The notes below the pieces were generated by a model, which was not told where the DNA came from, did not search any database, and saw only the letters and a program-made list of their open reading frames with translations. A program made the position numbers and the translations under genes. Of a stretch of 64,000 bases of DNA, positions 1-64,000 are shown piece after piece. Source of the stretch: Rahnella sikkimica (GTDB taxonomy: Bacteria; Pseudomonadota; Gammaproteobacteria; Enterobacterales; Enterobacteriaceae); contig NZ_CP019062.1 in the NCBI RefSeq assembly GCF_002951615.1, positions 1,178,001 through 1,242,000 of the forward strand, read 5' to 3'. Each line of letters begins with the position of its first letter. Position 1 is the first letter of the stretch.

Positions 1-3000
1 TTGATACGGCGGGCAATACCGTCACTTCAACTTCCACCCTGAATGTTGATACCCAGCCTCCTTCGCTGACTATCGGCACGCTGGCGGGCGATAACGTTCT
101 TAATGCGGCCGAAGCGGGCGCAGACGTTGTGCTGAGCGGCACGTCAACGGCGCAAGCGGGTCAGGTCGTCACCATTACCCTGAACGGCCAGACCTACAGC
201 GCCACCGTCGGCGCAGACGGCAACTGGTCAGTGAACGTACCCGGGGCACAGGCAGGCGCACTGCAGGACGGGAATGTCACCGTCAGCGCGTCAGTCAGTG
301 ATGCAGCAGGTAACAGCACGTCCACCACGCAGAATTTACTTGTCGATACCACGGTTCCGGTGATCACCATCAACACCATTGCCGGGGACAATATCCTTAA
401 CAGCGCCGAGCAGACGCAGGCGCAAATCGTCAGCGGCACCAGCACCGGCGCAGAAGCGGGCGATACAGTCACGCTGATCGTCAACGGCCAGACTTACACC
501 ACAACGCTGGCGGCGGATGGCTCATGGAGCATCGGTTTACCGGCGTCCGTGTTCAGCGCCGTGGCCGATGGCAGTTACCCGATCAGCGTCAGTATTACCG
601 ATAAAGCGGGCAATACCGGCTCGCAGAATACTGCCGTACTGGTGTCTTCAGAAACCCCTGAACTGGCGATCAATACCGTTGCGCTTGACGATGTGATTAA
701 CGCCATTGGGAAAGGCGACGCGCTGATCATCACCGGCACCAGCAACAGCGCCGACGGCACGCCGGTCAGCCTGACGCTCAACGGTGTGACTTACTCCGGC
801 ACCATCAGCGGCGGAAACTGGTCCGTGACCGTACCGGCCTCCGATGTTTCAAAACTGGGTGAAGCGACCTATACGCTTTCCGCCACCAGCACGGACGCCG
901 AGGGTAATACCGGCAACACGACGCACAACGTCCTCGTGGATTCTGCGCTTCCGGTCGTGACTATCGCCGTGACGGCGGGCGACAACATTATTAATGCCAC
1001 TGAAATTGAATCCGCGCAGATTGTCAGCGGGAAAGTCTCGAATGCCGCAGCCGGTGATGTTGTCACGGTTACCGTGGGTGGTCATTCCTACACGACTACG
1101 GTTCAGAATGACCTGAGCTGGAGCGTCAGCGTGCCTTCGGCTGACCTGAAAGGCTTTGGCGACGGCGACCTGAATATCACGGCCAGCGTCACCAATCAGA
1201 ATGGCAATACCGGCACCGGTGAGCGCGAAATCAACATCGACGCCGGTCTGCCGGGTCTGCGCATCGACACCGTTGCGGGCGACGATATCGTCAACAGCAT
1301 TGAAATTAATCAAAACCAGATCATCAGCGGCACCAGCTCGGATATCGCGGCGGGCAGCAGTGTCACCGTAACGGTGAACGGAATTGATTACCAGGCAACC
1401 GTCGGCGCGAACGGCGCATGGTCTGCGGCCGTTCCGGCGGCGGATGTGGCGAACTGGCCAGCGGGTCAGTTAGCGATCAGCGTGACCGGCTCTGATGTGT
1501 CGGGCAACAGCGTAACGATCTCCAATAACGTGACCGTGGATCTGAGCAGCGTGGCGATTTCGGTCGATACCATCGCGGCAGACGACATCATTAATGCCGC
1601 TGAAAAAGCGGCAGATCTCACCTTGACCGGCACCACGAACAACGTGGAAGCAGGCCAGACCGTGACCGTGAACTTCGCAGGCCACAATTACACCGCACAG
1701 GTTCAGGCCGACGGCAGCTGGAGCGTCACCGTTCCGGCGGGCGACATGACTTCGCTGAAAGACGGCGACGTAACCGCAACCGTCAGTGTCACCAATGTGG
1801 CAGGCAACAGCGCGAGCGCGGCGAATACCGCGGAAGTCGACGCGTCTGCGCCAACGCTGACCCTCAACGTGATTGCCGGTGACAATGTGCTGAACAGCGC
1901 GGAAGCGGGCGCGGACGTTGTGCTGAGCGGCACGTCGACTGCCGAAGCGGGTCAGACGGTGACGATTACACTCAACGGCCAGACCTACACCGCGACCGTT
2001 GAGGCGGACGGCACCTGGAGCACCTCCGTTCCGGCAGCCGACGCGGCAGCAATGGCTGACGGCACCTATCCGGTCAGTGCGGTTGTCACCGATATCGCAG
2101 GCAACGGCGCAAGCGCCAGCGGTTCTTTGCTGGTGGATGTGACTGCGCCAACGCTGACCATCAACACCATTTCCGGCGACGACATTATTAACGCGCAGGA
2201 ACATCAGCAGAACCTGATGGTCTCCGGCAGCAGCACCAGCGTGCCTGCGGGCGGGCTGGTGACGGTCGAAATCAACGGCGCAACGTACACCGCAGTAGTC
2301 GACGCACAGGGCAACTGGAGCACCGGCGTTCCGGCGTCAGCGGTCAGTGCGATGACCGACGGTAGCTACACCGTCACAGCCAGCGTGAAAGACGCGGCGG
2401 GCAACGATGGCGCGGCGTCGCACGCGGTTACCGTGGACACCGTTTCTCCGGTGCTGAGCATCAACACCGTGGCGGCAGACGACGTCATTAACGCCGTCGA
2501 AAAAGGCGAAGCACTGACCGTCAGCGGCACCAGCGACGGCGCGGACGGCACCACCGTCACGTTGAACTTCAACGGCCAGAACTACACCGCAACCGTATCC
2601 AACGGCGCATGGACGCTGAACGTTCCGGCTGCCGATGTCGCAAAACTCGGCGAAGCGGATTACACACTGACCGCCAGCAGCACCGACGCGGCGGGTAATA
2701 CCGGCAACACCACGCATGTGGTGCTGGTGGACAGTTCACTGCCGACCGTGAGCATCAATCCGGTGGCGACCGATAACGTCATCAACGCGGCCGAAATCAA
2801 CGCGGATCAGCTGATCGGTGGCAAGGTGACCAATGCGGCGGCAGGCGACGTTGTCACCATCACGCTCGGCGGCAAGTCTTATACGGCAACGGTTCAGGAT
2901 GACCTGAGCTGGAGCGTCAGCGTGCCTTCGGCTGATCTGAAAGGCTTTGGCGACGGCGATTTGACCGTCAGCGCTTCTGTTACCAATCAGCACGGCAACA

Positions 3001-6000
3001 CCAACAGCAGCGAGCGCGAAATCAACATCGACGCCGGTCTGCCGGGTCTGCGCATCGATACGGTTGCAGGCGACGATATCGTCAACAGCATTGAAATTAA
3101 TCAAAACCAGATCATCAGCGGCACCAGCTCGGACATCGCGGCGGGCAGCAGCGTCACCGTGACGGTGAACGGAATTGATTACCAGGCAACGGTCGGCGCG
3201 AACGGCGCATGGTCTGCGGCCGTTCCGGCGGCGGATGTGGCGAACTGGCCAGCGGGTCAGTTAGCGATCAGCGTCACCGGCTCTGATGTATCGGGCAATA
3301 CCGTCACCATTTCCAACAACGTGACCGTCGATCTGAGCAGCGTGGCGATTTCGGTCGATACCATCGCGGCAGACGACATCATTAACGCAGCGGAAAAAGC
3401 GGCAGATCTCACCCTGACCGGCACCACGCAAAACGTGGAAGCAGGCCAGACCGTGACCGTGAACTTCGCGGGCCACAATTACACCGCACAGGTTCAGGCC
3501 GACGGCAGCTGGAGCGTCACCGTTCCGGCGGGCGACATGACGTCCCTGAAAGACGGCGACGTGACCGCAACCGCGAGTGTCACGAACGTGGCAGGCAACA
3601 GCGCGAGCGCGGCAAACACCGCAGAAATCGATGCGTCTGCGCCAGTGCTGACCATAAATGTGATCGCCGGTGACAACGTGCTGAACAGCGCGGAAGCGGG
3701 TGCGGACGTTGTGCTGAGCGGCACGTCTACCGCCGAAGCGGGTCAGGTTGTCACGATCACGCTGAACGGCCAGACCTACACCGCGACCGTGGCGGCGGAC
3801 GGTACCTGGAGCACGGCCGTTCCGGCGGCAGATGCGGCGGCAATCGCTGACGGCACCTATTCCGTGAGCGCAACGGTGACTGACATTGCCGGTAACGGCG
3901 CAAGCGCGACCGGCTCATTGCTGGTTGACGTCACCGCGCCAACGCTGACCATTAACACGATTTCCGGCGACGACATTATCAACGCGCAGGAGCTTCAGCA
4001 GAACCTGATGATCTCCGGCAGCAGCACCGGCGTGCCTGCGGGCGGGCTGGTGACGGTTGAAATCAACGGCGCAACGTACACCGCAGTGGTCGACGCACAG
4101 GGCAACTGGAGCACCGGCGTTCCGGCGTCTGCGGTCAGCACACTGACCGACGGTAGCTACACCGTCACAGCCAGCGTAAAAGACGCGGCGGGCAACGACG
4201 GCGCGGCGTCTCACGCCATTACCGTCGATACCGTTTCTCCGGTGCTGAGCATCAATACCGTGGCGGCAGACGACGTGATCAACGCCGTCGAAAAAGGCGA
4301 AGCGCTGACCGTCAGCGGCACCTCGGATGGCGCTGACGGCACCACCGTTACCCTGAACTTCAACGGTCAGAACTACACCGCAACCGTATCCAACGGCGCA
4401 TGGACGCTGAACGTTCCGGCTGCCGATGTCGCAAAACTCGGCGAAGCGGATTACACACTGACCGCCAGCAGCACCGACGCGGCGGGTAACACCGGCAACA
4501 CCACGCATGTGGTGCTGGTGGACAGTTCACTGCCGACCGTGAGCATCAATCCGGTGGCGACCGATAACATCATCAACGCAACGGAAATTAACGCGGATCA
4601 GATGATCAGCGGCAAGGTCACCAATGCGGCAGCAGGCGACGTTGTCACCATTACGCTCGGCGGCAAGTCATACACCGCCACGGTTCAGGGCGACCTGAGC
4701 TGGAGCGTGAGCGTGCCTTCGGCCGACCTGAAAGGCTTCGGCGACGGCGACCTGAATATCACGGCCAGCGTCACCAATCAGAATGGCAATACCGGCACCG
4801 GTGAGCGCGAAATCAACATCGATGCTGGTCTGCCGGGTCTGCGCATCGACACGGTGGCGGGCGACGACATCGTCAACAGCATTGAAATTAATCAAAACCA
4901 GATCATCAGCGGCACCAGCTCGGATATCGCGGCAGGCAGCAGCGTGACTGTCACCGTTAACGGCATCGATTATCAGGCTACCGTTGGCGCAAACGGCGCA
5001 TGGTCCGCGGCCGTTCCGGCGGCTGACGTGGCGAACTGGCCAGCGGGTCAGTTAGCGATCAGCGTGACCGGCTCCGACGTATCCGGCAACAGCGTGACGA
5101 TCTCCAACAACGTGACCGTCGATCTGAGCAGCGTGGCGATCTCCGTGGATACCATCGCGGCAGACGACATCATTAATGCGGCAGAAAAAGCGGCAGATCT
5201 GACGCTGACCGGCACCACGCAGAACGTGGAAGCAGGCCAGACCGTGACCGTGAACTTCGCGGGTCACAATTACACCGCACAGGTTCAGGCTGACGGCAGC
5301 TGGAGCGTCACCGTTCCGGCGGGCGACATGACGTCCCTGAAAGACGGCGACGTGACCGCAACCGCGAGTGTCACGAACGTGGCAGGCAACAGCGCGAGCG
5401 CGGCAAATACGGCGGAAGTGGATGCGTCTGCACCGGTCGTGACGATCAATAGCATCAGCGCAGGCGACGTGCTGAGCGCGGTTAATGCCGGTACAGATGT
5501 TGTGCTGAGCGGCACATCAACGGCGCAGGCGGGCCAGACGGTGACCATCGTGATGGGCAGCGAGACGTTCACCGCCACTGTGGCGGCGGACGGCACCTGG
5601 ACCACCAGCGTCGCGAACACCGTATTCTCCGGTCTGAATGACGGTTCTTACACACTGACCGCCAGCGTTACCGATATTGCAGGCAACCCGGCGACGGCGA
5701 CCGGCACTGCGCAAGTTGATCAGACCGCGCCTGTCGTCACCGTCAACGTGGTGGCGGGCGATAACGTCATTAACAGCACCGAACACGGGCAGGCGCAGGT
5801 GATCAGCGGCACCGTCACCGGCGTGGACACCGGCACTGTCGTGACCGTGACCCTTAATGGCGTGAATTATTCCGCTATCAGCGATGCCAGCGGCAAGTGG
5901 AGCATCGGCGTTCCGGCTGACGTGGTCAGCGGTCTGACGGACGGCAGCTACACCGTTGCCGCCTCGGTTACCGATCTGGCCGGAAATACCGGTTCTGCGA

Positions 6001-9000
6001 GCCAGAATGTTGTGGTCAATACCACCGCACCTGTCTTTGTTATCAATGACATGGCGGGCGGCGATAACGTACTGAATGCCACCGAAGCCCTGACCACGCT
6101 GACCGTTACAGGTACGGTGACCGGGCTTGCGGACGGCGCGCAGGTGATTGTGACGCTGAACGGCCTGAACTATACGGGCACCGTCAACGGCGGCGTGTGG
6201 AGTGCCGATATTCCGGCCAGCGCGCTGGCGAATCTGGGGCAGGCGCTTTATCAGGTCAGCGTCAGCGGCACCGACGTGAATGGCAACACCGGCTCTGTGT
6301 CTAAAGGGCTGCAAACGGCTTCTGATAATCCTTCCGTCACCATCAATACGGTAGCGGGCGATGACGTGATTAATGCGACCGAAGTGACGCAGGATCAGGT
6401 GATCAGCGGTTCCGTCACGCATGCAGAAGCCGGCCAGACGGTCACCGTGACCGTCGGCGGGAAAACCTATACGGCGCAAGTGCAGAGCGATTTTACCTGG
6501 AGCATTACCGTTCCTGCGGCCGATCTTGCCGCGATGGGCGACGGCAGCCTGAACATTTCCGCTAGCGTCACTAACGTGAGCGGTAATGAAGGTTCCGGCG
6601 ATCGCAATATCGCGATCGATGCAGCGCTTCCGGGTCTGCGTATCGGCACGATTGCGGGCGACGATATCGTCAACAGCATTGAAATTAATCAGAACCAGAT
6701 CATCAGCGGCACCAGCAACGGGCTGGCGGCGGGCAGCAGTGTCACCGTGACGGTGAACGGAATTGATTATCAGGCGACCGTCGGCGTGAACGGCAACTGG
6801 TCTGCGCCGGTTCCGGCAGCGGACGTGGCGAACTGGCCTGCCGGTGAGCTGGCCATTTCCGTCACCGGCGTCAGCCAGGCCGGGAACAGCGTGACAATCA
6901 GCAACACCATCACGGTGGATCTGAGCAGTGTCAGCATTGCTATCGACGCGGTGTCTGCGGACAACATGCTGAATGCGGCCGAGAAAGCGGCGGATCTGAC
7001 CCTGAGCGGCACCACGCAAAACGTGGAAGCCGGGCAGAATGTGACGGTGATTTTCGCCGGTCACCGCTACACCGCGCAGGTACAGACTGACGGCTCCTGG
7101 AGCCTGAGAGTTCCGGCTGCGGACATGACTAACCTGAAAGACGGCGACACGTCCGTGAGCGTCAGCGTGACCAACACGGCGGGTAACAGCGCCAGTGCTG
7201 CGCAGGATGTGACGGTCGATACCCTTGCGCCGACGATCACGATGAACACTATTGCCGGTGACAACGTGCTGAACAGCGCGGAAGCGGGCGCGGACGTTGT
7301 CCTGAGCGGCACGTCTACCGCTGAAGCGGGTCAGACGGTCACGATTACACTCAACGGCCAGACCTACACCGCGACCGTTGCGGCAGACGGCACCTGGAGC
7401 ACGGCGGTTCCGGCAGCAGATGCGAAAGCAATGGCTGACGGCACCTATTCGGTCAGTGCAGTTGTCAGCGATATCGCAGGCAACGGTGCGACCGCGACCG
7501 GCTCATTGCTGGTGGATGTCACCGCCCCGACGCTGACCATCAACACTATTTCCGGCGACGATATTATTAACGCGCAGGAGCTTCAGCAGAACCTGATGAT
7601 CTCCGGCAGCAGCACCGGCGTTCCGGCGGGTGGTCTGGTGACGATTGAGATCGACGGCAAGACCTACACGGCGGCGGTGGATGCTCAGGGCAACTGGAGC
7701 ACTGGCATTCCGGCGTCTGCGGTCAGCACAATGACCGACGGCGGTTACACTGTCACGGCGACCGTGAAAGATGCCGCGGGCAATGACGGCGCAGCGACAC
7801 ATGCGGTGACCGTCGATACTGTTTCTCCGGTGCTGACGATTAACACCGCCGCCGCGGATGACGTGATCAACGCCGTCGAAAAAGGCGAAGCACTGACCGT
7901 CAGCGGTACCAGCAATGGTGCGGACGGCACGGTGGTTACCCTGAACTTCAACGGCCAGAACTACACCGCAACCGTCACTAACGGCGCATGGACGCTGAAC
8001 GTTCCGGCCGCAGACGTCGCAAAACTGGGCGAAGCGGATTACACCCTGACCGCCAGCAGCACCGACGCGGCGGGTAATACCGGTAATGCAACGCACGTTG
8101 TGCTGGTCGACAGCTCGCTGCCTTCCGTGAGCATCAGCCCTGTGGCGACCGATAACGTCATCAACGCGACGGAAATCAACGCGGATCAGCTGATCGGCGG
8201 CAAGGTGACCAATGCTGCGGCAGGTGACGTTGTCACCATTACGCTCGGCGGGAAAACCTACACTGCCACGGTTCTGGGCGATCTGAGCTGGAGCGTGAGC
8301 GTGCCTTCGGCTGACCTGAAAGGCTTCGGCGACGGCGATCTGACCGTCAGCGCTTCTGTTACCAATCAGCACGGCAACACCAACAGCAGCGAGCGCGAAA
8401 TTGCCATCGACGCCGGTCTGCCGGGTCTGCGCATCGACACTGTTGCAGGCGACGACATCGTCAACAGCATTGAAATTAATCAAAACCAGATCATCAGCGG
8501 CACCAGCACGGATATCGCGGCGGGCAGCAGCGTAACCGTGACCGTTAACGGCGTGGCTTACCAGGCGACCGTTGGTGCAAACGGCGCATGGTCCGCGGCC
8601 GTTCCGGCAGCGGATGTGGCGAACTGGCCAGCGGGTCAGTTAGCGATCAGCGTCACCGGCTCTGACGTATCGGGCAACAGCGTAACGATCTCCAATAACG
8701 TGACCGTTGATCTGAGCAGCGTGGCGATCTCCGTCGATACCATCGCGGCGGACGACATCATTAATGCAGCCGAAAAAGCGGCGGATCTCACCCTGACCGG
8801 CACCACGAACAACGTGGAAGCAGGCCAGACCGTGACCGTGAACTTTGCGGGTCACAATTACACCGCACAGGTTCAGGCAGACGGCAGCTGGAGCGTCAAA
8901 GTTCCGGCGGGCGATATGACTGGCCTGAAAGACGGCGACGTGACGGCAACTGCCAGCGTGACTAACGTGGCAGGCAACAGCGCGAGCGCGGCGAATACGG

Positions 9001-12000
9001 CGGAAGTCGATGCGTCTGCGCCAGCGCTGACCCTCAACGTGATCGCCGGTGATAACGTGCTGAACAGCGCGGAAGCGGCGGCAAACGTTGTGCTGAGCGG
9101 GACGTCGACTGCCGAAGCGGGTCAGATTGTGACGATTACGCTGAACGGCCAGACCTACACCGCAACAGTCGCGGCGGACGGCACCTGGAGTACGTCCGTT
9201 CCGGCGGCCGTGGCTTCGGCTCTGGCGGACGGCACCTACGCGATCAGTGCAACCGTTACTGATATTGCTGGCAACGGTGCCAGCGCCAGCGGTTCGCTGC
9301 TGGTGGATGTCACCGCGCCTGTTGTTACGGTTAACACCGTGGCGGGCGACGATGTGCTGAACACCGCAGAACACGGGCAGGCGCAGGTGATTACCGGCGG
9401 CAGCACCGGCACCGTGCCGGGCAACGTGGTGACGCTGGTGATTGACGGCCATACCTACAGCACCGTCGTGGATGCCAGCGGCAACTGGAGCATCGGCGTT
9501 CCGGTCAGCGTGATTCAGGGTCTGGCGTCTGGTGACACCACGTTTGCGGTCAGCATTACCGACAGCGCGGGCAACACCGGCAGCCGCGATCACGTGATCA
9601 CCGTGAACACCAACGCGGTCAGCCTGAGCATCGACACGATTGCGCAGGACGACATCATCAATGCGGCGGAAAAAGGCACCAGCCTGACGATTACCGGCGG
9701 CAGCGATATGCTGGTTTCCGGTACCGAAGTGACCGTGATGCTGAACGGGAAAAGCTACACCGCGAGTGTGGATGCCACCGGCCACTGGACGCTGAGCGTT
9801 CCGGCAGCCGATATGGCGGCCATCACCGACGGCAATTACAGCGTCACGGCCAGCGCCAGCGATGCGACCGGCAATCCGGCCAATGCCACGCACAACGTGG
9901 TGGTCGATACCACGCCACCAGCGCTGCTGATTAACCCGGTGACGGCCAGCGGGATGTTAAACGCGGTCGAACTCGGCCAGCCGCTGACACTCAGCGGGAC
10001 GTCCACGGCGCAGGCCGGTCAGACGGTCACCGTGACGTTCAACAATGAAACGTACACCACTACCGTGAATGCCAATGGCACCTGGTCGGTGAATATCCCT
10101 GCGGTGGACGTTGCCGCGCTGCCGGACGGTTCGCTGCCGGTCAGCGCCAGCGTCAACGACGTGGCGGGAAATCCGGCGTCAGCCAGCACCTCTGTTCTGG
10201 TCGATACCGTGGCACCGATGCTGACCATCAGCACCATTGCCGGTGATGACGTTATCAACACCACCGAGCAGCTGGCGGGTCAGACCCTCAGCGGCACAAC
10301 AACAGCGGAAGCGGGCCAGGTTGTCACCGTGACGTTCAACAATCGCGAATACCACGCGACCGTGACGTCCACCGGCACCTGGAGCGTGAACGTTCCTGCG
10401 GCTGATTTTAACGGCGCGACCGACGGCAGTTACACCGTCAGCGCCAGCGTCAGCGATGTGGCGGGGAACCCGGTAACGGGCAGTTCGGTGGTCACGCTGA
10501 ACGGTGCAGTGCCGGAAATCACCATCAACACCTTCGCAGCGGACGATGTGGTTAACGCCGCAGAACACGGCACGTCGCTGGCGGTTACCGGAACCTCGAC
10601 GGCTCCGGCCGGTTCAACGGTGACGGTGACCCTCAACGGTCAGAGCTATACCGCACAGGTTCAGAATGACCAGAGCTGGACGCTGAACCTGAGCGCCAAT
10701 GCGGTGAGCGCGCTGGTGGATGGCGATAACTATGCCATCACGGCGTCGGTGACCAACAGCATCGGCAATACCGGCACGGCGATGCATGAGATTGCGGTCG
10801 ATACCTCAGCGCCGTCCATGACCATCACCATTGATTCGGTGAGCGATGACACGGGCCGCAGCAACAGTGATTTCGTGACCAGCGACACCACGATCACGCT
10901 CCACGGCTCGCTTTCTGCGGCACTGGGTAATGACGAGTCTGCGCAAATCAGCCTGGACGGCGGGTTGACCTGGGTCACGCTGACCGTGACCGGCACCACC
11001 TGGAACTATGCGCAGGGAAGCGCGCTGACAGACGGCAGTTACAGCTACACCGTGCGGGTGATTGATGCCGCGGGTAACGTCGGGTCTTCCGCGTCGCAGA
11101 CGGTGGTGATTGACACCGTGGCACCAAACGCCAGCCAGTCCATCAGTATCGATGCGATTTCGCAGGATACCGGCCTGAGCAGCACTGACTTTATTACCAG
11201 CGACACCACGCTCAACCTGCGCGGTACGTTGGGCGCGGCGCTGGGTGCGGATGAATATGCGCAAATCAGTCTCGACGGTGGCAACACCTGGGCTGACGTG
11301 AGCATCAGCGGGCTGACCTGGACGTATATCGACGGTCGCACGCTGACCGACGGGGATTACAACTACCAGGTGCGCGTGGTCGATCTGGCCGGAAACGTCG
11401 GGGCGACGGCAAGTCAGGTGGTTACCGTGGATACCACCGCACCGGACAGCAGCAAAACCATCAGCATTGATGCGATCAGCACCGATACCGGTCTGAGCAG
11501 CAGTGACTTTATCACCAGCGATACCTCGCTGACCGTCACCGGTACGCTGGGTAAAACGCTGGCCGCCGATGAAGTGGTGCAGGTAAGCGTTGACGGCGGT
11601 CTGACGTGGGCGAATGCGACCACAATCGGCACCGGCTGGACATTTGCCGATGGCCGCACGCTGACCGACGGGGATTACACCTACAACGTCCGCGTGGTGG
11701 ATACCGCCGGGAACGTCGGCAATGTGACCTCGAAAGTGGTCACCGTCGATACCGTTGCGCCGGACAGCAGCAAAACCGTGACCATCGACAGCATCAGCAC
11801 CGATACCGGTATTTCTGCCAGCGATTTTGTGACCAGCGATACCTCGCTGACCGTCACCGGATCCATCGGTGCGGCGCTGGGCGCAGGCGAAGTGGTGCAG
11901 ATCAGCGTCGATAACGGCGCGACCTGGACCACCGTCTCGCTGTCCGGCAGCACCTGGACATACACCGACGGTCGCACGCTGACCGACGGCCAGACGCTTT

Positions 12001-15000
12001 ATCAGGTTCGCGTGGTGGATCAGGCCGGAAACGTTGGCCAGACCGCGCAGCAGGTGGTGACCATTGACACCACAGCACCGACGCAAACTATCACGATCAG
12101 CGCGATCAGCAACGATACGGGCGATTACGCGAACGACTTCATCACCAGCGATAACACGCTGACGATGTCGGGCACATTGAGCGCGACGCTGGCGACCGAC
12201 GAAAGGGCGCAAATCAGCCTCGACGGCGGTTTCACCTGGAGTGACGTGGTCGTCAACGGGCAACTGTGGAGCTACGACGCAACCGGCACTGTTCTTGCTG
12301 ATGGCAATTACAACGTGCAGGTTCGGGTGATCGATCAGGCCGGTAACACCGGTACCGTCGGCAGCCAGACCGTGGTGATTGATACGCTGAACCCGGAAGC
12401 GGTAGCGAGCATCGTTCAGTATTCCGATGATGAAGGCGACCGTAAAGGATCGTTCGGTTCCGGCACCTACACCGATGAAACCGCACCAACCCTGAGCGGT
12501 ACGCTGAGCAAGGCGCTGGCTGACGGCGAAGTGCTGAAAATCTACCGCAACGGCGTGTTTGTCGGCGTCGCGACGGTGGTCGGTCTGGCCTGGACCTTCT
12601 CCGATTCCGCGCTGGCGGACGGCACTTACGTGTACGTGGCAAGAGCGCAGGATCTGGCAGGAAATACCACGCCATCCGGCGATTTCACCCTGACGGTGGA
12701 TACCTCGATTCCAACCACGATTGCCACCGTGACGGCAGGATCCACTCAGGATACGACACCGATCATCAGCGGAACGTTGTCCGAAGCGCTGGGCGAAGGC
12801 ATGTATGTTCAGGTGGTGGTGAAGGGCGTGACGTACACGTCAGAACCGGGCGGTGCGGTGGTTGTCGATCCGCTGAACCATACCTGGTATTTACAGGTTC
12901 CAGGTGCGCTGGGGCTGGCAAGTTATGATGTTACGGCGCAGGTGCGCAGCAGTGCGGGTAACGGGAATGATGCAGGCATCAGTACCAGCGCCATCATTGT
13001 TTATGCCGAAACCGCCGTGGACACCAGTTGGGCGACGACAGCGGGTTCGACGTCCACCAACGCCATGGCGTTCAGTCTGAACAGCAGCGGTTTATGGAAT
13101 ATTGTCACCGGGATTTCGGACTACACCAGTTCCGGCCTGAACAGCTATGCCGGCACCACGTTAACCAACTCCCGCGGCAACATTGTGGTGAGTTACACGC
13201 TGGCGGATACCGACCGTAACGGTACGTCCGATATTTATGCGACGGAAACTAACTACGGCGGCAGCATTCAGGGTAAATGGACCGCGAACGCAGACGGCAC
13301 GTACACCTACGGCCAGCAGGCGATCGGCACCACCATCTGGTACGGCGGCGTGATTGCCTATGACAAAACCGGCGACGGTTGGGTGGATCTGGCGTACGGC
13401 GATGCCGGGGGTGACTCACGCAGTTATCTGGTGAACAACAACGGCGTTCTGACCGCTGACGGCACCAACGGCGCGGCGGGTCTGGCGGGTGTGACTTACC
13501 GCGAAATCTCCGGCGTGGATATCAACAACGACGGTACGGTCGATATCGTTCAGCACACCAACCGTAATGGCGTCTACGCACTGACGGTGGTGAACAACAA
13601 TGGCACCGGTACGCTGACGGAAACGCAAAGCATCGCTAACGTGTTTGTCCCGAATTCCGCAGACACCACTACCGCAGTGTCGATGACCTGGGCAGATTTC
13701 AACGGCGACGGCCTGATGGACTTGTACATCTCGACGGGGAGGACCTCCGCCGGCGCATACAACTACGGCGGCATGATTTACTACAACAATGGCGCGGGCG
13801 GGTTAAGCACCACACCAACGGCTGTGGAAACGGCAACGACCAGTTCTGCATCGGGCGGATACCTGTCGGCGGCCGTGGACTGGGACGGTGACGGTGATAT
13901 GGACATCATCAAGTTCAGCACTTATTCCACCAGCCAGAAAGCCACGCTGTATCTGAACGACGGCACCGGTAAAGGCTGGACCAGCAGCGCACTGGCCTCT
14001 GCACTGGTCAACGTAACGGGGATTGCCACCCTCGACTACGACTGGAACGGGACGCAGGATCTGCTGGTCTCGCAGGCCAACGGCAAAGTGGTGTACATCG
14101 CCAACAACAGCACCATCGCTGACGGCACGGCGATTCACCTGCGCATTCTCGACGGCGAAGGAATGAACGTGTTCTACGGCAACACCGTGCAGCTGTACAA
14201 CTCAGCCGGTCAGCTGGTGGCGTCGCAGATCATCAACGCCCAGTCGGGTATCGGGATTAACGATGCCTCGGCGCTGGTGAACTTCTACGGCCTGGATCCG
14301 AATGAAACCTATTCGGCGGTGCTGGTGCGCAACATCAACGGCGTGTCGTCCAATGAAACCTGGACTGACCTGACCGCGGGCGACGGCACCACCAGTTACT
14401 CGTTAACGGCGGATGCAGCAACCGGCGGCACCAGCGGCACGATCACCGGTACCGGCTACAACGATACGTTTATCGCGGAAAGCGGCACCTACGTGTACAA
14501 CGGCTCCGGCGGCTGGAGCACCACGTCAGACCATGCGACGTGGAGCGCCACCGGCGGTGAGGACATCGTGGATTACCGTAATGCCACCAGTGGTATCACG
14601 GTGGATCTGAGCAGCAGTAACGCGCAGAACACCGGGTTCAACACGTCAACCTTCAGGAATATCGAAGGGATCGCCGGGTCGAACTTCGACGATACGATCA
14701 CCGGCAGTTCTGGCGATAACGTGTTCAACGGCCGTGGCGGTAACGACACTTTCAACTTAGGCAACGGCGGGCACGACACGCTGCTGTACAAGCTGATTAA
14801 CAGTGCCGACGCCACCGGCGGTAACGGTTCTGACACCATCAACGGCTTTACGGTCGGGACTTGGGAAGGCACGGCGAACTCAGACCGTCTGGATCTGAGC
14901 GAACTGTTGCAGTCGGGCGGTTACACCGGCACCGGTTCAGCAAGCTATGTCAACGGCGTGGCCACGCTGAACGCCTCGGCGGGCAACATCACCGATTATC

Positions 15001-15152
15001 TGTCGGTGACGACCGAAGGCAACAACACCGTCATCAAGATTGATATGGATGGCAGCGGTTCAGCACAGTCGATGACCACCATCGCCACGCTGACCAACGT
15101 GCATACCGATCTGGCGACGTTGCTGGCGAACCATCAGCTGATTGTCGGTTAA
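1..15152 (+). CDS. Giant Ig-repeat type I-secreted adhesin, 3' part (BapA/LapA/SiiE-like)
   Basis: Surface or biofilm adhesin exported by the type I system encoded just downstream. The frame is open from base 3, so the start and N-terminal region lie outside the window and at least 5,050 codons are present. Order seen: about 36 Ig-like domains of about 100 residues (to about 10,800), each with an xDxxINAxE-type opening, a TVTVxxxGxxYxAxV core and a D.AGN element; five longer Ig-like domains with a DTG.S..DF.TSD motif (10,820-12,400); two more divergent ones; an FG-GAP/VCBS-like stretch with DxDxDG-type motifs (13,000-14,120); and a C-terminal secretion region with GGNGSDTINGF and a GRGGNDTF calcium-binding nonapeptide (14,600-15,152). 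That end is typical of RTX/T1SS C-terminal targeting domains. Sorting within LapA, BapA or SiiE classes needs the missing N-terminus. Confidence 0.93.
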   Translation, partial: DTAGNTVTSTSTLNVDTQPPSLTIGTLAGDNVLNAAEAGADVVLSGTSTAQAGQVVTITLNGQTYSATVGADGNWSVNVPGAQAGALQDGNVTVSASVSDAAGNSTSTTQNLLVDTTVPVITINTIAGDNILNSAEQTQAQIVSGTSTGAEAGDTVTLIVNGQTYTTTLAADGSWSIGLPASVFSAVADGSYPISVSITDKAGNTGSQNTAVLVSSETPELAINTVALDDVINAIGKGDALIITGTSNSADGTPVSLTLNGVTYSGTISGGNWSVTVPASDVSKLGEATYTLSATSTDAEGNTGNTTHNVLVDSALPVVTIAVTAGDNIINATEIESAQIVSGKVSNAAAGDVVTVTVGGHSYTTTVQNDLSWSVSVPSADLKGFGDGDLNITASVTNQNGNTGTGEREINIDAGLPGLRIDTVAGDDIVNSIEINQNQIISGTSSDIAAGSSVTVTVNGIDYQATVGANGAWSAAVPAADVANWPAGQLAISVTGSDVSGNSVTISNNVTVDLSSVAISVDTIAADDIINAAEKAADLTLTGTTNNVEAGQTVTVNFAGHNYTAQVQADGSWSVTVPAGDMTSLKDGDVTATVSVTNVAGNSASAANTAEVDASAPTLTLNVIAGDNVLNSAEAGADVVLSGTSTAEAGQTVTITLNGQTYTATVEADGTWSTSVPAADAAAMADGTYPVSAVVTDIAGNGASASGSLLVDVTAPTLTINTISGDDIINAQEHQQNLMVSGSSTSVPAGGLVTVEINGATYTAVVDAQGNWSTGVPASAVSAMTDGSYTVTASVKDAAGNDGAASHAVTVDTVSPVLSINTVAADDVINAVEKGEALTVSGTSDGADGTTVTLNFNGQNYTATVSNGAWTLNVPAADVAKLGEADYTLTASSTDAAGNTGNTTHVVLVDSSLPTVSINPVATDNVINAAEINADQLIGGKVTNAAAGDVVTITLGGKSYTATVQDDLSWSVSVPSADLKGFGDGDLTVSASVTNQHGNTNSSEREINIDAGLPGLRIDTVAGDDIVNSIEINQNQIISGTSSDIAAGSSVTVTVNGIDYQATVGANGAWSAAVPAADVANWPAGQLAISVTGSDVSGNTVTISNNVTVDLSSVAISVDTIAADDIINAAEKAADLTLTGTTQNVEAGQTVTVNFAGHNYTAQVQADGSWSVTVPAGDMTSLKDGDVTATASVTNVAGNSASAANTAEIDASAPVLTINVIAGDNVLNSAEAGADVVLSGTSTAEAGQVVTITLNGQTYTATVAADGTWSTAVPAADAAAIADGTYSVSATVTDIAGNGASATGSLLVDVTAPTLTINTISGDDIINAQELQQNLMISGSSTGVPAGGLVTVEINGATYTAVVDAQGNWSTGVPASAVSTLTDGSYTVTASVKDAAGNDGAASHAITVDTVSPVLSINTVAADDVINAVEKGEALTVSGTSDGADGTTVTLNFNGQNYTATVSNGAWTLNVPAADVAKLGEADYTLTASSTDAAGNTGNTTHVVLVDSSLPTVSINPVATDNIINATEINADQMISGKVTNAAAGDVVTITLGGKSYTATVQGDLSWSVSVPSADLKGFGDGDLNITASVTNQNGNTGTGEREINIDAGLPGLRIDTVAGDDIVNSIEINQNQIISGTSSDIAAGSSVTVTVNGIDYQATVGANGAWSAAVPAADVANWPAGQLAISVTGSDVSGNSVTISNNVTVDLSSVAISVDTIAADDIINAAEKAADLTLTGTTQNVEAGQTVTVNFAGHNYTAQVQADGSWSVTVPAGDMTSLKDGDVTATASVTNVAGNSASAANTAEVDASAPVVTINSISAGDVLSAVNAGTDVVLSGTSTAQAGQTVTIVMGSETFTATVAADGTWTTSVANTVFSGLNDGSYTLTASVTDIAGNPATATGTAQVDQTAPVVTVNVVAGDNVINSTEHGQAQVISGTVTGVDTGTVVTVTLNGVNYSAISDASGKWSIGVPADVVSGLTDGSYTVAASVTDLAGNTGSASQNVVVNTTAPVFVINDMAGGDNVLNATEALTTLTVTGTVTGLADGAQVIVTLNGLNYTGTVNGGVWSADIPASALANLGQALYQVSVSGTDVNGNTGSVSKGLQTASDNPSVTINTVAGDDVINATEVTQDQVISGSVTHAEAGQTVTVTVGGKTYTAQVQSDFTWSITVPAADLAAMGDGSLNISASVTNVSGNEGSGDRNIAIDAALPGLRIGTIAGDDIVNSIEINQNQIISGTSNGLAAGSSVTVTVNGIDYQATVGVNGNWSAPVPAADVANWPAGELAISVTGVSQAGNSVTISNTITVDLSSVSIAIDAVSADNMLNAAEKAADLTLSGTTQNVEAGQNVTVIFAGHRYTAQVQTDGSWSLRVPAADMTNLKDGDTSVSVSVTNTAGNSASAAQDVTVDTLAPTITMNTIAGDNVLNSAEAGADVVLSGTSTAEAGQTVTITLNGQTYTATVAADGTWSTAVPAADAKAMADGTYSVSAVVSDIAGNGATATGSLLVDVTAPTLTINTISGDDIINAQELQQNLMISGSSTGVPAGGLVTIEIDGKTYTAAVDAQGNWSTGIPASAVSTMTDGGYTVTATVKDAAGNDGAATHAVTVDTVSPVLTINTAAADDVINAVEKGEALTVSGTSNGADGTVVTLNFNGQNYTATVTNGAWTLNVPAADVAKLGEADYTLTASSTDAAGNTGNATHVVLVDSSLPSVSISPVATDNVINATEINADQLIGGKVTNAAAGDVVTITLGGKTYTATVLGDLSWSVSVPSADLKGFGDGDLTVSASVTNQHGNTNSSEREIAIDAGLPGLRIDTVAGDDIVNSIEINQNQIISGTSTDIAAGSSVTVTVNGVAYQATVGANGAWSAAVPAADVANWPAGQLAISVTGSDVSGNSVTISNNVTVDLSSVAISVDTIAADDIINAAEKAADLTLTGTTNNVEAGQTVTVNFAGHNYTAQVQADGSWSVKVPAGDMTGLKDGDVTATASVTNVAGNSASAANTAEVDASAPALTLNVIAGDNVLNSAEAAANVVLSGTSTAEAGQIVTITLNGQTYTATVAADGTWSTSVPAAVASALADGTYAISATVTDIAGNGASASGSLLVDVTAPVVTVNTVAGDDVLNTAEHGQAQVITGGSTGTVPGNVVTLVIDGHTYSTVVDASGNWSIGVPVSVIQGLASGDTTFAVSITDSAGNTGSRDHVITVNTNAVSLSIDTIAQDDIINAAEKGTSLTITGGSDMLVSGTEVTVMLNGKSYTASVDATGHWTLSVPAADMAAITDGNYSVTASASDATGNPANATHNVVVDTTPPALLINPVTASGMLNAVELGQPLTLSGTSTAQAGQTVTVTFNNETYTTTVNANGTWSVNIPAVDVAALPDGSLPVSASVNDVAGNPASASTSVLVDTVAPMLTISTIAGDDVINTTEQLAGQTLSGTTTAEAGQVVTVTFNNREYHATVTSTGTWSVNVPAADFNGATDGSYTVSASVSDVAGNPVTGSSVVTLNGAVPEITINTFAADDVVNAAEHGTSLAVTGTSTAPAGSTVTVTLNGQSYTAQVQNDQSWTLNLSANAVSALVDGDNYAITASVTNSIGNTGTAMHEIAVDTSAPSMTITIDSVSDDTGRSNSDFVTSDTTITLHGSLSAALGNDESAQISLDGGLTWVTLTVTGTTWNYAQGSALTDGSYSYTVRVIDAAGNVGSSASQTVVIDTVAPNASQSISIDAISQDTGLSSTDFITSDTTLNLRGTLGAALGADEYAQISLDGGNTWADVSISGLTWTYIDGRTLTDGDYNYQVRVVDLAGNVGATASQVVTVDTTAPDSSKTISIDAISTDTGLSSSDFITSDTSLTVTGTLGKTLAADEVVQVSVDGGLTWANATTIGTGWTFADGRTLTDGDYTYNVRVVDTAGNVGNVTSKVVTVDTVAPDSSKTVTIDSISTDTGISASDFVTSDTSLTVTGSIGAALGAGEVVQISVDNGATWTTVSLSGSTWTYTDGRTLTDGQTLYQVRVVDQAGNVGQTAQQVVTIDTTAPTQTITISAISNDTGDYANDFITSDNTLTMSGTLSATLATDERAQISLDGGFTWSDVVVNGQLWSYDATGTVLADGNYNVQVRVIDQAGNTGTVGSQTVVIDTLNPEAVASIVQYSDDEGDRKGSFGSGTYTDETAPTLSGTLSKALADGEVLKIYRNGVFVGVATVVGLAWTFSDSALADGTYVYVARAQDLAGNTTPSGDFTLTVDTSIPTTIATVTAGSTQDTTPIISGTLSEALGEGMYVQVVVKGVTYTSEPGGAVVVDPLNHTWYLQVPGALGLASYDVTAQVRSSAGNGNDAGISTSAIIVYAETAVDTSWATTAGSTSTNAMAFSLNSSGLWNIVTGISDYTSSGLNSYAGTTLTNSRGNIVVSYTLADTDRNGTSDIYATETNYGGSIQGKWTANADGTYTYGQQAIGTTIWYGGVIAYDKTGDGWVDLAYGDAGGDSRSYLVNNNGVLTADGTNGAAGLAGVTYREISGVDINNDGTVDIVQHTNRNGVYALTVVNNNGTGTLTETQSIANVFVPNSADTTTAVSMTWADFNGDGLMDLYISTGRTSAGAYNYGGMIYYNNGAGGLSTTPTAVETATTSSASGGYLSAAVDWDGDGDMDIIKFSTYSTSQKATLYLNDGTGKGWTSSALASALVNVTGIATLDYDWNGTQDLLVSQANGKVVYIANNSTIADGTAIHLRILDGEGMNVFYGNTVQLYNSAGQLVASQIINAQSGIGINDASALVNFYGLDPNETYSAVLVRNINGVSSNETWTDLTAGDGTTSYSLTADAATGGTSGTITGTGYNDTFIAESGTYVYNGSGGWSTTSDHATWSATGGEDIVDYRNATSGITVDLSSSNAQNTGFNTSTFRNIEGIAGSNFDDTITGSSGDNVFNGRGGNDTFNLGNGGHDTLLYKLINSADATGGNGSDTINGFTVGTWEGTANSDRLDLSELLQSGGYTGTGSASYVNGVATLNASAGNITDYLSVTTEGNNTVIKIDMDGSGSAQSMTTIATLTNVHTDLATLLANHQLIVG
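60..9024 (+). repeat. Five tandem 1.79-kb super-repeats inside the adhesin gene
   Basis: The ten bases ccgggtctgc that open one particular domain recur at 1251, 3042, 4833, 6630 and 8421, i.e. spacings of 1791, 1791, 1797 and 1791 bp. Each unit is 597 (once 599) codons and holds six distinct Ig-domain types in fixed order, recognised by their openings NVLNSAEAG, INAQE, INAVEKGEAL, INATEINADQ, VNSIEINQNQ and INAAEKAADL. Units 2, 3 and 5 are nearly identical over long stretches; units 1 and 4 diverge in their second to fourth domains. A looser sixth unit continues to about 10,800. Confidence 0.9.
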
Positions 15153-15166
15153 TCAGCAGCGGAAAG

Positions 15167-15194
15167 CGGAGCAGGGGAAACTCTCTGCTCCGCC
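15167..15194 (+). promoter_or_regulatory. Intercistronic hairpin between adhesin and transporter genes
   Basis: GCGGAGCAG (15167-15175) and CTGCTCCGC (15186-15194) form a perfect 9-bp stem with a 10-base loop, 15 bases after the adhesin stop. No U-tract follows, so it is more likely an mRNA-processing or attenuating hairpin than a full terminator. It could lower transporter expression relative to the adhesin. Confidence 0.5.
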
Positions 15195-15254
15195 GACCCG
15201 GATGGCCTGTTTATGCGCCGGAATGTGCATAAAGGAAAACGAATTTAGGGAAGA

Positions 15255-17441
15255 ATGATGATGAAAAAAGACACCATGTTAGAGAAAGGCTACACCGCGT
15301 GGCTCAAAGCCATGCTCGATATCGCGAAACACTACCGGCTGGATTACTCAGAAGAGCACGTGAAAACCACCGTTGCCTGGGAGATGGGCGCACCGGCAGA
15401 CGTGATTCTTGATGAGATGGCAAAAAAACTGGGGCTGGGCCGCGTCACGCGTGACTTCCACCCGAACGATCTCGATCCGATGAGCGTGCCGTTCATCTTA
15501 ATGCTCGACAACGGGCGGCTGGGCGTGGTGACACATCTGGACGCCAGCGGCCAGTGCGCCGTGCAATTTACCGAAGATCAGGGTCTGGAAACCACCCTGA
15601 CATCAGAACAGCTGGCGGAACGCGCAAAAAGCATCACGCTTCTGCGTCCGCTGCACAGCATTCCCGATGCGCGCGTTGATAACTACATCAAGCCGTACAA
15701 GAAAAACTGGTTCTGGGATCTGGCACTGAAAGACTGGCGTCGTTACAGCGACATCATGCTGGCCTCGATGATTGCCAACGTGCTGGCGCTGGCGGGCATG
15801 TTGTTTTCCATGCAGGTTTACGACCGCGTGGTGCCGTCGCAATCCGTCCCGACCTTGTGGGTATTGTTTGGCGGCGTGATGCTGGCGATTACCTTTGAAT
15901 TCGTGATGCGCATGGTGCGCGTCCATATTTCTGACGTGGTGGGGAAACGTGCCGATTTGCGCATCTCCGACCGCGTCTTTGGCCGTGCGCTGCGCATTAA
16001 AAACAGCGCACGCTCGAAATCCACCGGTTCCTTTATCTCGCAAATCCGCGAACTGGAATCCGTGCGCGAGCTGATCACCTCGACCACGCTGAGCGCGCTG
16101 TCGGACCTGCCATTCTTCCTGCTGTTCACCGTGATTTTGTGGATGATCGGCGGCCCGCTGGTGTTTGTGGTGTTACTGGCGCTGCCTTTGCTGCTGATCC
16201 CCGGCATCCTGATCCAGAGACCGCTGGCGAAACTGGCCAACGAAGGGATGCGCGAATCGGCGGTGCGTAATGCCTCGCTGGTGGAAGCGGTGGAGTCACT
16301 CGAAGACATCAAACTGATGCGCGCCGAGCAGCGTTTCCAGAACCAGTGGAACCACTGTAACGAAGTGTCTGCCGAAATCAGTATGCGTCAGCGTTTTCTG
16401 ACCAGCCTGCTGATGACCTGGACGCAGGAAGTGCAGTCGATTGTGTACGCTGTCGTGCTGCTGGTGGGGTGCTATCTGGTGATGCAGGGCGACATGACCA
16501 CCGGTGCGCTGGTCGGGACAACCATTCTGGCATCCCGCACCATTGCGCCGCTGGCGCAGATTTCCGGCGTGCTGTCGCGCTGGCAGCAGGCGAAGGTTGC
16601 GCGTAAAGGGCTGGATGAACTGATGCAACGCCCGATTGATCAGGAAAACGGCCAGAAGATGGTTCACAAGGCGCAGATCGCCGGTGAATACGCGATCAAT
16701 GATGCGGTCTTCTATTACGACGAAGAAGCCAAAGCGGTGAATCTGGCGATTTCGCGTCTGAACATCAAACCGGGCGAGAAGATTGCCATTCTGGGCAAAA
16801 ACGGCGCAGGCAAATCGACGCTCCTGCAAGTGCTGGCAGGCATGCAACAGGTTCAGCAAGGGCAGGTGGTGCTCGATAACGTCAACATCAAACAGATCGA
16901 CCCGGCAGATTTACGCCGCGACGTGGCGCTCCACAACCAGCACGCGCGTCTGTTCTTCGGCTCAGTGCATGAAAACATCACCATGGGACGCCCGCAGGCG
17001 ACCGACGAAGAAATCCATGAAGCGCTGGTCATCAGCGGCGCGCTGGCGTTTGTGCAGCAAAAAGAGGACGGCCTGAACTTCCTCATTCACGAAGGCGGCG
17101 TCGGGCTTTCCGGCGGGCAACGTCAGGCGCTTTTGCTGGCGCGTAACATCATCACGCAGCCGCAGGTTTTGCTGCTCGATGAACCGACCGCGTGGCTCGA
17201 CGAGATTTCCGAGTGGAACCTGATTTCCCAGTTATCGACCTGGGGCAAAGACAAAACGCTGATTATTGCCACGCACCGTCTGGCGCTGCTGCAACTGGTG
17301 GATCGAATTATCGTCATGGATAACGGGCGTATTTCGCTCGACGGTAATAAGGATGAGATCCTGAACAAACACTTCAGGCCGAAAGGACAAACCGCTGCCG
17401 CCACCGCGAAACCGGCGACAAGCAAGGAGGCATCACAATGA
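15255..17441 (+). CDS. Type I secretion ABC transporter (permease-ATPase, LapB-like)
   Basis: Inner-membrane ABC exporter that powers secretion of the upstream adhesin. Residues 1-130 form a C39-peptidase-like domain with no Cys-containing catalytic motif visible, as in RTX/LapB-type exporters that bind substrate without cleaving it. A transmembrane domain follows (about 160-440), then a nucleotide-binding domain with Walker A GKNGAGKST, signature LSGGQRQ and Walker B LLLDEPTAWLDE. At 728 codons the length is normal for the family. Three in-frame ATGs stand at 15255, 15258 and 15261; the AGGGAAG Shine-Dalgarno at 15247-15253 is better spaced for the second or third. The stop overlaps the next start. 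No TolC/LapE-type outer-membrane partner is in the window. Confidence 0.93.
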   Translation: MMMKKDTMLEKGYTAWLKAMLDIAKHYRLDYSEEHVKTTVAWEMGAPADVILDEMAKKLGLGRVTRDFHPNDLDPMSVPFILMLDNGRLGVVTHLDASGQCAVQFTEDQGLETTLTSEQLAERAKSITLLRPLHSIPDARVDNYIKPYKKNWFWDLALKDWRRYSDIMLASMIANVLALAGMLFSMQVYDRVVPSQSVPTLWVLFGGVMLAITFEFVMRMVRVHISDVVGKRADLRISDRVFGRALRIKNSARSKSTGSFISQIRELESVRELITSTTLSALSDLPFFLLFTVILWMIGGPLVFVVLLALPLLLIPGILIQRPLAKLANEGMRESAVRNASLVEAVESLEDIKLMRAEQRFQNQWNHCNEVSAEISMRQRFLTSLLMTWTQEVQSIVYAVVLLVGCYLVMQGDMTTGALVGTTILASRTIAPLAQISGVLSRWQQAKVARKGLDELMQRPIDQENGQKMVHKAQIAGEYAINDAVFYYDEEAKAVNLAISRLNIKPGEKIAILGKNGAGKSTLLQVLAGMQQVQQGQVVLDNVNIKQIDPADLRRDVALHNQHARLFFGSVHENITMGRPQATDEEIHEALVISGALAFVQQKEDGLNFLIHEGGVGLSGGQRQALLLARNIITQPQVLLLDEPTAWLDEISEWNLISQLSTWGKDKTLIIATHRLALLQLVDRIIVMDNGRISLDGNKDEILNKHFRPKGQTAAATAKPATSKEASQ

Positions 17442-18613
17442 AAAAGCCTAAACTCACGACCCGTCAGCGGACGGAAAAATCCCTGCCGCGCTCGACCATT
17501 CTGGTCTGGTCGGTATCGCTGATGCTTTTGTGTTTCTTCCTGTGGGCGAATTTTTACACGCTCGATGAAGTCACGACCGGCACCGGTAAAGTGATCCCGT
17601 CGTCGCACGAGCAGATTGTGCAGTCGCTGGAAGGCGGCATCGTTCACGCCATCGACGTGCAGGAAGGTGAAGTGGTGGAACGCGGGCAGCGGCTGGCGCA
17701 GCTTGATCGCACCAAAACCGAATCCGGCGTGCAGGAAAGCGTGGCGCGTTTACATGCCGCGCTGGCCACGGCGGCGCGTCTGACGGCGCAGATCAACAAT
17801 ACGCCGCTGACGTTCCCGGCAGAACTGGATGACGAACCGGAACTGGTGAAATCCGAAACCGAGCTGTACAACTCCAGCCGCAACAGCCTGGAGAAACAAC
17901 TTTCCGGCCTGAAGCAGGGCGTTGCGCTTATCCGCCGCGAGCTTTCAATGACCACGCCACTGGTGAAACAGGGCGCGGCCAGCGACGTGGAAGTGCTGCG
18001 TCTGCAACGTCAGATTAACGAGATGGAAAGCAAAGCGACTGACCTGGAAACGCAATACAATGTGCGCGCCGGTGAGGAACTTGCCAAGGCGAATGCGGAG
18101 ATCGAGGCGCAGCGCTCAGTGATTCTGGGGCGTAAAGACTCACTGAACCGCCTGGAATTCTTCTCACCGGTGAAAGGTATTGTCAAAAATATCGACGTCA
18201 ATACCGTCGGCGGTGTGATCCCGCCCAACGGCAAACTGATGACGCTGGTGCCGATTGACGATCAGATGCTGGTGGAAGCGCAAATCTCCCCGCGCGACGT
18301 GGCATTCATCCACCCCGGCCAGAAAGCCAAGGTGAAAATCACCGCCTACGATTATTCCATTTACGGCAGTTTTGACGGCGAGGTAACAACGATTTCCCCG
18401 GACACCATTCAGGATGAAGTCCGCCGCGACGTGTACTATTACCGCGTCAACATTAAAACGCACGCCAACTATCTGGAAAATAAACACAAAGAGAAGTTCT
18501 ATATCTTCCCCGGCATGATCGCCACGGTGGATATCAAGACCGGCAATAAAAGTATCCTCGATTACCTGCTGAAACCGCTGAACAAAATGAACGAAGCGAT
18601 GCGGGAACGTTAA
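17438..18613 (+). CDS. HlyD-family membrane fusion protein of the type I system (LapC-like)
   Basis: Periplasmic adaptor linking the ABC exporter to an outer-membrane channel. The 391-residue protein has a short basic cytoplasmic start, one transmembrane helix at about 21-41, a lipoyl/barrel-sandwich half-motif (EGGIVHAIDVQEGEVVERGQ, about 65-85), a long coiled-coil hairpin (about 95-225), and the second half of the sandwich (FFSPVKGIVKNIDVNTVGGV) followed by the HlyD C-terminal domain. Its ATG (17438) overlaps the stop of the ABC gene in an ATGA arrangement, so translation is coupled. A rho-independent terminator follows, making it the last gene of the adhesin operon. Confidence 0.93.
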   Translation: MKKPKLTTRQRTEKSLPRSTILVWSVSLMLLCFFLWANFYTLDEVTTGTGKVIPSSHEQIVQSLEGGIVHAIDVQEGEVVERGQRLAQLDRTKTESGVQESVARLHAALATAARLTAQINNTPLTFPAELDDEPELVKSETELYNSSRNSLEKQLSGLKQGVALIRRELSMTTPLVKQGAASDVEVLRLQRQINEMESKATDLETQYNVRAGEELAKANAEIEAQRSVILGRKDSLNRLEFFSPVKGIVKNIDVNTVGGVIPPNGKLMTLVPIDDQMLVEAQISPRDVAFIHPGQKAKVKITAYDYSIYGSFDGEVTTISPDTIQDEVRRDVYYYRVNIKTHANYLENKHKEKFYIFPGMIATVDIKTGNKSILDYLLKPLNKMNEAMRER

Positions 18614-18635
18614 TGACTGCGTAATACGAAACATA

Positions 18636-18666
18636 AAAACCCATGCGAAAGCGTGGGTTTTTTGTT
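18636..18666 (+). terminator. Rho-independent terminator of the adhesin/T1SS operon
   Basis: Stem AAACCCA (18637-18643) pairs with TGGGTTT (18654-18660); the inner GC pairs close a GAAA tetraloop and a T-run follows. It lies 23 bases after the HlyD-family gene. Confidence 0.85.
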
Positions 18667-18900
18667 TGTGGGGTTCTGGCGCTTATATCATTTCTGAAAA
18701 TCCCATAAGATATTCTGGTAAACCGTGAATTTAAATTTTCAGACTAAGCAAATTAAACAATGAGGGTGTTTTTCAACAGCGCAGGGAAACTTATTCAATG
18801 ATAGTTGGCATGTATTGTTCGGTTTTTTGTATTGATATATAGCATTTGTTTTGAGTGGGCGGTTGAGTTATAACTTCAGAAACTCAAAAGGGGTTATGGA
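18667..18900. other. AT-rich intergenic region upstream of hcp
   Basis: About 230 bp with no ORF I can support. It is markedly AT-richer than the adhesin operon and probably holds the hcp promoter, but I cannot place -35/-10 boxes with confidence. An AAGGGG Shine-Dalgarno-like element precedes the hcp ATG. Confidence 0.5.
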
Positions 18901-19380
18901 ATGGCTAATCAAATATATATGTCGGTCACAGGTGAGAAACAAGGACTGATATCTCAGGGATGTGGCACCTATGATTCAATGGGCAATAAATATCAGGTGT
19001 TGCACCAGGACCAAATATTCATATTGTCGTTATCGCATCACACACATCGTAATCAAAATGTTTGTCACCAACCACTGACTATCACCAAAATAATCGACAA
19101 ATCTTCACCTTTATTTGGTATCGCCATCTCCAATAATGAGAAATTGCAATGCAACTTTGATATTTATCGGATTGATATCACGGGAAGAATCATGAAGTAT
19201 TATTCGATAGAGCTTCGTGATGCTTTTCTGAGTGATGTCTCCGTTAATTTCCCGCATGCGATAGACCACAGTGATGCTCAACCTGAAGAGACGCTGATAT
19301 TGATATTCAAAAGCATCACATGGCAGCACCATCAGGCTGGAACATCGGGTTACAGTTTCTGGCAAGACATTGTGATGTAG
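18901..19380 (+). CDS. hcp: Orphan Hcp, type VI secretion tube protein
   Basis: Hcp hexamers stack into the inner tube of the T6SS and also carry small effectors in the ring lumen. The N-terminus MANQIYMSVTGEKQGLIS and the later motifs HQDQIF, PLTITKIIDKSSPLF, AISNNE and the C-terminal ITWQHHQAGTSGYSFWQD match enterobacterial Hcp closely. The 159-residue length is normal, so there is no C-terminal toxin fusion. It lies about 9 kb from the nearest T6SS structural gene, on the opposite strand and in AT-rich DNA. It is followed 8 bases later by an uncharacterised gene, the usual layout for an auxiliary Hcp-effector-immunity islet. Confidence 0.92.
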   Translation: MANQIYMSVTGEKQGLISQGCGTYDSMGNKYQVLHQDQIFILSLSHHTHRNQNVCHQPLTITKIIDKSSPLFGIAISNNEKLQCNFDIYRIDITGRIMKYYSIELRDAFLSDVSVNFPHAIDHSDAQPEETLILIFKSITWQHHQAGTSGYSFWQDIVM

Positions 19381-19388
19381 GGGACTAT

Positions 19389-20267
19389 ATGAGTAAACGT
19401 GAAGATATAACCACTGCAGTTTTAGGGAGTGCAATCGGTTTTGGCTTGGTTTACACCAAAGTATTAGGTTGGATAGACCTTGGTCATGCTCAGGGGAGTG
19501 ATGCTCGCAAACTTCAAAGTAAGCTTCGTGAAGAAAAAGGAAGGAGTTTTTACCCTGAGCTAAATGAATGGTATTTTCCTGTTGATTATTATCAGGAAAT
19601 GGCATTAAAAATACATAAATCAACACAAACTAATCTGTGGGCCGGCGTACATGCTCCATTAATGGTACGTTCGTGTTTGAGCTGGGAAATAAAAAAGCGA
19701 ATTGCGCTGACCATTATGATGAAAACAGCCTCGAGATTCGAAGCCCTGCAGGATTCATCTTTGGTAAATTGGCGTACAGATAGCGGTTTTAGTGGGGAAG
19801 ACTTGGTCTCGGATTTATTGGGGTTTTATAGAGTCTTTGGCGAAGGTATTGATCCACTTATATTGGCCCAACCCACTGAAATTTCTTATGGTAAATCTAT
19901 ATGGGATCATTACGGCCCGATAGGAAAATTCAAAAATAGGGGGTTTAGGCCCATATTGTTCCCTCAGCCCTCACCAGGTAAAACGTCAATACCTAGAATA
20001 GGTTACCTGCCAACTTGGTTAGACTACATTAAACCGCTCGGTGACTTATCTAATAACTATATATCTAATAGATATTTTAATCGGCCAAAAAAAGATCTCT
20101 TTGATGATGTCAATCGGATGAACAATGAGCTATATATTGCTTTAAGAAGAGGCTACCAGAAACCCAATGATCTTCACATGCCATCCCATTTTTATGTTCA
20201 TCCGCATAATATTCCCGCGCCTGATTATTTTCATATAGGCGGTGATAGTCAATATCCAATATGGTGA
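19389..20267 (+). CDS. Uncharacterised protein next to hcp, candidate T6SS effector
   Basis: A 292-residue protein starting MSKREDITT, 8 bases after the hcp stop. The start is chosen because the longer frame would overlap hcp. I do not recognise a catalytic motif. Visible features are a hydrophobic segment near residues 9-27 (TAVLGSAIGFGLVYTKVLGW), a Trp/Tyr/Phe-rich middle, and a C-terminus rich in His and Pro (MPSHFYVHPHNIPAPDYFHIGG). It has no signal peptide with a clear cleavage site. Position directly after an orphan Hcp and before a small membrane-anchored protein suggests an Hcp-dependent effector; this is inference from context. It may belong to one of the gammaproteobacterial DUF families found beside Hcp. 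Confidence 0.6.
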   Translation: MSKREDITTAVLGSAIGFGLVYTKVLGWIDLGHAQGSDARKLQSKLREEKGRSFYPELNEWYFPVDYYQEMALKIHKSTQTNLWAGVHAPLMVRSCLSWEIKKRIALTIMMKTASRFEALQDSSLVNWRTDSGFSGEDLVSDLLGFYRVFGEGIDPLILAQPTEISYGKSIWDHYGPIGKFKNRGFRPILFPQPSPGKTSIPRIGYLPTWLDYIKPLGDLSNNYISNRYFNRPKKDLFDDVNRMNNELYIALRRGYQKPNDLHMPSHFYVHPHNIPAPDYFHIGGDSQYPIW

Positions 20268-20305
20268 CGGAATGTTTTTTGATTAAATACAAGGGGAATG
20301 AAAAT

Positions 20306-20719
20306 ATGCGTAAATTGACAAAGTGGATTTGTGTAATGTTTGTAATGTTTTTTTTGTTTTTCGCATGGATAATAATTTCTTTTGGTTATGCTTTCGATGG
20401 CCGTGAATACAAAAAGTCGGACTGGTTTGATTATTATTATTTAACGCCTTCACTCATCAGAAATGCTCCGGCGGCATCGGAAAATGCGACATATCATGTA
20501 AGAGGAGGGGACGAACACCAAAATTTCGAAGAGGAAGTGGTTTGGTCTGGTGTAAAAGATGTTCCCCGTGCAGTAAAAGAATTGGATGCCTATTTAATAA
20601 ATGAAGGTATTGATGTGGAAACTGAATACAAACAGGGGGCCGAGTATTTTGTATTACATTACAATGATGTGGTGGTATTGAAAATCTCAGATTGCATGGG
20701 GCCTTGTAATCGGTTTTAA
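20306..20719 (+). CDS. Small membrane-anchored protein, candidate immunity protein
   Basis: A 137-residue protein, MRKLTKWICV onward. ATG 20306 is chosen over the upstream in-frame ATG at 20261 because AAGGGG lies 9-10 bases ahead and the longer form would overlap the preceding gene. One N-terminal hydrophobic helix (about 7-28, ICVMFVMFFLFFAWIIISFG) precedes an acidic soluble domain ending CMGPCNRF, so the bulk is predicted to be periplasmic. I recognise no family. Its place as third gene after hcp and the candidate effector fits an immunity protein that acts in the periplasm. It is AT-rich like its neighbours. Confidence 0.55.
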   Translation: MRKLTKWICVMFVMFFLFFAWIIISFGYAFDGREYKKSDWFDYYYLTPSLIRNAPAASENATYHVRGGDEHQNFEEEVVWSGVKDVPRAVKELDAYLINEGIDVETEYKQGAEYFVLHYNDVVVLKISDCMGPCNRF

Positions 20720-20789
20720 ATAACATTAAAACCTGAGAAGCCGAATCAGTAAAATCTGCCGTCTCGTTGGAAACGATATTTTCTTAAAA

Positions 20790-21011
20790 TCACCGGGTTA
20801 TTTTAACACCCCCTTCTTCATCGATAATGAAGTCAATGACATTGTCATCTTCATCATTTAAATAAAAATAAACCTTGCCCGTATAGGGTTCCCTATATTC
20901 AAATTTAATACTGTACATCAATTCGTTAACGGTAAACTCGGGATAGCAAGCACGAATGACATTCCGTACTTGCATATCTACCACCGGGGGTACTGACACA
21001 AAAAATGGCAT
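20790..21011 (-). CDS. Small acidic hypothetical protein
   Basis: A 73-residue ORF on the opposite strand to the hcp islet, starting MPFFVSVPPVV. A TAGGCG element about 9 bases before the ATG could serve as ribosome-binding site. The C-terminal half is acidic (LNDEDDNVIDFIIDEEGG). The composition and alternating pattern look like a real small alpha/beta protein, but I know no family for it and no function can be given. It could be an antitoxin- or immunity-like protein, given the setting. Confidence 0.4.
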   Translation of the reverse strand: MPFFVSVPPVVDMQVRNVIRACYPEFTVNELMYSIKFEYREPYTGKVYFYLNDEDDNVIDFIIDEEGGVKITR

Positions 21012-21272
21012 TTTTAGCGCCTATCAGAATTTTCTTTTTATGGCATTAAACTATCTAAAATTTCACTTAAAGCAAAGAGATTTTGTAAAAGATTAAGAAG
21101 GCTCCGTTCAAAAGGGGGAGCGGGTCTGGAATGGGATAAAACCACTTTCTGTAATTTTACTAATTTTAAATAAAATCAGATAGTTAAAAGTGTTGCGCTG
21201 GGGCGAGAGTTAACCAACCATGAGTTATTACTCAAACCGTCCTCTTAACGCTGTTATTGGGCGTTTTGGAAC

Positions 21273-21470
21273 TCAAATTTTAGTCATTTGAAGTTCAGGT
21301 TTAGGCATGAAGTAGGGGATCTCACGGAATGTAACCAGTTCATTCACGTTGGCCTGGTGTTTACAAACCCGGCACTCAATGGCAGATACGGTTTCAGAAG
21401 AGACGGACTCGGAAGAGGCAGTAAAGCGGTCACAGCCACACTTTTCACAGATGATTTTTATGTCAGGCAT
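21273..21470 (-). CDS. Small zinc-ribbon-like protein
   Basis: A 65-residue ORF with two CxxC pairs: CEKCGC near residues 8-13 and CRVC near 33-36, the spacing of a rubredoxin/zinc-ribbon knuckle. A weak AGAG element precedes the ATG. Similar orphan zinc-ribbon peptides occur in enterobacterial accessory DNA and phages. It may bind zinc; the role is unknown. Confidence 0.45.
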   Translation of the reverse strand: MPDIKIICEKCGCDRFTASSESVSSETVSAIECRVCKHQANVNELVTFREIPYFMPKPELQMTKI

Positions 21471-21825
21471 TTTAACTCTAAGAGCAAACGGTCAAATTAA
21501 GGAGAATATTAAGAATCATCCTATTTCAATGCAGAGTACAGCTATTTTTTCTTTCGAACCGAAAAGACAACCTAAAGAGTGCTGGAGATGACAAATCCTT
21601 TGAATTCGCGGGACGATCACAGCAGTTTCCCCGGGTCATACCAGGCGGAGATAACTTACTCGTATCAAGCGAGGGGCTGTAGTGATGAATCACTATCATG
21701 GGCGTGCATGACAAAAATAGTTTATGAGTTGAATTATAATAGGTATCAACTATCACACTAATAAATAATGTCGCGGAAGGAATTGCCGATAACCACTGCA
21801 GTCATTACTTCATACGGTACAACTG
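21471..21825. other. Gap without a supportable gene
   Basis: About 355 bp between the zinc-ribbon ORF and the PAS-chemotaxis gene. Short ORFs exist on both strands (for example 21579-21761 + and 21526-21756 -), but neither has a convincing ribosome-binding site, composition or motif. It probably includes the promoter of the downstream transducer. Confidence 0.4.
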
Positions 21826-23148
21826 ATGCGCCTGAGTACTTTTAAAAACGCTTTATCTGCTCTGTTACGTCTAAGAATTCCTGGCTCTGCTGCTTCATTC
21901 GAAGCACTTAGTAAGTCTATGCCAGTAATTGAATTTAGTGCCGAGGGGATAGTCCTGAGAGCCAGCCCGTTATTTCTTGCGACGATGAGTTATCGGGATG
22001 ACGAAATCATGGGTTGTCACCACAGTATGTTCTGCCCGGATTCACTCGTGAACTCCCCTGAGTACAGGTTGTTTTGGCAGCGTCTGGCTGCGGGTGAAAG
22101 TTTTAATGATAAATATCTGCGATTGGCTAAAGGCGGGCGTTCCGTATGGCTTGAGGCCAGCTACATCCCGGTCACTGATTCTAAAGGCCGGGTCGTTAAA
22201 GTTGTTAAAATTGCAGCAGACATTTCTTCCCGAATGCAATCTGCCCTTGAACAAGAGTCAATTATCAACGCCATAAGTCGTTCGATGGCCGTGATTTCAT
22301 TCACTCCCGGAGGAGAGGTTCTTGCCGCGAACGAAAACTTCCTTAAAACCACCGGTTACAAACTCGATGAAGTCAGGGGCCGGCATCATAAGATGTTTTG
22401 TTCCGAGGCTCTGTTCAAGAGTGAAGAGTACCGACACTTCTGGGAAAGGCTTAACCAGGGGGAATTTTTTTCTGGCCAGTTCCCACGACTTAACCGAAAT
22501 GGGAAGGCCATTTGGCTCCGGGCTACTTATAATCCTGTCTTCAATAGCGATGGACAGCTTTATAAAATAGTGAAATTTGCTTCAGAAGTGACTGAGCAAG
22601 TCCTGCGTAACCAGCAGGAACACGATGCCGCAGTCCACGCATGGAATATGGCTATTCAAACCAGAGGGAGTGCTCAGGCGGGTGCCGGGGTTATTGAAGG
22701 AAGCATAAGGATTATTGATAAGATTGCAGAAGGTATGAACACGGTTTCCGATGATATATCTCTTCTTAACCGTCAGTCTGTCAGTATTGACGAAATAGTC
22801 GATACCATCCGAGGTTTTGCCACTCAGACCCGACTTATAGCATTAAATGCTGCCATTGAGGCTGCCCGTGCCGGAGCATCCGGAAGGAGTTTTGCGGTAG
22901 TGGCCGCAGAAGTCCGTAATCTGGCGGCCAGCGTTAGCATCGCTACAGAGGAAATTGAACGGGTGGTGAAAGACAACAATCAGCTCGCAAAAGAAGTCCT
23001 GAGAGGTATTGAAATTAGTCTTGAGAACACTTATCAGGGCGTCACACTCATGCGAAAGGCGGGTGAGGTGATGGCCAGTATCCAGAATGATTCAGAACGT
23101 GTAGAAGCGGCTGTAAAAAATGTTGCCAGTTCTGTGACTCTGAAATAG
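21826..23148 (+). CDS. Soluble PAS-PAS-methyl-accepting chemotaxis transducer, BdlA-like
   Basis: A 440-residue signalling protein with two consecutive PAS domains (about 30-150 and 152-270), each with the HH.MFC element that resembles a haem- or flavin-PAS subtype ([10 protein letters not shown] and [10 protein letters not shown]). A short MCP signalling hairpin follows (about 300-430) with the conserved tip [32 protein letters not shown]. No transmembrane helix is evident, so it should be cytoplasmic. The layout and size match Pseudomonas BdlA, a 417-residue biofilm-dispersion regulator with PAS-PAS-MCP order. It lies 3 kb after the adhesin secretion operon, which makes a role in adhesion control an attractive guess. 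No strong Shine-Dalgarno is visible before the ATG. Confidence 0.85.
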
Positions 23149-23770
23149 GGAATAGGAAAAACCTCTGTTAATGACTAATGCAATGCTTAACAAATTTTAG
23201 TCAATTGTTTTTTATGAAGATTTTCAGCGGTTGACAGAGTTCTGAAAGCGCAGGTCTTCCTGCAAAGAGTAAAATGATATGGCAATGCCGGAGGGCGTTT
23301 TTGGCCAGATAAAGCTCAGGGTGTGCTGTTAACTCAGGCTATTTTGCCTGCGGATGCAGCACAGGAGCGGACTTAGCAAATGCCCGATAACATTACAGCG
23401 CATTACAGTATGCTTTCCCCCTCAATCCCCTTCATACCGCCTGCGCGCCCTTGCGCCCGTCTCTCTTATTTTGGGTTTGCGGGCGAAGTGACGGTAAATA
23501 ACGGTGCTGCAACCCTGAACGTCGGTCCATTCGCGAAGACTCAATTCACTGCGGCTAAACAACAAGTGGTCAAAGAGCCGCTGGGCGTGAACCTGAATTG
23601 CGTGGCAAAGCGTCTTCGCTGAGTGTGACCGTCGAATCGGCCGGGCTGACGGATACGCGCGAGTTCCGTGCGGCCAGCTCAACGGCAAAATACGCCGGTT
23701 TATATCTTTAATGCAGGTCGGAAACCGTCTTTATCTGTACCGCAATATTGTGCGGCAGTGAGGAGGGTGT
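23149..23770. other. Decayed region between the transducer and msrB
   Basis: About 620 bp. Short coding-like fragments in different plus-strand frames run from about 23,460 to 23,710; one reads FAGEVTVNNGAATLNVGPF and, after a frame change near 23,590, another reads SLSVTVESAGLTDTREFRA before a stop at about 23,710. This resembles the C-terminal beta-sandwich of a secreted or glycoside-hydrolase-like protein broken by frameshifts, but I cannot identify the parent. I see nothing supportable in 23,149-23,400. Confidence 0.3.
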
Positions 23771-24145
23771 TTACTCTTCCCCGACGCTTTCAAAATTCAG
23801 AGAGACTGAATTCACGCAATGTCGCAGGTTTTTCTCGGTCAGATATTCGCCTTCGAATACGTGGCCCAGATGCGCCTGACAGTGGGCACAGACAATTTCG
23901 GTTCTGCGCCCGTCGGCATCAGGAACGCGTTCTACCGCACCGGGGATTTCGTCATCGAAAGACGGCCAGCCGCAGTGGGATTCAAATTTGTGCTCTGAGG
24001 TGTACAACGGCGTTCCGCAGCGTTTGCAGACATAGCGGCCCGGTGAAAAATGCGCATTATAAACTCCCGTATGCGGGCGTTCAGTCCCTTTGTCTTCAAT
24101 CACAAAGCGTTCAAATTCTGTGAGGTCATTTTTCATGAGGTTCAT
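23771..24145 (-). CDS. msrB: Peptide-methionine (R)-S-oxide reductase
   Basis: Reduces methionine R-sulfoxide in proteins back to methionine, repairing oxidative damage in the cytosol. The 124-residue protein has the MsrB hallmarks in order: [19 protein letters not shown] (first zinc CxxC), [26 protein letters not shown] (second zinc CxxC) and the catalytic [11 protein letters not shown], where Cys is the nucleophile. Two possible ATGs exist at the N-terminus (residues 1 and 4). Housekeeping E. coli MsrB is somewhat longer (about 137 residues), so this may be a second paralogue. It appears to be transcribed alone. Confidence 0.88.
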
Positions 24146-24223
24146 TCCTGTTAAATTACGCGTTACGGCTGTTAAATGATTTTACAACCGTAACACTCCG
24201 GTGACAATGTCGTGAGTGTGTGA

Positions 24224-24366
24224 TCGCCAAATCGGGTTGATCATCCGCCGCCGGTAGGGATGAAATACAGCCTTACGCCGCTGGCGCAAACATTGCAGCA
24301 GCCGTTTGTGGCATTTTATGACCGGGCGTTGGCGTTTGGGCCAGCACTGGAAGAGGCGCAGAATAG
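24224..24366 (+). pseudogene. C-terminal remnant of an HxlR-type transcriptional regulator
   Basis: The frame opening after a stop at 24221 reads RVDHPPPVGMKYSLTPLAQ and then a short helix, which matches the wing and C-terminal helix of HxlR-family winged-helix repressors. The DNA-binding N-terminal part is missing. The frame then runs out of homology into the downstream DUF6434 gene. It is interpreted as a truncated regulator. Confidence 0.5.
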
Positions 24367-24570
24367 ATGCAAATTGACTGGCACAGTTCATCACTCACCC
24401 GTACTACCGTCGTGGATAAGAATTACAAAAACACCCAAAATGTGCGTCGTTTCATGGTTGAGCAGTGCGGGGAAGCATTTCGATTCGACCGTGATTTCAT
24501 GGCCTGGATACGGAACGATGTGCCAAAAACTCTGGGGGATGTTGCTGATGAGTGGACGCGCAGGCGTTAA
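24367..24570 (+). CDS. Small DUF6434-domain protein
   Basis: A 67-residue protein starting MQIDWHSSSL. The core DWHS..LTRTTVVD.NYKNTQNVRRFM..QCG..FRFDR.FM.WI and the ending KTLGDVADEW match DUF6434, a short domain of unknown function often found alone or joined to SAP-like domains. It starts within or directly after the HxlR remnant, so the old regulator gene may once have shared its transcript. No good Shine-Dalgarno is seen. Confidence 0.6.
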   Translation: MQIDWHSSSLTRTTVVDKNYKNTQNVRRFMVEQCGEAFRFDRDFMAWIRNDVPKTLGDVADEWTRRR

Positions 24571-24637
24571 CCGGCGGAAGTCATGACGAACAGTGATGCC
24601 TGAACCGTCGTCATCATTCAGCCCGATTGGGTTTAGC

Positions 24638-24666
24638 GGTTGAGCGATCCCAATGATCGCTCAACC
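24638..24666 (+). terminator. Perfect 12-bp hairpin between DUF6434 gene and mesD
   Basis: GGTTGAGCGATC (24638-24649) and GATCGCTCAACC (24655-24666) flank a 5-base loop. It lies between convergent genes, so it probably ends transcription of one or both, although no long T-run follows on either strand. Confidence 0.55.
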
Positions 24667-24725
24667 CGGACTGAATTCTCTTCTAACCCTAAACTGTCTG
24701 GCGGCGTTATTTCGCCAGCCGTTAT

Positions 24726-25757
24726 TTATTTCGCCAGAAGTTCTTTACGGACGATTTCTGCGCCTGCACTTAATGCATCCAGCTTGCCTCTTGCGATACC
24801 ACGAGGTAACGGGATCATGCCGCAGTTGGTGCAAGGATAAAGTTTGTCTGCGTCGACAAACTGCAATGCTTTTCGCAGCGTCGCGGCAACTTCCTCTGGC
24901 GTTTCAATGGTATTGGTTGCGACGTCGATCGCGCCTACCATGACCTTTTTACCCCGAATGAGTTCCAGCAGTTCGATGGGAACATGCGAGTTATGACATT
25001 CGAGTGAAATAATATCAATGTTCGATTTTTGCAGTTTCGGGAAAATCTTTTCGTATTGTCGCCAGTCTGTTCCCAGCGTTTTTTTCCAATCTGTATTGGC
25101 CTTGATGCCATAGCCGTAGCAAATATGCACTGCCGTTTCACATTTAAGCCCTTCAATGGCTCTTTCTAACGTGGCAATTCCCCAGTCATTCACTTCATCG
25201 AAGAACACATTAAATGCGGGCTCATCAAACTGAATGATATCGACGCCCACGGCTTCTAATTCTCTGGCTTCTTCGTTGAGAATTTTAGCGAATTCCCAGG
25301 CGAGTTTTTCACGGCTTTTATAATGGTTATCATAAAGCGTATCGATCATTGTCATGGGACCCGGCAGAGCCCATTTAATCGGCTTGTCTGTTTGCTGACG
25401 TAAGAATTTAGCATCTTCAACAAATACAGACTTTTGGCGGCTCACCGGCCCCACAACGGTCGGCACACTCGCATCATAGCGATCGCGAATTTTAACGATC
25501 TCACGTTTCTCAAAATCAACGCCGTTGAGGTGCTCAATAAACGTGGTGACGAAATGCTGACGCGTTTGCTCGCCATCGCTGACAATATCAATCCCGGCCT
25601 GCTGCTGATCTTCCAGACACAGGCGCAGGGCATCTTGTTTGCCGTCAATTAATTCCTGATCTTGCAGTTTCCAGGGTGACCAAAGCACCTCAGGTTTTGC
25701 CAGCCAGGAAGGTTTCGGTAAACTGCCCGCCGTTGACGTCGGTAATAACTTTTTCAT
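24726..25757 (-). CDS. mesD: MesD-type methionine synthase (MetE catalytic-domain protein)
   Basis: A 343-residue cobalamin-independent methionine synthase made only of the MetE C-terminal barrel. It carries the zinc ligands in HICYGYG and the distal Cys in PCTNCGMIPLPRG, and the start motif TSTAGSLPKPSWL. Full-length MetE is about 750 residues and has an N-terminal folate-binding half that is missing here. Core proteins paired with a DUF1852 protein were named MesD, and MesD needs that partner (MesX); both genes are present here in the right order. ATG 25757 is chosen rather than the upstream in-frame start because it matches the family N-terminus. The exact methyl donor of MesD is not evident from sequence. 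Confidence 0.85.
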   Translation of the reverse strand: MKKLLPTSTAGSLPKPSWLAKPEVLWSPWKLQDQELIDGKQDALRLCLEDQQQAGIDIVSDGEQTRQHFVTTFIEHLNGVDFEKREIVKIRDRYDASVPTVVGPVSRQKSVFVEDAKFLRQQTDKPIKWALPGPMTMIDTLYDNHYKSREKLAWEFAKILNEEARELEAVGVDIIQFDEPAFNVFFDEVNDWGIATLERAIEGLKCETAVHICYGYGIKANTDWKKTLGTDWRQYEKIFPKLQKSNIDIISLECHNSHVPIELLELIRGKKVMVGAIDVATNTIETPEEVAATLRKALQFVDADKLYPCTNCGMIPLPRGIARGKLDALSAGAEIVRKELLAK

Positions 25758-25783
25758 AATAGATGACCCTGTATTTTGGTTAA

Positions 25784-26767
25784 TCAAAGAACGGAACTTG
25801 CTGACCACTGCTCAAGAAGTGTTTGGTAAGGTTTAATGAAATTCTCTTCTGTAAACTTTCCCTGCTCAATGGCTAAGTGACTACGTTCTTCGCGATCATA
25901 AACAATTCGTGTTAACGAATAATCCTGGAAATTCAGGCTCGGCTGATAGCACTTTCCTGCGGCGGAATTAGCGTTGTAAATTTCAGGCCGGTAAATTTTT
26001 TGGAATGTTTCCATCGTGCTGATGGTACTGATAAGTTCAAGATTGGTGTAATCGCTGAGTAAATCACCAGCGAAATAAAAGGCTAAAGGCGCAACACTGT
26101 CTTTAGGCATGAAATATCGGGCATGTAATCCCATTTTGGCGAAATATTCATCCGTCAGGGAAAGTGCATCCTGCTGGTATTCGATGCCCAATACAGGATG
26201 TTCATTACCTGTGCGGTAATAAACGTTTTTACTGGAAACACTCAGACAGATAACCGGCGTTTTATTGAAGCTGTTTTTGTAGGTGTCTGAATTAATAAAC
26301 TGTTTGAAGATGTTCCCGTGCAACTCACCAAAGTTGTCCGGAAGCGTAAATTGGTCTTTGTTCTTATTATGCGCAGGCAGTAAAACGCTAAAATCAAAAT
26401 CCCGCACGTAAGAGGAGAAGTTATTCCCCACAATACCGTCAATGCGTTCGTTGGTCTTTTTATCAATGATATTTGTTTTCAATATTTCAATCACCGGGAA
26501 GGCGTCGGCCTTACCGTCAATATCAATATTCAGCTGCGCAGTAATGATCTCAAGTTCGACGCCATAACGATCGCCATTGGGGTTATCCCAATGCGCCAGT
26601 GAATTGAAACGGTTGTCAATCATCACCAGGGTGTTGCGCAAATTCTCCTGACGTTTTTCACCCCGGGCTAAATTAGCAAAGTTAGTCGTAATACGCGTAC
26701 TTTCTGAGGGGTTATAATTCTCGTCGAAGCAAATGCTCTTAATAGTAAATGCAAATTTTTTATTCAT
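25784..26767 (-). CDS. mesX: MesX, DUF1852 partner of methionine synthase
   Basis: A 327-residue DUF1852 protein that starts MNKKFAFTIKSICFDENY and contains STRITTNFANLARG and the ending YDREERSHLAIEQGKF, features I associate with this family. DUF1852 proteins are the obligatory partner of MesD-type methionine synthases in reported genetic work; their biochemical role is unsettled. The gene is first in a two-gene operon, 26 bases before mesD. A MetR-type site lies about 100 bases upstream of the start. Confidence 0.85.
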   Translation of the reverse strand: MNKKFAFTIKSICFDENYNPSESTRITTNFANLARGEKRQENLRNTLVMIDNRFNSLAHWDNPNGDRYGVELEIITAQLNIDIDGKADAFPVIEILKTNIIDKKTNERIDGIVGNNFSSYVRDFDFSVLLPAHNKNKDQFTLPDNFGELHGNIFKQFINSDTYKNSFNKTPVICLSVSSKNVYYRTGNEHPVLGIEYQQDALSLTDEYFAKMGLHARYFMPKDSVAPLAFYFAGDLLSDYTNLELISTISTMETFQKIYRPEIYNANSAAGKCYQPSLNFQDYSLTRIVYDREERSHLAIEQGKFTEENFIKPYQTLLEQWSASSVL

Positions 26768-26863
26768 TGTTATCCGGCACCCTGATTTATATCTGTAGAT
26801 AATTGCTATGCATAATTTATGCCTGAGTCATTGATTGAGGAAAAGTGATTTGTTTTCATCGAA

Positions 26864-26880
26864 CATGAACGTTCTTCATG
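26864..26880 (-). promoter_or_regulatory. Putative MetR binding site upstream of mesXD
   Basis: The perfect palindrome CATGAA-N5-TTCATG (26864-26880) contains the MetR consensus TGAA-N5-TTCA at 26866-26878. It is centred about 105 bases ahead of the mesX ATG, a suitable place for a LysR-type activator. MetR with homocysteine activates metE in enterobacteria, so it fits the gene function. Confidence 0.7.
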
Positions 26881-27012
26881 ATCAGGTGTAGGTTCGGGGC
26901 CGTGGCGACGAGATGTTCAGGGCTATTCACTGAAACACCTGTACGGAGTGATGAATGAGAGAGGCGGGATTATCGAAGGTCAGCCCCTGCGCAGAAGCTG
27001 ACCTGCCGAACA

Positions 27013-27360
27013 TTATTTCTTCTTATTGAGCATCGACTTTAAATCGGCAAACGGATTGTAAGTGGCTGCATCAATGTCATCTTGCGCGTCTTCGCCCGCC
27101 ACAACGCGTGTGCCGTACAGGTCCGCTTCCGTGTACTTGGAGTGTTCGTGGTCATGACAATACAGACACAATAACTCCCAGTTACTGCCATCTTCCGGGT
27201 TATTGGTATGGTCATGATCGATATGGTGAACCGTTAATTCGCGCAGGTTGGAATAAACAAACTCCCGCGAGCAGCGTCCGCAGACCCAGGGATAGATTTT
27301 GAGTGCTTTCTCACGATAGCCGCTTTCCAGACGCGTGTAGTTTTTTGGGATCAGTGCCAT
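27013..27360 (-). CDS. yajD: HNH-family protein YajD
   Basis: A 115-residue HNH-endonuclease-fold protein, same length and sequence layout as E. coli YajD. It has a CGRCSREF zinc knuckle, the HNH core LTVHHIDHDHTNNPEDGSNWELLCLYCHDHEH and a Lys-rich tail. The cellular substrate is unknown. It stands alone between the mesXD promoter region and the T6SS operon end. A short inverted repeat (26977-26984 with 26997-27004) lies just after its stop and may end its transcript. Confidence 0.9.
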   Translation of the reverse strand: MALIPKNYTRLESGYREKALKIYPWVCGRCSREFVYSNLRELTVHHIDHDHTNNPEDGSNWELLCLYCHDHEHSKYTEADLYGTRVVAGEDAQDDIDAATYNPFADLKSMLNKKK

Positions 27361-27429
27361 GGCGATGTTATCCGTTACAAAGAGATGATGTTAAAAGTCT
27401 GCGCCCAATATATCCCACAATGGGGCGGG

Positions 27430-27456
27430 AGGAAAAATGAAAGCCGTATCGGCTTA
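27430..27456 (-). terminator. Terminator of the T6SS operon, overlapping the tssG stop
   Basis: On the minus strand AAGCCG-ATA-CGGCTT (27455-27441) is followed by TCATTTTT. The stem overlaps the tssG stop codon, so the operon ends immediately after tssG. Confidence 0.7.
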
Positions 27457-28494
27457 TGGGCCTCTGTTCTTTTTGTCCCGGATCCTCCCCAGTTTCATCG
27501 TCACCTGATCCGGCATTTTATCGAGATTATCCTCGCGCAATCCCAGCACCACGTTGTAACCCATCATCAGCGAACGGTCGCCCAGGCGCGGCAGCGGAGC
27601 CAGTTTCATCGGGATAGTGAGTGACAGACTGGCATCGTAATCACAGCCCAGATAGACGCGCAGCAGATCGAATACGTCCTTACCCAACTGACCGCCGGGT
27701 AGCCAGCTTCTGGCTTCCGCTGCGTCTTCAGTAAACATCTCCACCCCAATGCAGTAGTTCGCATCTTCTGTATGACTGCCCAGCACCAGATGGTCGCCCA
27801 GTTTTTGTTGGTCTGAAAACGAGAATTTCGCCCGTTTCCCGGCGGGCATCCGCGTGACTTTATGCGGTTTGACCGTCACCTGCGTATTCGGTGCTTGTGT
27901 GCGGATCACACTGGCAATACCTTCCGCCGTGCGGGTGGTTCTGACCAGCGGTTGCAGTAATGCCAGTAAACGCGAGGCGGGCACGTCGCCGCTGTCGGTG
28001 ATGCCGGTCAGGGCCATCAGGCTGCGCGAGGTTTTATCCGTGCCGCCGTCTTCAAAGGTGGCGGGATAGCTGTACTTTCGCCAGATGCGGTAAAACTGGG
28101 TCATCATCCGGTGGTTGAAAATGTCTAAAAAGGCTTCCAGCGCTTCATGGCCTTCGCGCTTTTGGGCAATGTCATCGATGTAGCTGGTCGGCAGCGGGGA
28201 ATCCACGCCGTACAATCCCATAAACGTGGTGCGCACCGTCGGCGGCGCGTCCGGACGTTGCGGATCCGTTTCTACCGCTTTCAGCTCGCTGACCGGAAAA
28301 CCCATTCCGGGGTGCGGACGAAAGCGCACCGGGTCGTCTTTCGGCGTGAAGGTGCTGCCTATTGGTTTCTGAGCAGACAGTTGTTTTTCCAGCAACTGGC
28401 AGAAGCGGTAGAAGTTAAAGGCGTGCGCCCGGTCGTTGCCGTCACTGTCCCGCCAGAATTCCTTCACGCGCTTTTCGTTATCTTCAGGCGTCAT
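27454..28494 (-). CDS. tssG: T6SS baseplate component TssG
   Basis: TssG (ImpH/VasB) is a baseplate wedge subunit that works with TssE, TssF and TssK. The 346-residue protein shows family motifs such as FNFYRFCQLLE near the start, PVRFRPHPGMGFPVSELKAV, and YGVDSPLPTSY followed by FLDIFNHRMMTQFYRIWRKY. The start is set at 28494, where the ATG overlaps the tssF stop as TGATG; an upstream in-frame start (28536) would overlap tssF by 43 bases. It is the last gene of this T6SS operon. TssE, its usual partner gene, is absent. Confidence 0.9.
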   Translation of the reverse strand: MTPEDNEKRVKEFWRDSDGNDRAHAFNFYRFCQLLEKQLSAQKPIGSTFTPKDDPVRFRPHPGMGFPVSELKAVETDPQRPDAPPTVRTTFMGLYGVDSPLPTSYIDDIAQKREGHEALEAFLDIFNHRMMTQFYRIWRKYSYPATFEDGGTDKTSRSLMALTGITDSGDVPASRLLALLQPLVRTTRTAEGIASVIRTQAPNTQVTVKPHKVTRMPAGKRAKFSFSDQQKLGDHLVLGSHTEDANYCIGVEMFTEDAAEARSWLPGGQLGKDVFDLLRVYLGCDYDASLSLTIPMKLAPLPRLGDRSLMMGYNVVLGLREDNLDKMPDQVTMKLGRIRDKKNRGP

Positions 28495-30269
28495 CAGAAT
28501 AAAATCCGTTTTAAGCGTCGTTCCGGCCAGGCCCACGTTGTGCCGGACTGACTGAGCGTCACCGTCAGTTGCGTGAAGCGGCGGATATCTGCGTATTGGG
28601 TGTAAAACTGCTCGAGGATCTCACAAAACAACAGCGCGTCACCTTGCCCGAAGAACTGATGTTCATCCAGCGTGACGCGGATCGCCACACCGTGCCAGCC
28701 TTCGGCGGGGTAATGGGAGGGTGTATATTCAACGTGCGTAATGCCCGCAATGCGGCGCGCGTTGTCCGGATCATGCGTCCAGTCCAGGAGCGTCAGCGCG
28801 TGGCGCAGCGTATCGATTTCCATCAGACCGGCAATGGCCTGCGGATGCAGTAATGACAGTACCTGCCACTGATAAAGTCCGGCAACCGGCGGGTAATACG
28901 GCATGGACGGGCGCGTGCGGGTCGCACATTTCAGCTCGAGATTGCCGAGGGCCATGTCGCCATCGAAGACGCTTTCCTGTAACGCCATGCTCGGATAAGC
29001 GCCGTTGGTGCAGGTCATGTTCAGGCGCATTTTCAGGCCGTCCTGTTCAGCATGCGTCCGGCCACCGAGCATCAGAAGGGTTTCATTCAGCCCGGACGTG
29101 CCGCGGTACAGGCGGGTGTGATAATAACGGTCGGGCCAGGACTTTTCATATTTCAGCATCCCGCCTTTCTGACGGAACTGGCTGTAGGGCACATAGCTGA
29201 ATTCGGCGTTGTCTTCGGTGACTTCCGCGACATCGTTTACTGCGTAAATCTCGGTATGGCCGTCGCTGAGCCGGTGCGGACGCAGGCGGTAATCGCTGAC
29301 CGCCGTGGTCACGGTCAGCGGCTGAGCCAGCAGGCGGAACAGGTTGATGACCGGCACGCAGTGCATGCGGATGGCGTCCGGCGGTACGGCCAAATCGTAT
29401 GACCATTTTTCACTGAGCGTCACCTCGATATCAAATGCCGTGGTGTCCGGCGGGAAATTCAGGGTTTCCAGCCCGCGCAGCTGCATAAAGAAATAACGTT
29501 CGGGTGAGGTGAAATACTCCAGCCACGGGCGAACTTCGCCGCACAGCGCCGGGCTGTGGCTTTCCGGCCACAGGCTTGCATCACTTTCGGTCTGCCAGCG
29601 CGGGATAAACTGCGCCTCCACCGGCATCAGCCCGGTTGATTCCTGCCAGAATCGCACGTTCACCCGTTTCACCTGACGGCTGAGAGCCAGATACAGCGCC
29701 GACTGGAGCACGCGGTCGCCGTTGAGATACAGGCTGAGATCCTGCCAGTCGGCGGGGCGGATTTCGGTCAGCGCGGGCAGGGTGAAGCGCAGCCGCAGTG
29801 CCTGCTGCCCTTCATGCAGGGTGCAGATCGAGACATTTTCGAGCGCAAAGGGATGCACTTTCAGGGCGCGGACGGTGCGGTAGGCGCAGCGCTGGCGGTC
29901 ATTGCCCAGCGGTTGGGTGAACAGTTCGCTTTCTGCCGGTAACACCTCTTCGCGTACGTGCAGCTCCGGTGCCGCGGGCGTCAGTTCGACAACGGCGGTG
30001 GAGGGCAGCGTGCGGTTAATCACGGGCAGAAGATGCGAGAGCAGCGGCTCGGTCAGTTCCGGAATGTCGTCATCAATCTTCTGCCGCAGTTTGGCCATCA
30101 TCAGCGAAAAGCCCTGAAACAACCGCTCGACCGATTCATCACGCGGCACCGGGCTGCCGTCCAGCCCCAGCGCACGGCCCAGCGCCGGGAATTCCTTCGC
30201 AAACTCCAGCCCGGCTTCCTTCAGGTAGCGCATTTCGCCGTCAAAATATTTTAAGAAATCGTCTTCCAT
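28494..30269 (-). CDS. tssF: T6SS baseplate component TssF
   Basis: TssF (ImpG/VasA), the largest wedge subunit of the T6SS baseplate. The 591-residue protein opens with the family signature MEDDFLKYFDGEMRYLKEAG and has GLDGSPVPRDESVERLFQGF and the C-terminal EILEQFYTQYADIRRFTQL. ATG 30269 is chosen because it matches the family N-terminus; the longer frame adds 17 residues without similarity. It starts 13 bases after tssM and its stop overlaps the tssG start, so the three genes are co-translated. Confidence 0.92.
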   Translation of the reverse strand: MEDDFLKYFDGEMRYLKEAGLEFAKEFPALGRALGLDGSPVPRDESVERLFQGFSLMMAKLRQKIDDDIPELTEPLLSHLLPVINRTLPSTAVVELTPAAPELHVREEVLPAESELFTQPLGNDRQRCAYRTVRALKVHPFALENVSICTLHEGQQALRLRFTLPALTEIRPADWQDLSLYLNGDRVLQSALYLALSRQVKRVNVRFWQESTGLMPVEAQFIPRWQTESDASLWPESHSPALCGEVRPWLEYFTSPERYFFMQLRGLETLNFPPDTTAFDIEVTLSEKWSYDLAVPPDAIRMHCVPVINLFRLLAQPLTVTTAVSDYRLRPHRLSDGHTEIYAVNDVAEVTEDNAEFSYVPYSQFRQKGGMLKYEKSWPDRYYHTRLYRGTSGLNETLLMLGGRTHAEQDGLKMRLNMTCTNGAYPSMALQESVFDGDMALGNLELKCATRTRPSMPYYPPVAGLYQWQVLSLLHPQAIAGLMEIDTLRHALTLLDWTHDPDNARRIAGITHVEYTPSHYPAEGWHGVAIRVTLDEHQFFGQGDALLFCEILEQFYTQYADIRRFTQLTVTLSQSGTTWAWPERRLKRILF

Positions 30270-30282
30270 GTCGTTACCTGTG

Positions 30283-33200
30283 TTAACGGAATATCGTGTT
30301 GGGGAGCCGGAAGCCATCAAGGCTCAGCAAACTGACGGGGTCGCTCCCGGCGGTAAATGCCAGCCGGTAGTTAAGCGGTAAGCCGTCTTCGGCGCTCCAG
30401 GTCAGCTGATAATGTGTATCGTCAACCGGCGTGATGTTGGCCTTCTTCAGCAGGCGGTAAAATGCCCAGGTGCCCGGTGTATCGAAATAGAGTCGCGCAC
30501 CGGCGCGCACGCTGGTCCACACCAGTTCGGCATTGGGATAATAGGTGTCGCCCGGCCACTGAATATCCGTCCAGAACGGCATCTGATTAAAATACACCAG
30601 CTTCTGACCGTCGATGATCAGTTCGGTCTGCACCACGTCTCTGGCTGTTCCGGCCTGAAGCCTGAAACGAAAACCCCAGCCGTTATCGTTCAGCGCATGA
30701 CCCAAACGGTCGAGCTGATTCAGTTTGCTGAGAAAGGCCGGACTGACCGTCAGCCCCGGCGGCAGTTTACCGGCCTCCTGCCAGCGGTGGTCTTTGTACT
30801 CCAGCACGCCGTTCAGGTGCTCGCGGATAAAACTGACAATCTGGCCCGTTTGCGGATTGATAAAATCATTCAGTGCCACCAGTGATGCGTCTTTCGGGCT
30901 GCCGGTGAACGGGAAGGTGTTATCGAATTCTTTATGCCAGCTTGCGACAATCTCCTGCTGCCACTGCGCATCCATGCCTTTCACGCCGGTGGTCATCACG
31001 CCTTTCCAGGTCTGGCTGAGCGGCGCTAAAAACAGCGCCTGTGCCATCGGCTGCCAGCCGCTGCCCAGCTGAACGCGCAGACGGGCAGGCAATTCAGAGA
31101 CCGTGTTATCGATTTGCGTTCCGCGAAAAACCGATTGCGACAACGCTGCCGTACCGCCGCTGGCCGCTGACAGATTGCGCATCTTGTCGCGCAGGCCTGC
31201 GGTTTGTGACCGCCACGCAGATAACGTAAGTCCGTTGCTTTTACCGGCACCGGTCGCCATTGAGACGATGCCGCCAAACACCGGTTGCAGCGCGGGATTC
31301 AGTTCATTGCGACGCTCATTCGGACTGCCTGCCAGCCCCTGCCACGCCAGCTGTTTCATCAGGGCTATTTGCGGTGAACGGCTGACGTCGGAGGCCAGTG
31401 TCAGTTGCTCCGCGGGATCCGCCGCCGTATGCGCCTTCAGCTGGTTCAGCGTTTTCTGCCACGCGGTGCCGTATTCGGCAAAGTAGCGCGCCGTTAACCG
31501 TTCGCCCAATGCCGTGGGTGACAGCGAGGCTTCCACCGGATGCCCCGGTTCCGCCAGCACCCAGCCGACCTGCTCCTGACGCTGTTTTACCCGCGCCGCA
31601 ATCTCCGGCGCTATCGCACCTTCATACGCCTGACGGGTAAAGCTGCCCGGCACTTCGGTATCAAGGGTAAACATCCCGCCGGTCTCCTGACCGTCAAGTA
31701 ACTGGGTCAGCGATAAATCGCCGAAGTTGCGCGAGGTGCGGTAAATCAGGGAACCATATAGTTTTTGTTCGGCATCCGCGCCGCTCATGGCATTCAGTAA
31801 CGCCGACCGCGCCTGCGCGACCGCCGCGCTGTCAGGACGGATTTTCCATTCCGGATGAACGGCAAACTGTGAGGCGAAGAAAGTAATATCCTGCGGTGCG
31901 ATGTTTTTCAGTAAGGGCGTCAGTTGCTGCGTAAAGTACTGCTGTGCTTGAGCGCCGGTGGTTTTGTCTGGCTGAGCCAGCATCAGGTAAGTTTTCAGGG
32001 CGTCATAGGACGGCGTGGTTGAGATCAGTGCTGCGCTCAGCTGACGCTCCGCCGGCAGAACGATAAGCCTCTCCGCCAGCGCCGAGTATTCCGGCCAGAT
32101 CGCGGGAAGCAAAGACTCCGTCACGTCCAGACCAAAACGGCGGTAGAGCGGCGTGCCCTGTGCCTGCTGAGTCAGTAAGGTTTGCACTCTCTGTTGTAAT
32201 GAAGACAAGGTGGCAGGCGACGGCGAGTTTTTCGCCTGCTGGACCTGCTCCGCGCTGCCGGTCATCAGCCGGTAATTACTGATGCCGGACACGATTGTAC
32301 CCATGGTTAAAAGGAGCATCGCGGCTGCGGCGCTCCACTGCGCCACCACCCGTGTATTGACGCCCACGGGATGTCCGGCGCGCCGGTTGATATTCGCGGC
32401 AAGTTCCTGCCAGACGGGTGAACTGGCGCGCTCATGCGGGCTGTACGCCCGTAATGTCAGCGCCGGTGAAAACGCCACGCCGTAAAGAGGCAACGGGCGA
32501 TAGCTGTTCAGCAGCGGTTTAACGGCCTCCGTCCAGCCGGTCAGGCGGGTCTTTAAATCGCTGGCCAGTTGCAGCAAAAACGCATGACGTAAATTTTCGC
32601 TGATTTGTGCCATCCCCTGCGCGCGAAGATCGGGGAGCAGGGACTCAACGGCGGGCGATAAAGAGTCTGATGTCAGCTTTTTGTCTTCGAATACACCGAC
32701 CAGCTGCACCGGCCGTTCCGGCTGCGGCCACTTCTCTTCGCGCCGGTCCAGCAGATACACCGGCAATTCCCAGCGCAACTGATGGCGGACGATTTCGTAA
32801 CCGCGAAGCACTGCGTCAGCCTGCTCTGCCTGCGTATATTGCGCCTCATGGCTGACCCAGATCAGCGCATCGGCGGGAGCATTGCGCCGCAGGCGGCGTA
32901 ACGCCTGAAGGTCTGCCGTATTACCGCCCGCGGCCAGCGAGCCACCCCACAACAGCACAGTATTGCCGACCGTCGTCCAGCCAGACTCAGTCAGCCCTGG
33001 CGCAACCTGTTCAACATCGGCCACTTCACCCATCACCAGCAGCCACGGGAGTTTGCGTTTCCAGCGCAGGCCGTAGCGTCTGCTCAGACTTGTTCTGAGA
33101 TGCGGGAAGTCAATGACCGGTTGCTGCTTTGGTGCTTCATCTCGCTCAACCGTGTTCGGTTCTAACGGGGCACTATATTCACTGGAAGAACCGAATAACG

Positions 33201-33378
33201 ATATTGCTAAAAGCAGGAATGCCGTTATTGCCAGCAGGCAGAATGCAATCATCAAAAATACCGGGGTTTCGGCTTTTGGTGAAAAGGCATGGCTTTGCCC
33301 GATGATCACAAACAGGATCACCCCGAACATCAGCAACAAAAGCAAAACGCCGACGGTGCGCAAAATCCCTTTGAACAT
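30283..33378 (-). CDS. tssM: T6SS membrane-complex protein TssM (IcmF/VasK) lacking a P-loop
   Basis: Inner-membrane core of the T6SS trans-envelope complex, normally bound by TssL and TssJ. It has 1,031 residues, shorter than the usual 1,100-1,200. It shows two N-terminal transmembrane helices (about 6-28 and 42-63), a cytoplasmic domain, a third helix (about 350-370) and a long periplasmic part ending GFRLPNTIFR. Many TssM proteins carry a Walker A GxxGxGKS/T after LPWYLVIG; here the matching place reads LPWLLVMGEVADVEQVAPG, so no nucleotide-binding loop is present. It begins 5 bases after the upstream unknown membrane-protein gene. AGGGAT provides the ribosome-binding site. Confidence 0.9.
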   Translation of the reverse strand: MFKGILRTVGVLLLLLMFGVILFVIIGQSHAFSPKAETPVFLMIAFCLLAITAFLLLAISLFGSSSEYSAPLEPNTVERDEAPKQQPVIDFPHLRTSLSRRYGLRWKRKLPWLLVMGEVADVEQVAPGLTESGWTTVGNTVLLWGGSLAAGGNTADLQALRRLRRNAPADALIWVSHEAQYTQAEQADAVLRGYEIVRHQLRWELPVYLLDRREEKWPQPERPVQLVGVFEDKKLTSDSLSPAVESLLPDLRAQGMAQISENLRHAFLLQLASDLKTRLTGWTEAVKPLLNSYRPLPLYGVAFSPALTLRAYSPHERASSPVWQELAANINRRAGHPVGVNTRVVAQWSAAAAMLLLTMGTIVSGISNYRLMTGSAEQVQQAKNSPSPATLSSLQQRVQTLLTQQAQGTPLYRRFGLDVTESLLPAIWPEYSALAERLIVLPAERQLSAALISTTPSYDALKTYLMLAQPDKTTGAQAQQYFTQQLTPLLKNIAPQDITFFASQFAVHPEWKIRPDSAAVAQARSALLNAMSGADAEQKLYGSLIYRTSRNFGDLSLTQLLDGQETGGMFTLDTEVPGSFTRQAYEGAIAPEIAARVKQRQEQVGWVLAEPGHPVEASLSPTALGERLTARYFAEYGTAWQKTLNQLKAHTAADPAEQLTLASDVSRSPQIALMKQLAWQGLAGSPNERRNELNPALQPVFGGIVSMATGAGKSNGLTLSAWRSQTAGLRDKMRNLSAASGGTAALSQSVFRGTQIDNTVSELPARLRVQLGSGWQPMAQALFLAPLSQTWKGVMTTGVKGMDAQWQQEIVASWHKEFDNTFPFTGSPKDASLVALNDFINPQTGQIVSFIREHLNGVLEYKDHRWQEAGKLPPGLTVSPAFLSKLNQLDRLGHALNDNGWGFRFRLQAGTARDVVQTELIIDGQKLVYFNQMPFWTDIQWPGDTYYPNAELVWTSVRAGARLYFDTPGTWAFYRLLKKANITPVDDTHYQLTWSAEDGLPLNYRLAFTAGSDPVSLLSLDGFRLPNTIFR

Positions 33379-33383
33379 TATTG

Positions 33384-34826
33384 TTAATCCCTGAGTGACG
33401 CATTGGCGTCCTGCATAAATTGCGGTTTTTGGATCTTGTTAACCGCTGTCCGCAGCGCAATGACGCTTCCGGGCAAGGTGATAAACAATGAAAAGACAAT
33501 GGCGGTGAATCCCCAACAGGAAAATAACCAGTGCGGCCACGCATTTCCAAGACACCAAAACAGCACCAAATTAAACAATAAACTCAATGCAACAGATCCC
33601 GCAGGATAGGGGGCCTGAGGCAAGTTTTCTGCGGGTTGAAGGCTTACGGGGGCCTGATCACCCACGACTATCGTCCAGGCATTTTTTCCGTCATGGTGGA
33701 TAATCCACTGACCGCCCTGACCCTGTTCGACCATCAGCGCGGCTGCTCCCATCAATAGCCCACCCGTAAGCGCTCCGTACTGGTCATTGTCTTTATCAAA
33801 GTCTACAAGGCCACCCATGGGCGCGGACGGGCGTAGCGGCAGTTTGAGTTCATAAATCAGAGCACTGAGCTTCTGGCGCACGCTGTCTGCAAGCCCGCTG
33901 AACCAGACAAGGCGTATCGATTCCGCCGGTTGTTGCTGCATATCCCGCTGTTCTGTCAGTTCAGAAGCTAACCGGTCGGTTTTGACCGGCATTGCCCGGA
34001 ACAAACGGGTCGCTGTTTTGGCTTCTGCAGCTTTGAGCCGGGTGGGCGGGACAAGCAAGAGGGCTGTGGCAATTTCCGACAGCGTTTCATGAGGCTTTCG
34101 GTAGTGCATCGCGAGTAGCAAAACGGGATGATGGGAGGCAAGAACTGACTGATTCCAGATGGGAAAAAGCGAAGAGTCAGGCAGCAGGTGAACACTGAAT
34201 TTTTTAGCGGGGAAACGTTCAGCCAAAATTGAGTACAACTTATGCTGTTCGGCCTCATCAACCTCGCGAGAAGTTTGCAGATAAACCGAAACATCTTCAT
34301 TTTTAAGCGTGGTATTCAGCGTCGGGGCGATTTCATCAAGCAGGGCATGACATAAGCGTTCAAAGCGATTTATTCCCGGTATCAGGGTTTCTTCAGGAAA
34401 GAGAACCTTAGGCATATCGGCCGCATCATCTGATGCCTCCGCCTTCTCAATACCCGCTTTACGCAACAGAAGCTGGCTATCAGGCGTCAGCATGACGACC
34501 TTGACCACGCAAAGAGAGTTCTGTGCCCAGCGTTGCCAGGCGGCAGACGTATTATGCTGCCACCATAATGCGTTATGCCAATACAGCGCCTGAATTTCCC
34601 ACCCCAGTAAATAGAGTGTCAGAAAAAACAATGTTCCCGCCAGCGCATAGCCTGTCAGCGGAAGATAAAAGCCAGAAGCTAACGCAGGCAGGCCATCAGC
34701 AGGGGAATTGAGCACGACCCATGCCAGTGATGCCAGAAACCCGGCACCGAGGATAAAAACGCAAATCCACGGTGACCATGCGGCCGCTTTTTCAGGCACT
34801 GGCGCTTTCGGTACTGACCATCCCAT
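33384..34826 (-). CDS. Uncharacterised T6SS-linked membrane protein
   Basis: A 480-residue protein starting MGWSVPKAPVPEKA. It has two N-terminal transmembrane helices (about 20-40 and 50-75), a large soluble middle (about 90-400) and two C-terminal helices (about 415-460, SVALSLLFNLVLFWCLG and LFSCWGFTAIVFSLFITLPG). I recognise no domain. The ATG overlaps the PAAR stop as TGATG, and tssM begins 5 bases after its stop, so it is embedded in the secretion operon and probably contributes to the membrane complex or spike loading. A fragment of a second copy of this gene survives at 41651-41780, showing it belonged to the duplicated unit. Confidence 0.75.
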   Translation of the reverse strand: MGWSVPKAPVPEKAAAWSPWICVFILGAGFLASLAWVVLNSPADGLPALASGFYLPLTGYALAGTLFFLTLYLLGWEIQALYWHNALWWQHNTSAAWQRWAQNSLCVVKVVMLTPDSQLLLRKAGIEKAEASDDAADMPKVLFPEETLIPGINRFERLCHALLDEIAPTLNTTLKNEDVSVYLQTSREVDEAEQHKLYSILAERFPAKKFSVHLLPDSSLFPIWNQSVLASHHPVLLLAMHYRKPHETLSEIATALLLVPPTRLKAAEAKTATRLFRAMPVKTDRLASELTEQRDMQQQPAESIRLVWFSGLADSVRQKLSALIYELKLPLRPSAPMGGLVDFDKDNDQYGALTGGLLMGAAALMVEQGQGGQWIIHHDGKNAWTIVVGDQAPVSLQPAENLPQAPYPAGSVALSLLFNLVLFWCLGNAWPHWLFSCWGFTAIVFSLFITLPGSVIALRTAVNKIQKPQFMQDANASLRD

Positions 34827-35089
34827 CAGCCGATCTCCATATCCTGCAGGGTGGCAATCACCACGGAACCACATTCTGTTTTAAAGCCGTGCAAGACAAT
34901 CCCGCGTCCATTTTCTTCATAAGCAGAGGCATCGCACTCAGTGATGCGGTTAGTCCCATGCTCCGGACAGGTTACGGTGTCGTTCAGTAATGCGGCTTTC
35001 TTGCCCGCTAATTCAAAACTGGATGAGGCCGAGGAAACTTTGCCACCGTGTGAGGTGGGATCTCCGAGTACTACGGCGAATTTGCTCAT
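34826..35089 (-). CDS. PAAR spike-tip protein
   Basis: An 87-residue PAAR-family protein that caps the VgrG spike. It shows the PAAR-type GDPTSHGGKVSSASSSFELAGKKAA opening, and a Cys/His set (TCPEHG, TEC, KTEC) likely to bind a metal at the tip. The start at MSKFAVV is preferred over four extra upstream residues. It begins one base after the tle3 stop and its own stop overlaps the next start, so it is translationally coupled to the lipase effector it probably helps deliver. Confidence 0.88.
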   Translation of the reverse strand: MSKFAVVLGDPTSHGGKVSSASSSFELAGKKAALLNDTVTCPEHGTNRITECDASAYEENGRGIVLHGFKTECGSVVIATLQDMEIG

Positions 35090-35090
35090 G

Positions 35091-37133
35091 TTAATAACCA
35101 TATTCCCTGGCTTTAGTTCGGATGCGTTCTTCGAATTCTGCTTTTTTTACTTCTGACAGGGTTTCTGTAGAAATAATGGATGGAATCGGCGGGACGGATA
35201 ACTCACCGTTATTAAAATAGTTGTCATAGCCTTTCGTCCAGTCTGCTCTGTCCCGCAGTTCTGCCATAAATGCCTTGTCCCAGGTCGCGTCACAGAAGCC
35301 GATCGGTAAGTCGAAAGGCACGACTCTTTCCATAAAAATCGGACTGTTTGGCAAGGTACTGTGATCGGTGGGTTGCGAGATATAAGAGCCCACGCGGATA
35401 CGGCGTTCGTCGTCCGTTTCCTCGCGCATGATGGGTTCATAAGCGTGTCCCCCGGCCATTACGCGATATTCGCCGGTGGGCACCAGAATTTTGGGGTACA
35501 GCAACACATAGTTTGCAAAGGTGTCGTCGTTGGGTAATTTTGTTCTAGGATCATACTGCCCCCAGGCAAATCCTGTTCGAGATTCGGGGTGTTCATCCCA
35601 ATGCCTCCCATCACCGGGGCGTGTTTTGTCAAAGTTTGCCATGTCAGATGCTGCAATAGGAGCTGGGACTTCTTCGGCATTGATATCAATAGTCTGACGA
35701 AAGTTAGGGGGGTTATAGGTCAGAAAATCCCCGCCGTCATCCCAGAACGGTTTGCCATCAGGTAATGGCCAGAACGGCGTTTTAGGGGCAGGTGCAGTTC
35801 CGCAGGGGGTGGCGCGTGCCATCATCCGCTGGAACAGATGTTTTTTGTGAGCCGCAATGAGTTTGTGCGGCTCTTGCTTGCTGGTGTTTCGCAACCCTTG
35901 CCAGCCCAGGCTGAGTAGCGGAGATGAGCCCATCACGCGGTCATGTGGGTTGCAGTAAATATAGAAGCGTCCGTGATTACCCCGCTCAGGGATCCAGCGG
36001 TCAGATGTCACCGTTTCAGTGCGCTCCTGTTTTTTCGCCGCAGGATAATCCTGCCCGGAGGAAACATAATCATATTCTCCGGTTTCTACAGTGGTGACCT
36101 GAGGCTGCGTTGATTTATGCTTAATCAGTGGTGTCCAGGGCTTGTTATCCTCTGATTTTCCAACAAATAACGCGCTATATTTTTCCGGGGGCAACGCTTG
36201 AGCCTGTTCTGCCACTTTATTGATGATGGCTTCCAGTGTTTGTTCGCGTGCTTTGTCAGATATAATTTCATTATCCGGCAGAGAAAAACTATCGGTCGGC
36301 TTTGTTTCCATCGCATAAGGTGAATTAAGAATAAATAATGCATCCGGTGCTTTGTTTGCAAGAGCTGCTGCCCCCAGCGCGATCATGGTTCCCTGGCTAT
36401 GAGAAATAACACTCACGGTATCTCTCGGGTATTTGACCCGAATTAAATCCAGTAAATCGGCCAGCCGTTTAGCGGTATGAGCGTAATATTTACGCGGAGG
36501 CGCACTGGACAGTAAACGGTCAAAGTCAGGGGCGAAGTCTTGTACCGTAATGGGAACATGGCGTAGTTTTGCATTAAATCCGGTTTCCCCCCACAGAGAA
36601 ACCAGATTATTGGTGCCGTTCTGGAACGGGCCTCCGCCCCAATACCACGGTCCTTTGGCCTGCAGCGCTTCAGGCTTCAGCCCCTGTTTTTTTAACTGGC
36701 GGTAATCTTCGTTTTGACGGTTAACCAGCGGAATGAGGTATCTGTCTTCTTCACCCTTCGCTGAGCGATATCCCCAGTAAAAGCGGACGATCGGAGAGTT
36801 CCCCGCATTCAGCAATTTACGATCCTTCTTATAACTCTCCAAATCAGCGGGATTGTCGCAATTATATTCATTGGCTATCAGTGCGTAAGGGGTACCGCCC
36901 AGTCCCAATCGTGTGTTTAATCCTTCGCAAATACTCCGTTCAGCGTTGGAAAACCATTCGCCGGTAGAATTAACGCCATGCACAAAAATAATGATACCAG
37001 GGTAATGTGGCGGGAGTTGGCATTCAGCCCGGACTTTCACATTATTAGGCGACAGACTGCTGCGAAAGTGGGGCTTCCCGTTATCATCATAGAAGCAGGG
37101 GGCTTCACGTGTCGGTTCTTTAGATGTAGTCAT
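35091..37133 (-). CDS. Tle3-like T6SS lipase effector (alpha/beta hydrolase, DUF3274 type), intact copy
   Basis: A 680-residue predicted antibacterial phospholipase delivered by the T6SS. An alpha/beta-hydrolase core is seen: IIIFVHGVNSTGEWF (oxyanion-loop region, about 47-61) and VISHSQGTMIALG with the nucleophile Ser at about 246 in an SxSxG elbow. A long C-terminal region follows (about 380-680) resembling the DUF3274 part of Tle3 effectors. It starts MTTSKEP with AGGGAG 9 bases before. No signal peptide is present, as expected for T6SS cargo. It stands between two immunity-like genes and PAAR. A frameshifted second copy lies at 41953-43994. Assignment to Tle3 is by recall of the family pattern. 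Confidence 0.8.
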   Translation of the reverse strand: MTTSKEPTREAPCFYDDNGKPHFRSSLSPNNVKVRAECQLPPHYPGIIIFVHGVNSTGEWFSNAERSICEGLNTRLGLGGTPYALIANEYNCDNPADLESYKKDRKLLNAGNSPIVRFYWGYRSAKGEEDRYLIPLVNRQNEDYRQLKKQGLKPEALQAKGPWYWGGGPFQNGTNNLVSLWGETGFNAKLRHVPITVQDFAPDFDRLLSSAPPRKYYAHTAKRLADLLDLIRVKYPRDTVSVISHSQGTMIALGAAALANKAPDALFILNSPYAMETKPTDSFSLPDNEIISDKAREQTLEAIINKVAEQAQALPPEKYSALFVGKSEDNKPWTPLIKHKSTQPQVTTVETGEYDYVSSGQDYPAAKKQERTETVTSDRWIPERGNHGRFYIYCNPHDRVMGSSPLLSLGWQGLRNTSKQEPHKLIAAHKKHLFQRMMARATPCGTAPAPKTPFWPLPDGKPFWDDGGDFLTYNPPNFRQTIDINAEEVPAPIAASDMANFDKTRPGDGRHWDEHPESRTGFAWGQYDPRTKLPNDDTFANYVLLYPKILVPTGEYRVMAGGHAYEPIMREETDDERRIRVGSYISQPTDHSTLPNSPIFMERVVPFDLPIGFCDATWDKAFMAELRDRADWTKGYDNYFNNGELSVPPIPSIISTETLSEVKKAEFEERIRTKAREYGY

Positions 37134-37149
37134 TTTCGTTAACTCCCTG

Positions 37150-37902
37150 TTAGTTGGCAATGTATTTCACGCGTCGTGGTTTAATCGTGTTGTCACAATG
37201 AAAATGATCATCCTTGGACACTCGATTAAAGTGAGCGTCTGATGCATTAATCCATTCATAATCATCTGACTTTTTTGGTGTGGGATATTTTTTATAATTT
37301 CCTTTTGCATTTGAAACTTGCGTGTAAATAGCATCATTAGTGATCGTTATTGTGTCATAAATAGAACCTATAACTTTAAGTTCGGAGTTTTTTGATGGGT
37401 CGGTTAAATTTCTATAAGCAATAAAATAGTTTAAGAATCCATATTTATAACTGACGTTACTCCCTGGGTAGGCAATGATATTATCACTAGCAGCATAAAT
37501 AAAGTTGCTATGGAAATCCATCACGCCATTGGGTTGGCTTATAGTGAATTCGTTTTGAGGGATTTTATCTGCTCCCTCATTACCAGCCAAAACCTTAATT
37601 TTTTTATTAGTGTCGTTGTAATAAACAAATCCGCCGAATGAGCAATTTAAATAATTTTCAAGAGTAAAAAAACGATGATTGTCAATGCGATAGACAACCT
37701 GCGGTTCTACGTCGATTTCAACATCCCGGATAGCTCTGCCACCGGAACCGCCGGGGAAGCCCGCGCCAAAACTGCCGCCTACGGTCGGGATCATTGAAAC
37801 CACAACGTTCCATAATACCCATATCACAAAGATAACCACGGCAATGATCATGAGAATTTTCAACCCAAGTTCAGTGCCTTCGCTTTTCTTTTCATCACTC
37901 AT
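37150..37902 (-). CDS. Membrane-anchored immunity-like protein, copy 1 (Tli3-like)
   Basis: A 250-residue protein starting MSDEKKSEGTELG. A short charged cytoplasmic start, one transmembrane helix (about 13-37, LKILMIIAVVIFVIWVLWNVVVSMI), a Gly-rich linker (GGSFGAGFPGGSGGRA) and a periplasmic domain are seen. Four related genes lie in this locus; they share the first 80 residues and the last 20 (DDHFHCDN.IKPRRVKYI) almost exactly but differ in the middle. That pattern, plus position directly before tle3, points to periplasmic immunity proteins that block the lipase. ATG 37902 has GGAA 7 bases before; the longer frame uses TTG. Confidence 0.75.
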   Translation of the reverse strand: MSDEKKSEGTELGLKILMIIAVVIFVIWVLWNVVVSMIPTVGGSFGAGFPGGSGGRAIRDVEIDVEPQVVYRIDNHRFFTLENYLNCSFGGFVYYNDTNKKIKVLAGNEGADKIPQNEFTISQPNGVMDFHSNFIYAASDNIIAYPGSNVSYKYGFLNYFIAYRNLTDPSKNSELKVIGSIYDTITITNDAIYTQVSNAKGNYKKYPTPKKSDDYEWINASDAHFNRVSKDDHFHCDNTIKPRRVKYIAN

Positions 37903-37952
37903 AATCAAGTTCCATTTTACTGATGGCTATTATCATTTTTGTTAACTCCCTG

Positions 37953-38705
37953 TCAGTTTGAAATGTATTTCACACGTCGTGGTTTAATCGTGTTGTCACA
38001 ATGAAATTGGTCATCCTTGGACACTCGGTTAAAGTGAACGTCTGATGCATTAATCCATTCATAATTATCTGTTTTTTTTGGGATGGGGTATTTTTTATAA
38101 TTTACTGTTGCGTTAGAAACCTGCACGTAAATAGCATCGTCTGTAACAATATTAGTGCGGGAACTCGATGGTGAAACCTCAAATTTTGCATTTCTTGAGG
38201 GTTCGCTGATGTTTTTATAAGCTATATAATGAGTAGAGTTTCCGTATTTATAGCTCACATCTCTAGTCGGGTAAGCAATCACATTATCACTGGCGGCATA
38301 AACGAACTTACCGTTTAGTGCAAGCACATCATTCTCCTGCATCGTTGTAACTTCGTTTTGAGGCCTTTTATCTGCTCCCTCATTACCAGCCAAAACCTTA
38401 ATTTTTTTGTTCGTGTCGTTGTAATAAACAAATCCGCCGTTGTTACAGTCCAGGTATTGCTCTAGCGTGAAAAAACGATGATCGTCAATGCGATAGACAA
38501 CCTGCGGTTCTACGTCGATTTCAACATCCCGGATAGCTCTGCCACCGGAACCGCCGGGGAAACCCGCGCCAAAACTGCCGCCTACGGTCGGGATCATTGA
38601 AACCACAACGTTCCATAATACCCATATCACAAAGATAACCACGGCAATGATCATGAGAATTTTCAACCCAAGTTCAGTGCCTTCGCTTTTCTTTTCATCA
38701 CTCAT
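37953..38705 (-). CDS. Membrane-anchored immunity-like protein, copy 2
   Basis: A 250-residue paralogue of the gene that follows it, with the same anchor and linker. The periplasmic middle differs (for example FEVSPSSSRTNIVTDDAIYVQVSN instead of LKVIGSIYDTITITNDAIY). It lies 66 bases after vgrG and 50 bases before copy 1, in one operon. Extra immunity genes next to one effector often protect against variant toxins of neighbours, which is an inference here. Its leader sequence (38706-38770) is repeated before copy 4 at 45566-45630. Confidence 0.72.
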   Translation of the reverse strand: MSDEKKSEGTELGLKILMIIAVVIFVIWVLWNVVVSMIPTVGGSFGAGFPGGSGGRAIRDVEIDVEPQVVYRIDDHRFFTLEQYLDCNNGGFVYYNDTNKKIKVLAGNEGADKRPQNEVTTMQENDVLALNGKFVYAASDNVIAYPTRDVSYKYGNSTHYIAYKNISEPSRNAKFEVSPSSSRTNIVTDDAIYVQVSNATVNYKKYPIPKKTDNYEWINASDVHFNRVSKDDQFHCDNTIKPRRVKYISN

Positions 38706-38771
38706 AATCAAGTTCCATTTTGAATTTCCGCATCCCGATTCAAACTGCCGGTGTTAATACTTACGCATCAA

Positions 38772-41276
38772 TCATTTTCCCTTAGGGAAAACAGACAAAA
38801 TCATATCGTCAACTATTTCAGATTGGGTTAATTCCGTTTCACCAGTCGCTGACGTGATGCCTTCGATGATTTTTCCATCCGGCATAGTGATCCGATAAGG
38901 GATATTACTGATGGGATGTCCCGTCAGGGCGTGGCTGACAACAAACTTTTCATCGAAGCTTTCGGGCTCAAACGATTTCATCGTACTTTGCATGCTGGCC
39001 GCGCCTTGTTTGACGATACCTGCATTTTTCACCCGCAGTTTCCCCGGACCGCCAATTTCAACGTTACCGCCTTTCAGTTTGATGTAGGCTCCGCCGCAGA
39101 TCAGAACCAGCTCGTCCTGCGCCGTCACCGTCATTTTTTTGCCGCTGGCAATATGCGTATCGTCCGTTGACCAGGTGGTGAATTTCCCGCCCTGCGCCTG
39201 AACGTCGATATCGCCTTTGGCAGCAAACATTTTGGTGCCCTGACGGCTGTAGAGGCTGATTTGCTCACCGGCCGCGACGGTGAATTTCTTCGCCGCGCCG
39301 ATATCCACCTGTTTACCGGCGGTCAGCGTCAGGCTGTCTTCGGCGTACAGCTGCATACTGTCCCCGCTGACAATACCGACGCCTTTTGGGGCGCTTAAAA
39401 GCAAAACGGCCTGCTGAAGTTTGTCGAGTTTCTGCTGAAGTAACGTTTGTTGCCGGTCGATGTCGGCGGCTAACGCCTGCGCCTGTTGCGCACTGGCCGA
39501 CAGGCTTTGCATTTCCACCCTCGCGCTGGAAAGCAGGGCTTTGGCCTGTTGCATATCCAGTTGCTGACCTCCGGCGGAGGCCTGCACATCGGCAGAAATA
39601 AACACGCCTTTACCGCCACGAACGGACACCCAGTCGTCGGTGCGCAGCTCGGCGCCGTGGCCGCGGTCTTTGCGCTTATCATCGACCAGCGCACCGAGGT
39701 TCAGCTGGCTTTTGCCGCTGGCAGGCGTTGAAAGCTTGATGTGTTCTTTGCCGCGCGTGTCGTCGAGACGCAGTTTGTTATTGGCCGGCGTGCGTATAAC
39801 GTTCCGCTTATAATTCGGTAACGCCACATGATCCGGGTGCCGTGAATCATGCAGCGCGTAAGCAATGTAAGGCCGGTCAACGTCGCCGTTCTCAAACGCA
39901 ATCGCCACGCCGGTGGAATCCAGCAGTGGCATATGGAAGCCGTAACTGTCACCGGAATACGGTTTCGCCAGACGCAGCCAGCAGCTTTCAAAACCCTTCT
40001 GCCATGCGGTGCGGTCAAAACCAAACTGCGCGCGGTATAAACCGTCGGCGTTGATATGGGCGTAAGGTTCATCCGGGTGCGCGCTGGAGATGCGGGCGGG
40101 CAGCGTGCCGGTGACGACGGGCCACGGCAGCAAAACAGGGCGATAAGGATGCTGGGTATTGCGCGGAACGGCGGTGAAGGTGACGAAATACGCCGTGTCG
40201 CGGGCGACGTTTTGAGATTCTGTGGAGACAATCAGCAGGCCGTCGGGCGCTTCCGGCCAGTCCTTGCCCGGCGTGGTGATAACCATGCCGGGGCGCAGCG
40301 TCATGCAGTTGGATTTGCCCTCGAACGTGATTTGTTCTGTGAGGTAGCGCTCCTGACGGCGTTTGGCGTACCACATGCCCTGACCGGGCTCGCTGCTGTA
40401 TTCCTTGCCCGGCTCGGGATAATACTCGCCCCAGCGGTAATCTTCGGCGACCAGCGCCGGATAGTCCGGGTTAGTGGCGGTTGTGGCCGTCATATCGCTT
40501 TGCGCAGCCGGGTAATAATCGTCGCTAACCGTCACTGACTTCGGAATGGATTTCCGGCTGACCGACATCTCCCACACCGATTCCAGCCCGCCGTCGAACA
40601 TGCCTGCCGGATTGCGGAACGTAATAGCTACAGGTTCCGGCCAGGCGTAGGAATGGTCGGCCAGCACCATGACGTCGCAGTTGTTTTCCTCATCGTATTC
40701 AAAGAAGTACGAGATACCACTGTCGGCCAGACGGCGCGCGATGTGCGCATATTCGCTTTCACCAAACTGCATCATGAATTTTTTCAGCGGGTACTGGTCG
40801 TTCAACGCAAACCGGAAATCCAGCCGGTCCATGTTGTACCGCAGGAAGGTGTTTTCGGTCATGCTGATGACGCTGTCGTTCTGGTAAATCGCGTTATTGC
40901 TGCCCTGATTTAAGCGGGTAAGACGGTGTTCCAGCGTCGCGACGTAGCGGGTCTCGTCGGCAGACGTGCTGCACTGGCGAAACTGAGTAATGACACCGGG
41001 AATAATGCGCGGTTTAACCGCTTCCCACGGTTTGCCGTCGGGATACATCAGGAACAGGGCGGAATAGTTGATGATGTGTTGGGCGGGAATGTCTTTCACC
41101 GCGCTGGTGAATTCGATTTCATAGCGCAGGATGTCACTGATGGCCTCGGTGCCGCTGAACTTGAGTACCGAGATATCCACACCGGGCTGTTGGGATTCGA
41201 GGCGCGTTAATCTGAGCTGATAATGGTTGTGGATCGGTAATTTACTGCCGGCAAGAATGTATTCCTGAATGCTCAT
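38772..41276 (-). CDS. vgrG: VgrG spike protein (TssI) with C-terminal adaptor-like domain
   Basis: The trimeric T6SS spike that carries PAAR and effector. The 834-residue protein has the gp27-like N-terminus (about 20-370), the gp5-like OB fold and beta-helix region (about 390-560), a DUF2345-type segment interrupted by a coiled coil (about 575-640, rich in Q, L and A), then beta-prism repeats. A C-terminal extension (about 775-834), HALTGHPISNIPYRITMPDGKIIEG onward, resembles the transthyretin-like domain by which some VgrG proteins bind Tle lipases. AAGGGA stands 9 bases ahead of the ATG. It is the first gene of the operon running to tssG. Confidence 0.92.
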   Translation of the reverse strand: MSIQEYILAGSKLPIHNHYQLRLTRLESQQPGVDISVLKFSGTEAISDILRYEIEFTSAVKDIPAQHIINYSALFLMYPDGKPWEAVKPRIIPGVITQFRQCSTSADETRYVATLEHRLTRLNQGSNNAIYQNDSVISMTENTFLRYNMDRLDFRFALNDQYPLKKFMMQFGESEYAHIARRLADSGISYFFEYDEENNCDVMVLADHSYAWPEPVAITFRNPAGMFDGGLESVWEMSVSRKSIPKSVTVSDDYYPAAQSDMTATTATNPDYPALVAEDYRWGEYYPEPGKEYSSEPGQGMWYAKRRQERYLTEQITFEGKSNCMTLRPGMVITTPGKDWPEAPDGLLIVSTESQNVARDTAYFVTFTAVPRNTQHPYRPVLLPWPVVTGTLPARISSAHPDEPYAHINADGLYRAQFGFDRTAWQKGFESCWLRLAKPYSGDSYGFHMPLLDSTGVAIAFENGDVDRPYIAYALHDSRHPDHVALPNYKRNVIRTPANNKLRLDDTRGKEHIKLSTPASGKSQLNLGALVDDKRKDRGHGAELRTDDWVSVRGGKGVFISADVQASAGGQQLDMQQAKALLSSARVEMQSLSASAQQAQALAADIDRQQTLLQQKLDKLQQAVLLLSAPKGVGIVSGDSMQLYAEDSLTLTAGKQVDIGAAKKFTVAAGEQISLYSRQGTKMFAAKGDIDVQAQGGKFTTWSTDDTHIASGKKMTVTAQDELVLICGGAYIKLKGGNVEIGGPGKLRVKNAGIVKQGAASMQSTMKSFEPESFDEKFVVSHALTGHPISNIPYRITMPDGKIIEGITSATGETELTQSEIVDDMILSVFPKGK

Positions 41277-41572
41277 TATTCAATTCCCTTTTCCACAGGC
41301 CGTTAGCCGGTGACTGCCTGTGCATGAGTCCGTTATCACGTCACCGCAGGCGGCGAAATGACGTGAGAAAACAAACTTAAGCCAAATTAATGTTGGCGTG
41401 ATTCTACTCAGAAACCTGACGAACAGAAGGGGTAATGTTCGGGGTTGGGCTCTTTTACGGAAATGAAGTATTTCTGAATGTAAATCTGGAGGGTTTTAAA
41501 GGCTGTTAGGAATTTTCATATAAATTATATAGATAAGTCTGATGAATAAAGACAGTGAATGCATAATTTCTG
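41277..41572 (-). promoter_or_regulatory. vgrG leader and promoter region, duplicated upstream
   Basis: About 300 bp without a gene. It holds two inverted repeats in the likely 5' leader: CACAGGC/GCCTGTG (41294-41300, 41316-41322) and TCACGTCA/TGACGTGA (41336-41343, 41359-41366). Bases 41263-41539 recur almost unchanged at 45634-45909. I cannot place promoter boxes with confidence and see no clear sigma-54 site. Confidence 0.6.
41336..41366 (-). promoter_or_regulatory. Inverted repeat in the vgrG leader
   Basis: TCACGTCA and TGACGTGA are perfect 8-bp arms separated by 15 bases, 60-90 bases before the vgrG ATG. The same repeat is conserved in the duplicated leader at 45706-45736. It could be an operator or an mRNA hairpin. 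Confidence 0.5.
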
Positions 41573-41650
41573 TTAGTGATTTCCGTATCTTTGTCTGGCG
41601 CGGAAACTCCCCCCACCTGCGTAAACCAGGGATGATTTTTTCAACCACTC

Positions 41651-41797
41651 TTTTACCGGCATTGCCCGGAACAAACGGGTCACTGTTTTGGCTTCTGCAG
41701 CTTTGAGCCGGGTGGGCGGAACAAGCAAGAGGGCTATGGCAATTTCCGACAGCGTTTCATTAGGCTTTCGGTAGTGCATCATAAGCGGATGCATCAC
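41651..41797 (-). pseudogene. Remnant of the T6SS membrane-protein gene
   Basis: The frame reads HYRKPNETLSEIAIALLLV and continues to LFRAMPVK, nearly identical to an internal stretch of the 480-residue protein encoded at 33384-34826. Both ends of the gene are missing; the frame runs into unrelated sequence below 41651. Confidence 0.8.
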
Positions 41798-41951
41798 ATT
41801 CAGTAATACGGTTTGTACCGTGCTCCGGACAGGTCACCGTGTCGTTCAGCAATGCGGCTTTCTTGCCCGCTAATTCAAAACTGGATGAGGCCGAGGAAAC
41901 TTTGCCACCGTGTGAGGTGGGATCTCCGAGTACTACGGCGAATTTGCTCAT
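41760..41951 (-). pseudogene. Truncated PAAR gene
   Basis: The first 59 residues match the intact PAAR (MSKFAVVLGDPTSHGG to ECDASAY), then the frame ends DALPKA. The join near 41,780 fuses it to the interior of the neighbouring membrane-protein gene, removing the distal Cys part. It might still be translated after tle3, but the missing KTEC portion makes a working tip unlikely. Confidence 0.8.
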
Positions 41952-41952
41952 G

Positions 41953-43994
41953 TTAATAACCATATTCCCTGGCTTTAGTTCGGATGCGTTCTTCGAATTC
42001 TGCTTTTTTTACTTCTGACAGGGTTTCTGTAGAAATAATGGATGGAATCGGCGGGACGGATAACTCACCGTTATTAAAATAGTTGTCATAGCCTTTGGTC
42101 CAGTCTGCTCTGTCCCGCAGTTCTGCCATAAATGCCTTGTCCCAGGTCGCATCACAGAAGCCGATCGGTAAATCGAAGGCGGCTACTCGCGACATAAATT
42201 CTGGGCTACTGGGCACGTGCTATGGTCGGTGGGCTGTGATATATACGCGCCTACGCGGGTGCGCCGTTCCTCGTCGGTTTCACGTCTCATCTCTGGTTCT
42301 ACTTTTGGGTAATCTCTCCCTGTAGGAAGATACTTACCGGTTGGTATCTGAATTTTTGGGTACAGCGACACATAGTTCTCGAAAGTATCGTCATTGGGGG
42401 CACCGTTTGGCTTATTTTGTCCCCATCCATCCCCTTTTTTAGAAATAGGATTTTTATCCCAATGGTCACCATTTCCTGGGCGCTTCATATCAAAGTCCAC
42501 CATCGTTGATGCCAGAATAGGTTCTTTCACCTCTTCAGCATTGATATCGATAGTTTGATAATTAGGCGTTGAGTAAGTCAGCAAATCTCCGCCATCATCC
42601 CAAAATGGTTTTCCATCTGGTAAAAGCCAGAAAGGGGTTTTGGCATTTAGCGCTCCACCACATGGGGTGGCTCGTGCCATCATTCGTTGGAATAGATGCT
42701 TTTTATGTGCTCCGAGTAATTTATGAGGTTTTTGATCAAATCCTGAATTGGGTAAACCTTGCCATCCAAGACTCAACAATGGCGATGACCCCATCACACG
42801 ATCGTGTGGGTTGCAGTAGATATAAAATCGTCCATGATTATCTCTCTCAGATATCCATCGGTCCGAAGTCGTGGTTTCTTTTCGCTGCTGTTTTTCAACT
42901 GCCGGATAGGTCCTTCCTGAAGAAACATAATCATACTCAGACATTTCAGTTGTAGTGACCTGAGGGATATTTGACTTATGTTTTATCAACGGAGTCCAGG
43001 GGCTGTTTTCTTCAGATTTCCCAACAATTAAATCTTTATATTTATCAGGCGTCAGAAAAGTTGCACGCTCAGCAATTTTATTGATGATGGCTTCCAGTGT
43101 TTGTTCGCGTGCTTTGTCAGATATAATTTCATTATCCGGCAGAGAAAAATAATCGGTCGACTTTGTTTCCATCGCATAAGGTGAATTAAGAATGAATAAT
43201 GCATCCGGTGCTTTGTTTGCAAGAGCTGCTGCCCCGAGCGCGATCATGGTTCCCTGGCTATGAGAAATAACACTCACGGTATCTCTCGGGTATTTTACCC
43301 GAATTAAATCCAGTAAATCGGCCAGCCGTTTAGCGGTATGAGCGTAATATTTACGCGGGGGTGCACTGGACAGTAAACGGTCAAAATCAGGGGCAAAGTC
43401 TTGTACCGTAATGGGAATATGGCGTAATTTTGCATTAAATCCGGTTTCCCCCCACAGAGAAACCAGATTGTTGGTGCCGTTCTGGAACGGGCCTCCGCCC
43501 CAGAACCACGGTCCTTTGGCCTGCAGCGCTTCAGGCTTCAGTCCCTGTTTTTTTAACGTGCGGTAATTTTCGTTCTGACGGTTAACCAGCGGAATGAGGT
43601 ATCTGTCTTCTTCCCCCTTTGCTGAGCGGTATCCCCAGTAAAAGCGGACTATCGGAGAGTTTCCTGCATTGAGCAGTTTTCTGTCTTTCTTATAATTATC
43701 AAAATCAGAGGGAACGTCACAATTATATTGATTGGGTTTCAAAGTATAGGGGGTTCCTTCAAGCCCTAAACGGGTATTTAATCCCTTGCAAATATTCTCT
43801 TCAGCGATTGAAAACCATTCTCCGGTAGAGTTTACTCCGTGCACAAAAATAATAATGCCAGGATAATGTGGAGGAAGTTTGCATTCAGCCCTAACTTGTA
43901 CATTCTTGGGAGACAAACTGCTCCTGAACTGTGGTTTTCCGTTGTCATCAAAGGCGCAAGATGCTTCACGCGTAGGACCGATTATTTTTTCCAT
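41953..43994 (-). pseudogene. Second Tle3-like lipase gene, frameshifted
   Basis: The 5' frame (42183-43994, starting MEKIIGPTREA) keeps the HGVNSTGEWF loop and the SHSQGT nucleophile elbow and is almost identical to the intact copy over about residues 95-290. From about 290 to 590 it diverges. Near 42,213-42,222 one base is missing relative to copy B, so the frame shifts after ISQPTDHST and ends 10 residues later. The original last 85 residues continue in another frame (41953-42216) with strong conservation. The ribosome-binding site AGGGAG is intact. It may be a recent pseudogene, or give a lipase lacking its conserved tail. A sequencing error cannot be excluded. Confidence 0.8.
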
Positions 43995-44009
43995 TTATGT
44001 ATCTCCCTG

Positions 44010-44762
44010 TTAGTTAGAAATTAACTTTACATGTGTTGGTTTAATATTATTATCACAATGAAAATGATCATCTTTTGATCTTGAAGGGTAATTAACATCT
44101 GAAGGTGAAACTAATTCGTAATTATTTACATTGTTTTGCGGGATTTTAATTTTTTTGCTGTATTTAGAGACTGTACTATCCTGTATAAAAATGGCGTCAT
44201 TGGTTACGGTTGCAATTGCATCTATGAATATTCCGCCACTGCTTGTTATATTTGATGGGTTGTTGACGTCAGTGTATCTTATAAAAAATGTTGAGTTCCC
44301 ATACTTGTAATTAACATCTCTGGTTGGATATGCAATGATGTTGTCATTGGCAGCAAAAATAAATTTACCTTTAAACGCCAACGTATCATTTACCTGGCTC
44401 ATTGATACTTCATCTTGAGGCTCTTTGTCTCCGCCTTTTGGCCCTGCGAATATCTTTATTTTTTTATTAGTATCATTGTAATAAACCAATCCACCGCTGC
44501 TACAGTCTTTGTATTTTTCAAGAGTAAAAAAACGATGACCGTCAATGCGATAGACAACCTGCGGTTCTACGTCGATTTCAACATCCCGGATAGCTCTGCC
44601 ACCGGAACCGCCGGGGAAGCCCGCGCCAAAACTGCCGCCTACGGTCGGGATCATTGAAACCACAACGTTCCATAATACCCATATCACAAAGATAACCACG
44701 GCAATGATCATGACAATTTTCAACCCAAGTTCATTGCCTTCATTTTTCTTTTCGTCACTCAT
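44010..44762 (-). CDS. Membrane-anchored immunity-like protein, copy 3
   Basis: A 250-residue member of the same family, starting MSDEKKNEGNELG, with the identical transmembrane anchor and Gly-rich linker. It is the most divergent of the four in the periplasmic domain (VSMSQVNDTLAFKGKFIFA, IDAIATVTNDAIFIQDS) and ends IKPTHVKLISN rather than RRVKYI. It lies 15 bases upstream of the frameshifted tle3 copy, the cognate immunity position. Its survival intact beside a broken toxin gene suggests protection is still useful. Confidence 0.73.
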   Translation of the reverse strand: MSDEKKNEGNELGLKIVMIIAVVIFVIWVLWNVVVSMIPTVGGSFGAGFPGGSGGRAIRDVEIDVEPQVVYRIDGHRFFTLEKYKDCSSGGLVYYNDTNKKIKIFAGPKGGDKEPQDEVSMSQVNDTLAFKGKFIFAANDNIIAYPTRDVNYKYGNSTFFIRYTDVNNPSNITSSGGIFIDAIATVTNDAIFIQDSTVSKYSKKIKIPQNNVNNYELVSPSDVNYPSRSKDDHFHCDNNIKPTHVKLISN

Positions 44763-44812
44763 AATCAAGTTCCATTTTACTGTTGGATATTGTCATTTTC
44801 GTTAACTCCCTG

Positions 44813-45565
44813 TTAGTTAGAAATGTATTTCACGCGTCGTGGTTTAATCGTGTTGTCACAATGAAAATGGTCATCCTGAGATACGTTGTTGAATTTAACA
44901 TCTGAGGAACTAATCCACTCAGGATCATCCGATTTTTTAGGAATAGAGTATTTCTGATATTGTTCTTTTCGATTTGACACCTGAACATAAACAGCATCGT
45001 CTGTGACGGTATTCGTATTGTAAATTGACGGCGAAACCTCGAATCTCGCATTTTTTGAAGGGGTGCTAATATCGGCGTATACGATAGAGTAAGTTACAAG
45101 TCCATATTTTGAATTCTCATGTCGCTCAAGGTAAGCAATTACATCGTCCCTGGCTGCATAAATAAACTTGCCAGAGAAAGAAAGAGGGCCATTAGGTTGT
45201 AAAATTGAAATTTCATCTTGGGGGTCTTGATCTGACCCTTTTGGACCAGCAAGCACCTTAATTTTTTTCTTGGTGTCGTTGTAATAAACAAATCCTCCAA
45301 GGTTACAATCCATATATTTTTCAAGCGTAAAGAAACGGTGGCCATCAATGCGATAAATAACCTGCGGTTCTACGTCGATTTCAACATCCCGGATAGCTCT
45401 GCCACCGGAACCGCCGGGGAAACCCGCGCCAAAACTGCCGCCTACGGTCGGGATCATTGAAACCACAACGTTCCATAATACCCATATCAAGAAGATAACC
45501 ACGGCAATGATCATGACAATTTTCAACCCAAGTTCAGTGCCTTCGCTTTTCTTGTTATCACACAT
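44813..45565 (-). CDS. Membrane-anchored immunity-like protein, copy 4
   Basis: A 250-residue family member starting MCDNKKSEGTELG. Anchor, linker and C-terminal RRVKYISN match copies 1 and 2; the middle shares FEVSP and TVTDDAVYVQVSN with copy 2, its positional equivalent in the other module. It lies 50 bases before copy 3, the same spacing as copies 2 and 1, which supports block duplication followed by divergence. Confidence 0.73.
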   Translation of the reverse strand: MCDNKKSEGTELGLKIVMIIAVVIFLIWVLWNVVVSMIPTVGGSFGAGFPGGSGGRAIRDVEIDVEPQVIYRIDGHRFFTLEKYMDCNLGGFVYYNDTKKKIKVLAGPKGSDQDPQDEISILQPNGPLSFSGKFIYAARDDVIAYLERHENSKYGLVTYSIVYADISTPSKNARFEVSPSIYNTNTVTDDAVYVQVSNRKEQYQKYSIPKKSDDPEWISSSDVKFNNVSQDDHFHCDNTIKPRRVKYISN

Positions 45566-45613
45566 AATCAAGTTCCATTTTGAATTTCCGCATCCCGATT
45601 CAAACTGCCGGTG

Positions 45614-45646
45614 TTAATACTTACGCATCAATCCCTGAATGCTCAT
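45614..45646 (-). pseudogene. vgrG deletion scar
   Basis: The second copy of the vgrG leader leads into ATG AGC ATT CAG, the first four vgrG codons, and then jumps directly to the sequence that follows the vgrG stop in the intact copy, giving a 10-codon frame MSIQGLMRKY. About 2.5 kb, nearly the whole gene, was removed by one deletion. Confidence 0.85.
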
Positions 45647-45970
45647 TATTCAATTCCCTTTTCCACAGGCCGTTAGCCGGTGACTTCCTGTGCATGAGTC
45701 CGTTATCACGTCACCTCAGGCGGCGAAATGACGTGAGAAAACAAACTTAAGCCAAATTAATGTTGGCGTGATTCTACTCAGAAACCTGATTAACAGAAGG
45801 GTTAATGTTCGGGATTGGGCTCTTTTACGGAAATGAAGTATTTCTGAATGTAAATCTGGAGGGTTTTAAAGGCTGTTAGGAATTTTCATGTAAATGAATA
45901 AGATAAGTCGCAGTCCGGATGTTAAGACGTCAAAATCCACGCAATGGCAGGGATGTTTTCAGGTTCGTCA

Positions 45971-46004
45971 GTCTTCATGACGTTACTTAAAACGTCATGA
46001 AGAC
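45971..46004. terminator. Perfect 14-bp inverted repeat beyond nat
   Basis: GTCTTCATGACGTT (45971-45984) and AACGTCATGAAGAC (45991-46004) flank a 6-base loop. It stands about 60 bases after the nat stop. A T-run is lacking on both strands, so it is a hairpin terminator of weak type or a protein-binding palindrome. Confidence 0.45.
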
Positions 46005-46063
46005 ATCAAAACGAATCAGCCGTTAAGTTTGTGTAGTGCTGAGGATCCCTCCGTCATCCCGAT

Positions 46064-46834
46064 TTATTGCAGTACAGGCAGAGCAAAGCGGTTTTTTAGT
46101 ACACCGGCAATTTCGTCTTTCGTCAGTTGCTGCGTTTTGACGCCATCAGCGGTGACCGTTTTGAGTACATCACCCAGCAAAATCAGGCGCCCCCCGGAGC
46201 CATGCTGCACGACCAGTAACTTCTGCACAAAAATGGCATCAGGATGGGTGGAGTTGAGGTAGTTGGCCGGCGCGAAGTCAATCCACTCCTGAGGGGAGAG
46301 GTCAAACCCGTATTGACTGGCCCATTCGCCTTCCACCTTCGCCTGTAGCAGGTACGCGTTATTCGCGTCACGGGTCAGCCGGAAAGTATCGAAATCCTGC
46401 ACGATGTCGGTATCTGTCAGGTCTAAGGCCACCGGTGCACGAATACCGTAGCTGCCGAACCCCAGATCGCAGAGCCACTGACGGCCATCTACTTCAGCAA
46501 TTAACGCCATATGCGTTTTCGGACGGCGCGCAGGGTAAAACATCGGACGCGCCGCAATGAAACGGTAGGGAATACCTAAAGCCGCCAGTGCCATGGCAAA
46601 GAGCCCGTTGACCTCATAACAGTATCCGCCCCGGCCGCGTTGCAGCAGTTTATCGGCTATGTCTTCGGGCACCAGTGAGACCCCTTTACCGGCCTGGACA
46701 TCCAGATTCTCGAAGGGCACCGAAAAGAGCTGATGGCGCATGAGTGCGTGCAGCGTGGCGGTATCGGCGGCTGCTTGTCCGGTATAGTTGATACGACGAA
46801 AATAAGTTGAAAGGTCGAAGTTCTCGCTATGCAT
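46064..46834 (-). CDS. nat: Arylamine N-acetyltransferase
   Basis: Transfers acetyl from acetyl-CoA to arylamines, arylhydroxylamines and hydrazines in the cytosol. The 256-residue protein has the catalytic triad expected of the family: Cys72 in RGRGGYCYEVNG, His108 in KTHMALIAEV and Asp123 in WLCDLGFGS. Length is slightly below E. coli NhoA (281 residues). The start has AAGGAGG 4 bases ahead. It is divergent from a MocR-type regulator, with 95 bases between the starts, an arrangement that suggests the regulator controls it. Confidence 0.92.
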   Translation of the reverse strand: MHSENFDLSTYFRRINYTGQAAADTATLHALMRHQLFSVPFENLDVQAGKGVSLVPEDIADKLLQRGRGGYCYEVNGLFAMALAALGIPYRFIAARPMFYPARRPKTHMALIAEVDGRQWLCDLGFGSYGIRAPVALDLTDTDIVQDFDTFRLTRDANNAYLLQAKVEGEWASQYGFDLSPQEWIDFAPANYLNSTHPDAIFVQKLLVVQHGSGGRLILLGDVLKTVTADGVKTQQLTKDEIAGVLKNRFALPVLQ

Positions 46835-46886
46835 AATGCCTCCTTATCTGATCAGGTCAGACACTATAGAAGGAGCACATCATTGT

Positions 46887-46923
46887 CTGTATAGTCAGAT
46901 TTATCGAAAATCAGCCTGTACAG
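46887..46923 (+). promoter_or_regulatory. Direct repeats in the nat/MocR-regulator intergenic region
   Basis: CTGTATAG (46887-46894) and CTGTACAG (46916-46923) are spaced 29 bases apart, with a related CTATAG at 46864-46869. MocR regulators commonly bind spaced direct repeats in divergent promoters. TATAGT at 46890-46895 could also be a -10 box for the regulator gene. This is a proposal from sequence only. Confidence 0.4.
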
Positions 46924-46929
46924 ATCGCA

Positions 46930-48363
46930 ATGTCCGTCCCACCTCTGTCCTCCCCACATTACCGCCGGATTGCTGAAATGCTTCGCCTGACCCTTGAGTC
47001 CGGTGCGTTGCGAACCGGCGACCGGATGATCTCCGCGCGTAAACTGGCCGAACGCGAGCAAGTCAGCCTCCCCACGGCACTGGAAGCACTCCGCTGCCTT
47101 GAGGCTGAGGGGCTGATTGTTGCGCGTCCGCGTTCGGGCTACTTTGTCTGCCAGATTAAAACACCGCAGGGCAGACCGCATTCACCCCCTTTATCTGGCC
47201 CGGTTCCGGTGACGATGTCAGCCGTAGCCCGTTCAATATTCAGTCGTTCAGAAGCCCGTCTGGTGCCACTTGGCGCCGCGCTGCCCGATCCCGCATGGCT
47301 GCCCACAGAGACACTACAGCGGGCGCTGCAAACGGTAAGCCGTCGCCTTGAAGCCCGCGGGCAGAGCTACAGCCTGCCGCCGGGGCGTGCAGATCTGCGC
47401 AGAAATATCGCCCTGCGTGCTGCACAGTGGGGTGCCCGTTTTGGGGCCGATGATCTGGTCATCACGACGGGCGCGACGCAGGCGCTGCGTCTGGCTCTCC
47501 GGGCAGTGTGTCAGCCGGGTGATGTTGTGGCGATTGAGCAGCCCGCCTACTTTGGCACGCTCCTGCTGCTGGAGGATTTAGGCCTGAAGGCATTGCAAAT
47601 TCCCACGGATCCGACGGAAGGCGTGTTACTGGCCCCTCTGGCCGAGGCTATTGAGCGCCACCGTCCCGCTGCCGTGCTGGCTTCACCGACGGTGCAAAAC
47701 CCGCTCGGTGCCAGTATGCCCGTCACGCGCAAACAGGAACTGGTTGCTCTGATTGAACGTGCAGGTATCCCATTAATTGAGGACGATGTGTACGGGGATC
47801 TGGCCGGTGAGGGGCAGCGTCCTCCGGCCTGCAAGGCGTTCGATCAAAGCGGGAGTGTGATTTATTGCAGTTCATTGTCCAAAACCCTTGCCCCCGGCTG
47901 GCGGGTCGGTTGGATTGCGGCAGGGCGCTACCACACGCAAGTATTGCAGGCGCGCATGGCCGGAGACTGGGCAGGTTCACCGCTGCTGGAAGCCGCCGCG
48001 AGCGAGATGCTGGCCAGCGGGGACTACGAGCGTCATTTGCGGCGTCTGAAGCTTCGTGTCTCTGAGGGGGTAAAAGCCGTCATCGCAAGGGTCGAAGCCA
48101 GTTTTCCGCCGGGCACGCGTGTTGCCGTGCCAGCAGCCGGTTTCCTGTTGTGGGTTGAACTTCCGCCTCAGGTCAAGGCATGGACGGTGTATCGTCGCGC
48201 GCTGGCGCTGGGCATTGGTGTCTGCCCCGGCTCACTGTTTTCTCCCGGTGCGGAATTAGAAAATTTCCTGCGGCTAAATTGTGCGAACGAACCGTCGCCC
48301 CATTTGCTCAATGCCGTGGAGCAGATCGGCGCGCTTTGTCACGAACTGGCCGGTGAGAGCTAA
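46930..48363 (+). CDS. MocR-family regulator (GntR wHTH fused to aminotransferase fold)
   Basis: A 477-residue protein with an N-terminal GntR winged helix (about 8-75, with SARKLAEREQVSLPTALEALRCLEAEGLI and SGYFV) joined to a fold-type I aminotransferase domain (about 110-470). The PLP lysine is at about 318 in SSLSKTLAPGWRVGW, and the PLP-phosphate and ring motifs TTGATQALRL and EDDVYGDL are present. Such proteins sense PLP or amino-compounds and act as transcription factors rather than enzymes. No strong Shine-Dalgarno precedes the ATG, so a short leader is likely. The presumed target is the divergent nat gene and its own promoter. Confidence 0.88.
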   Translation: MSVPPLSSPHYRRIAEMLRLTLESGALRTGDRMISARKLAEREQVSLPTALEALRCLEAEGLIVARPRSGYFVCQIKTPQGRPHSPPLSGPVPVTMSAVARSIFSRSEARLVPLGAALPDPAWLPTETLQRALQTVSRRLEARGQSYSLPPGRADLRRNIALRAAQWGARFGADDLVITTGATQALRLALRAVCQPGDVVAIEQPAYFGTLLLLEDLGLKALQIPTDPTEGVLLAPLAEAIERHRPAAVLASPTVQNPLGASMPVTRKQELVALIERAGIPLIEDDVYGDLAGEGQRPPACKAFDQSGSVIYCSSLSKTLAPGWRVGWIAAGRYHTQVLQARMAGDWAGSPLLEAAASEMLASGDYERHLRRLKLRVSEGVKAVIARVEASFPPGTRVAVPAAGFLLWVELPPQVKAWTVYRRALALGIGVCPGSLFSPGAELENFLRLNCANEPSPHLLNAVEQIGALCHELAGES

Positions 48364-48442
48364 AGGTTAATTTCTGACTGCGTAAGATCATTCACTGGGC
48401 ACCGCTTTTTAACTGCGCTCCCGCGAAACACTCCGAGACGCT

Positions 48443-48477
48443 GTAAAAAGAAAAACCCACGCTTTCGCATGGGTTTC
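48443..48477 (-). terminator. Rho-independent terminator of ychF
   Basis: On the minus strand AAACCCA, a GC-closed tetraloop and TGGGTTT are followed by TTCTTTTT. The hairpin sequence is nearly the same as that ending the adhesin operon at 18636. Confidence 0.8.
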
Positions 48478-48521
48478 AGGTATTTCATCCGTCTCAGGGA
48501 GACTGAGACGTCAAAAGCGGA

Positions 48522-49613
48522 TCAGACGTTGAACAGGAAGTTCATCACGTCGCCGTCTTTGACGATGTATTCTTTGCCTTCAGAACGCATTTTTCCGGCT
48601 TCTTTCGCGCCTTGCTCACCTTTGTAGGTGATGAAGTCTTCGAACGCGATGGTTTGTGCGCGGATAAAGCCTTTCTCGAAGTCAGTGTGGATTTTACCTG
48701 CGGCTTGTGGCGCGGTAGCACCGACAGGGATGGTCCATGCGCGCACTTCTTTCACGCCAGCGGTGAAGTAAGTTTGCAGGTTCAGCAGCTCATAACCGGC
48801 GCGGATCACGCGGTTCAGGCCCGGCTCTTCAATACCTAACTCGGCCATGAATTCTTCACGGTCGGCGTCGTCCAGCTCGGCGATATCAGATTCAACCGCG
48901 GCGCACACGGCAACGACAACAGAACCTTCTGCTTCGGCGATTTTACGCACGATGTCGAGGTACGGGTTGTTTTCAAAACCGTCTTCGTTAACGTTCGCGA
49001 TGTACATGGTCGGTTTCAGCGTCAGGAAGCTCAGGTAGCGGATAGCCGCTTTGTCTTCTTCGGTCAGATCCAGCGCACGCAGCATACCGGCTTCGGAAAG
49101 CTGTGGCAGGCATTTTTCCAGCGCAACCAGTTCAGCTTTGGCGTCTTTATCGCCGCCTTTGGCACGTTTCTGCACGCGGTGAATGGCGCGTTCGCAGGTA
49201 TCAAGGTCAGACAACGCCAGTTCGGTATTGATGACGTCGATGTCGTCAGCCGGATCCACTTTGTTGTTAACGTGGATAATGTTGTCATTTTCGAAACAAC
49301 GGACAACGTGGCCGATCGCTTCGGTTTCGCGGATGTTGGTCAGGAACTGGTTGCCCAGGCCTTCACCTTTGGACGCGCCTTTTACCAGACCGGCGATGTC
49401 CACGAATTCCATGGTGGTCGGCAGGATACGCTGCGGTTTTACGATCTCGGCCAACTGGTCAAGACGCGGATCGGGCATTGGCACGACGCCGGTGTTAGGT
49501 TCGATGGTGCAGAACGGGAAGTTTGCTGCTTCGATACCCGCTTTGGTCAGCGCATTGAACAGAGTAGATTTACCGACGTTCGGCAGGCCGACGATACCGC
49601 ATTTGAATCCCAT
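48522..49613 (-). CDS. ychF: Ribosome-associated Obg-family ATPase YchF
   Basis: A 363-residue P-loop protein conserved in almost all bacteria, binding ATP rather than GTP and linked to ribosomes and oxidative-stress control. G1 motif GLPNVGKST (residues 8-16), switch and DxxG region [17 protein letters not shown], NxxE-type base motif (YIANVNEDG) and a C-terminal TGS domain (FFTAG..EVRAW to [13 protein letters not shown]) are all visible. In most enterobacteria ychF directly follows pth; here about 8 kb carrying the SulP gene and the SPFH/ATPase operon lies between them. Confidence 0.97.
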
Positions 49614-49843
49614 GTTTTTCTCACCTTAATATCTTAATTATCAAGCAATTAAATGTAATTGCGCGATGTAATGACCATAATTCCCCGCATTATACACGAG
49701 AACGACATTTTTCTCGATCCGGTTGTGAGGGCGAGACATCGGCGATACGTCATTGACCGGATTGATTAAACCTTGCCTCGTTCCGGCCATTTTTAGATAC
49801 TTGTCACAATTTTTTAACTGACTGGAAGTAAACCGGATGTCTT

Positions 49844-51325
49844 ATGTTTAGCCCGCGTGGTGTGAAGTTGTCGGCAGTCAAAAACGAAACGCTGGCAGGA
49901 TTTGTTGTGGCCGTGTCCATGATCCCGGAGGCCGTCGGGTTTTCGCTGGTCGCAGGGTTATCGCCGATTGTCGGCTTGCACACCGCTTTTATCATCGGGC
50001 TGGTGACCGCGCTGTTTGGCGGAAAACCGGGCATGGTGTCGGGCGCTGCGGGCTCGATCGTGGTGGTGCTGATGAGTCTGGCCGCGCAGCACGGGATGGG
50101 TTACGTGCTGTGGGCGACGATTTTTGCCGGTGTCATTCAGATTCTGATCGGCGTGTTCCGGCTCGGAAAGTTTATCCGGCTGGTGCCGCTGCCAGCGGTG
50201 CACGGTTTTGTGAACGGACTGGCGATTGTCATTATGCTGGCGCAGTTGCAAATGATTGCCGGGCAGGGGCCGCTGATGTACGGGCTGGTGCTGCTGGCGA
50301 TTCTGGTCGTCGTGCTGTTCCCGAAACTGACCAAAATCATCCCGTCGTCGCTGGCGGCGCTGATTGTGGTTTCCGCCGTGGCGATTGGTTTTAACCTGCA
50401 CACGCTGCGGGTCGGCGATCTGGCGGATATCTCCGGCGCATTACCGCATTTTAGCCTGCCGGTCGTGCCGTTCAGCCTGGAAATGCTGAAAGTGGTGCTG
50501 CCTTATGCAGTGGTGATTGCGCTGGTCGGGCTGATTGAATCGCTGCTGACCATGACGGTGCTCGATGAAATGGGCGGCCATAAAGGCAACGGGAACCGCG
50601 AAAGTATCGCGCAGGGTGCGGGCAATACAATCTGCGGTCTGTTCGGCTGTTTTGCCGGTTGCGCGATGATCGGGCAGTCGATCATTAACTTCACGTCGGG
50701 CGGGCGCGGGCGGATTTCCGGGACGGTCGGCGCGATTTTGCTGATTCTGTTTGTGGTGAGTTTGTCCGGTTATATCGGCCTGTTGCCGGTGGCGGCGCTG
50801 GCCGGGATTATGCTGGTGGTTTGCTATAATACGTTCGAGTGGAGTTCTTTGCGCCGTCTGCGGCGTATGCCGAAAGCCGACGCGCTGGTGATGCTGATTG
50901 TCACTGTGATCACGATTTTCACCGATCTGGCCGTGGCGGTGATCAGCGGGGTGATTATCTCGGCGCTGGTTTTTGCCTGGCAGCAGGCGCGTATCCGCAT
51001 CCGCGAGAAGAAAACCAAGGGTGAGCTGACGGTGTATAAGCTGGAAGGGCCGCTGTTCTTCGGCTCGGCGGCGTCGTTTTCTGAACTGTTTGAACCGGAG
51101 AACGATCCGCAAAACGTGGTGCTGGATTTCGCCGGGACGCGGGTGATGGATTCGAGCGGCGTTGAGGCAATTGATAAGCTGACCGCACGGTATCTGGATG
51201 CCGGTAAAACCATCCGTCTGCGTCATCTGAGCAATGACTGCATCAGTCTGCTCAAAAAAGCCGGGCCGTTTTGCAGCCACGAGCTGGATGACCCGCAATA
51301 TTATGTCGCGGAAGATAACCTCTGA
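49844..51325 (+). CDS. SulP-family anion transporter with STAS domain
   Basis: A 493-residue inner-membrane transporter for sulfate, bicarbonate, C4-dicarboxylate or a similar anion. About 11-14 hydrophobic segments cover residues 15-385; the SulP signature appears near GFVVAVSMIPEAVGFSLVAGLSPIVGLHTAF. The C-terminal STAS domain (about 395-485) contains VLDFAGTRVMDSSGVEAID. E. coli DauA, found in the same neighbourhood between ychH and prs, is longer (about 550 residues) and I judge this a different subfamily, so no symbol is given. A good terminator follows. Confidence 0.9.
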   Translation: MFSPRGVKLSAVKNETLAGFVVAVSMIPEAVGFSLVAGLSPIVGLHTAFIIGLVTALFGGKPGMVSGAAGSIVVVLMSLAAQHGMGYVLWATIFAGVIQILIGVFRLGKFIRLVPLPAVHGFVNGLAIVIMLAQLQMIAGQGPLMYGLVLLAILVVVLFPKLTKIIPSSLAALIVVSAVAIGFNLHTLRVGDLADISGALPHFSLPVVPFSLEMLKVVLPYAVVIALVGLIESLLTMTVLDEMGGHKGNGNRESIAQGAGNTICGLFGCFAGCAMIGQSIINFTSGGRGRISGTVGAILLILFVVSLSGYIGLLPVAALAGIMLVVCYNTFEWSSLRRLRRMPKADALVMLIVTVITIFTDLAVAVISGVIISALVFAWQQARIRIREKKTKGELTVYKLEGPLFFGSAASFSELFEPENDPQNVVLDFAGTRVMDSSGVEAIDKLTARYLDAGKTIRLRHLSNDCISLLKKAGPFCSHELDDPQYYVAEDNL

Positions 51326-51333
51326 CCTTCAAC

Positions 51334-51362
51334 AGGTGCCGCTCAAAACGGCACCTTTTTTT
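51334..51362 (+). terminator. Rho-independent terminator of the SulP gene
   Basis: AGGTGCCG (51334-51341) pairs with CGGCACCT (51349-51356) and an eight-base T-run follows. It isolates the transporter from the next operon. Confidence 0.9.
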
Positions 51363-51559
51363 GACCTAAAACTCCCGACCACCGGTGCGCATGACGGCCG
51401 TCGCCCCGGCAGATAAACGCTTACAATTAGTGGCAAAAAAGCGGCTAAATTCATATCGCCGAAAATTCTGTAATGTTATACGGTTACGCTCAGTTTTCTC
51501 GCACGCACTGGCGCATAGCCAGCGTGGCGGGTTATTTTTTCTCCTCTGCCGGAGCGGAC

Positions 51560-53518
51560 ATGAGCATAAACAAGGCATCCGGAACGGACGACGCCAGCAA
51601 ACAGTTGCGCTTTCAGTCAGCCGCCTCCCACACGCGCTGGCTGAACGGGCTGCTCCACGCCATTATGGTGATCAGCAGCGTGCTGTATCTGATATTACTG
51701 ATGCTCTATATGGTCTCCCCGGAGTCGGTCTGGCCGTGGGTGACCGGCAATATTATGGCGGCGATGTGGGTTTGTGCGGCCTCGCTGCAATGCGCCCGGC
51801 GCATTACCCGCTGGCGCGAGCAACAGTTTGCCTCCGGTCATGGTCTCGTCGGGCCGCAAATTCCCCCCGGATTTACTCAGCGTCTCGCCTCCCGGTCATG
51901 GATGCAGCCGGTATTGCGTTATGTCGATGCCCACGTGTTCTTTCAGGCATTTCCGGCCATGGCTGCATTAGGGCTCATCGCGCTGCTGTGGCAGTTGCCG
52001 TTACCGGTAAATCTCGCCAGTGAGGCCGGGTATTTCGCCGGTTCTGTCTTTATCCTTTGCGCCTTTGCCGTGCTGGTGCTTGAGCGTCACTGGACGCTAA
52101 AAAATCCGCTGGAATGGCCGGAAGCGGCAAAACTGGCACCGCTGCTGCGTATGATTATCGCCGTCTTTTTACTGAGTGCGCTGGCGCTGATGTTTGCCCA
52201 GGGTACGACGGTCTGGCCTGCGCATTTGCTGGTGCTCACCGGATGGCTACCGGCGCTGGTGGCGCTGGAGCTTTTCCTGCGGGCGCTGATGGCGGTGTTT
52301 TCACCTCCGCGTGAGGACAAAGAGCCGGAGTTCATTGCAGGCAGTTTGCTGGCGGCACAACTTTGCTGGCCACCGCGCCCGTTACAGTTTGTGCAGAAAG
52401 AACTGCATCAGCATTTTGGTATCGATCTCCGCCAGATCTGGGCATTCCGTTTTATGCGCCGCGCGGTGTTGCCGCTGGGCGCGTTTTTGCTGCTGACCGG
52501 CTGGATGCTGACGGGTATCAGCGAGGTGCCGCTGACGCAGCGTGGAATTTATGAATCCTTCGGCAAACCGGTGGCCGTCCGGCAGCCCGGTTTACACGCC
52601 GGGCTGCCGTGGCCATTTGGTCGCACGCTGATGGTCGATAACGGGGAAGTGCATGAACTCACCACCGGTTCTGAAGAGCCGGTGACTGCCACGTCCGTCG
52701 CAGTGGCAGACACCGCCGAAGGCCCCGCGCCGGAGAGCGCAAACCGGTTATGGGATTCCGGCCACAGCAGCGACAAATCACAAATCATCGCCAGCGCGGC
52801 GAATGACCGGCAAAGTTTTCAAATCATGAATATGGACGTCCGCTTCGTGTACCGCATCGCCATGAACGATGATGCGGCGATGGCGAGCCTTTATCACACC
52901 GAAAATATGCCGGTGCTGATCCGCAGTATTGCCAATCAGGTGCTGGTGCATGATTTTTCCTCGCGCACGCTCGACAGCCTGCTGGGCAGCGATCAGACCC
53001 GTCTGGCCGGTGATATCGGGCAGAAAGTGCAGGCGCAGCTTGATCATCTCAACAGCGGTGTGGAACTGCTGGCGACGGTGATTGAGTCGATTCATCCGCC
53101 TGCGGGCGCGGCCGACGCGTATCACGGCGTGCAGGCGGCACAAATTCTGGCGCAAAGCGCGATTGCCGGTGAGAAAGGCCAGGCGGCGCAACAGCTGAAT
53201 GCCGCCCAGCAATTTGCCCGTCTGGCACTGGATACGGCCACCGCACAAAATCATGAAAATCTGGATCAGGCGCAGGTCATGGCGCTGTCCTTTGATGCCG
53301 AAAATCAGGCGTATCAGGCCGGTGGTCAGTCATTCCTGACCGAGCGTTATTTCCGTCAACTGACGCTGGCGATGCAGCAGCATCCGAAGGTGTTGATTGT
53401 TGATCACCGCATGGGTGGCGGGACGCCGCCGGTGCTGGATCTGAGAAATTTTACCCTGCCATTTACGCCCGGAGCGGATAAAGCGGCGCATTCTGTCAAA
53501 GCGGAGACGACCCGGTGA
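51560..53518 (+). CDS. Polytopic SPFH protein, HflK-like (first gene of the SPFH/ATPase operon)
   Basis: A 652-residue membrane protein. The N-terminal 340 residues hold about seven hydrophobic helices (for example IMVISSVLYLILLMLYMVS, LRMIIAVFLLSALALMFA, LPLGAFLLLTGWMLTG). The C-terminal half is an SPFH/Band-7 domain typical of HflK: GIYESFGKPVAVRQPGLHAGLPWPFG, then FQIMNMDVRFVYRI and the coiled-coil tail. Ordinary HflK has one helix and about 420 residues, so the polytopic extension is special. ATG 51560 is chosen over 51473 because GGAG lies 5 bases ahead and the family start fits. Its stop overlaps the next GTG. Confidence 0.8.
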   Translation: MSINKASGTDDASKQLRFQSAASHTRWLNGLLHAIMVISSVLYLILLMLYMVSPESVWPWVTGNIMAAMWVCAASLQCARRITRWREQQFASGHGLVGPQIPPGFTQRLASRSWMQPVLRYVDAHVFFQAFPAMAALGLIALLWQLPLPVNLASEAGYFAGSVFILCAFAVLVLERHWTLKNPLEWPEAAKLAPLLRMIIAVFLLSALALMFAQGTTVWPAHLLVLTGWLPALVALELFLRALMAVFSPPREDKEPEFIAGSLLAAQLCWPPRPLQFVQKELHQHFGIDLRQIWAFRFMRRAVLPLGAFLLLTGWMLTGISEVPLTQRGIYESFGKPVAVRQPGLHAGLPWPFGRTLMVDNGEVHELTTGSEEPVTATSVAVADTAEGPAPESANRLWDSGHSSDKSQIIASAANDRQSFQIMNMDVRFVYRIAMNDDAAMASLYHTENMPVLIRSIANQVLVHDFSSRTLDSLLGSDQTRLAGDIGQKVQAQLDHLNSGVELLATVIESIHPPAGAADAYHGVQAAQILAQSAIAGEKGQAAQQLNAAQQFARLALDTATAQNHENLDQAQVMALSFDAENQAYQAGGQSFLTERYFRQLTLAMQQHPKVLIVDHRMGGGTPPVLDLRNFTLPFTPGADKAAHSVKAETTR

Positions 53519-54552
53519 GTGATTCCCAACAACCTGAAGGCCACGACCACGACGCACATGACGGACATCATCACGGTGCCGGGCATCATCACCACCACCA
53601 TCATTCCGGCCCGGCGGCACCCAAGCTCTGGCGGCGTGTCACGATTGCCACCGTGCTGGTGGCGCTGATTGCCGCCACTGCCTGTCTGGTGCAGGTGCGT
53701 TCAGGCGAAGCAATGGTGATAACACGCTTTGGTAATCCGGTGCGCGTGCTGTTGCAACCGGGGCTGGCGTGGCATCTGCCGGTTCCGCTGGAAACGGCGA
53801 TTCCGGTGGATTTGCGGATCCGCACCACATCCAGCGGTTTGCAGGATGTCGGCACGCGCGACGGCCTGCGGATTATCGTGCAGGCGTATACCGTCTGGCA
53901 GGTGAAAAACGATCCTCAGCACGTGCAGCGTTTTATCCGTGCGGTACAAAATCAGCCGGATATGGCGGCCGCGCAGATAAGGACGTTTATCGGCTCGGCG
54001 CTGGAAACCACCACCAGCGGTTTTGCGCTGGCTGACCTGGTAAATACCGACGCCAGCAAAATCCGGCTTTCCGGCTTTGAACAGCATTTGCATGACCAGA
54101 TCGCACGCCAGCTGCTCGACAGCTACGGCATCGAACTGGTACAGGTCGGCGTTGAACGGCTCACGCTGCCGTCGGTGACGTTAGATGCCACCGTGGATCG
54201 GATGCGGGCGGAGCGGGAAACCATCGCCACCGAGCGTTCTGCCGAAGGTAAGCGTCAGGCGGCTGAAATCCGGTCTTCCGCTGAACGAGACGCCCGCGTG
54301 ATTAAAGCGGATGCGTCAGTTAACGCGGCCAATATTGAAGCGCAGGGACAGGTGCAGAGTGCGGCCATTTATGCCAAAGCCCGCGCAGGGGATCCGCAAC
54401 TGTACGATCTGCTGCGTTCGCTCGATACGCTCAGCAACGTGATCACACCGGGTACGCAACTGGTGCTGGGCACGGATGCGGCACCGTTCCGGCAACTGGT
54501 CGAAGGCCCGCCGGCATTACCCGCCGCTTCAACTAACGGACCGCATCCATGA
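53515..54552 (+). CDS. SPFH protein, HflC-like, with His-rich N-terminus
   Basis: A 345-residue protein beginning with GTG that overlaps the previous stop (GTGA). Residues 9-32 are a His/Asp-rich tail (GHDHDAHDGHHHGAGHHHHH), which should bind divalent metal. One transmembrane helix follows (about 41-61), then an SPFH domain (GEAMVITRFGNPVRVLLQPGLAWHLPVP) and a coiled coil with RAERETIATERSAEGKRQAAEI, the HflC pattern. The tail is predicted cytoplasmic if topology follows HflC, whose N-terminus is short and inside. Next to a metal P-type ATPase, it may hand over or sense the metal; this is inference. Confidence 0.82.
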   Translation: MSDSQQPEGHDHDAHDGHHHGAGHHHHHHHSGPAAPKLWRRVTIATVLVALIAATACLVQVRSGEAMVITRFGNPVRVLLQPGLAWHLPVPLETAIPVDLRIRTTSSGLQDVGTRDGLRIIVQAYTVWQVKNDPQHVQRFIRAVQNQPDMAAAQIRTFIGSALETTTSGFALADLVNTDASKIRLSGFEQHLHDQIARQLLDSYGIELVQVGVERLTLPSVTLDATVDRMRAERETIATERSAEGKRQAAEIRSSAERDARVIKADASVNAANIEAQGQVQSAAIYAKARAGDPQLYDLLRSLDTLSNVITPGTQLVLGTDAAPFRQLVEGPPALPAASTNGPHP

Positions 54553-55592
54553 ATCCGTTATCCCGTTTTCAGGGAAATGCGTGGTTTCAGGCGGGGCGCA
54601 TGGCGTATCTGGCGCTGTTCGCCATGACGCTGATTGCCGCCGCGAGCTGGCTGTTTTCCAACGTCCGGCAGATAGAGCCGGATAAGCGCGCGGTGGTCAT
54701 GCGTTTTGGTGCGGTTTCGCGCACGGCGGGTGCCGGGCTGCTGCTGGCATGGCCGGAACCGCTGGAACAGGTGGAAATCCTGCCCGCCGCCGATCGGGTG
54801 ATCGAGCATCATGTGACCGCCTTGCTGAGAACCGACATTGTGCCCGCGTGGAATAATACCGGTGGCGAGAAAAGTGATGCCGTCGCCGGGGCGGGATATC
54901 TGCTGACCGGAGATTCCGGCGTGGTTCAGCTGGATGTGCAGGTGTACTACGTGATCACCGATCCGGTGGCGTTTGTGCTGCAAGGGGAACACGTGTTACT
55001 GGCGCTCGACCGTTTAACTGAACATGCGGCAGTGGCGATTTGTGCCTCACGGGATCTGGACACCATTCTGGTCGCCCGGCCGGAAATGGTGGGTAACGGC
55101 AGCAATATCGCCGAACGCCGTGAACGGCTGCGCGGCGATTTGCGTCAGGGCATTAATCAGCAACTCGCGGGGCTGAGGGCGGCAGGGAGCAGCACCGGTA
55201 TCGAAGTCCGCCGCGTTGACGTGCAGTCGTCGCTGCCGCCGTCGGCGGTGGATGCGTTCAATGCGGTGCTGACGGCCAGTCAGCAGGCGGAGCAAAACAT
55301 CGCCAGCGCCCGTAATGAGGCGGCGCGCGTTCATCAGGACGCCGTTCAGTCGGCCGACCGCGCTTTACAGGTTTCTCATGCCAGAGCCAGCGAGCAAATT
55401 GCGCGCGCGTCCACCGATACCGCGACGATAGTGCAACTGGCGGACGACCGCTCGCCCGAACTGCTGTGGCGTTTATGGCGTGAACGGATACCGGCGATCC
55501 TCGCCCATGCAGGCAGCGTGACGGCTGTTGATCCCCATGACGACGCGCATCTGATCCTGCCGGGGCCAGACCGTCCGACATCTCAACCCTGA
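54549..55592 (+). CDS. SPFH protein, HflK-like (third of operon)
   Basis: A 347-residue SPFH protein, ATG overlapping the upstream stop as ATGA. It has one N-terminal helix (about 18-40), the Band-7 entry EPDKRAVVMRFGAVSRTAGAGLLLAWPEPLEQVEI, the HflK-type LLTGDSGVVQLDVQVYYVITDP and an Ala/Gln-rich coiled coil (about 235-300). No protease motif is present. Together with the two preceding proteins it could build a cage-like membrane assembly such as the FtsH-HflKC complex, but the separate housekeeping hflKC are expected elsewhere on the chromosome. Confidence 0.82.
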   Translation: MNPLSRFQGNAWFQAGRMAYLALFAMTLIAAASWLFSNVRQIEPDKRAVVMRFGAVSRTAGAGLLLAWPEPLEQVEILPAADRVIEHHVTALLRTDIVPAWNNTGGEKSDAVAGAGYLLTGDSGVVQLDVQVYYVITDPVAFVLQGEHVLLALDRLTEHAAVAICASRDLDTILVARPEMVGNGSNIAERRERLRGDLRQGINQQLAGLRAAGSSTGIEVRRVDVQSSLPPSAVDAFNAVLTASQQAEQNIASARNEAARVHQDAVQSADRALQVSHARASEQIARASTDTATIVQLADDRSPELLWRLWRERIPAILAHAGSVTAVDPHDDAHLILPGPDRPTSQP

Positions 55593-55604
55593 GGTAATGC
55601 TTCC

Positions 55605-57518
55605 GTGACGTCTTTTTCCTCTGAAGAACCGCACACTTCGCCCGCGAAAAGTGTGCTGCTAACGCGCAGTGAACAGCGAAATATGGCGGTGCAGCTGCTG
55701 CTGGCGATGGCCGCGTTTGGTCTGCTGCTGTGCGGCTGGATCTGGCAGTGGCTGTTTCCGCAGCAAAGCGACGTCGGGCAAATTCTGTTTGGCGTGGCGT
55801 CACTGCTGGTCGCGGTGCCGGTGCTGCGTTCGGCGATTTACAGCTTGCGCAGCCCCAGCCTGCATGGCGTGACCGATCAGCTGATTGCCATCGCAATGCT
55901 GGGTGCGTGGGCGACGGGCGATCTGATGACCGCCGCATTGCTGCCGGGCATTATGATTTTTGGTCATATTCTGGAAGAGCGGAGCGTGATCGGTTCGCAG
56001 GAAGCGATCGACGCACTGAGCCATCTGACACGCAGCCGCGCACGGCGGATTTTACCCGACGGTGACATTGAAGAAATCGATAACCACCAGTTGCGAACCG
56101 GCGACCGGGTTGAAGTCCGCGCCGGTGACCGGTTGCCCGCCGATGGCCGTGTCATATCTGGCAGCGCCAGTCTGGATACTGCGCCGATCACCGGGGAATC
56201 CGTGCCACAGGAAGCCCGCGCGGGGGATGACGTTTTCGGGGGGGCCATTAATCTTGACGGATTACTTTGCGTTGAAGTCACACGCACCGGCGCGGATGCC
56301 ACGCTGGGTAAAGTGATTGCGCTGATGCAAAAAGCCGAACATGCCAAACCGCCGATCACCCGTCTGCTCGAACGCTACGCCGGGCAATATCTGGTGCTTA
56401 TTCTGCTGATTGCCGCCGCGACCTGGTTTATCACCCGCGATGCCCACGCCATGCTGGCGGTGCTGGTGGCGGCGTGTCCGTGTGCGCTGGTGCTTTCCGC
56501 GCCCGCCACGGCCATTGCCGGGATCGCAGTGGCAGCGCGTCACGGGATCCTGATCCGCAGCTCCGCATTTCTGGAGGAACTGGCCGATCTGAACGCCATC
56601 GTGGTCGATAAAACCGGTACGCTGACGCACGGTGAACTGCATTTGCAGCGCACGGTGCTGGCCGCCGGGGCGTCGTCTGACGCAGTGATCCGGCTGGCGG
56701 CCAGTCTGGGCGCGGCGAGCAGCCATCCGGTCAGCCGTGCGCTGGCAAAATTACTGCCGCGTGAACAATATTTACCACTGGACGACGTGTCAGAACAGCA
56801 GGGCATGGGCGTGCGTGCGCGGACTGCACAGGGCGATGCGTTGCTGGGGCGTCCGGCATTTTTCGGCCAGAACAGTATCCCGGTGGATGCCGAACCTGAA
56901 CATGACGGGCCGCTGGTCGGACTGTCGCTAAACGGGCGTTTTCTCGGCTGGCTGCTTCTGGCTGATTCGCTCAGGCCGGAGGCGCAAATGGCGCTGGCGG
57001 AACTGCGTCAGCTTGGGCTGCAACGACAACTTCTGCTGACCGGCGACCGCGACAGCGTGGCGCAACGTATTGCCGGAGAAGTGGGCATCGGTGATGTCGT
57101 CGCACAGGCGTTACCGGAAGATAAACTGCATCAGGTATCAGCCGAAATCGCGCAAGGGTTCCGGCCAATGGTGGTCGGGGACGGCATCAATGATTCTCTG
57201 GCGTTAAAAGCGGGCGTGGTGGGCATTGCGATGGGGGCGGGCGGCAGCGATATTGCGCTCGCTTCCGCCGACGTCGTGCTGATCGGCAGCGATTTGCGCC
57301 GTCTGGGAACCTGCGTTCGTCTGAGCCGCGCCTGCCGTAAAACGCTGAAAATTAATGTTTTCATCGGGCTGGGCTGGACGCTGGTGGTGATGGCGGCCGC
57401 CGCAATGGGATTACTCGGCGTGGGCGGTGTGCTGATTGCCGCACTGTTACATAACCTGAGCACCTTGCTGGTGCTGGGCAATGCCGGGCGATTATTGCGG
57501 TTTGACGAGCCACTTTAA
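55605..57518 (+). CDS. Metal-transporting P1B-type ATPase
   Basis: A 637-residue heavy-metal pump starting at GTG 55605, 12 bases after the third SPFH gene, with GAGG in front. It shows the dephosphorylation loop TGESVPQEA, the transmembrane CPC metal site (Cys291-Cys293, ACPCALVLSAP), the phosphorylation motif DKTGTLTHGE (Asp335) and the hinge GDGINDSLALKAG. There is no N-terminal HMA domain. The last helix reads HNLSTLLVLGNAGRLL (His616), unlike the DxGATVLVTxNALRLL of ZntA-type pumps and closer to HEGGT-type ones, so the metal cannot be stated. It is the last gene of the SPFH operon. Confidence 0.9.
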   Translation: MTSFSSEEPHTSPAKSVLLTRSEQRNMAVQLLLAMAAFGLLLCGWIWQWLFPQQSDVGQILFGVASLLVAVPVLRSAIYSLRSPSLHGVTDQLIAIAMLGAWATGDLMTAALLPGIMIFGHILEERSVIGSQEAIDALSHLTRSRARRILPDGDIEEIDNHQLRTGDRVEVRAGDRLPADGRVISGSASLDTAPITGESVPQEARAGDDVFGGAINLDGLLCVEVTRTGADATLGKVIALMQKAEHAKPPITRLLERYAGQYLVLILLIAAATWFITRDAHAMLAVLVAACPCALVLSAPATAIAGIAVAARHGILIRSSAFLEELADLNAIVVDKTGTLTHGELHLQRTVLAAGASSDAVIRLAASLGAASSHPVSRALAKLLPREQYLPLDDVSEQQGMGVRARTAQGDALLGRPAFFGQNSIPVDAEPEHDGPLVGLSLNGRFLGWLLLADSLRPEAQMALAELRQLGLQRQLLLTGDRDSVAQRIAGEVGIGDVVAQALPEDKLHQVSAEIAQGFRPMVVGDGINDSLALKAGVVGIAMGAGGSDIALASADVVLIGSDLRRLGTCVRLSRACRKTLKINVFIGLGWTLVVMAAAAMGLLGVGGVLIAALLHNLSTLLVLGNAGRLLRFDEPL

Positions 57519-57529
57519 GCCAGTTTGTG

Positions 57530-57562
57530 AAAAGTAAAACGGGCGCAAAAAGTTGCGCCCGT
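57530..57562 (-). terminator. Rho-independent terminator of pth
   Basis: On the minus strand a perfect 10-bp stem ACGGGCGCAA/TTGCGCCCGT (57562-57539) runs into TTTACTTTT. It lies between the convergent ATPase and pth genes. Confidence 0.88.
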
Positions 57563-57593
57563 CAGAGATCAGGTTGTGGTCAGTCCGTGCGGA

Positions 57594-58184
57594 TTAAAGC
57601 TCAGCTTTAAACGTGTGCAGGCGGCGCATGGTCTTTTCCAGGCCGTCTTTCATCAGTAATTCCGTGCAGCGCAGTGACTCGTCAATCGCATCATCAATCA
57701 GCTTTTGTTCACTGGCGGGCGGCTTGCCCAGCACAAATCCCACGACTTTGCTTTTATCGCCCGGATGGCCGATGCCAATGCGCAGACGGTAGAAATTCGG
57801 GTTACCGCCGAATTTGCTCTGAATATCTTTCAGGCCATTGTGACCGCCGTTGCCGCCGCCCAGTTTAATTTTCGCCATGCCCGGCGGGATATCCAGTTCA
57901 TCGTGCGCGACCAGAATTTCGTCCGGTTCAATACGGTAGAACTGCGCCATCGCCAGAACGGCTTTGCCACTGAGATTCATGAAGGTGGTCGGCACCAGCA
58001 GGCGGACGTCCTGACCTGCCAGAGATAAACGCGCGGTGTAGCCAAAAAACTTACTTTCTTCTTTTAACTGCTGGTTGTGCTGGCGTGCCAGAAGGTCAAC
58101 ATACCAGGCACCCGCATTGTGGCGGGTTTGGGCATATTCGGCACCTGGATTGGCCAGCCCGACGATCAATTTAATGCTGCTCAC
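57594..58184 (-). CDS. pth: Peptidyl-tRNA hydrolase
   Basis: Recycles peptidyl-tRNA released by stalled ribosomes, cleaving the ester between peptide and tRNA; essential. The 196-residue length equals the enterobacterial norm (194-196). Family motifs are present: [23 protein letters not shown] with catalytic His22, [18 protein letters not shown] and [12 protein letters not shown]. It is normally co-transcribed with ychF, which here is about 8 kb away, so pth ends its own transcript at the terminator beyond its stop. Confidence 0.97.
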
Positions 58185-58476
58185 GGTTTTCGCTTCTTAA
58201 TCGGGTGAGGTTTAGCGGGCTAGTTTACCTGTCACTTTTCGCTGTGCCAAATATCAGGCCATGTAATTCTGTTTAAATGCGGTGGTTTCTGAATAGTTTC
58301 TACAGTTAATTATTAACCTTCCGAATGTATCTGACTGGAAAACGTAAAGAATTGTCATCTGATGTTCTCTGTCTGTGATCGTGACCGCAAAGTGAACCGG
58401 ATGGGACGTCTATAGTTAAGGCAGGAAATGACAAGACAGCAATGATGCTAAGACTATCGACAACTGGAGGTGACAT
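58185..58476. other. Divergent intergenic region between pth and ychH
   Basis: About 290 bp that must hold the promoters of both genes. No ORF is supportable. A strong GGAGGTGA ribosome-binding site stands directly before the ychH ATG. Confidence 0.5.
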
Positions 58477-58755
58477 ATGAAACGTAAAACCGCAATGAGA
58501 CTGGGCAATGCCCTGATGGGACTCGGTTTACTCACAATGGTCGGTGGCGTTGGCTATTCTATTTTAAATCAATTGCCTGAACTGGGTTTACCGCAGTTTC
58601 TGGCACATGGCGCTATCGGCAGTATTTTCATCGGCGCTATTTTGTGGCTGGCCGGTGCCAGAGTCGGTGGACGTGAACGCGTCGCAGATCGCTACTGGTG
58701 GGTGCGTCACTATGACTCACGTTGTGCAAACAGCAAGACACATCGCCATTCCTGA
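58477..58755 (+). CDS. ychH: Inner-membrane stress protein YchH (DUF2583)
   Basis: A 92-residue protein of the same length and layout as E. coli YchH, a stress-induced inner-membrane protein of unknown mechanism. Two hydrophobic helices (about 12-32, ALMGLGLLTMVGGVGYSIL, and 46-64, AIGSIFIGAILWLAGARVGG) and the ending RVADRYWWVRHYDSR are conserved features. GGAGGTGA precedes the ATG. It is divergent from pth and convergent with prs, as in other enterobacteria. Confidence 0.93.
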   Translation: MKRKTAMRLGNALMGLGLLTMVGGVGYSILNQLPELGLPQFLAHGAIGSIFIGAILWLAGARVGGRERVADRYWWVRHYDSRCANSKTHRHS

Positions 58756-58773
58756 TTAAATGGCCTGAAAAGA

Positions 58774-58809
58774 AAAAAACCGTTGTCGCTCACGCTTCAA
58801 CGGTTTTTT
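58774..58809. terminator. Bidirectional terminator between ychH and prs
   Basis: AAAAAACCGTTG (58774-58785) pairs with CAACGGTTTTTT (58798-58809). The A- and T-runs allow termination on both strands, suited to convergent ychH and prs. Confidence 0.85.
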
Positions 58810-58837
58810 GCATTTCTGAATACATCAGTTCTTCGCA

Positions 58838-58865
58838 AAAACAAAACGCCCCTGAAATGGGGCGT
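58838..58865 (-). terminator. Rho-independent terminator of prs
   Basis: On the minus strand ACGCCCC and GGGGCGT (58865-58846) close a short loop and TTTTGTTTTT follows. It lies directly beyond the prs stop and ahead of the bidirectional terminator. Confidence 0.85.
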
Positions 58866-58870
58866 GATGA

Positions 58871-59893
<1,023 letters not shown>

Positions 59894-59986
59894 TTATGCT
59901 CACGATACTTCTAAATCTTACTGCTTAAACAAAAACCGGTTGAATAAGTCGCTGGCAAAGAACAGACACAAAACCACTGTGACTCT

Positions 59987-60850
59987 CTACGCTTTGCCCG
60001 CAGTTCTCAACGCGGCTTCGCGAAAACGGTGTAACGGTGAAACGTTTACACCGCGTGCTACAAAACCCCGGCTCCATGCTGGGATTTCATTAAATACCTG
60101 ACGGGCTTCGGTTTCTGTGTCGAATTCGGCAAACACACAAGCCCCTGTTCCGGTCAGTCGCGACGGCGCGTATTCTAACAGCCAAGAAAGTAGCTGTTCA
60201 ACCTCGTAAAAACGTTTTCTCGCAATCGGTTCGCAATCATTTGCGTAAGGCGTGTTCAAAAGCACATTTACAGGGCGTTTTGGTGTATTTCTGGTCAGTT
60301 CCGGATCGCCGAAAATGACCGGGGTCGGAATGTGAACGCCGGGATGAACCACCAGGAACCATTTTTCCGCCGGTGTGACCGGTTGCAAGATTTCACCAAT
60401 GCCTTCGGCAAACGCGGCAAAACCCATCACAAAGACCGGCACGTCTGCGCCCAGCGTGATGCCGAGTTCAGCCAGTTCTGTATCCGTTAGCCCGCAATGC
60501 CACAAGGTGTTCAGGGCAACCAGCACGGTCGCGGCGTTAGAGGAACCGCCGCCCAGGCCGCCGCCCATCGGGATCTGCTTTTGCAGGGAGATATCCGCGC
60601 CAAGCGGGCTTCCCGTGTGTTTCTGTAAAAGACGAGCAGCGCGCACCACCAGATTGTCGTCGTCTGCAACGCCTTCAACCGGTGTGGTCAGGGCGATAAC
60701 GCCGTCGGTGCGCACGTCAAAACTCAGGGCGTCGCCGTAATCGAGAAACTGAAACAACGTCTGCAGATCATGGTAGCCGTTGGGCCGCTGTCCGGTGATA
60801 TAAAGGAACAAATTGAGTTTAGCCGGAGACGGCCACAATTGCTGCGTCAT
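59987..60850 (-). CDS. ispE: 4-diphosphocytidyl-2-C-methyl-D-erythritol kinase
   Basis: Fourth enzyme of the MEP isoprenoid pathway, phosphorylating CDP-ME in the cytosol. The 287-residue GHMP kinase has the substrate lysine region [22 protein letters not shown], the ATP loop [17 protein letters not shown] and the third motif [12 protein letters not shown]. It starts one base after lolB ends, the classic lolB-ispE-prs arrangement. Confidence 0.97.
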
Positions 60851-60851
60851 C

Positions 60852-61475
60852 TCAGTTTAATGTCCAGTTATCCATTTTCAGCTTGATGCGCTGTTCGCCC
60901 TGGGTCATTTCCAGACGTTGCGGCAGGGACGGTTTGGCGTCGTCGTCATAGGCCTGATACACCACAGTGCCGCTCTGACCATTCTGGCTGAACTTAACTT
61001 GTGACAGGCGATACTGGCTGTCGAGGGTGAAATCGGTGCCATCACCCGGCAGGCCAAGCATCCACAGACGCAGGTTGGACAGCGGAATCGACATGCCGGT
61101 CAGCTTGCGGATCATGTCGTCCGGATTATCGCTGGTGTAATGCTTGCCTTCGTTGTTGGTCAGCTGCGCGATGCCGCTTTGCACTTTCAGCTCCATTTCG
61201 GTGCTGCCGAGCGGATTGGTCAGCAGCAGACGGTAGCTGTCCTGGGAATATTGTTGCCAGAAGAAGCGGGCATAGACTTTCTGTTTATCGGAAATGTAAG
61301 CGAAAGAGCCGCGGGTCTGATAATGCTCGAGTTGTTTGACCTGAGCTTCGTGTTCACGCCATTGCGGAGACGTCGGGCTGGTTGCCGGGCCTTTCGGCGC
61401 ATTAATCGAACACGCGGCAAGCACTAAACTTGCCAGAGGGAGGAGGCGAACAAAATGTGTTTTACGCATTGGCAT
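60852..61475 (-). CDS. lolB: Outer-membrane lipoprotein receptor LolB
   Basis: Receives lipoproteins from LolA and inserts them in the outer membrane. The 207-residue length equals E. coli LolB. A lipoprotein signal peptide ends at LVLAAC with Cys22 followed by Ser, fitting outer-membrane sorting. [24 protein letters not shown] and [14 protein letters not shown] are typical. Residues 1 and 3 are both Met; the first gives the family length. It is divergent from hemA and first of the lolB-ispE pair. Confidence 0.96.
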
Positions 61476-61754
61476 AACAGGTTAAATCCTTTGTGCTTTG
61501 GCGGCGGTGGCTTTTATAAACAGAAAAGGGGCCAGACAAATACGGCGTGCGCTAGTTTAGCACAGCCCGCGCATCGGGTGATCGACACCCGGTACAGATG
61601 ATCGACGATCGGAGAGTTTTGGGACAATACTGATTTGTAAATGGATTTAACGTTAGATGCTGTACGGCTTTTATTGATCCCGCGCATCTTGTAGAATGCG
61701 CAGCAGACGTAAACCCATACTATTATAAAGTATAAGTCGAAAATCGCTTCCCAT

Positions 61755-63017
61755 ATGACCCTGCTTGCATTAGGTATCAACCACAAAACCGCCCCGGTGT
61801 CTCTGCGTGAACGGGTAACATTTTCACCCGAGACTCTGAATGAGGCGCTCTCCAGTCTGCTCCAGCAACCGCTGGTGCAGGGCGGAGTCGTGTTGTCTAC
61901 CTGTAACCGGACGGAGCTCTATCTGAGCGTCGAACAACAGGAAAACCTGCAAGAACAGCTGGTGAAATGGTTGTGCGATTATCATCATCTCAGTGAAGAT
62001 GAAGTGCGAAAAAGCTTGTACTGGCACCATGACAACGCCGCCGTCAGCCATCTTATGCGCGTGGCGAGCGGGCTGGATTCGCTGGTGTTGGGCGAACCGC
62101 AGATCCTCGGGCAGGTTAAGAAAGCCTTCGCCGAATCGCAAAATGGCCGGGCAGTATCCGGCGAACTGGAACGCCTGTTCCAGAAATCCTTCTCCGTTGC
62201 CAAGCGTGTCCGCACTGAAACCGATATCGGCGCAAGCGCCGTTTCTGTGGCTTTTGCCGCCTGTACGCTGGCGCGCCAGATTTTTGAATCCCTTTCTGAT
62301 GTGAATGTGCTGCTGGTCGGTGCGGGTGAAACCATCGAACTGGTGGCGCGTCATCTGCATCAGCACAATGTCCGTCACATGATGATTGCGAACCGTACCC
62401 GCGAACGTGCGCAGACGCTGGCAACCGAAGTGAACGCGGAAGTGATCAGCTTGCAGGATATCGATTCCCGCCTGGCGGAAGCCGACATTATCATCAGTTC
62501 TACCGCCAGCCCGTTGCCAATCATTGGCAAAGGCATGGTGGAACGTGCGCTGAAAGCGCGCCGTAACCAGCCGATGCTGATGGTTGATATCGCCGTGCCG
62601 CGTGATATCGAACCGGAAGTTGGTAAACTTGCCAACGTCTATTTATACAGCGTTGATGACCTGCACGGCATTATTCAAAACAATCTTGCCCAGCGTAAAG
62701 CCGCTGCGATTCAGGCAGAAACCATCGTTGAGCAGGAAAGCTCAAACTTCATGGCCTGGCTGCGTTCGCAGGGAGCCGTTGAAATTATTCGTGATTATCG
62801 CTCGCGTGCTGATATTATTCGCGCCGACGCACAAGCAAAAGCCTTAGCCGCCATCGCGCAAGGCGCTGACGTCGAAGCGGTGATCCAGGAATTAGCCCAC
62901 AAATTGACCAACCGCCTTATTCACGCGCCAACCCGTTCTCTGCAACAGGCAGCCAGCGACGGTGATGTGGAGCGTTTGCAAATTTTACGCGACAGCCTCG
63001 GGCTGGATCAGCAATAG
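61755..63017 (+). CDS. hemA: Glutamyl-tRNA reductase
   Basis: First committed step of C5-pathway haem synthesis, reducing Glu-tRNA to glutamate-1-semialdehyde with NADPH. The 420-residue protein has the catalytic Cys50 in [22 protein letters not shown], the nucleotide-binding [13 protein letters not shown] and a C-terminal dimerisation helix. The N-terminus [14 protein letters not shown] matches the region that controls haem-dependent proteolysis of enteric HemA. It precedes prfA by 32 bases and is likely co-transcribed with it. Confidence 0.97.
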
Positions 63018-63049
63018 TTCTCCTTTTTTCACAGGGTTAAACACCACGC

Positions 63050-64000
63050 ATGAAGCCTTCTATTGTTGCCAAACTGGAAGCGTTACAAGAGCGCCACGAA
63101 GAAGTGCAGGCGATGCTCGGCGATGCCAGCGTCATTGCCGATCAGGATAAATTCCGCAGTCTTTCCCGCGAATACGCTCAGTTAACGTCCGTTTCCGAAT
63201 GTTTTCTGGCCTGGCGTCAGGCGCAGGAAGATTTAGAAACTGCCGGGATGATGCTCGACGATCCCGAGATGCGCGAAATGGCGCAGGACGAAATCAAAGA
63301 CTGCAAAGCCACCATCGAAGAACTCGAAGAAAAATTACAACTTCTGTTACTGCCGAAAGACCCGGACGATGAACGCGGGTGTTTCCTGGAAATTCGTGCA
63401 GGAACCGGTGGTGATGAAGCGGCGATTTTTGCCGGTGATTTATTCCGCATGTACAGCCGTTACGCAGAATCGCGTCGCTGGCGTGTCGAAATCGTGAGCG
63501 CCAGCGAAGGCGAACACGGCGGATATAAAGAAGTCATCGCCAAAGTGAGCGGTGAGGGTGCTTACGGCCAGTTCAAGTTTGAATCCGGCGGTCATCGCGT
63601 TCAGCGCGTACCCGAAACCGAATCTCAGGGGCGTATTCATACGTCGGCCTGTACCGTTGCCGTGATGCCGGAAATCCCGGAAGCCGAATTGCCGGAAATC
63701 AACGCCGGTGATCTGCGCATTGATACGTTCCGCTCTTCCGGTGCGGGCGGTCAGCACGTTAACACCACCGATTCCGCCATCCGTATTACCCATATTCCGA
63801 CCGGTATCGTGGTGGAATGTCAGGACGAACGTTCTCAGCACAAAAACAAAGCCAAGGCGATGTCCGTGCTCGGCGCGCGCATCCGTGCGGCAGAAGTGGC
63901 GAAACGTCATGCGGAAGAAGCCTCTACGCGCCGTAACCTGCTGGGCACCGGCGACCGTTCAGACCGCAACCGTACTTACAATTTCCCGCAGGGCCGCGTG
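63050..64000 (+). CDS. prfA: Peptide chain release factor 1, 3'-truncated by window edge
   Basis: Recognises UAA and UAG stop codons and triggers peptide release. The first 317 codons are in the window, starting [19 protein letters not shown]; the last 43 or so of the usual 360 lie beyond. The stop-codon PxT motif appears in [14 protein letters not shown], and the GGQ hydrolysis motif at residues 233-235 in [15 protein letters not shown]. The PxT form distinguishes RF1 from RF2. It follows hemA as in E. coli. Confidence 0.97.

Follow-up and report, generated by a model that had tools for sequence, protein, structure and literature searches.

The 64,000-nt stretch of Rahnella sikkimica DNA analysed here (the window) contains a four-gene unit in which three genes for SPFH proteins are followed by a gene for a CPC-type P1B ATPase, with successive genes joined by a 4-nt overlap or a 12-nt gap (Table 1). 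All four genes lie at the place and on the strand given in the original prediction, which described them as an operon. The Band_7 family of Pfam matched ORF1, ORF2 and ORF3 with 58.5, 107.3 and 73.6 bits, respectively, all above the cut-off of 23.6, and ORF4 matched E1-E2_ATPase and Hydrolase. The operon is flanked by a SulP/STAS transporter gene (Pfam) and by a gene that we take by eye to be pth, so that, as had also been claimed, no protease gene adjoins it; the names dauA-type, ychF, znu, COG0523, acr and nag are likewise our presumed assignments by eye. The G+C content of the operon is 60.8%, against 54.3% for the whole window, and no Rfam family reached its gathering score between positions 49500 and 58500. 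An in-frame ATG at 51473 is an alternative upstream start for ORF1 and coincides with the Zur-like box described below; among the matches listed, most Rahnella homologues of ORF1 are 652 residues long.

Table 1. Features of the operon and its surroundings, in positions of the window.
Feature	Position	Strand	Remarks
SulP/STAS transporter	49844-51325		Upstream neighbour
Promoter block upstream of ORF1	51412-51488	+	Almost unchanged between the window and 9 further aligned Rahnella loci
Zur-like box TGTTATACGGTTACG	51474-51488	+	Weight matrix score 9.3; conserved, imperfect
ORF1, polytopic HflK-like SPFH protein	51560-53518	+	652 aa; Band_7
ORF2, HflC-like SPFH protein with His-rich N-terminal tail	53515-54552	+	GTG start; Band_7
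His-rich tail of ORF2	53542-53604	+	Residues 10-30; 13 His within the first 45 residues
ORF3, second HflK-like SPFH protein	54549-55592	+	One TM segment; Band_7
ORF4, HmtA-type P1B ATPase	55605-57518	+	GTG start; E1-E2_ATPase, Hydrolase
CPC metal-site motif of ORF4	56475-56483	+	Residues 291-293; invariant in 92 aligned ATPases
His616-Asn617 of ORF4	57450-57455	+	Last TM helix; invariant in 92/92; opposite Asp714 of ZntA and HEGxT of CoaT (alignment to 4umv, 7qbz)
Presumed pth	57594-58184	-	Downstream neighbour

The kinship of the three SPFH proteins with HflK and HflC is evident from Pfam, from a phylogenetic tree and from matches to PDB chains. In the tree, whose QmcA, HflK and HflC rows we take by eye to be such, ORF1, ORF2 and ORF3 each form a separate clade with 100% bootstrap support, ORF2 beside HflC and ORF1 and ORF3 beside HflK, and none of them falls within the FtsH-linked HflK or HflC clades. 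The NCBIfam equivalogs lean the same way, with ORF1 (54.7 bits) and ORF3 (89.5 bits) below the HflK cut-off of 159.4 and ORF2 (102.2 bits) below the HflC cut-off of 134.4. ORF2 matched HflC chain 7vhq_G with E=1.3e-20 and ORF3 matched HflK in the PDB with E=7.9e-07. Hydropathy analysis gave 6 TM segments for ORF1 in the window and 5 to 7 across 91 loci, and the protein probably has seven TM helices followed by a periplasmic SPFH domain. With the canonical HflKC topology, the SPFH domains of all three proteins are predicted to lie in the periplasm and the His-rich stretch of ORF2 on the cytoplasmic side. This stretch is N-terminal, which gives a position to the tail of the His-tailed, HflC-like protein of the original prediction; with start codons set mechanically, the tail counts 12-15 His across the window and nine further Rahnella loci, a median of 15 in Pseudomonas and 1 in a Klebsiella plasmid locus. 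The structure model of ORF1 had a mean pLDDT of 53.4 and was confident only in the N-terminal helical bundle, and a Foldseek search of the PDB with it found nothing at E<=0.001, the best E being 0.095; no conclusion was drawn from that search, its weak rows for YiiP included. Arg191 of HflK has been described as contacting FtsH (PMC12048511); in the aligned PDB chain of HflK we counted an Arg at 193, and the contact was thus not mapped onto the trio.

ORF4 scores over the NCBIfam cut-offs of TIGR01525 and TIGR01512 and far under the ZntA and CopA equivalogs, and Pfam finds no HMA domain in it. It is identical at 465 of 625 positions (74%) to the P. aeruginosa homologue P0253, which is probably HmtA itself, judging from gene order and the published order of the locus. 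The CPC motif, D335 (in DKTGT), W591, T592, H616 and N617 are invariant in the 92 aligned sequences, those of P. aeruginosa included. In the alignment to 4umv the positions of E202, K693 and D714 of ZntA, whose roles are discussed in PMC8880997, are occupied by Thr109, Thr592 and His616, again invariant in 92, so that the residue set of P1B-2 pumps (an M2 Glu and an M5 Lys-M6 Asp pair) is absent; the SPC and HEGxT motifs of the P1B-4 pump CoaT are replaced by CPC and HNLST. ORF4 thus lacks the residues that ZntA and CoaT use in outward release, including the ZntA counter-ion. An invariant Asp106, three residues before Thr109, could replace the absent Glu. The pump of several relatives also bears a His tail.

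The complete gene set was present in the same order in 89 of the 91 loci examined, 74 of which are from Pseudomonas and which are not independent of each other; the two incomplete loci (L033 and L044) are on contigs that end early. Since 89 of 91 loci keep the four genes in order, the arrangement is not a matter of chance. The full set occurs in gammaproteobacteria and on plasmids of Rhizobium, Burkholderia and Paraburkholderia, its genes mostly overlapping by 4 nt. On a Paraburkholderia plasmid, the island that holds the operon also carries zigA and genes for a Fur-family regulator, for a zinc ABC transporter and for a TonB receptor. The original prediction held that the SPFH set is dedicated to the pump and named independent occurrence of the genes in most genomes as evidence to the contrary. 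For ORF1 and the pump no such independence was found: both were present in the same 12 of 397 genomes in one sample and the same 9 of 293 in another, 2.0-2.8 kb apart, with no discordant genome, and the set therefore looks dedicated. This exact co-occurrence of the pump with a polytopic HflK-like protein is new here.

In five of the nine other aligned Rahnella loci (L019, L020, L023, L025 and L027) the promoter block upstream of ORF1 is retained although DauA is about 5 kb farther away on the upstream side; the intervening genes were read in L019. Starting from the Zur consensus, a search of the window that allowed up to 3 mismatches found no full palindrome, and the imperfect box came from comparison of upstream regions. 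By hand count it departs from the full palindrome at 5 of its 16 fixed bases, and by the Zur weight matrix it ranks second of all positions in the window (the third also scoring 9.3), with p=0.022 against shuffles. Boxes at p<=0.05 were present in 82 of 91 upstream regions and in 18 of 273 control windows, the loci being mostly from Pseudomonas and not independent, and a related box is found in most Pseudomonas loci. One locus (L135) is marginal at p 0.058, and upstream of five plasmid loci of Rhizobium, Burkholderia, Paraburkholderia and Klebsiella the box was not found (p 0.17-0.93). With this conserved but imperfect box, the operon is a candidate for Zur control in Rahnella.

In the P. aeruginosa group the gene order is ORF1-ORF2-ORF3-small ORF-pump, matching PA2439-PA2438-PA2437-PA2436-PA2435. 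Expression of the P. aeruginosa locus is reported to rise 5.6- to 14.4-fold in a znuA mutant (PMC4542158), and under zinc depletion HmtA and the PA2437-PA2439 proteins were higher, the change being called significant for PA2438 and PA2439 (PMC11761036). The PA2439 promoter was shifted by Zur in EMSA according to Ducret et al. (PMC8531726), who did not see zinc repression of hmtA mRNA; a review citing that work (PMC10393844) states that Zur bound every uptake promoter but that of hmtA, a statement at odds with what the paper itself says of the EMSA on PA2439. Reviews describe HmtA as a zinc/copper importer, its overexpression leading to greater zinc and copper sensitivity and content (PMC10393844), and the review just cited calls the direction of import unconfirmed. 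Three SPFH proteins of one P. aeruginosa operon have been described as PaFlo5-6-7 (PA14_33070/33080/33110), and deletion of the trio had no more than slight effects in the media named (PMC13086221). The locus is thus partly studied, and the view that there is no characterised example finds no support. No paper in the library searched contained 'hmtA' and 'SPFH' together; three contained both 'hmtA' and 'HflK', two of them being zinc papers that, in the passages concerned, mention the adjoining genes only.

Because zinc shortage induces the matching genes of P. aeruginosa, a zinc-uptake machine is the most likely reading, ahead of a metal exporter. We favour, with moderate confidence, the explanation that the operon is Rahnella's counterpart of the Pseudomonas hmtA locus, which is under Zur control, and forms a zinc-acquisition unit in which the three SPFH proteins serve as a scaffold or cage for the pump. 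Under zinc shortage Zur would release the box ahead of ORF1, and all four proteins would be produced together. ORF4 would then move Zn(II), and perhaps copper, from periplasm to cytoplasm across the inner membrane. ORF1 to ORF3, as a dedicated HflK/HflC/HflK-type set, would sit in the membrane with their SPFH domains facing the periplasm and may form an HflKC-like dome or membrane patch around the pump, as HflK/HflC do around FtsH, while the His-rich tail of ORF2, and that of the pump in several relatives, might take or buffer zinc on the cytoplasmic side. More tentatively, a three-part dome around a P-type ATPase could provide a periplasmic chamber that gathers zinc for import, and this could be the reason why an HmtA-type pump runs inward.

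Among the alternatives, the trio might be a variant of HflK/HflC for zinc starvation whose role is to tune FtsH, itself a zinc protease, the pump being merely co-regulated. Descent from the HflK/HflC lineage and a link to zinc proteases indicated in a proteomics preprint (PMC11761036) fit this account, which we nevertheless hold to be unlikely: the trio scores below the equivalog cut-offs, ORF1 always came with the pump in the samples of 397 and 293 genomes, and all 8 operon-bearing genomes checked retain a further HflK/HflC-type pair, judged from sequence in six of them and from position alone in two. Two of the genomes (G635 and G651) had been considered as cases without an ordinary pair and were rejected, since Band_7 matched six times in each, with a further adjacent pair among the six. 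Slightly less probable is an outward pump that delivers zinc into a periplasmic SPFH chamber, where it would load periplasmic or envelope enzymes in starvation; P1B ATPases usually act in efflux, the direction of HmtA has been called unconfirmed as noted, and the SPFH domains are predicted to be periplasmic, but the importer phenotype in the literature, the absent release residues and the predicted cytoplasmic His tails argue against it. Improbable again, and below both of these, is that four genes of the zinc regulon share an operon without physical partnership, given their mostly overlapping arrangement from gammaproteobacteria to Rhizobium, Burkholderia and Paraburkholderia plasmids and an ORF1 and pump that never part in the two samples. 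The caged metal exporter of the original prediction, read as one for heavy-metal detoxification, agrees with the P1B fold, the CPC motif and automatic names such as 'Cd2+/Zn2+-exporting ATPase', but this version is very improbable because zinc starvation induces the orthologous locus, Zur shifts the promoter of that locus and the literature presents HmtA as an importer; in addition, the ZntA counter-ion pair is missing and one relative carries the operon in a zinc-uptake island.

The zinc-acquisition reading bears on two questions, namely what roles SPFH cages have beyond FtsH and by what means a P1B pump of the HmtA type could bring metal in, which is disputed. A three-member SPFH set that stays with such a pump joins them and makes both testable within one operon; if the dome reading is true, an SPFH cage would have a primary ion pump as its resident.

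Compared with known systems, the operon resembles the P. aeruginosa hmtA locus (PA2439-PA2435) in the order of its genes and in its pump, and differs in that a PA2436-like small gene lies between ORF3 and the pump there, where the window has the 12-nt gap; the zinc-regulated promoter is published for that locus, whereas in Rahnella zinc regulation is predicted. By arrangement we judge PaFlo5-6-7 to be the same trio as ORF1-ORF3, although it was described without a pump or zinc uptake, in a paper whose main text is without the terms 'hmtA', 'P-type' and 'ATPase' (PMC13086221). ORF4 shares the P1B fold with ZntA and CoaT, the CPC motif with ZntA and a last-helix His with CoaT, but it has no HMA domain, and it differs from ZntA in the Thr, Thr and His already described and from CoaT in the replacement of the Ser of SPC by Cys and the Glu of HEG by Asn. 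The trio shares with the HflK/HflC of E. coli the SPFH domain, a composition of HflC-side (one) and HflK-side (two) subunits, and alignable SPFH and C-terminal parts. It has three proteins rather than two, however, ORF1 has about six extra TM helices, no hfq, hflX or FtsH gene is adjacent to the operon in the window, and a pump takes the place of the protease.

All four operon genes lie on one strand, flanked by a SulP/STAS transporter gene and by a gene that we take, by eye, to be pth; their coordinates and domains are listed in the table together with the other features discussed. ORF1 has its closest named relatives in Rahnella. In NCBIfam comparisons ORF1 and ORF3 are nearest HflK and ORF2 is nearest HflC, with none of the three reaching the equivalog cut-offs. 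A Pfam search of ORF4, the HmtA-type pump with a CPC motif, returned no HMA domain.

Features of the window and of compared loci
Feature	Location	Coordinates	Strand	Content
ORF1	window	51560-53518	+	Band_7/SPFH domain
ORF2	window	53515-54552	+	Band_7/SPFH domain
ORF3	window	54549-55592	+	Band_7/SPFH domain
ORF4 (pump)	window	55605-57518	+	P1B ATPase domains
Upstream block	window	51412-51488		77 bases
Zur-like box	window	51474-51488		TGTTATACGGTTACG
5007-aa ORF	window	129-15152		Big_13 Ig-like repeats
Effector module 1	window	35091-38711		Tle3 gene, two tandem Tli3 genes
VgrG gene	window	38772-41276		
Effector module 2	window	42183-45571		Tle3 gene, two tandem Tli3 genes
Inserted genes	L019	3430-8142		nag-type, presumed by eye
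Possible RiPP cluster	L094	16010-17950		MbnB/TglH/ChrH family
Possible RiPP cluster	L137	10629-12619		MbnB/TglH/ChrH family
Small protein	L133	10142-10594		between ORF3 and pump
Small protein	L177	5981-6469		between ORF3 and pump

Scanning genome contigs with an ORF1 alignment gave 375 stretches encoding a relative, and the best 80 of these (9 Rahnella and 71 Pseudomonas) were combined with the window, five further loci and five plasmid loci to give 91 loci. The complete operon is present in the same gene order in 89 of the 91 and is incomplete in L033 and L044, where the contigs end. Counted within the 89 are L065, in which the pump ORF is split in two pieces, and L136, in which ORF2 is interrupted. 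Gene spacing is -4/-4/-4 in 31 of the 89 loci and 11/-4/-4 in 30; nine have -4/-4/12, the pattern found here, and eight 12/-4/-4.

Because the locus scan was seeded with ORF1, ORF1 (E≤1e-30) and the pump (E≤1e-110) were also searched separately. Each was found in 12 of 397 Pseudomonadota genomes, the identical 12, and both in the identical 9 of 293 genomes from the order of Pseudomonas, 7 of which were already in the Pseudomonadota sample; no genome with ORF1 or the pump alone was seen in either set. In all 14 genomes the two genes are on the same strand, 2.0–2.8 kb apart. The pump threshold sets the HmtA-type pump apart from ordinary P1B pumps, since in a family-level sample it scored 1356 and 895 bits in two genomes and the other matches 277 or less. 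The original prediction picked out a real and unusual SPFH–pump unit.

The operon has a G+C content of 60.8% versus 54.3% for the window, and ORF1 and the pump are missing from G006, one of 14 Rahnella genomes, which has just three Band_7 matches; together these points suggest that the operon was gained by transfer. The genome of the window encodes three Band_7 proteins besides ORF1–3, which by eye we take to be a QmcA-like protein and the ordinary HflK and HflC, encoded side by side. Complete operons are also carried on plasmids of Rhizobium, Burkholderia, Klebsiella aerogenes and Paraburkholderia. The plasmids of K. aerogenes (pYD-K10_1, L170) and Burkholderia ubonensis (L169) are typed as conjugative and carry the operon close to Tn3 or IS elements. 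On the Paraburkholderia plasmid the operon starts 3.6 kb past a group of zinc ABC transporter genes; a copper chaperone gene sits in the interval, and zigA and the genes for a Fur-family regulator and a TonB receptor lie farther out; comparable zinc genes are absent at the other three annotated plasmid loci.

The block upstream of ORF1 is almost identical in ten Rahnella loci including the window, and is kept even though the SulP gene is about 5 kb further upstream in five of the ten. In L019 the intervening genes are presumably of nag-type sugar metabolism, and four other Rahnella loci have a like shift. The Zur-like box within this block starts 84–89 nt ahead of the start codon in the three Rahnella loci listed. 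Near-perfect Zur palindromes occur in the genome of the window upstream of genes that we take, by eye, to be znuC-B-A-like and a COG0523-like GTPase gene, with a third 3.2 kb from the znu site. A Zur matrix built from six of the distinct sites in 14 Rahnella genomes matched 82 of 91 upstream regions at p≤0.05 and 78 at p≤0.01. Of 273 control windows, 18 matched at p≤0.05; related Pseudomonas loci do not count as independent. The box ranks second among all positions of the window and is an imperfect site. The best Pseudomonas match is GTTATATCGTAAC in 52 of 70 loci (hand count); L135 is marginal (p 0.058), and the plasmid loci L168–L172 have no such box upstream (p 0.17–0.93).

A tree built from 59 SPFH sequences puts ORF1, ORF2 and ORF3 each in a single clade (100/100, 100/100 and 100/99), with ORF2 sister to HflC (98/91) and ORF1 plus ORF3 sister to HflK (95/92), both on long stems for which the program warns that the joins may be false. 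From these separate clades, the trio looks like an old HflC-HflK-HflK kit of its own rather than a late duplicate of the pair linked to FtsH. Hydropathy calls six segments in ORF1 of the window (7 in 51 of the 91 loci, 6 in 35 and 5 in 5), and its structure model has six confident helical stretches followed by a less confident pre-SPFH helix; loop charges suggest a periplasmic SPFH domain, in which His 365, 402, 512 and 522 are invariant in 19 representatives. ORF2 has 13 His within its first 45 residues (12–15 in Rahnella loci, Pseudomonas median 15, minimum 1 on the Klebsiella plasmid), and this tail would be cytoplasmic if the topology of HflC applies, because it precedes the single TM helix.

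A small secreted-looking protein with no Pfam family match, PA2436-like by position, is encoded between ORF3 and the pump in one of 89 loci searched (L133) and also in L177. In 13 of 87 loci the 4 kb downstream of the pump hold a relative of the MbnB/TglH/ChrH RiPP enzymes (Pfam on L094 only), and in 13 of 87 a DUF2063-like gene. Ahead of both genes, L094 and L137 encode a small secreted-looking peptide that contains Cys, a possible metal-binding RiPP cluster adjoining the pump. Elsewhere in the window, the two Tle3 phospholipase effector modules with Tli3 immunity genes flank the VgrG gene; this is a type VI secretion region, which also has an IcmF gene. The 5007-aa ORF has many repeats in its first third, and genes for an ABC transporter and HlyD come after it; it probably encodes a very large adhesin secreted by a type I system.

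ORF4 shares 74% identity with its P. aeruginosa homologue P0253. The order ORF1-ORF2-ORF3-small ORF-pump is seen in a genome whose pump matches P0265, labelled P. aeruginosa group, at 100% identity; P. aeruginosa PA2439–PA2435, the hmtA locus, has this order too, and orthology of the Rahnella operon to this locus is well supported. In a P. aeruginosa znuA mutant those PA2434–PA2439 genes that are listed are up 5.6- to 14.4-fold, PA2436 being unlisted, and a weak Zur site is predicted (PMC4542158). The PA2439 promoter was shifted by Zur plus zinc, and added zinc did not repress hmtA mRNA (PMC8531726); a later review conflicts, with Zur binding every uptake promoter but hmtA (PMC10393844). Under zinc depletion HmtA and PA2437–2439 proteins rose, termed significant for PA2438 and PA2439 (PMC11761036). 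The predicted zinc/Zur regulation of the operon is fairly supported. Deletion of the PaFlo5-6-7 trio, taken by arrangement as the counterparts of ORF1–3, lowered biofilm by about 20% and weakened virulence in larvae, other effects being slight; the main text of this 2026 study mentions neither a P-type ATPase nor hmtA (PMC13086221).

Aligned with ZntA (4umv), ORF4 also has CPC, and ZntA E202, K693 and D714 correspond to Thr109, Thr592 and His616; HEGST of CoaT (7qbz) becomes HNLST. All 92 sequences share these residues, apart from the Leu and Ser of HNLST, which vary in a few, and Asp106 near Thr109 is also invariant. E202 of ZntA and E120 of CoaT are described as release ligands, and K693–D714 as a built-in counter-ion pair (PMC8880997). 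Their loss fits a pump working unlike known exporters, and does not by itself prove import. HmtA is described as a zinc and copper importer, said to need confirmation (PMC10393844; PMC8456098). Since the operon belongs to the hmtA zinc-starvation locus, the export originally proposed is unlikely; the favoured reading is instead that the unit acquires zinc through a pump working inward, which a dedicated HflKC-like scaffold would hold, as HflK/HflC do FtsH (PMC12048511). What is new is the union of trio and pump: in the text covered, neither the zinc literature nor the SPFH literature found describes the four proteins as a single machine.
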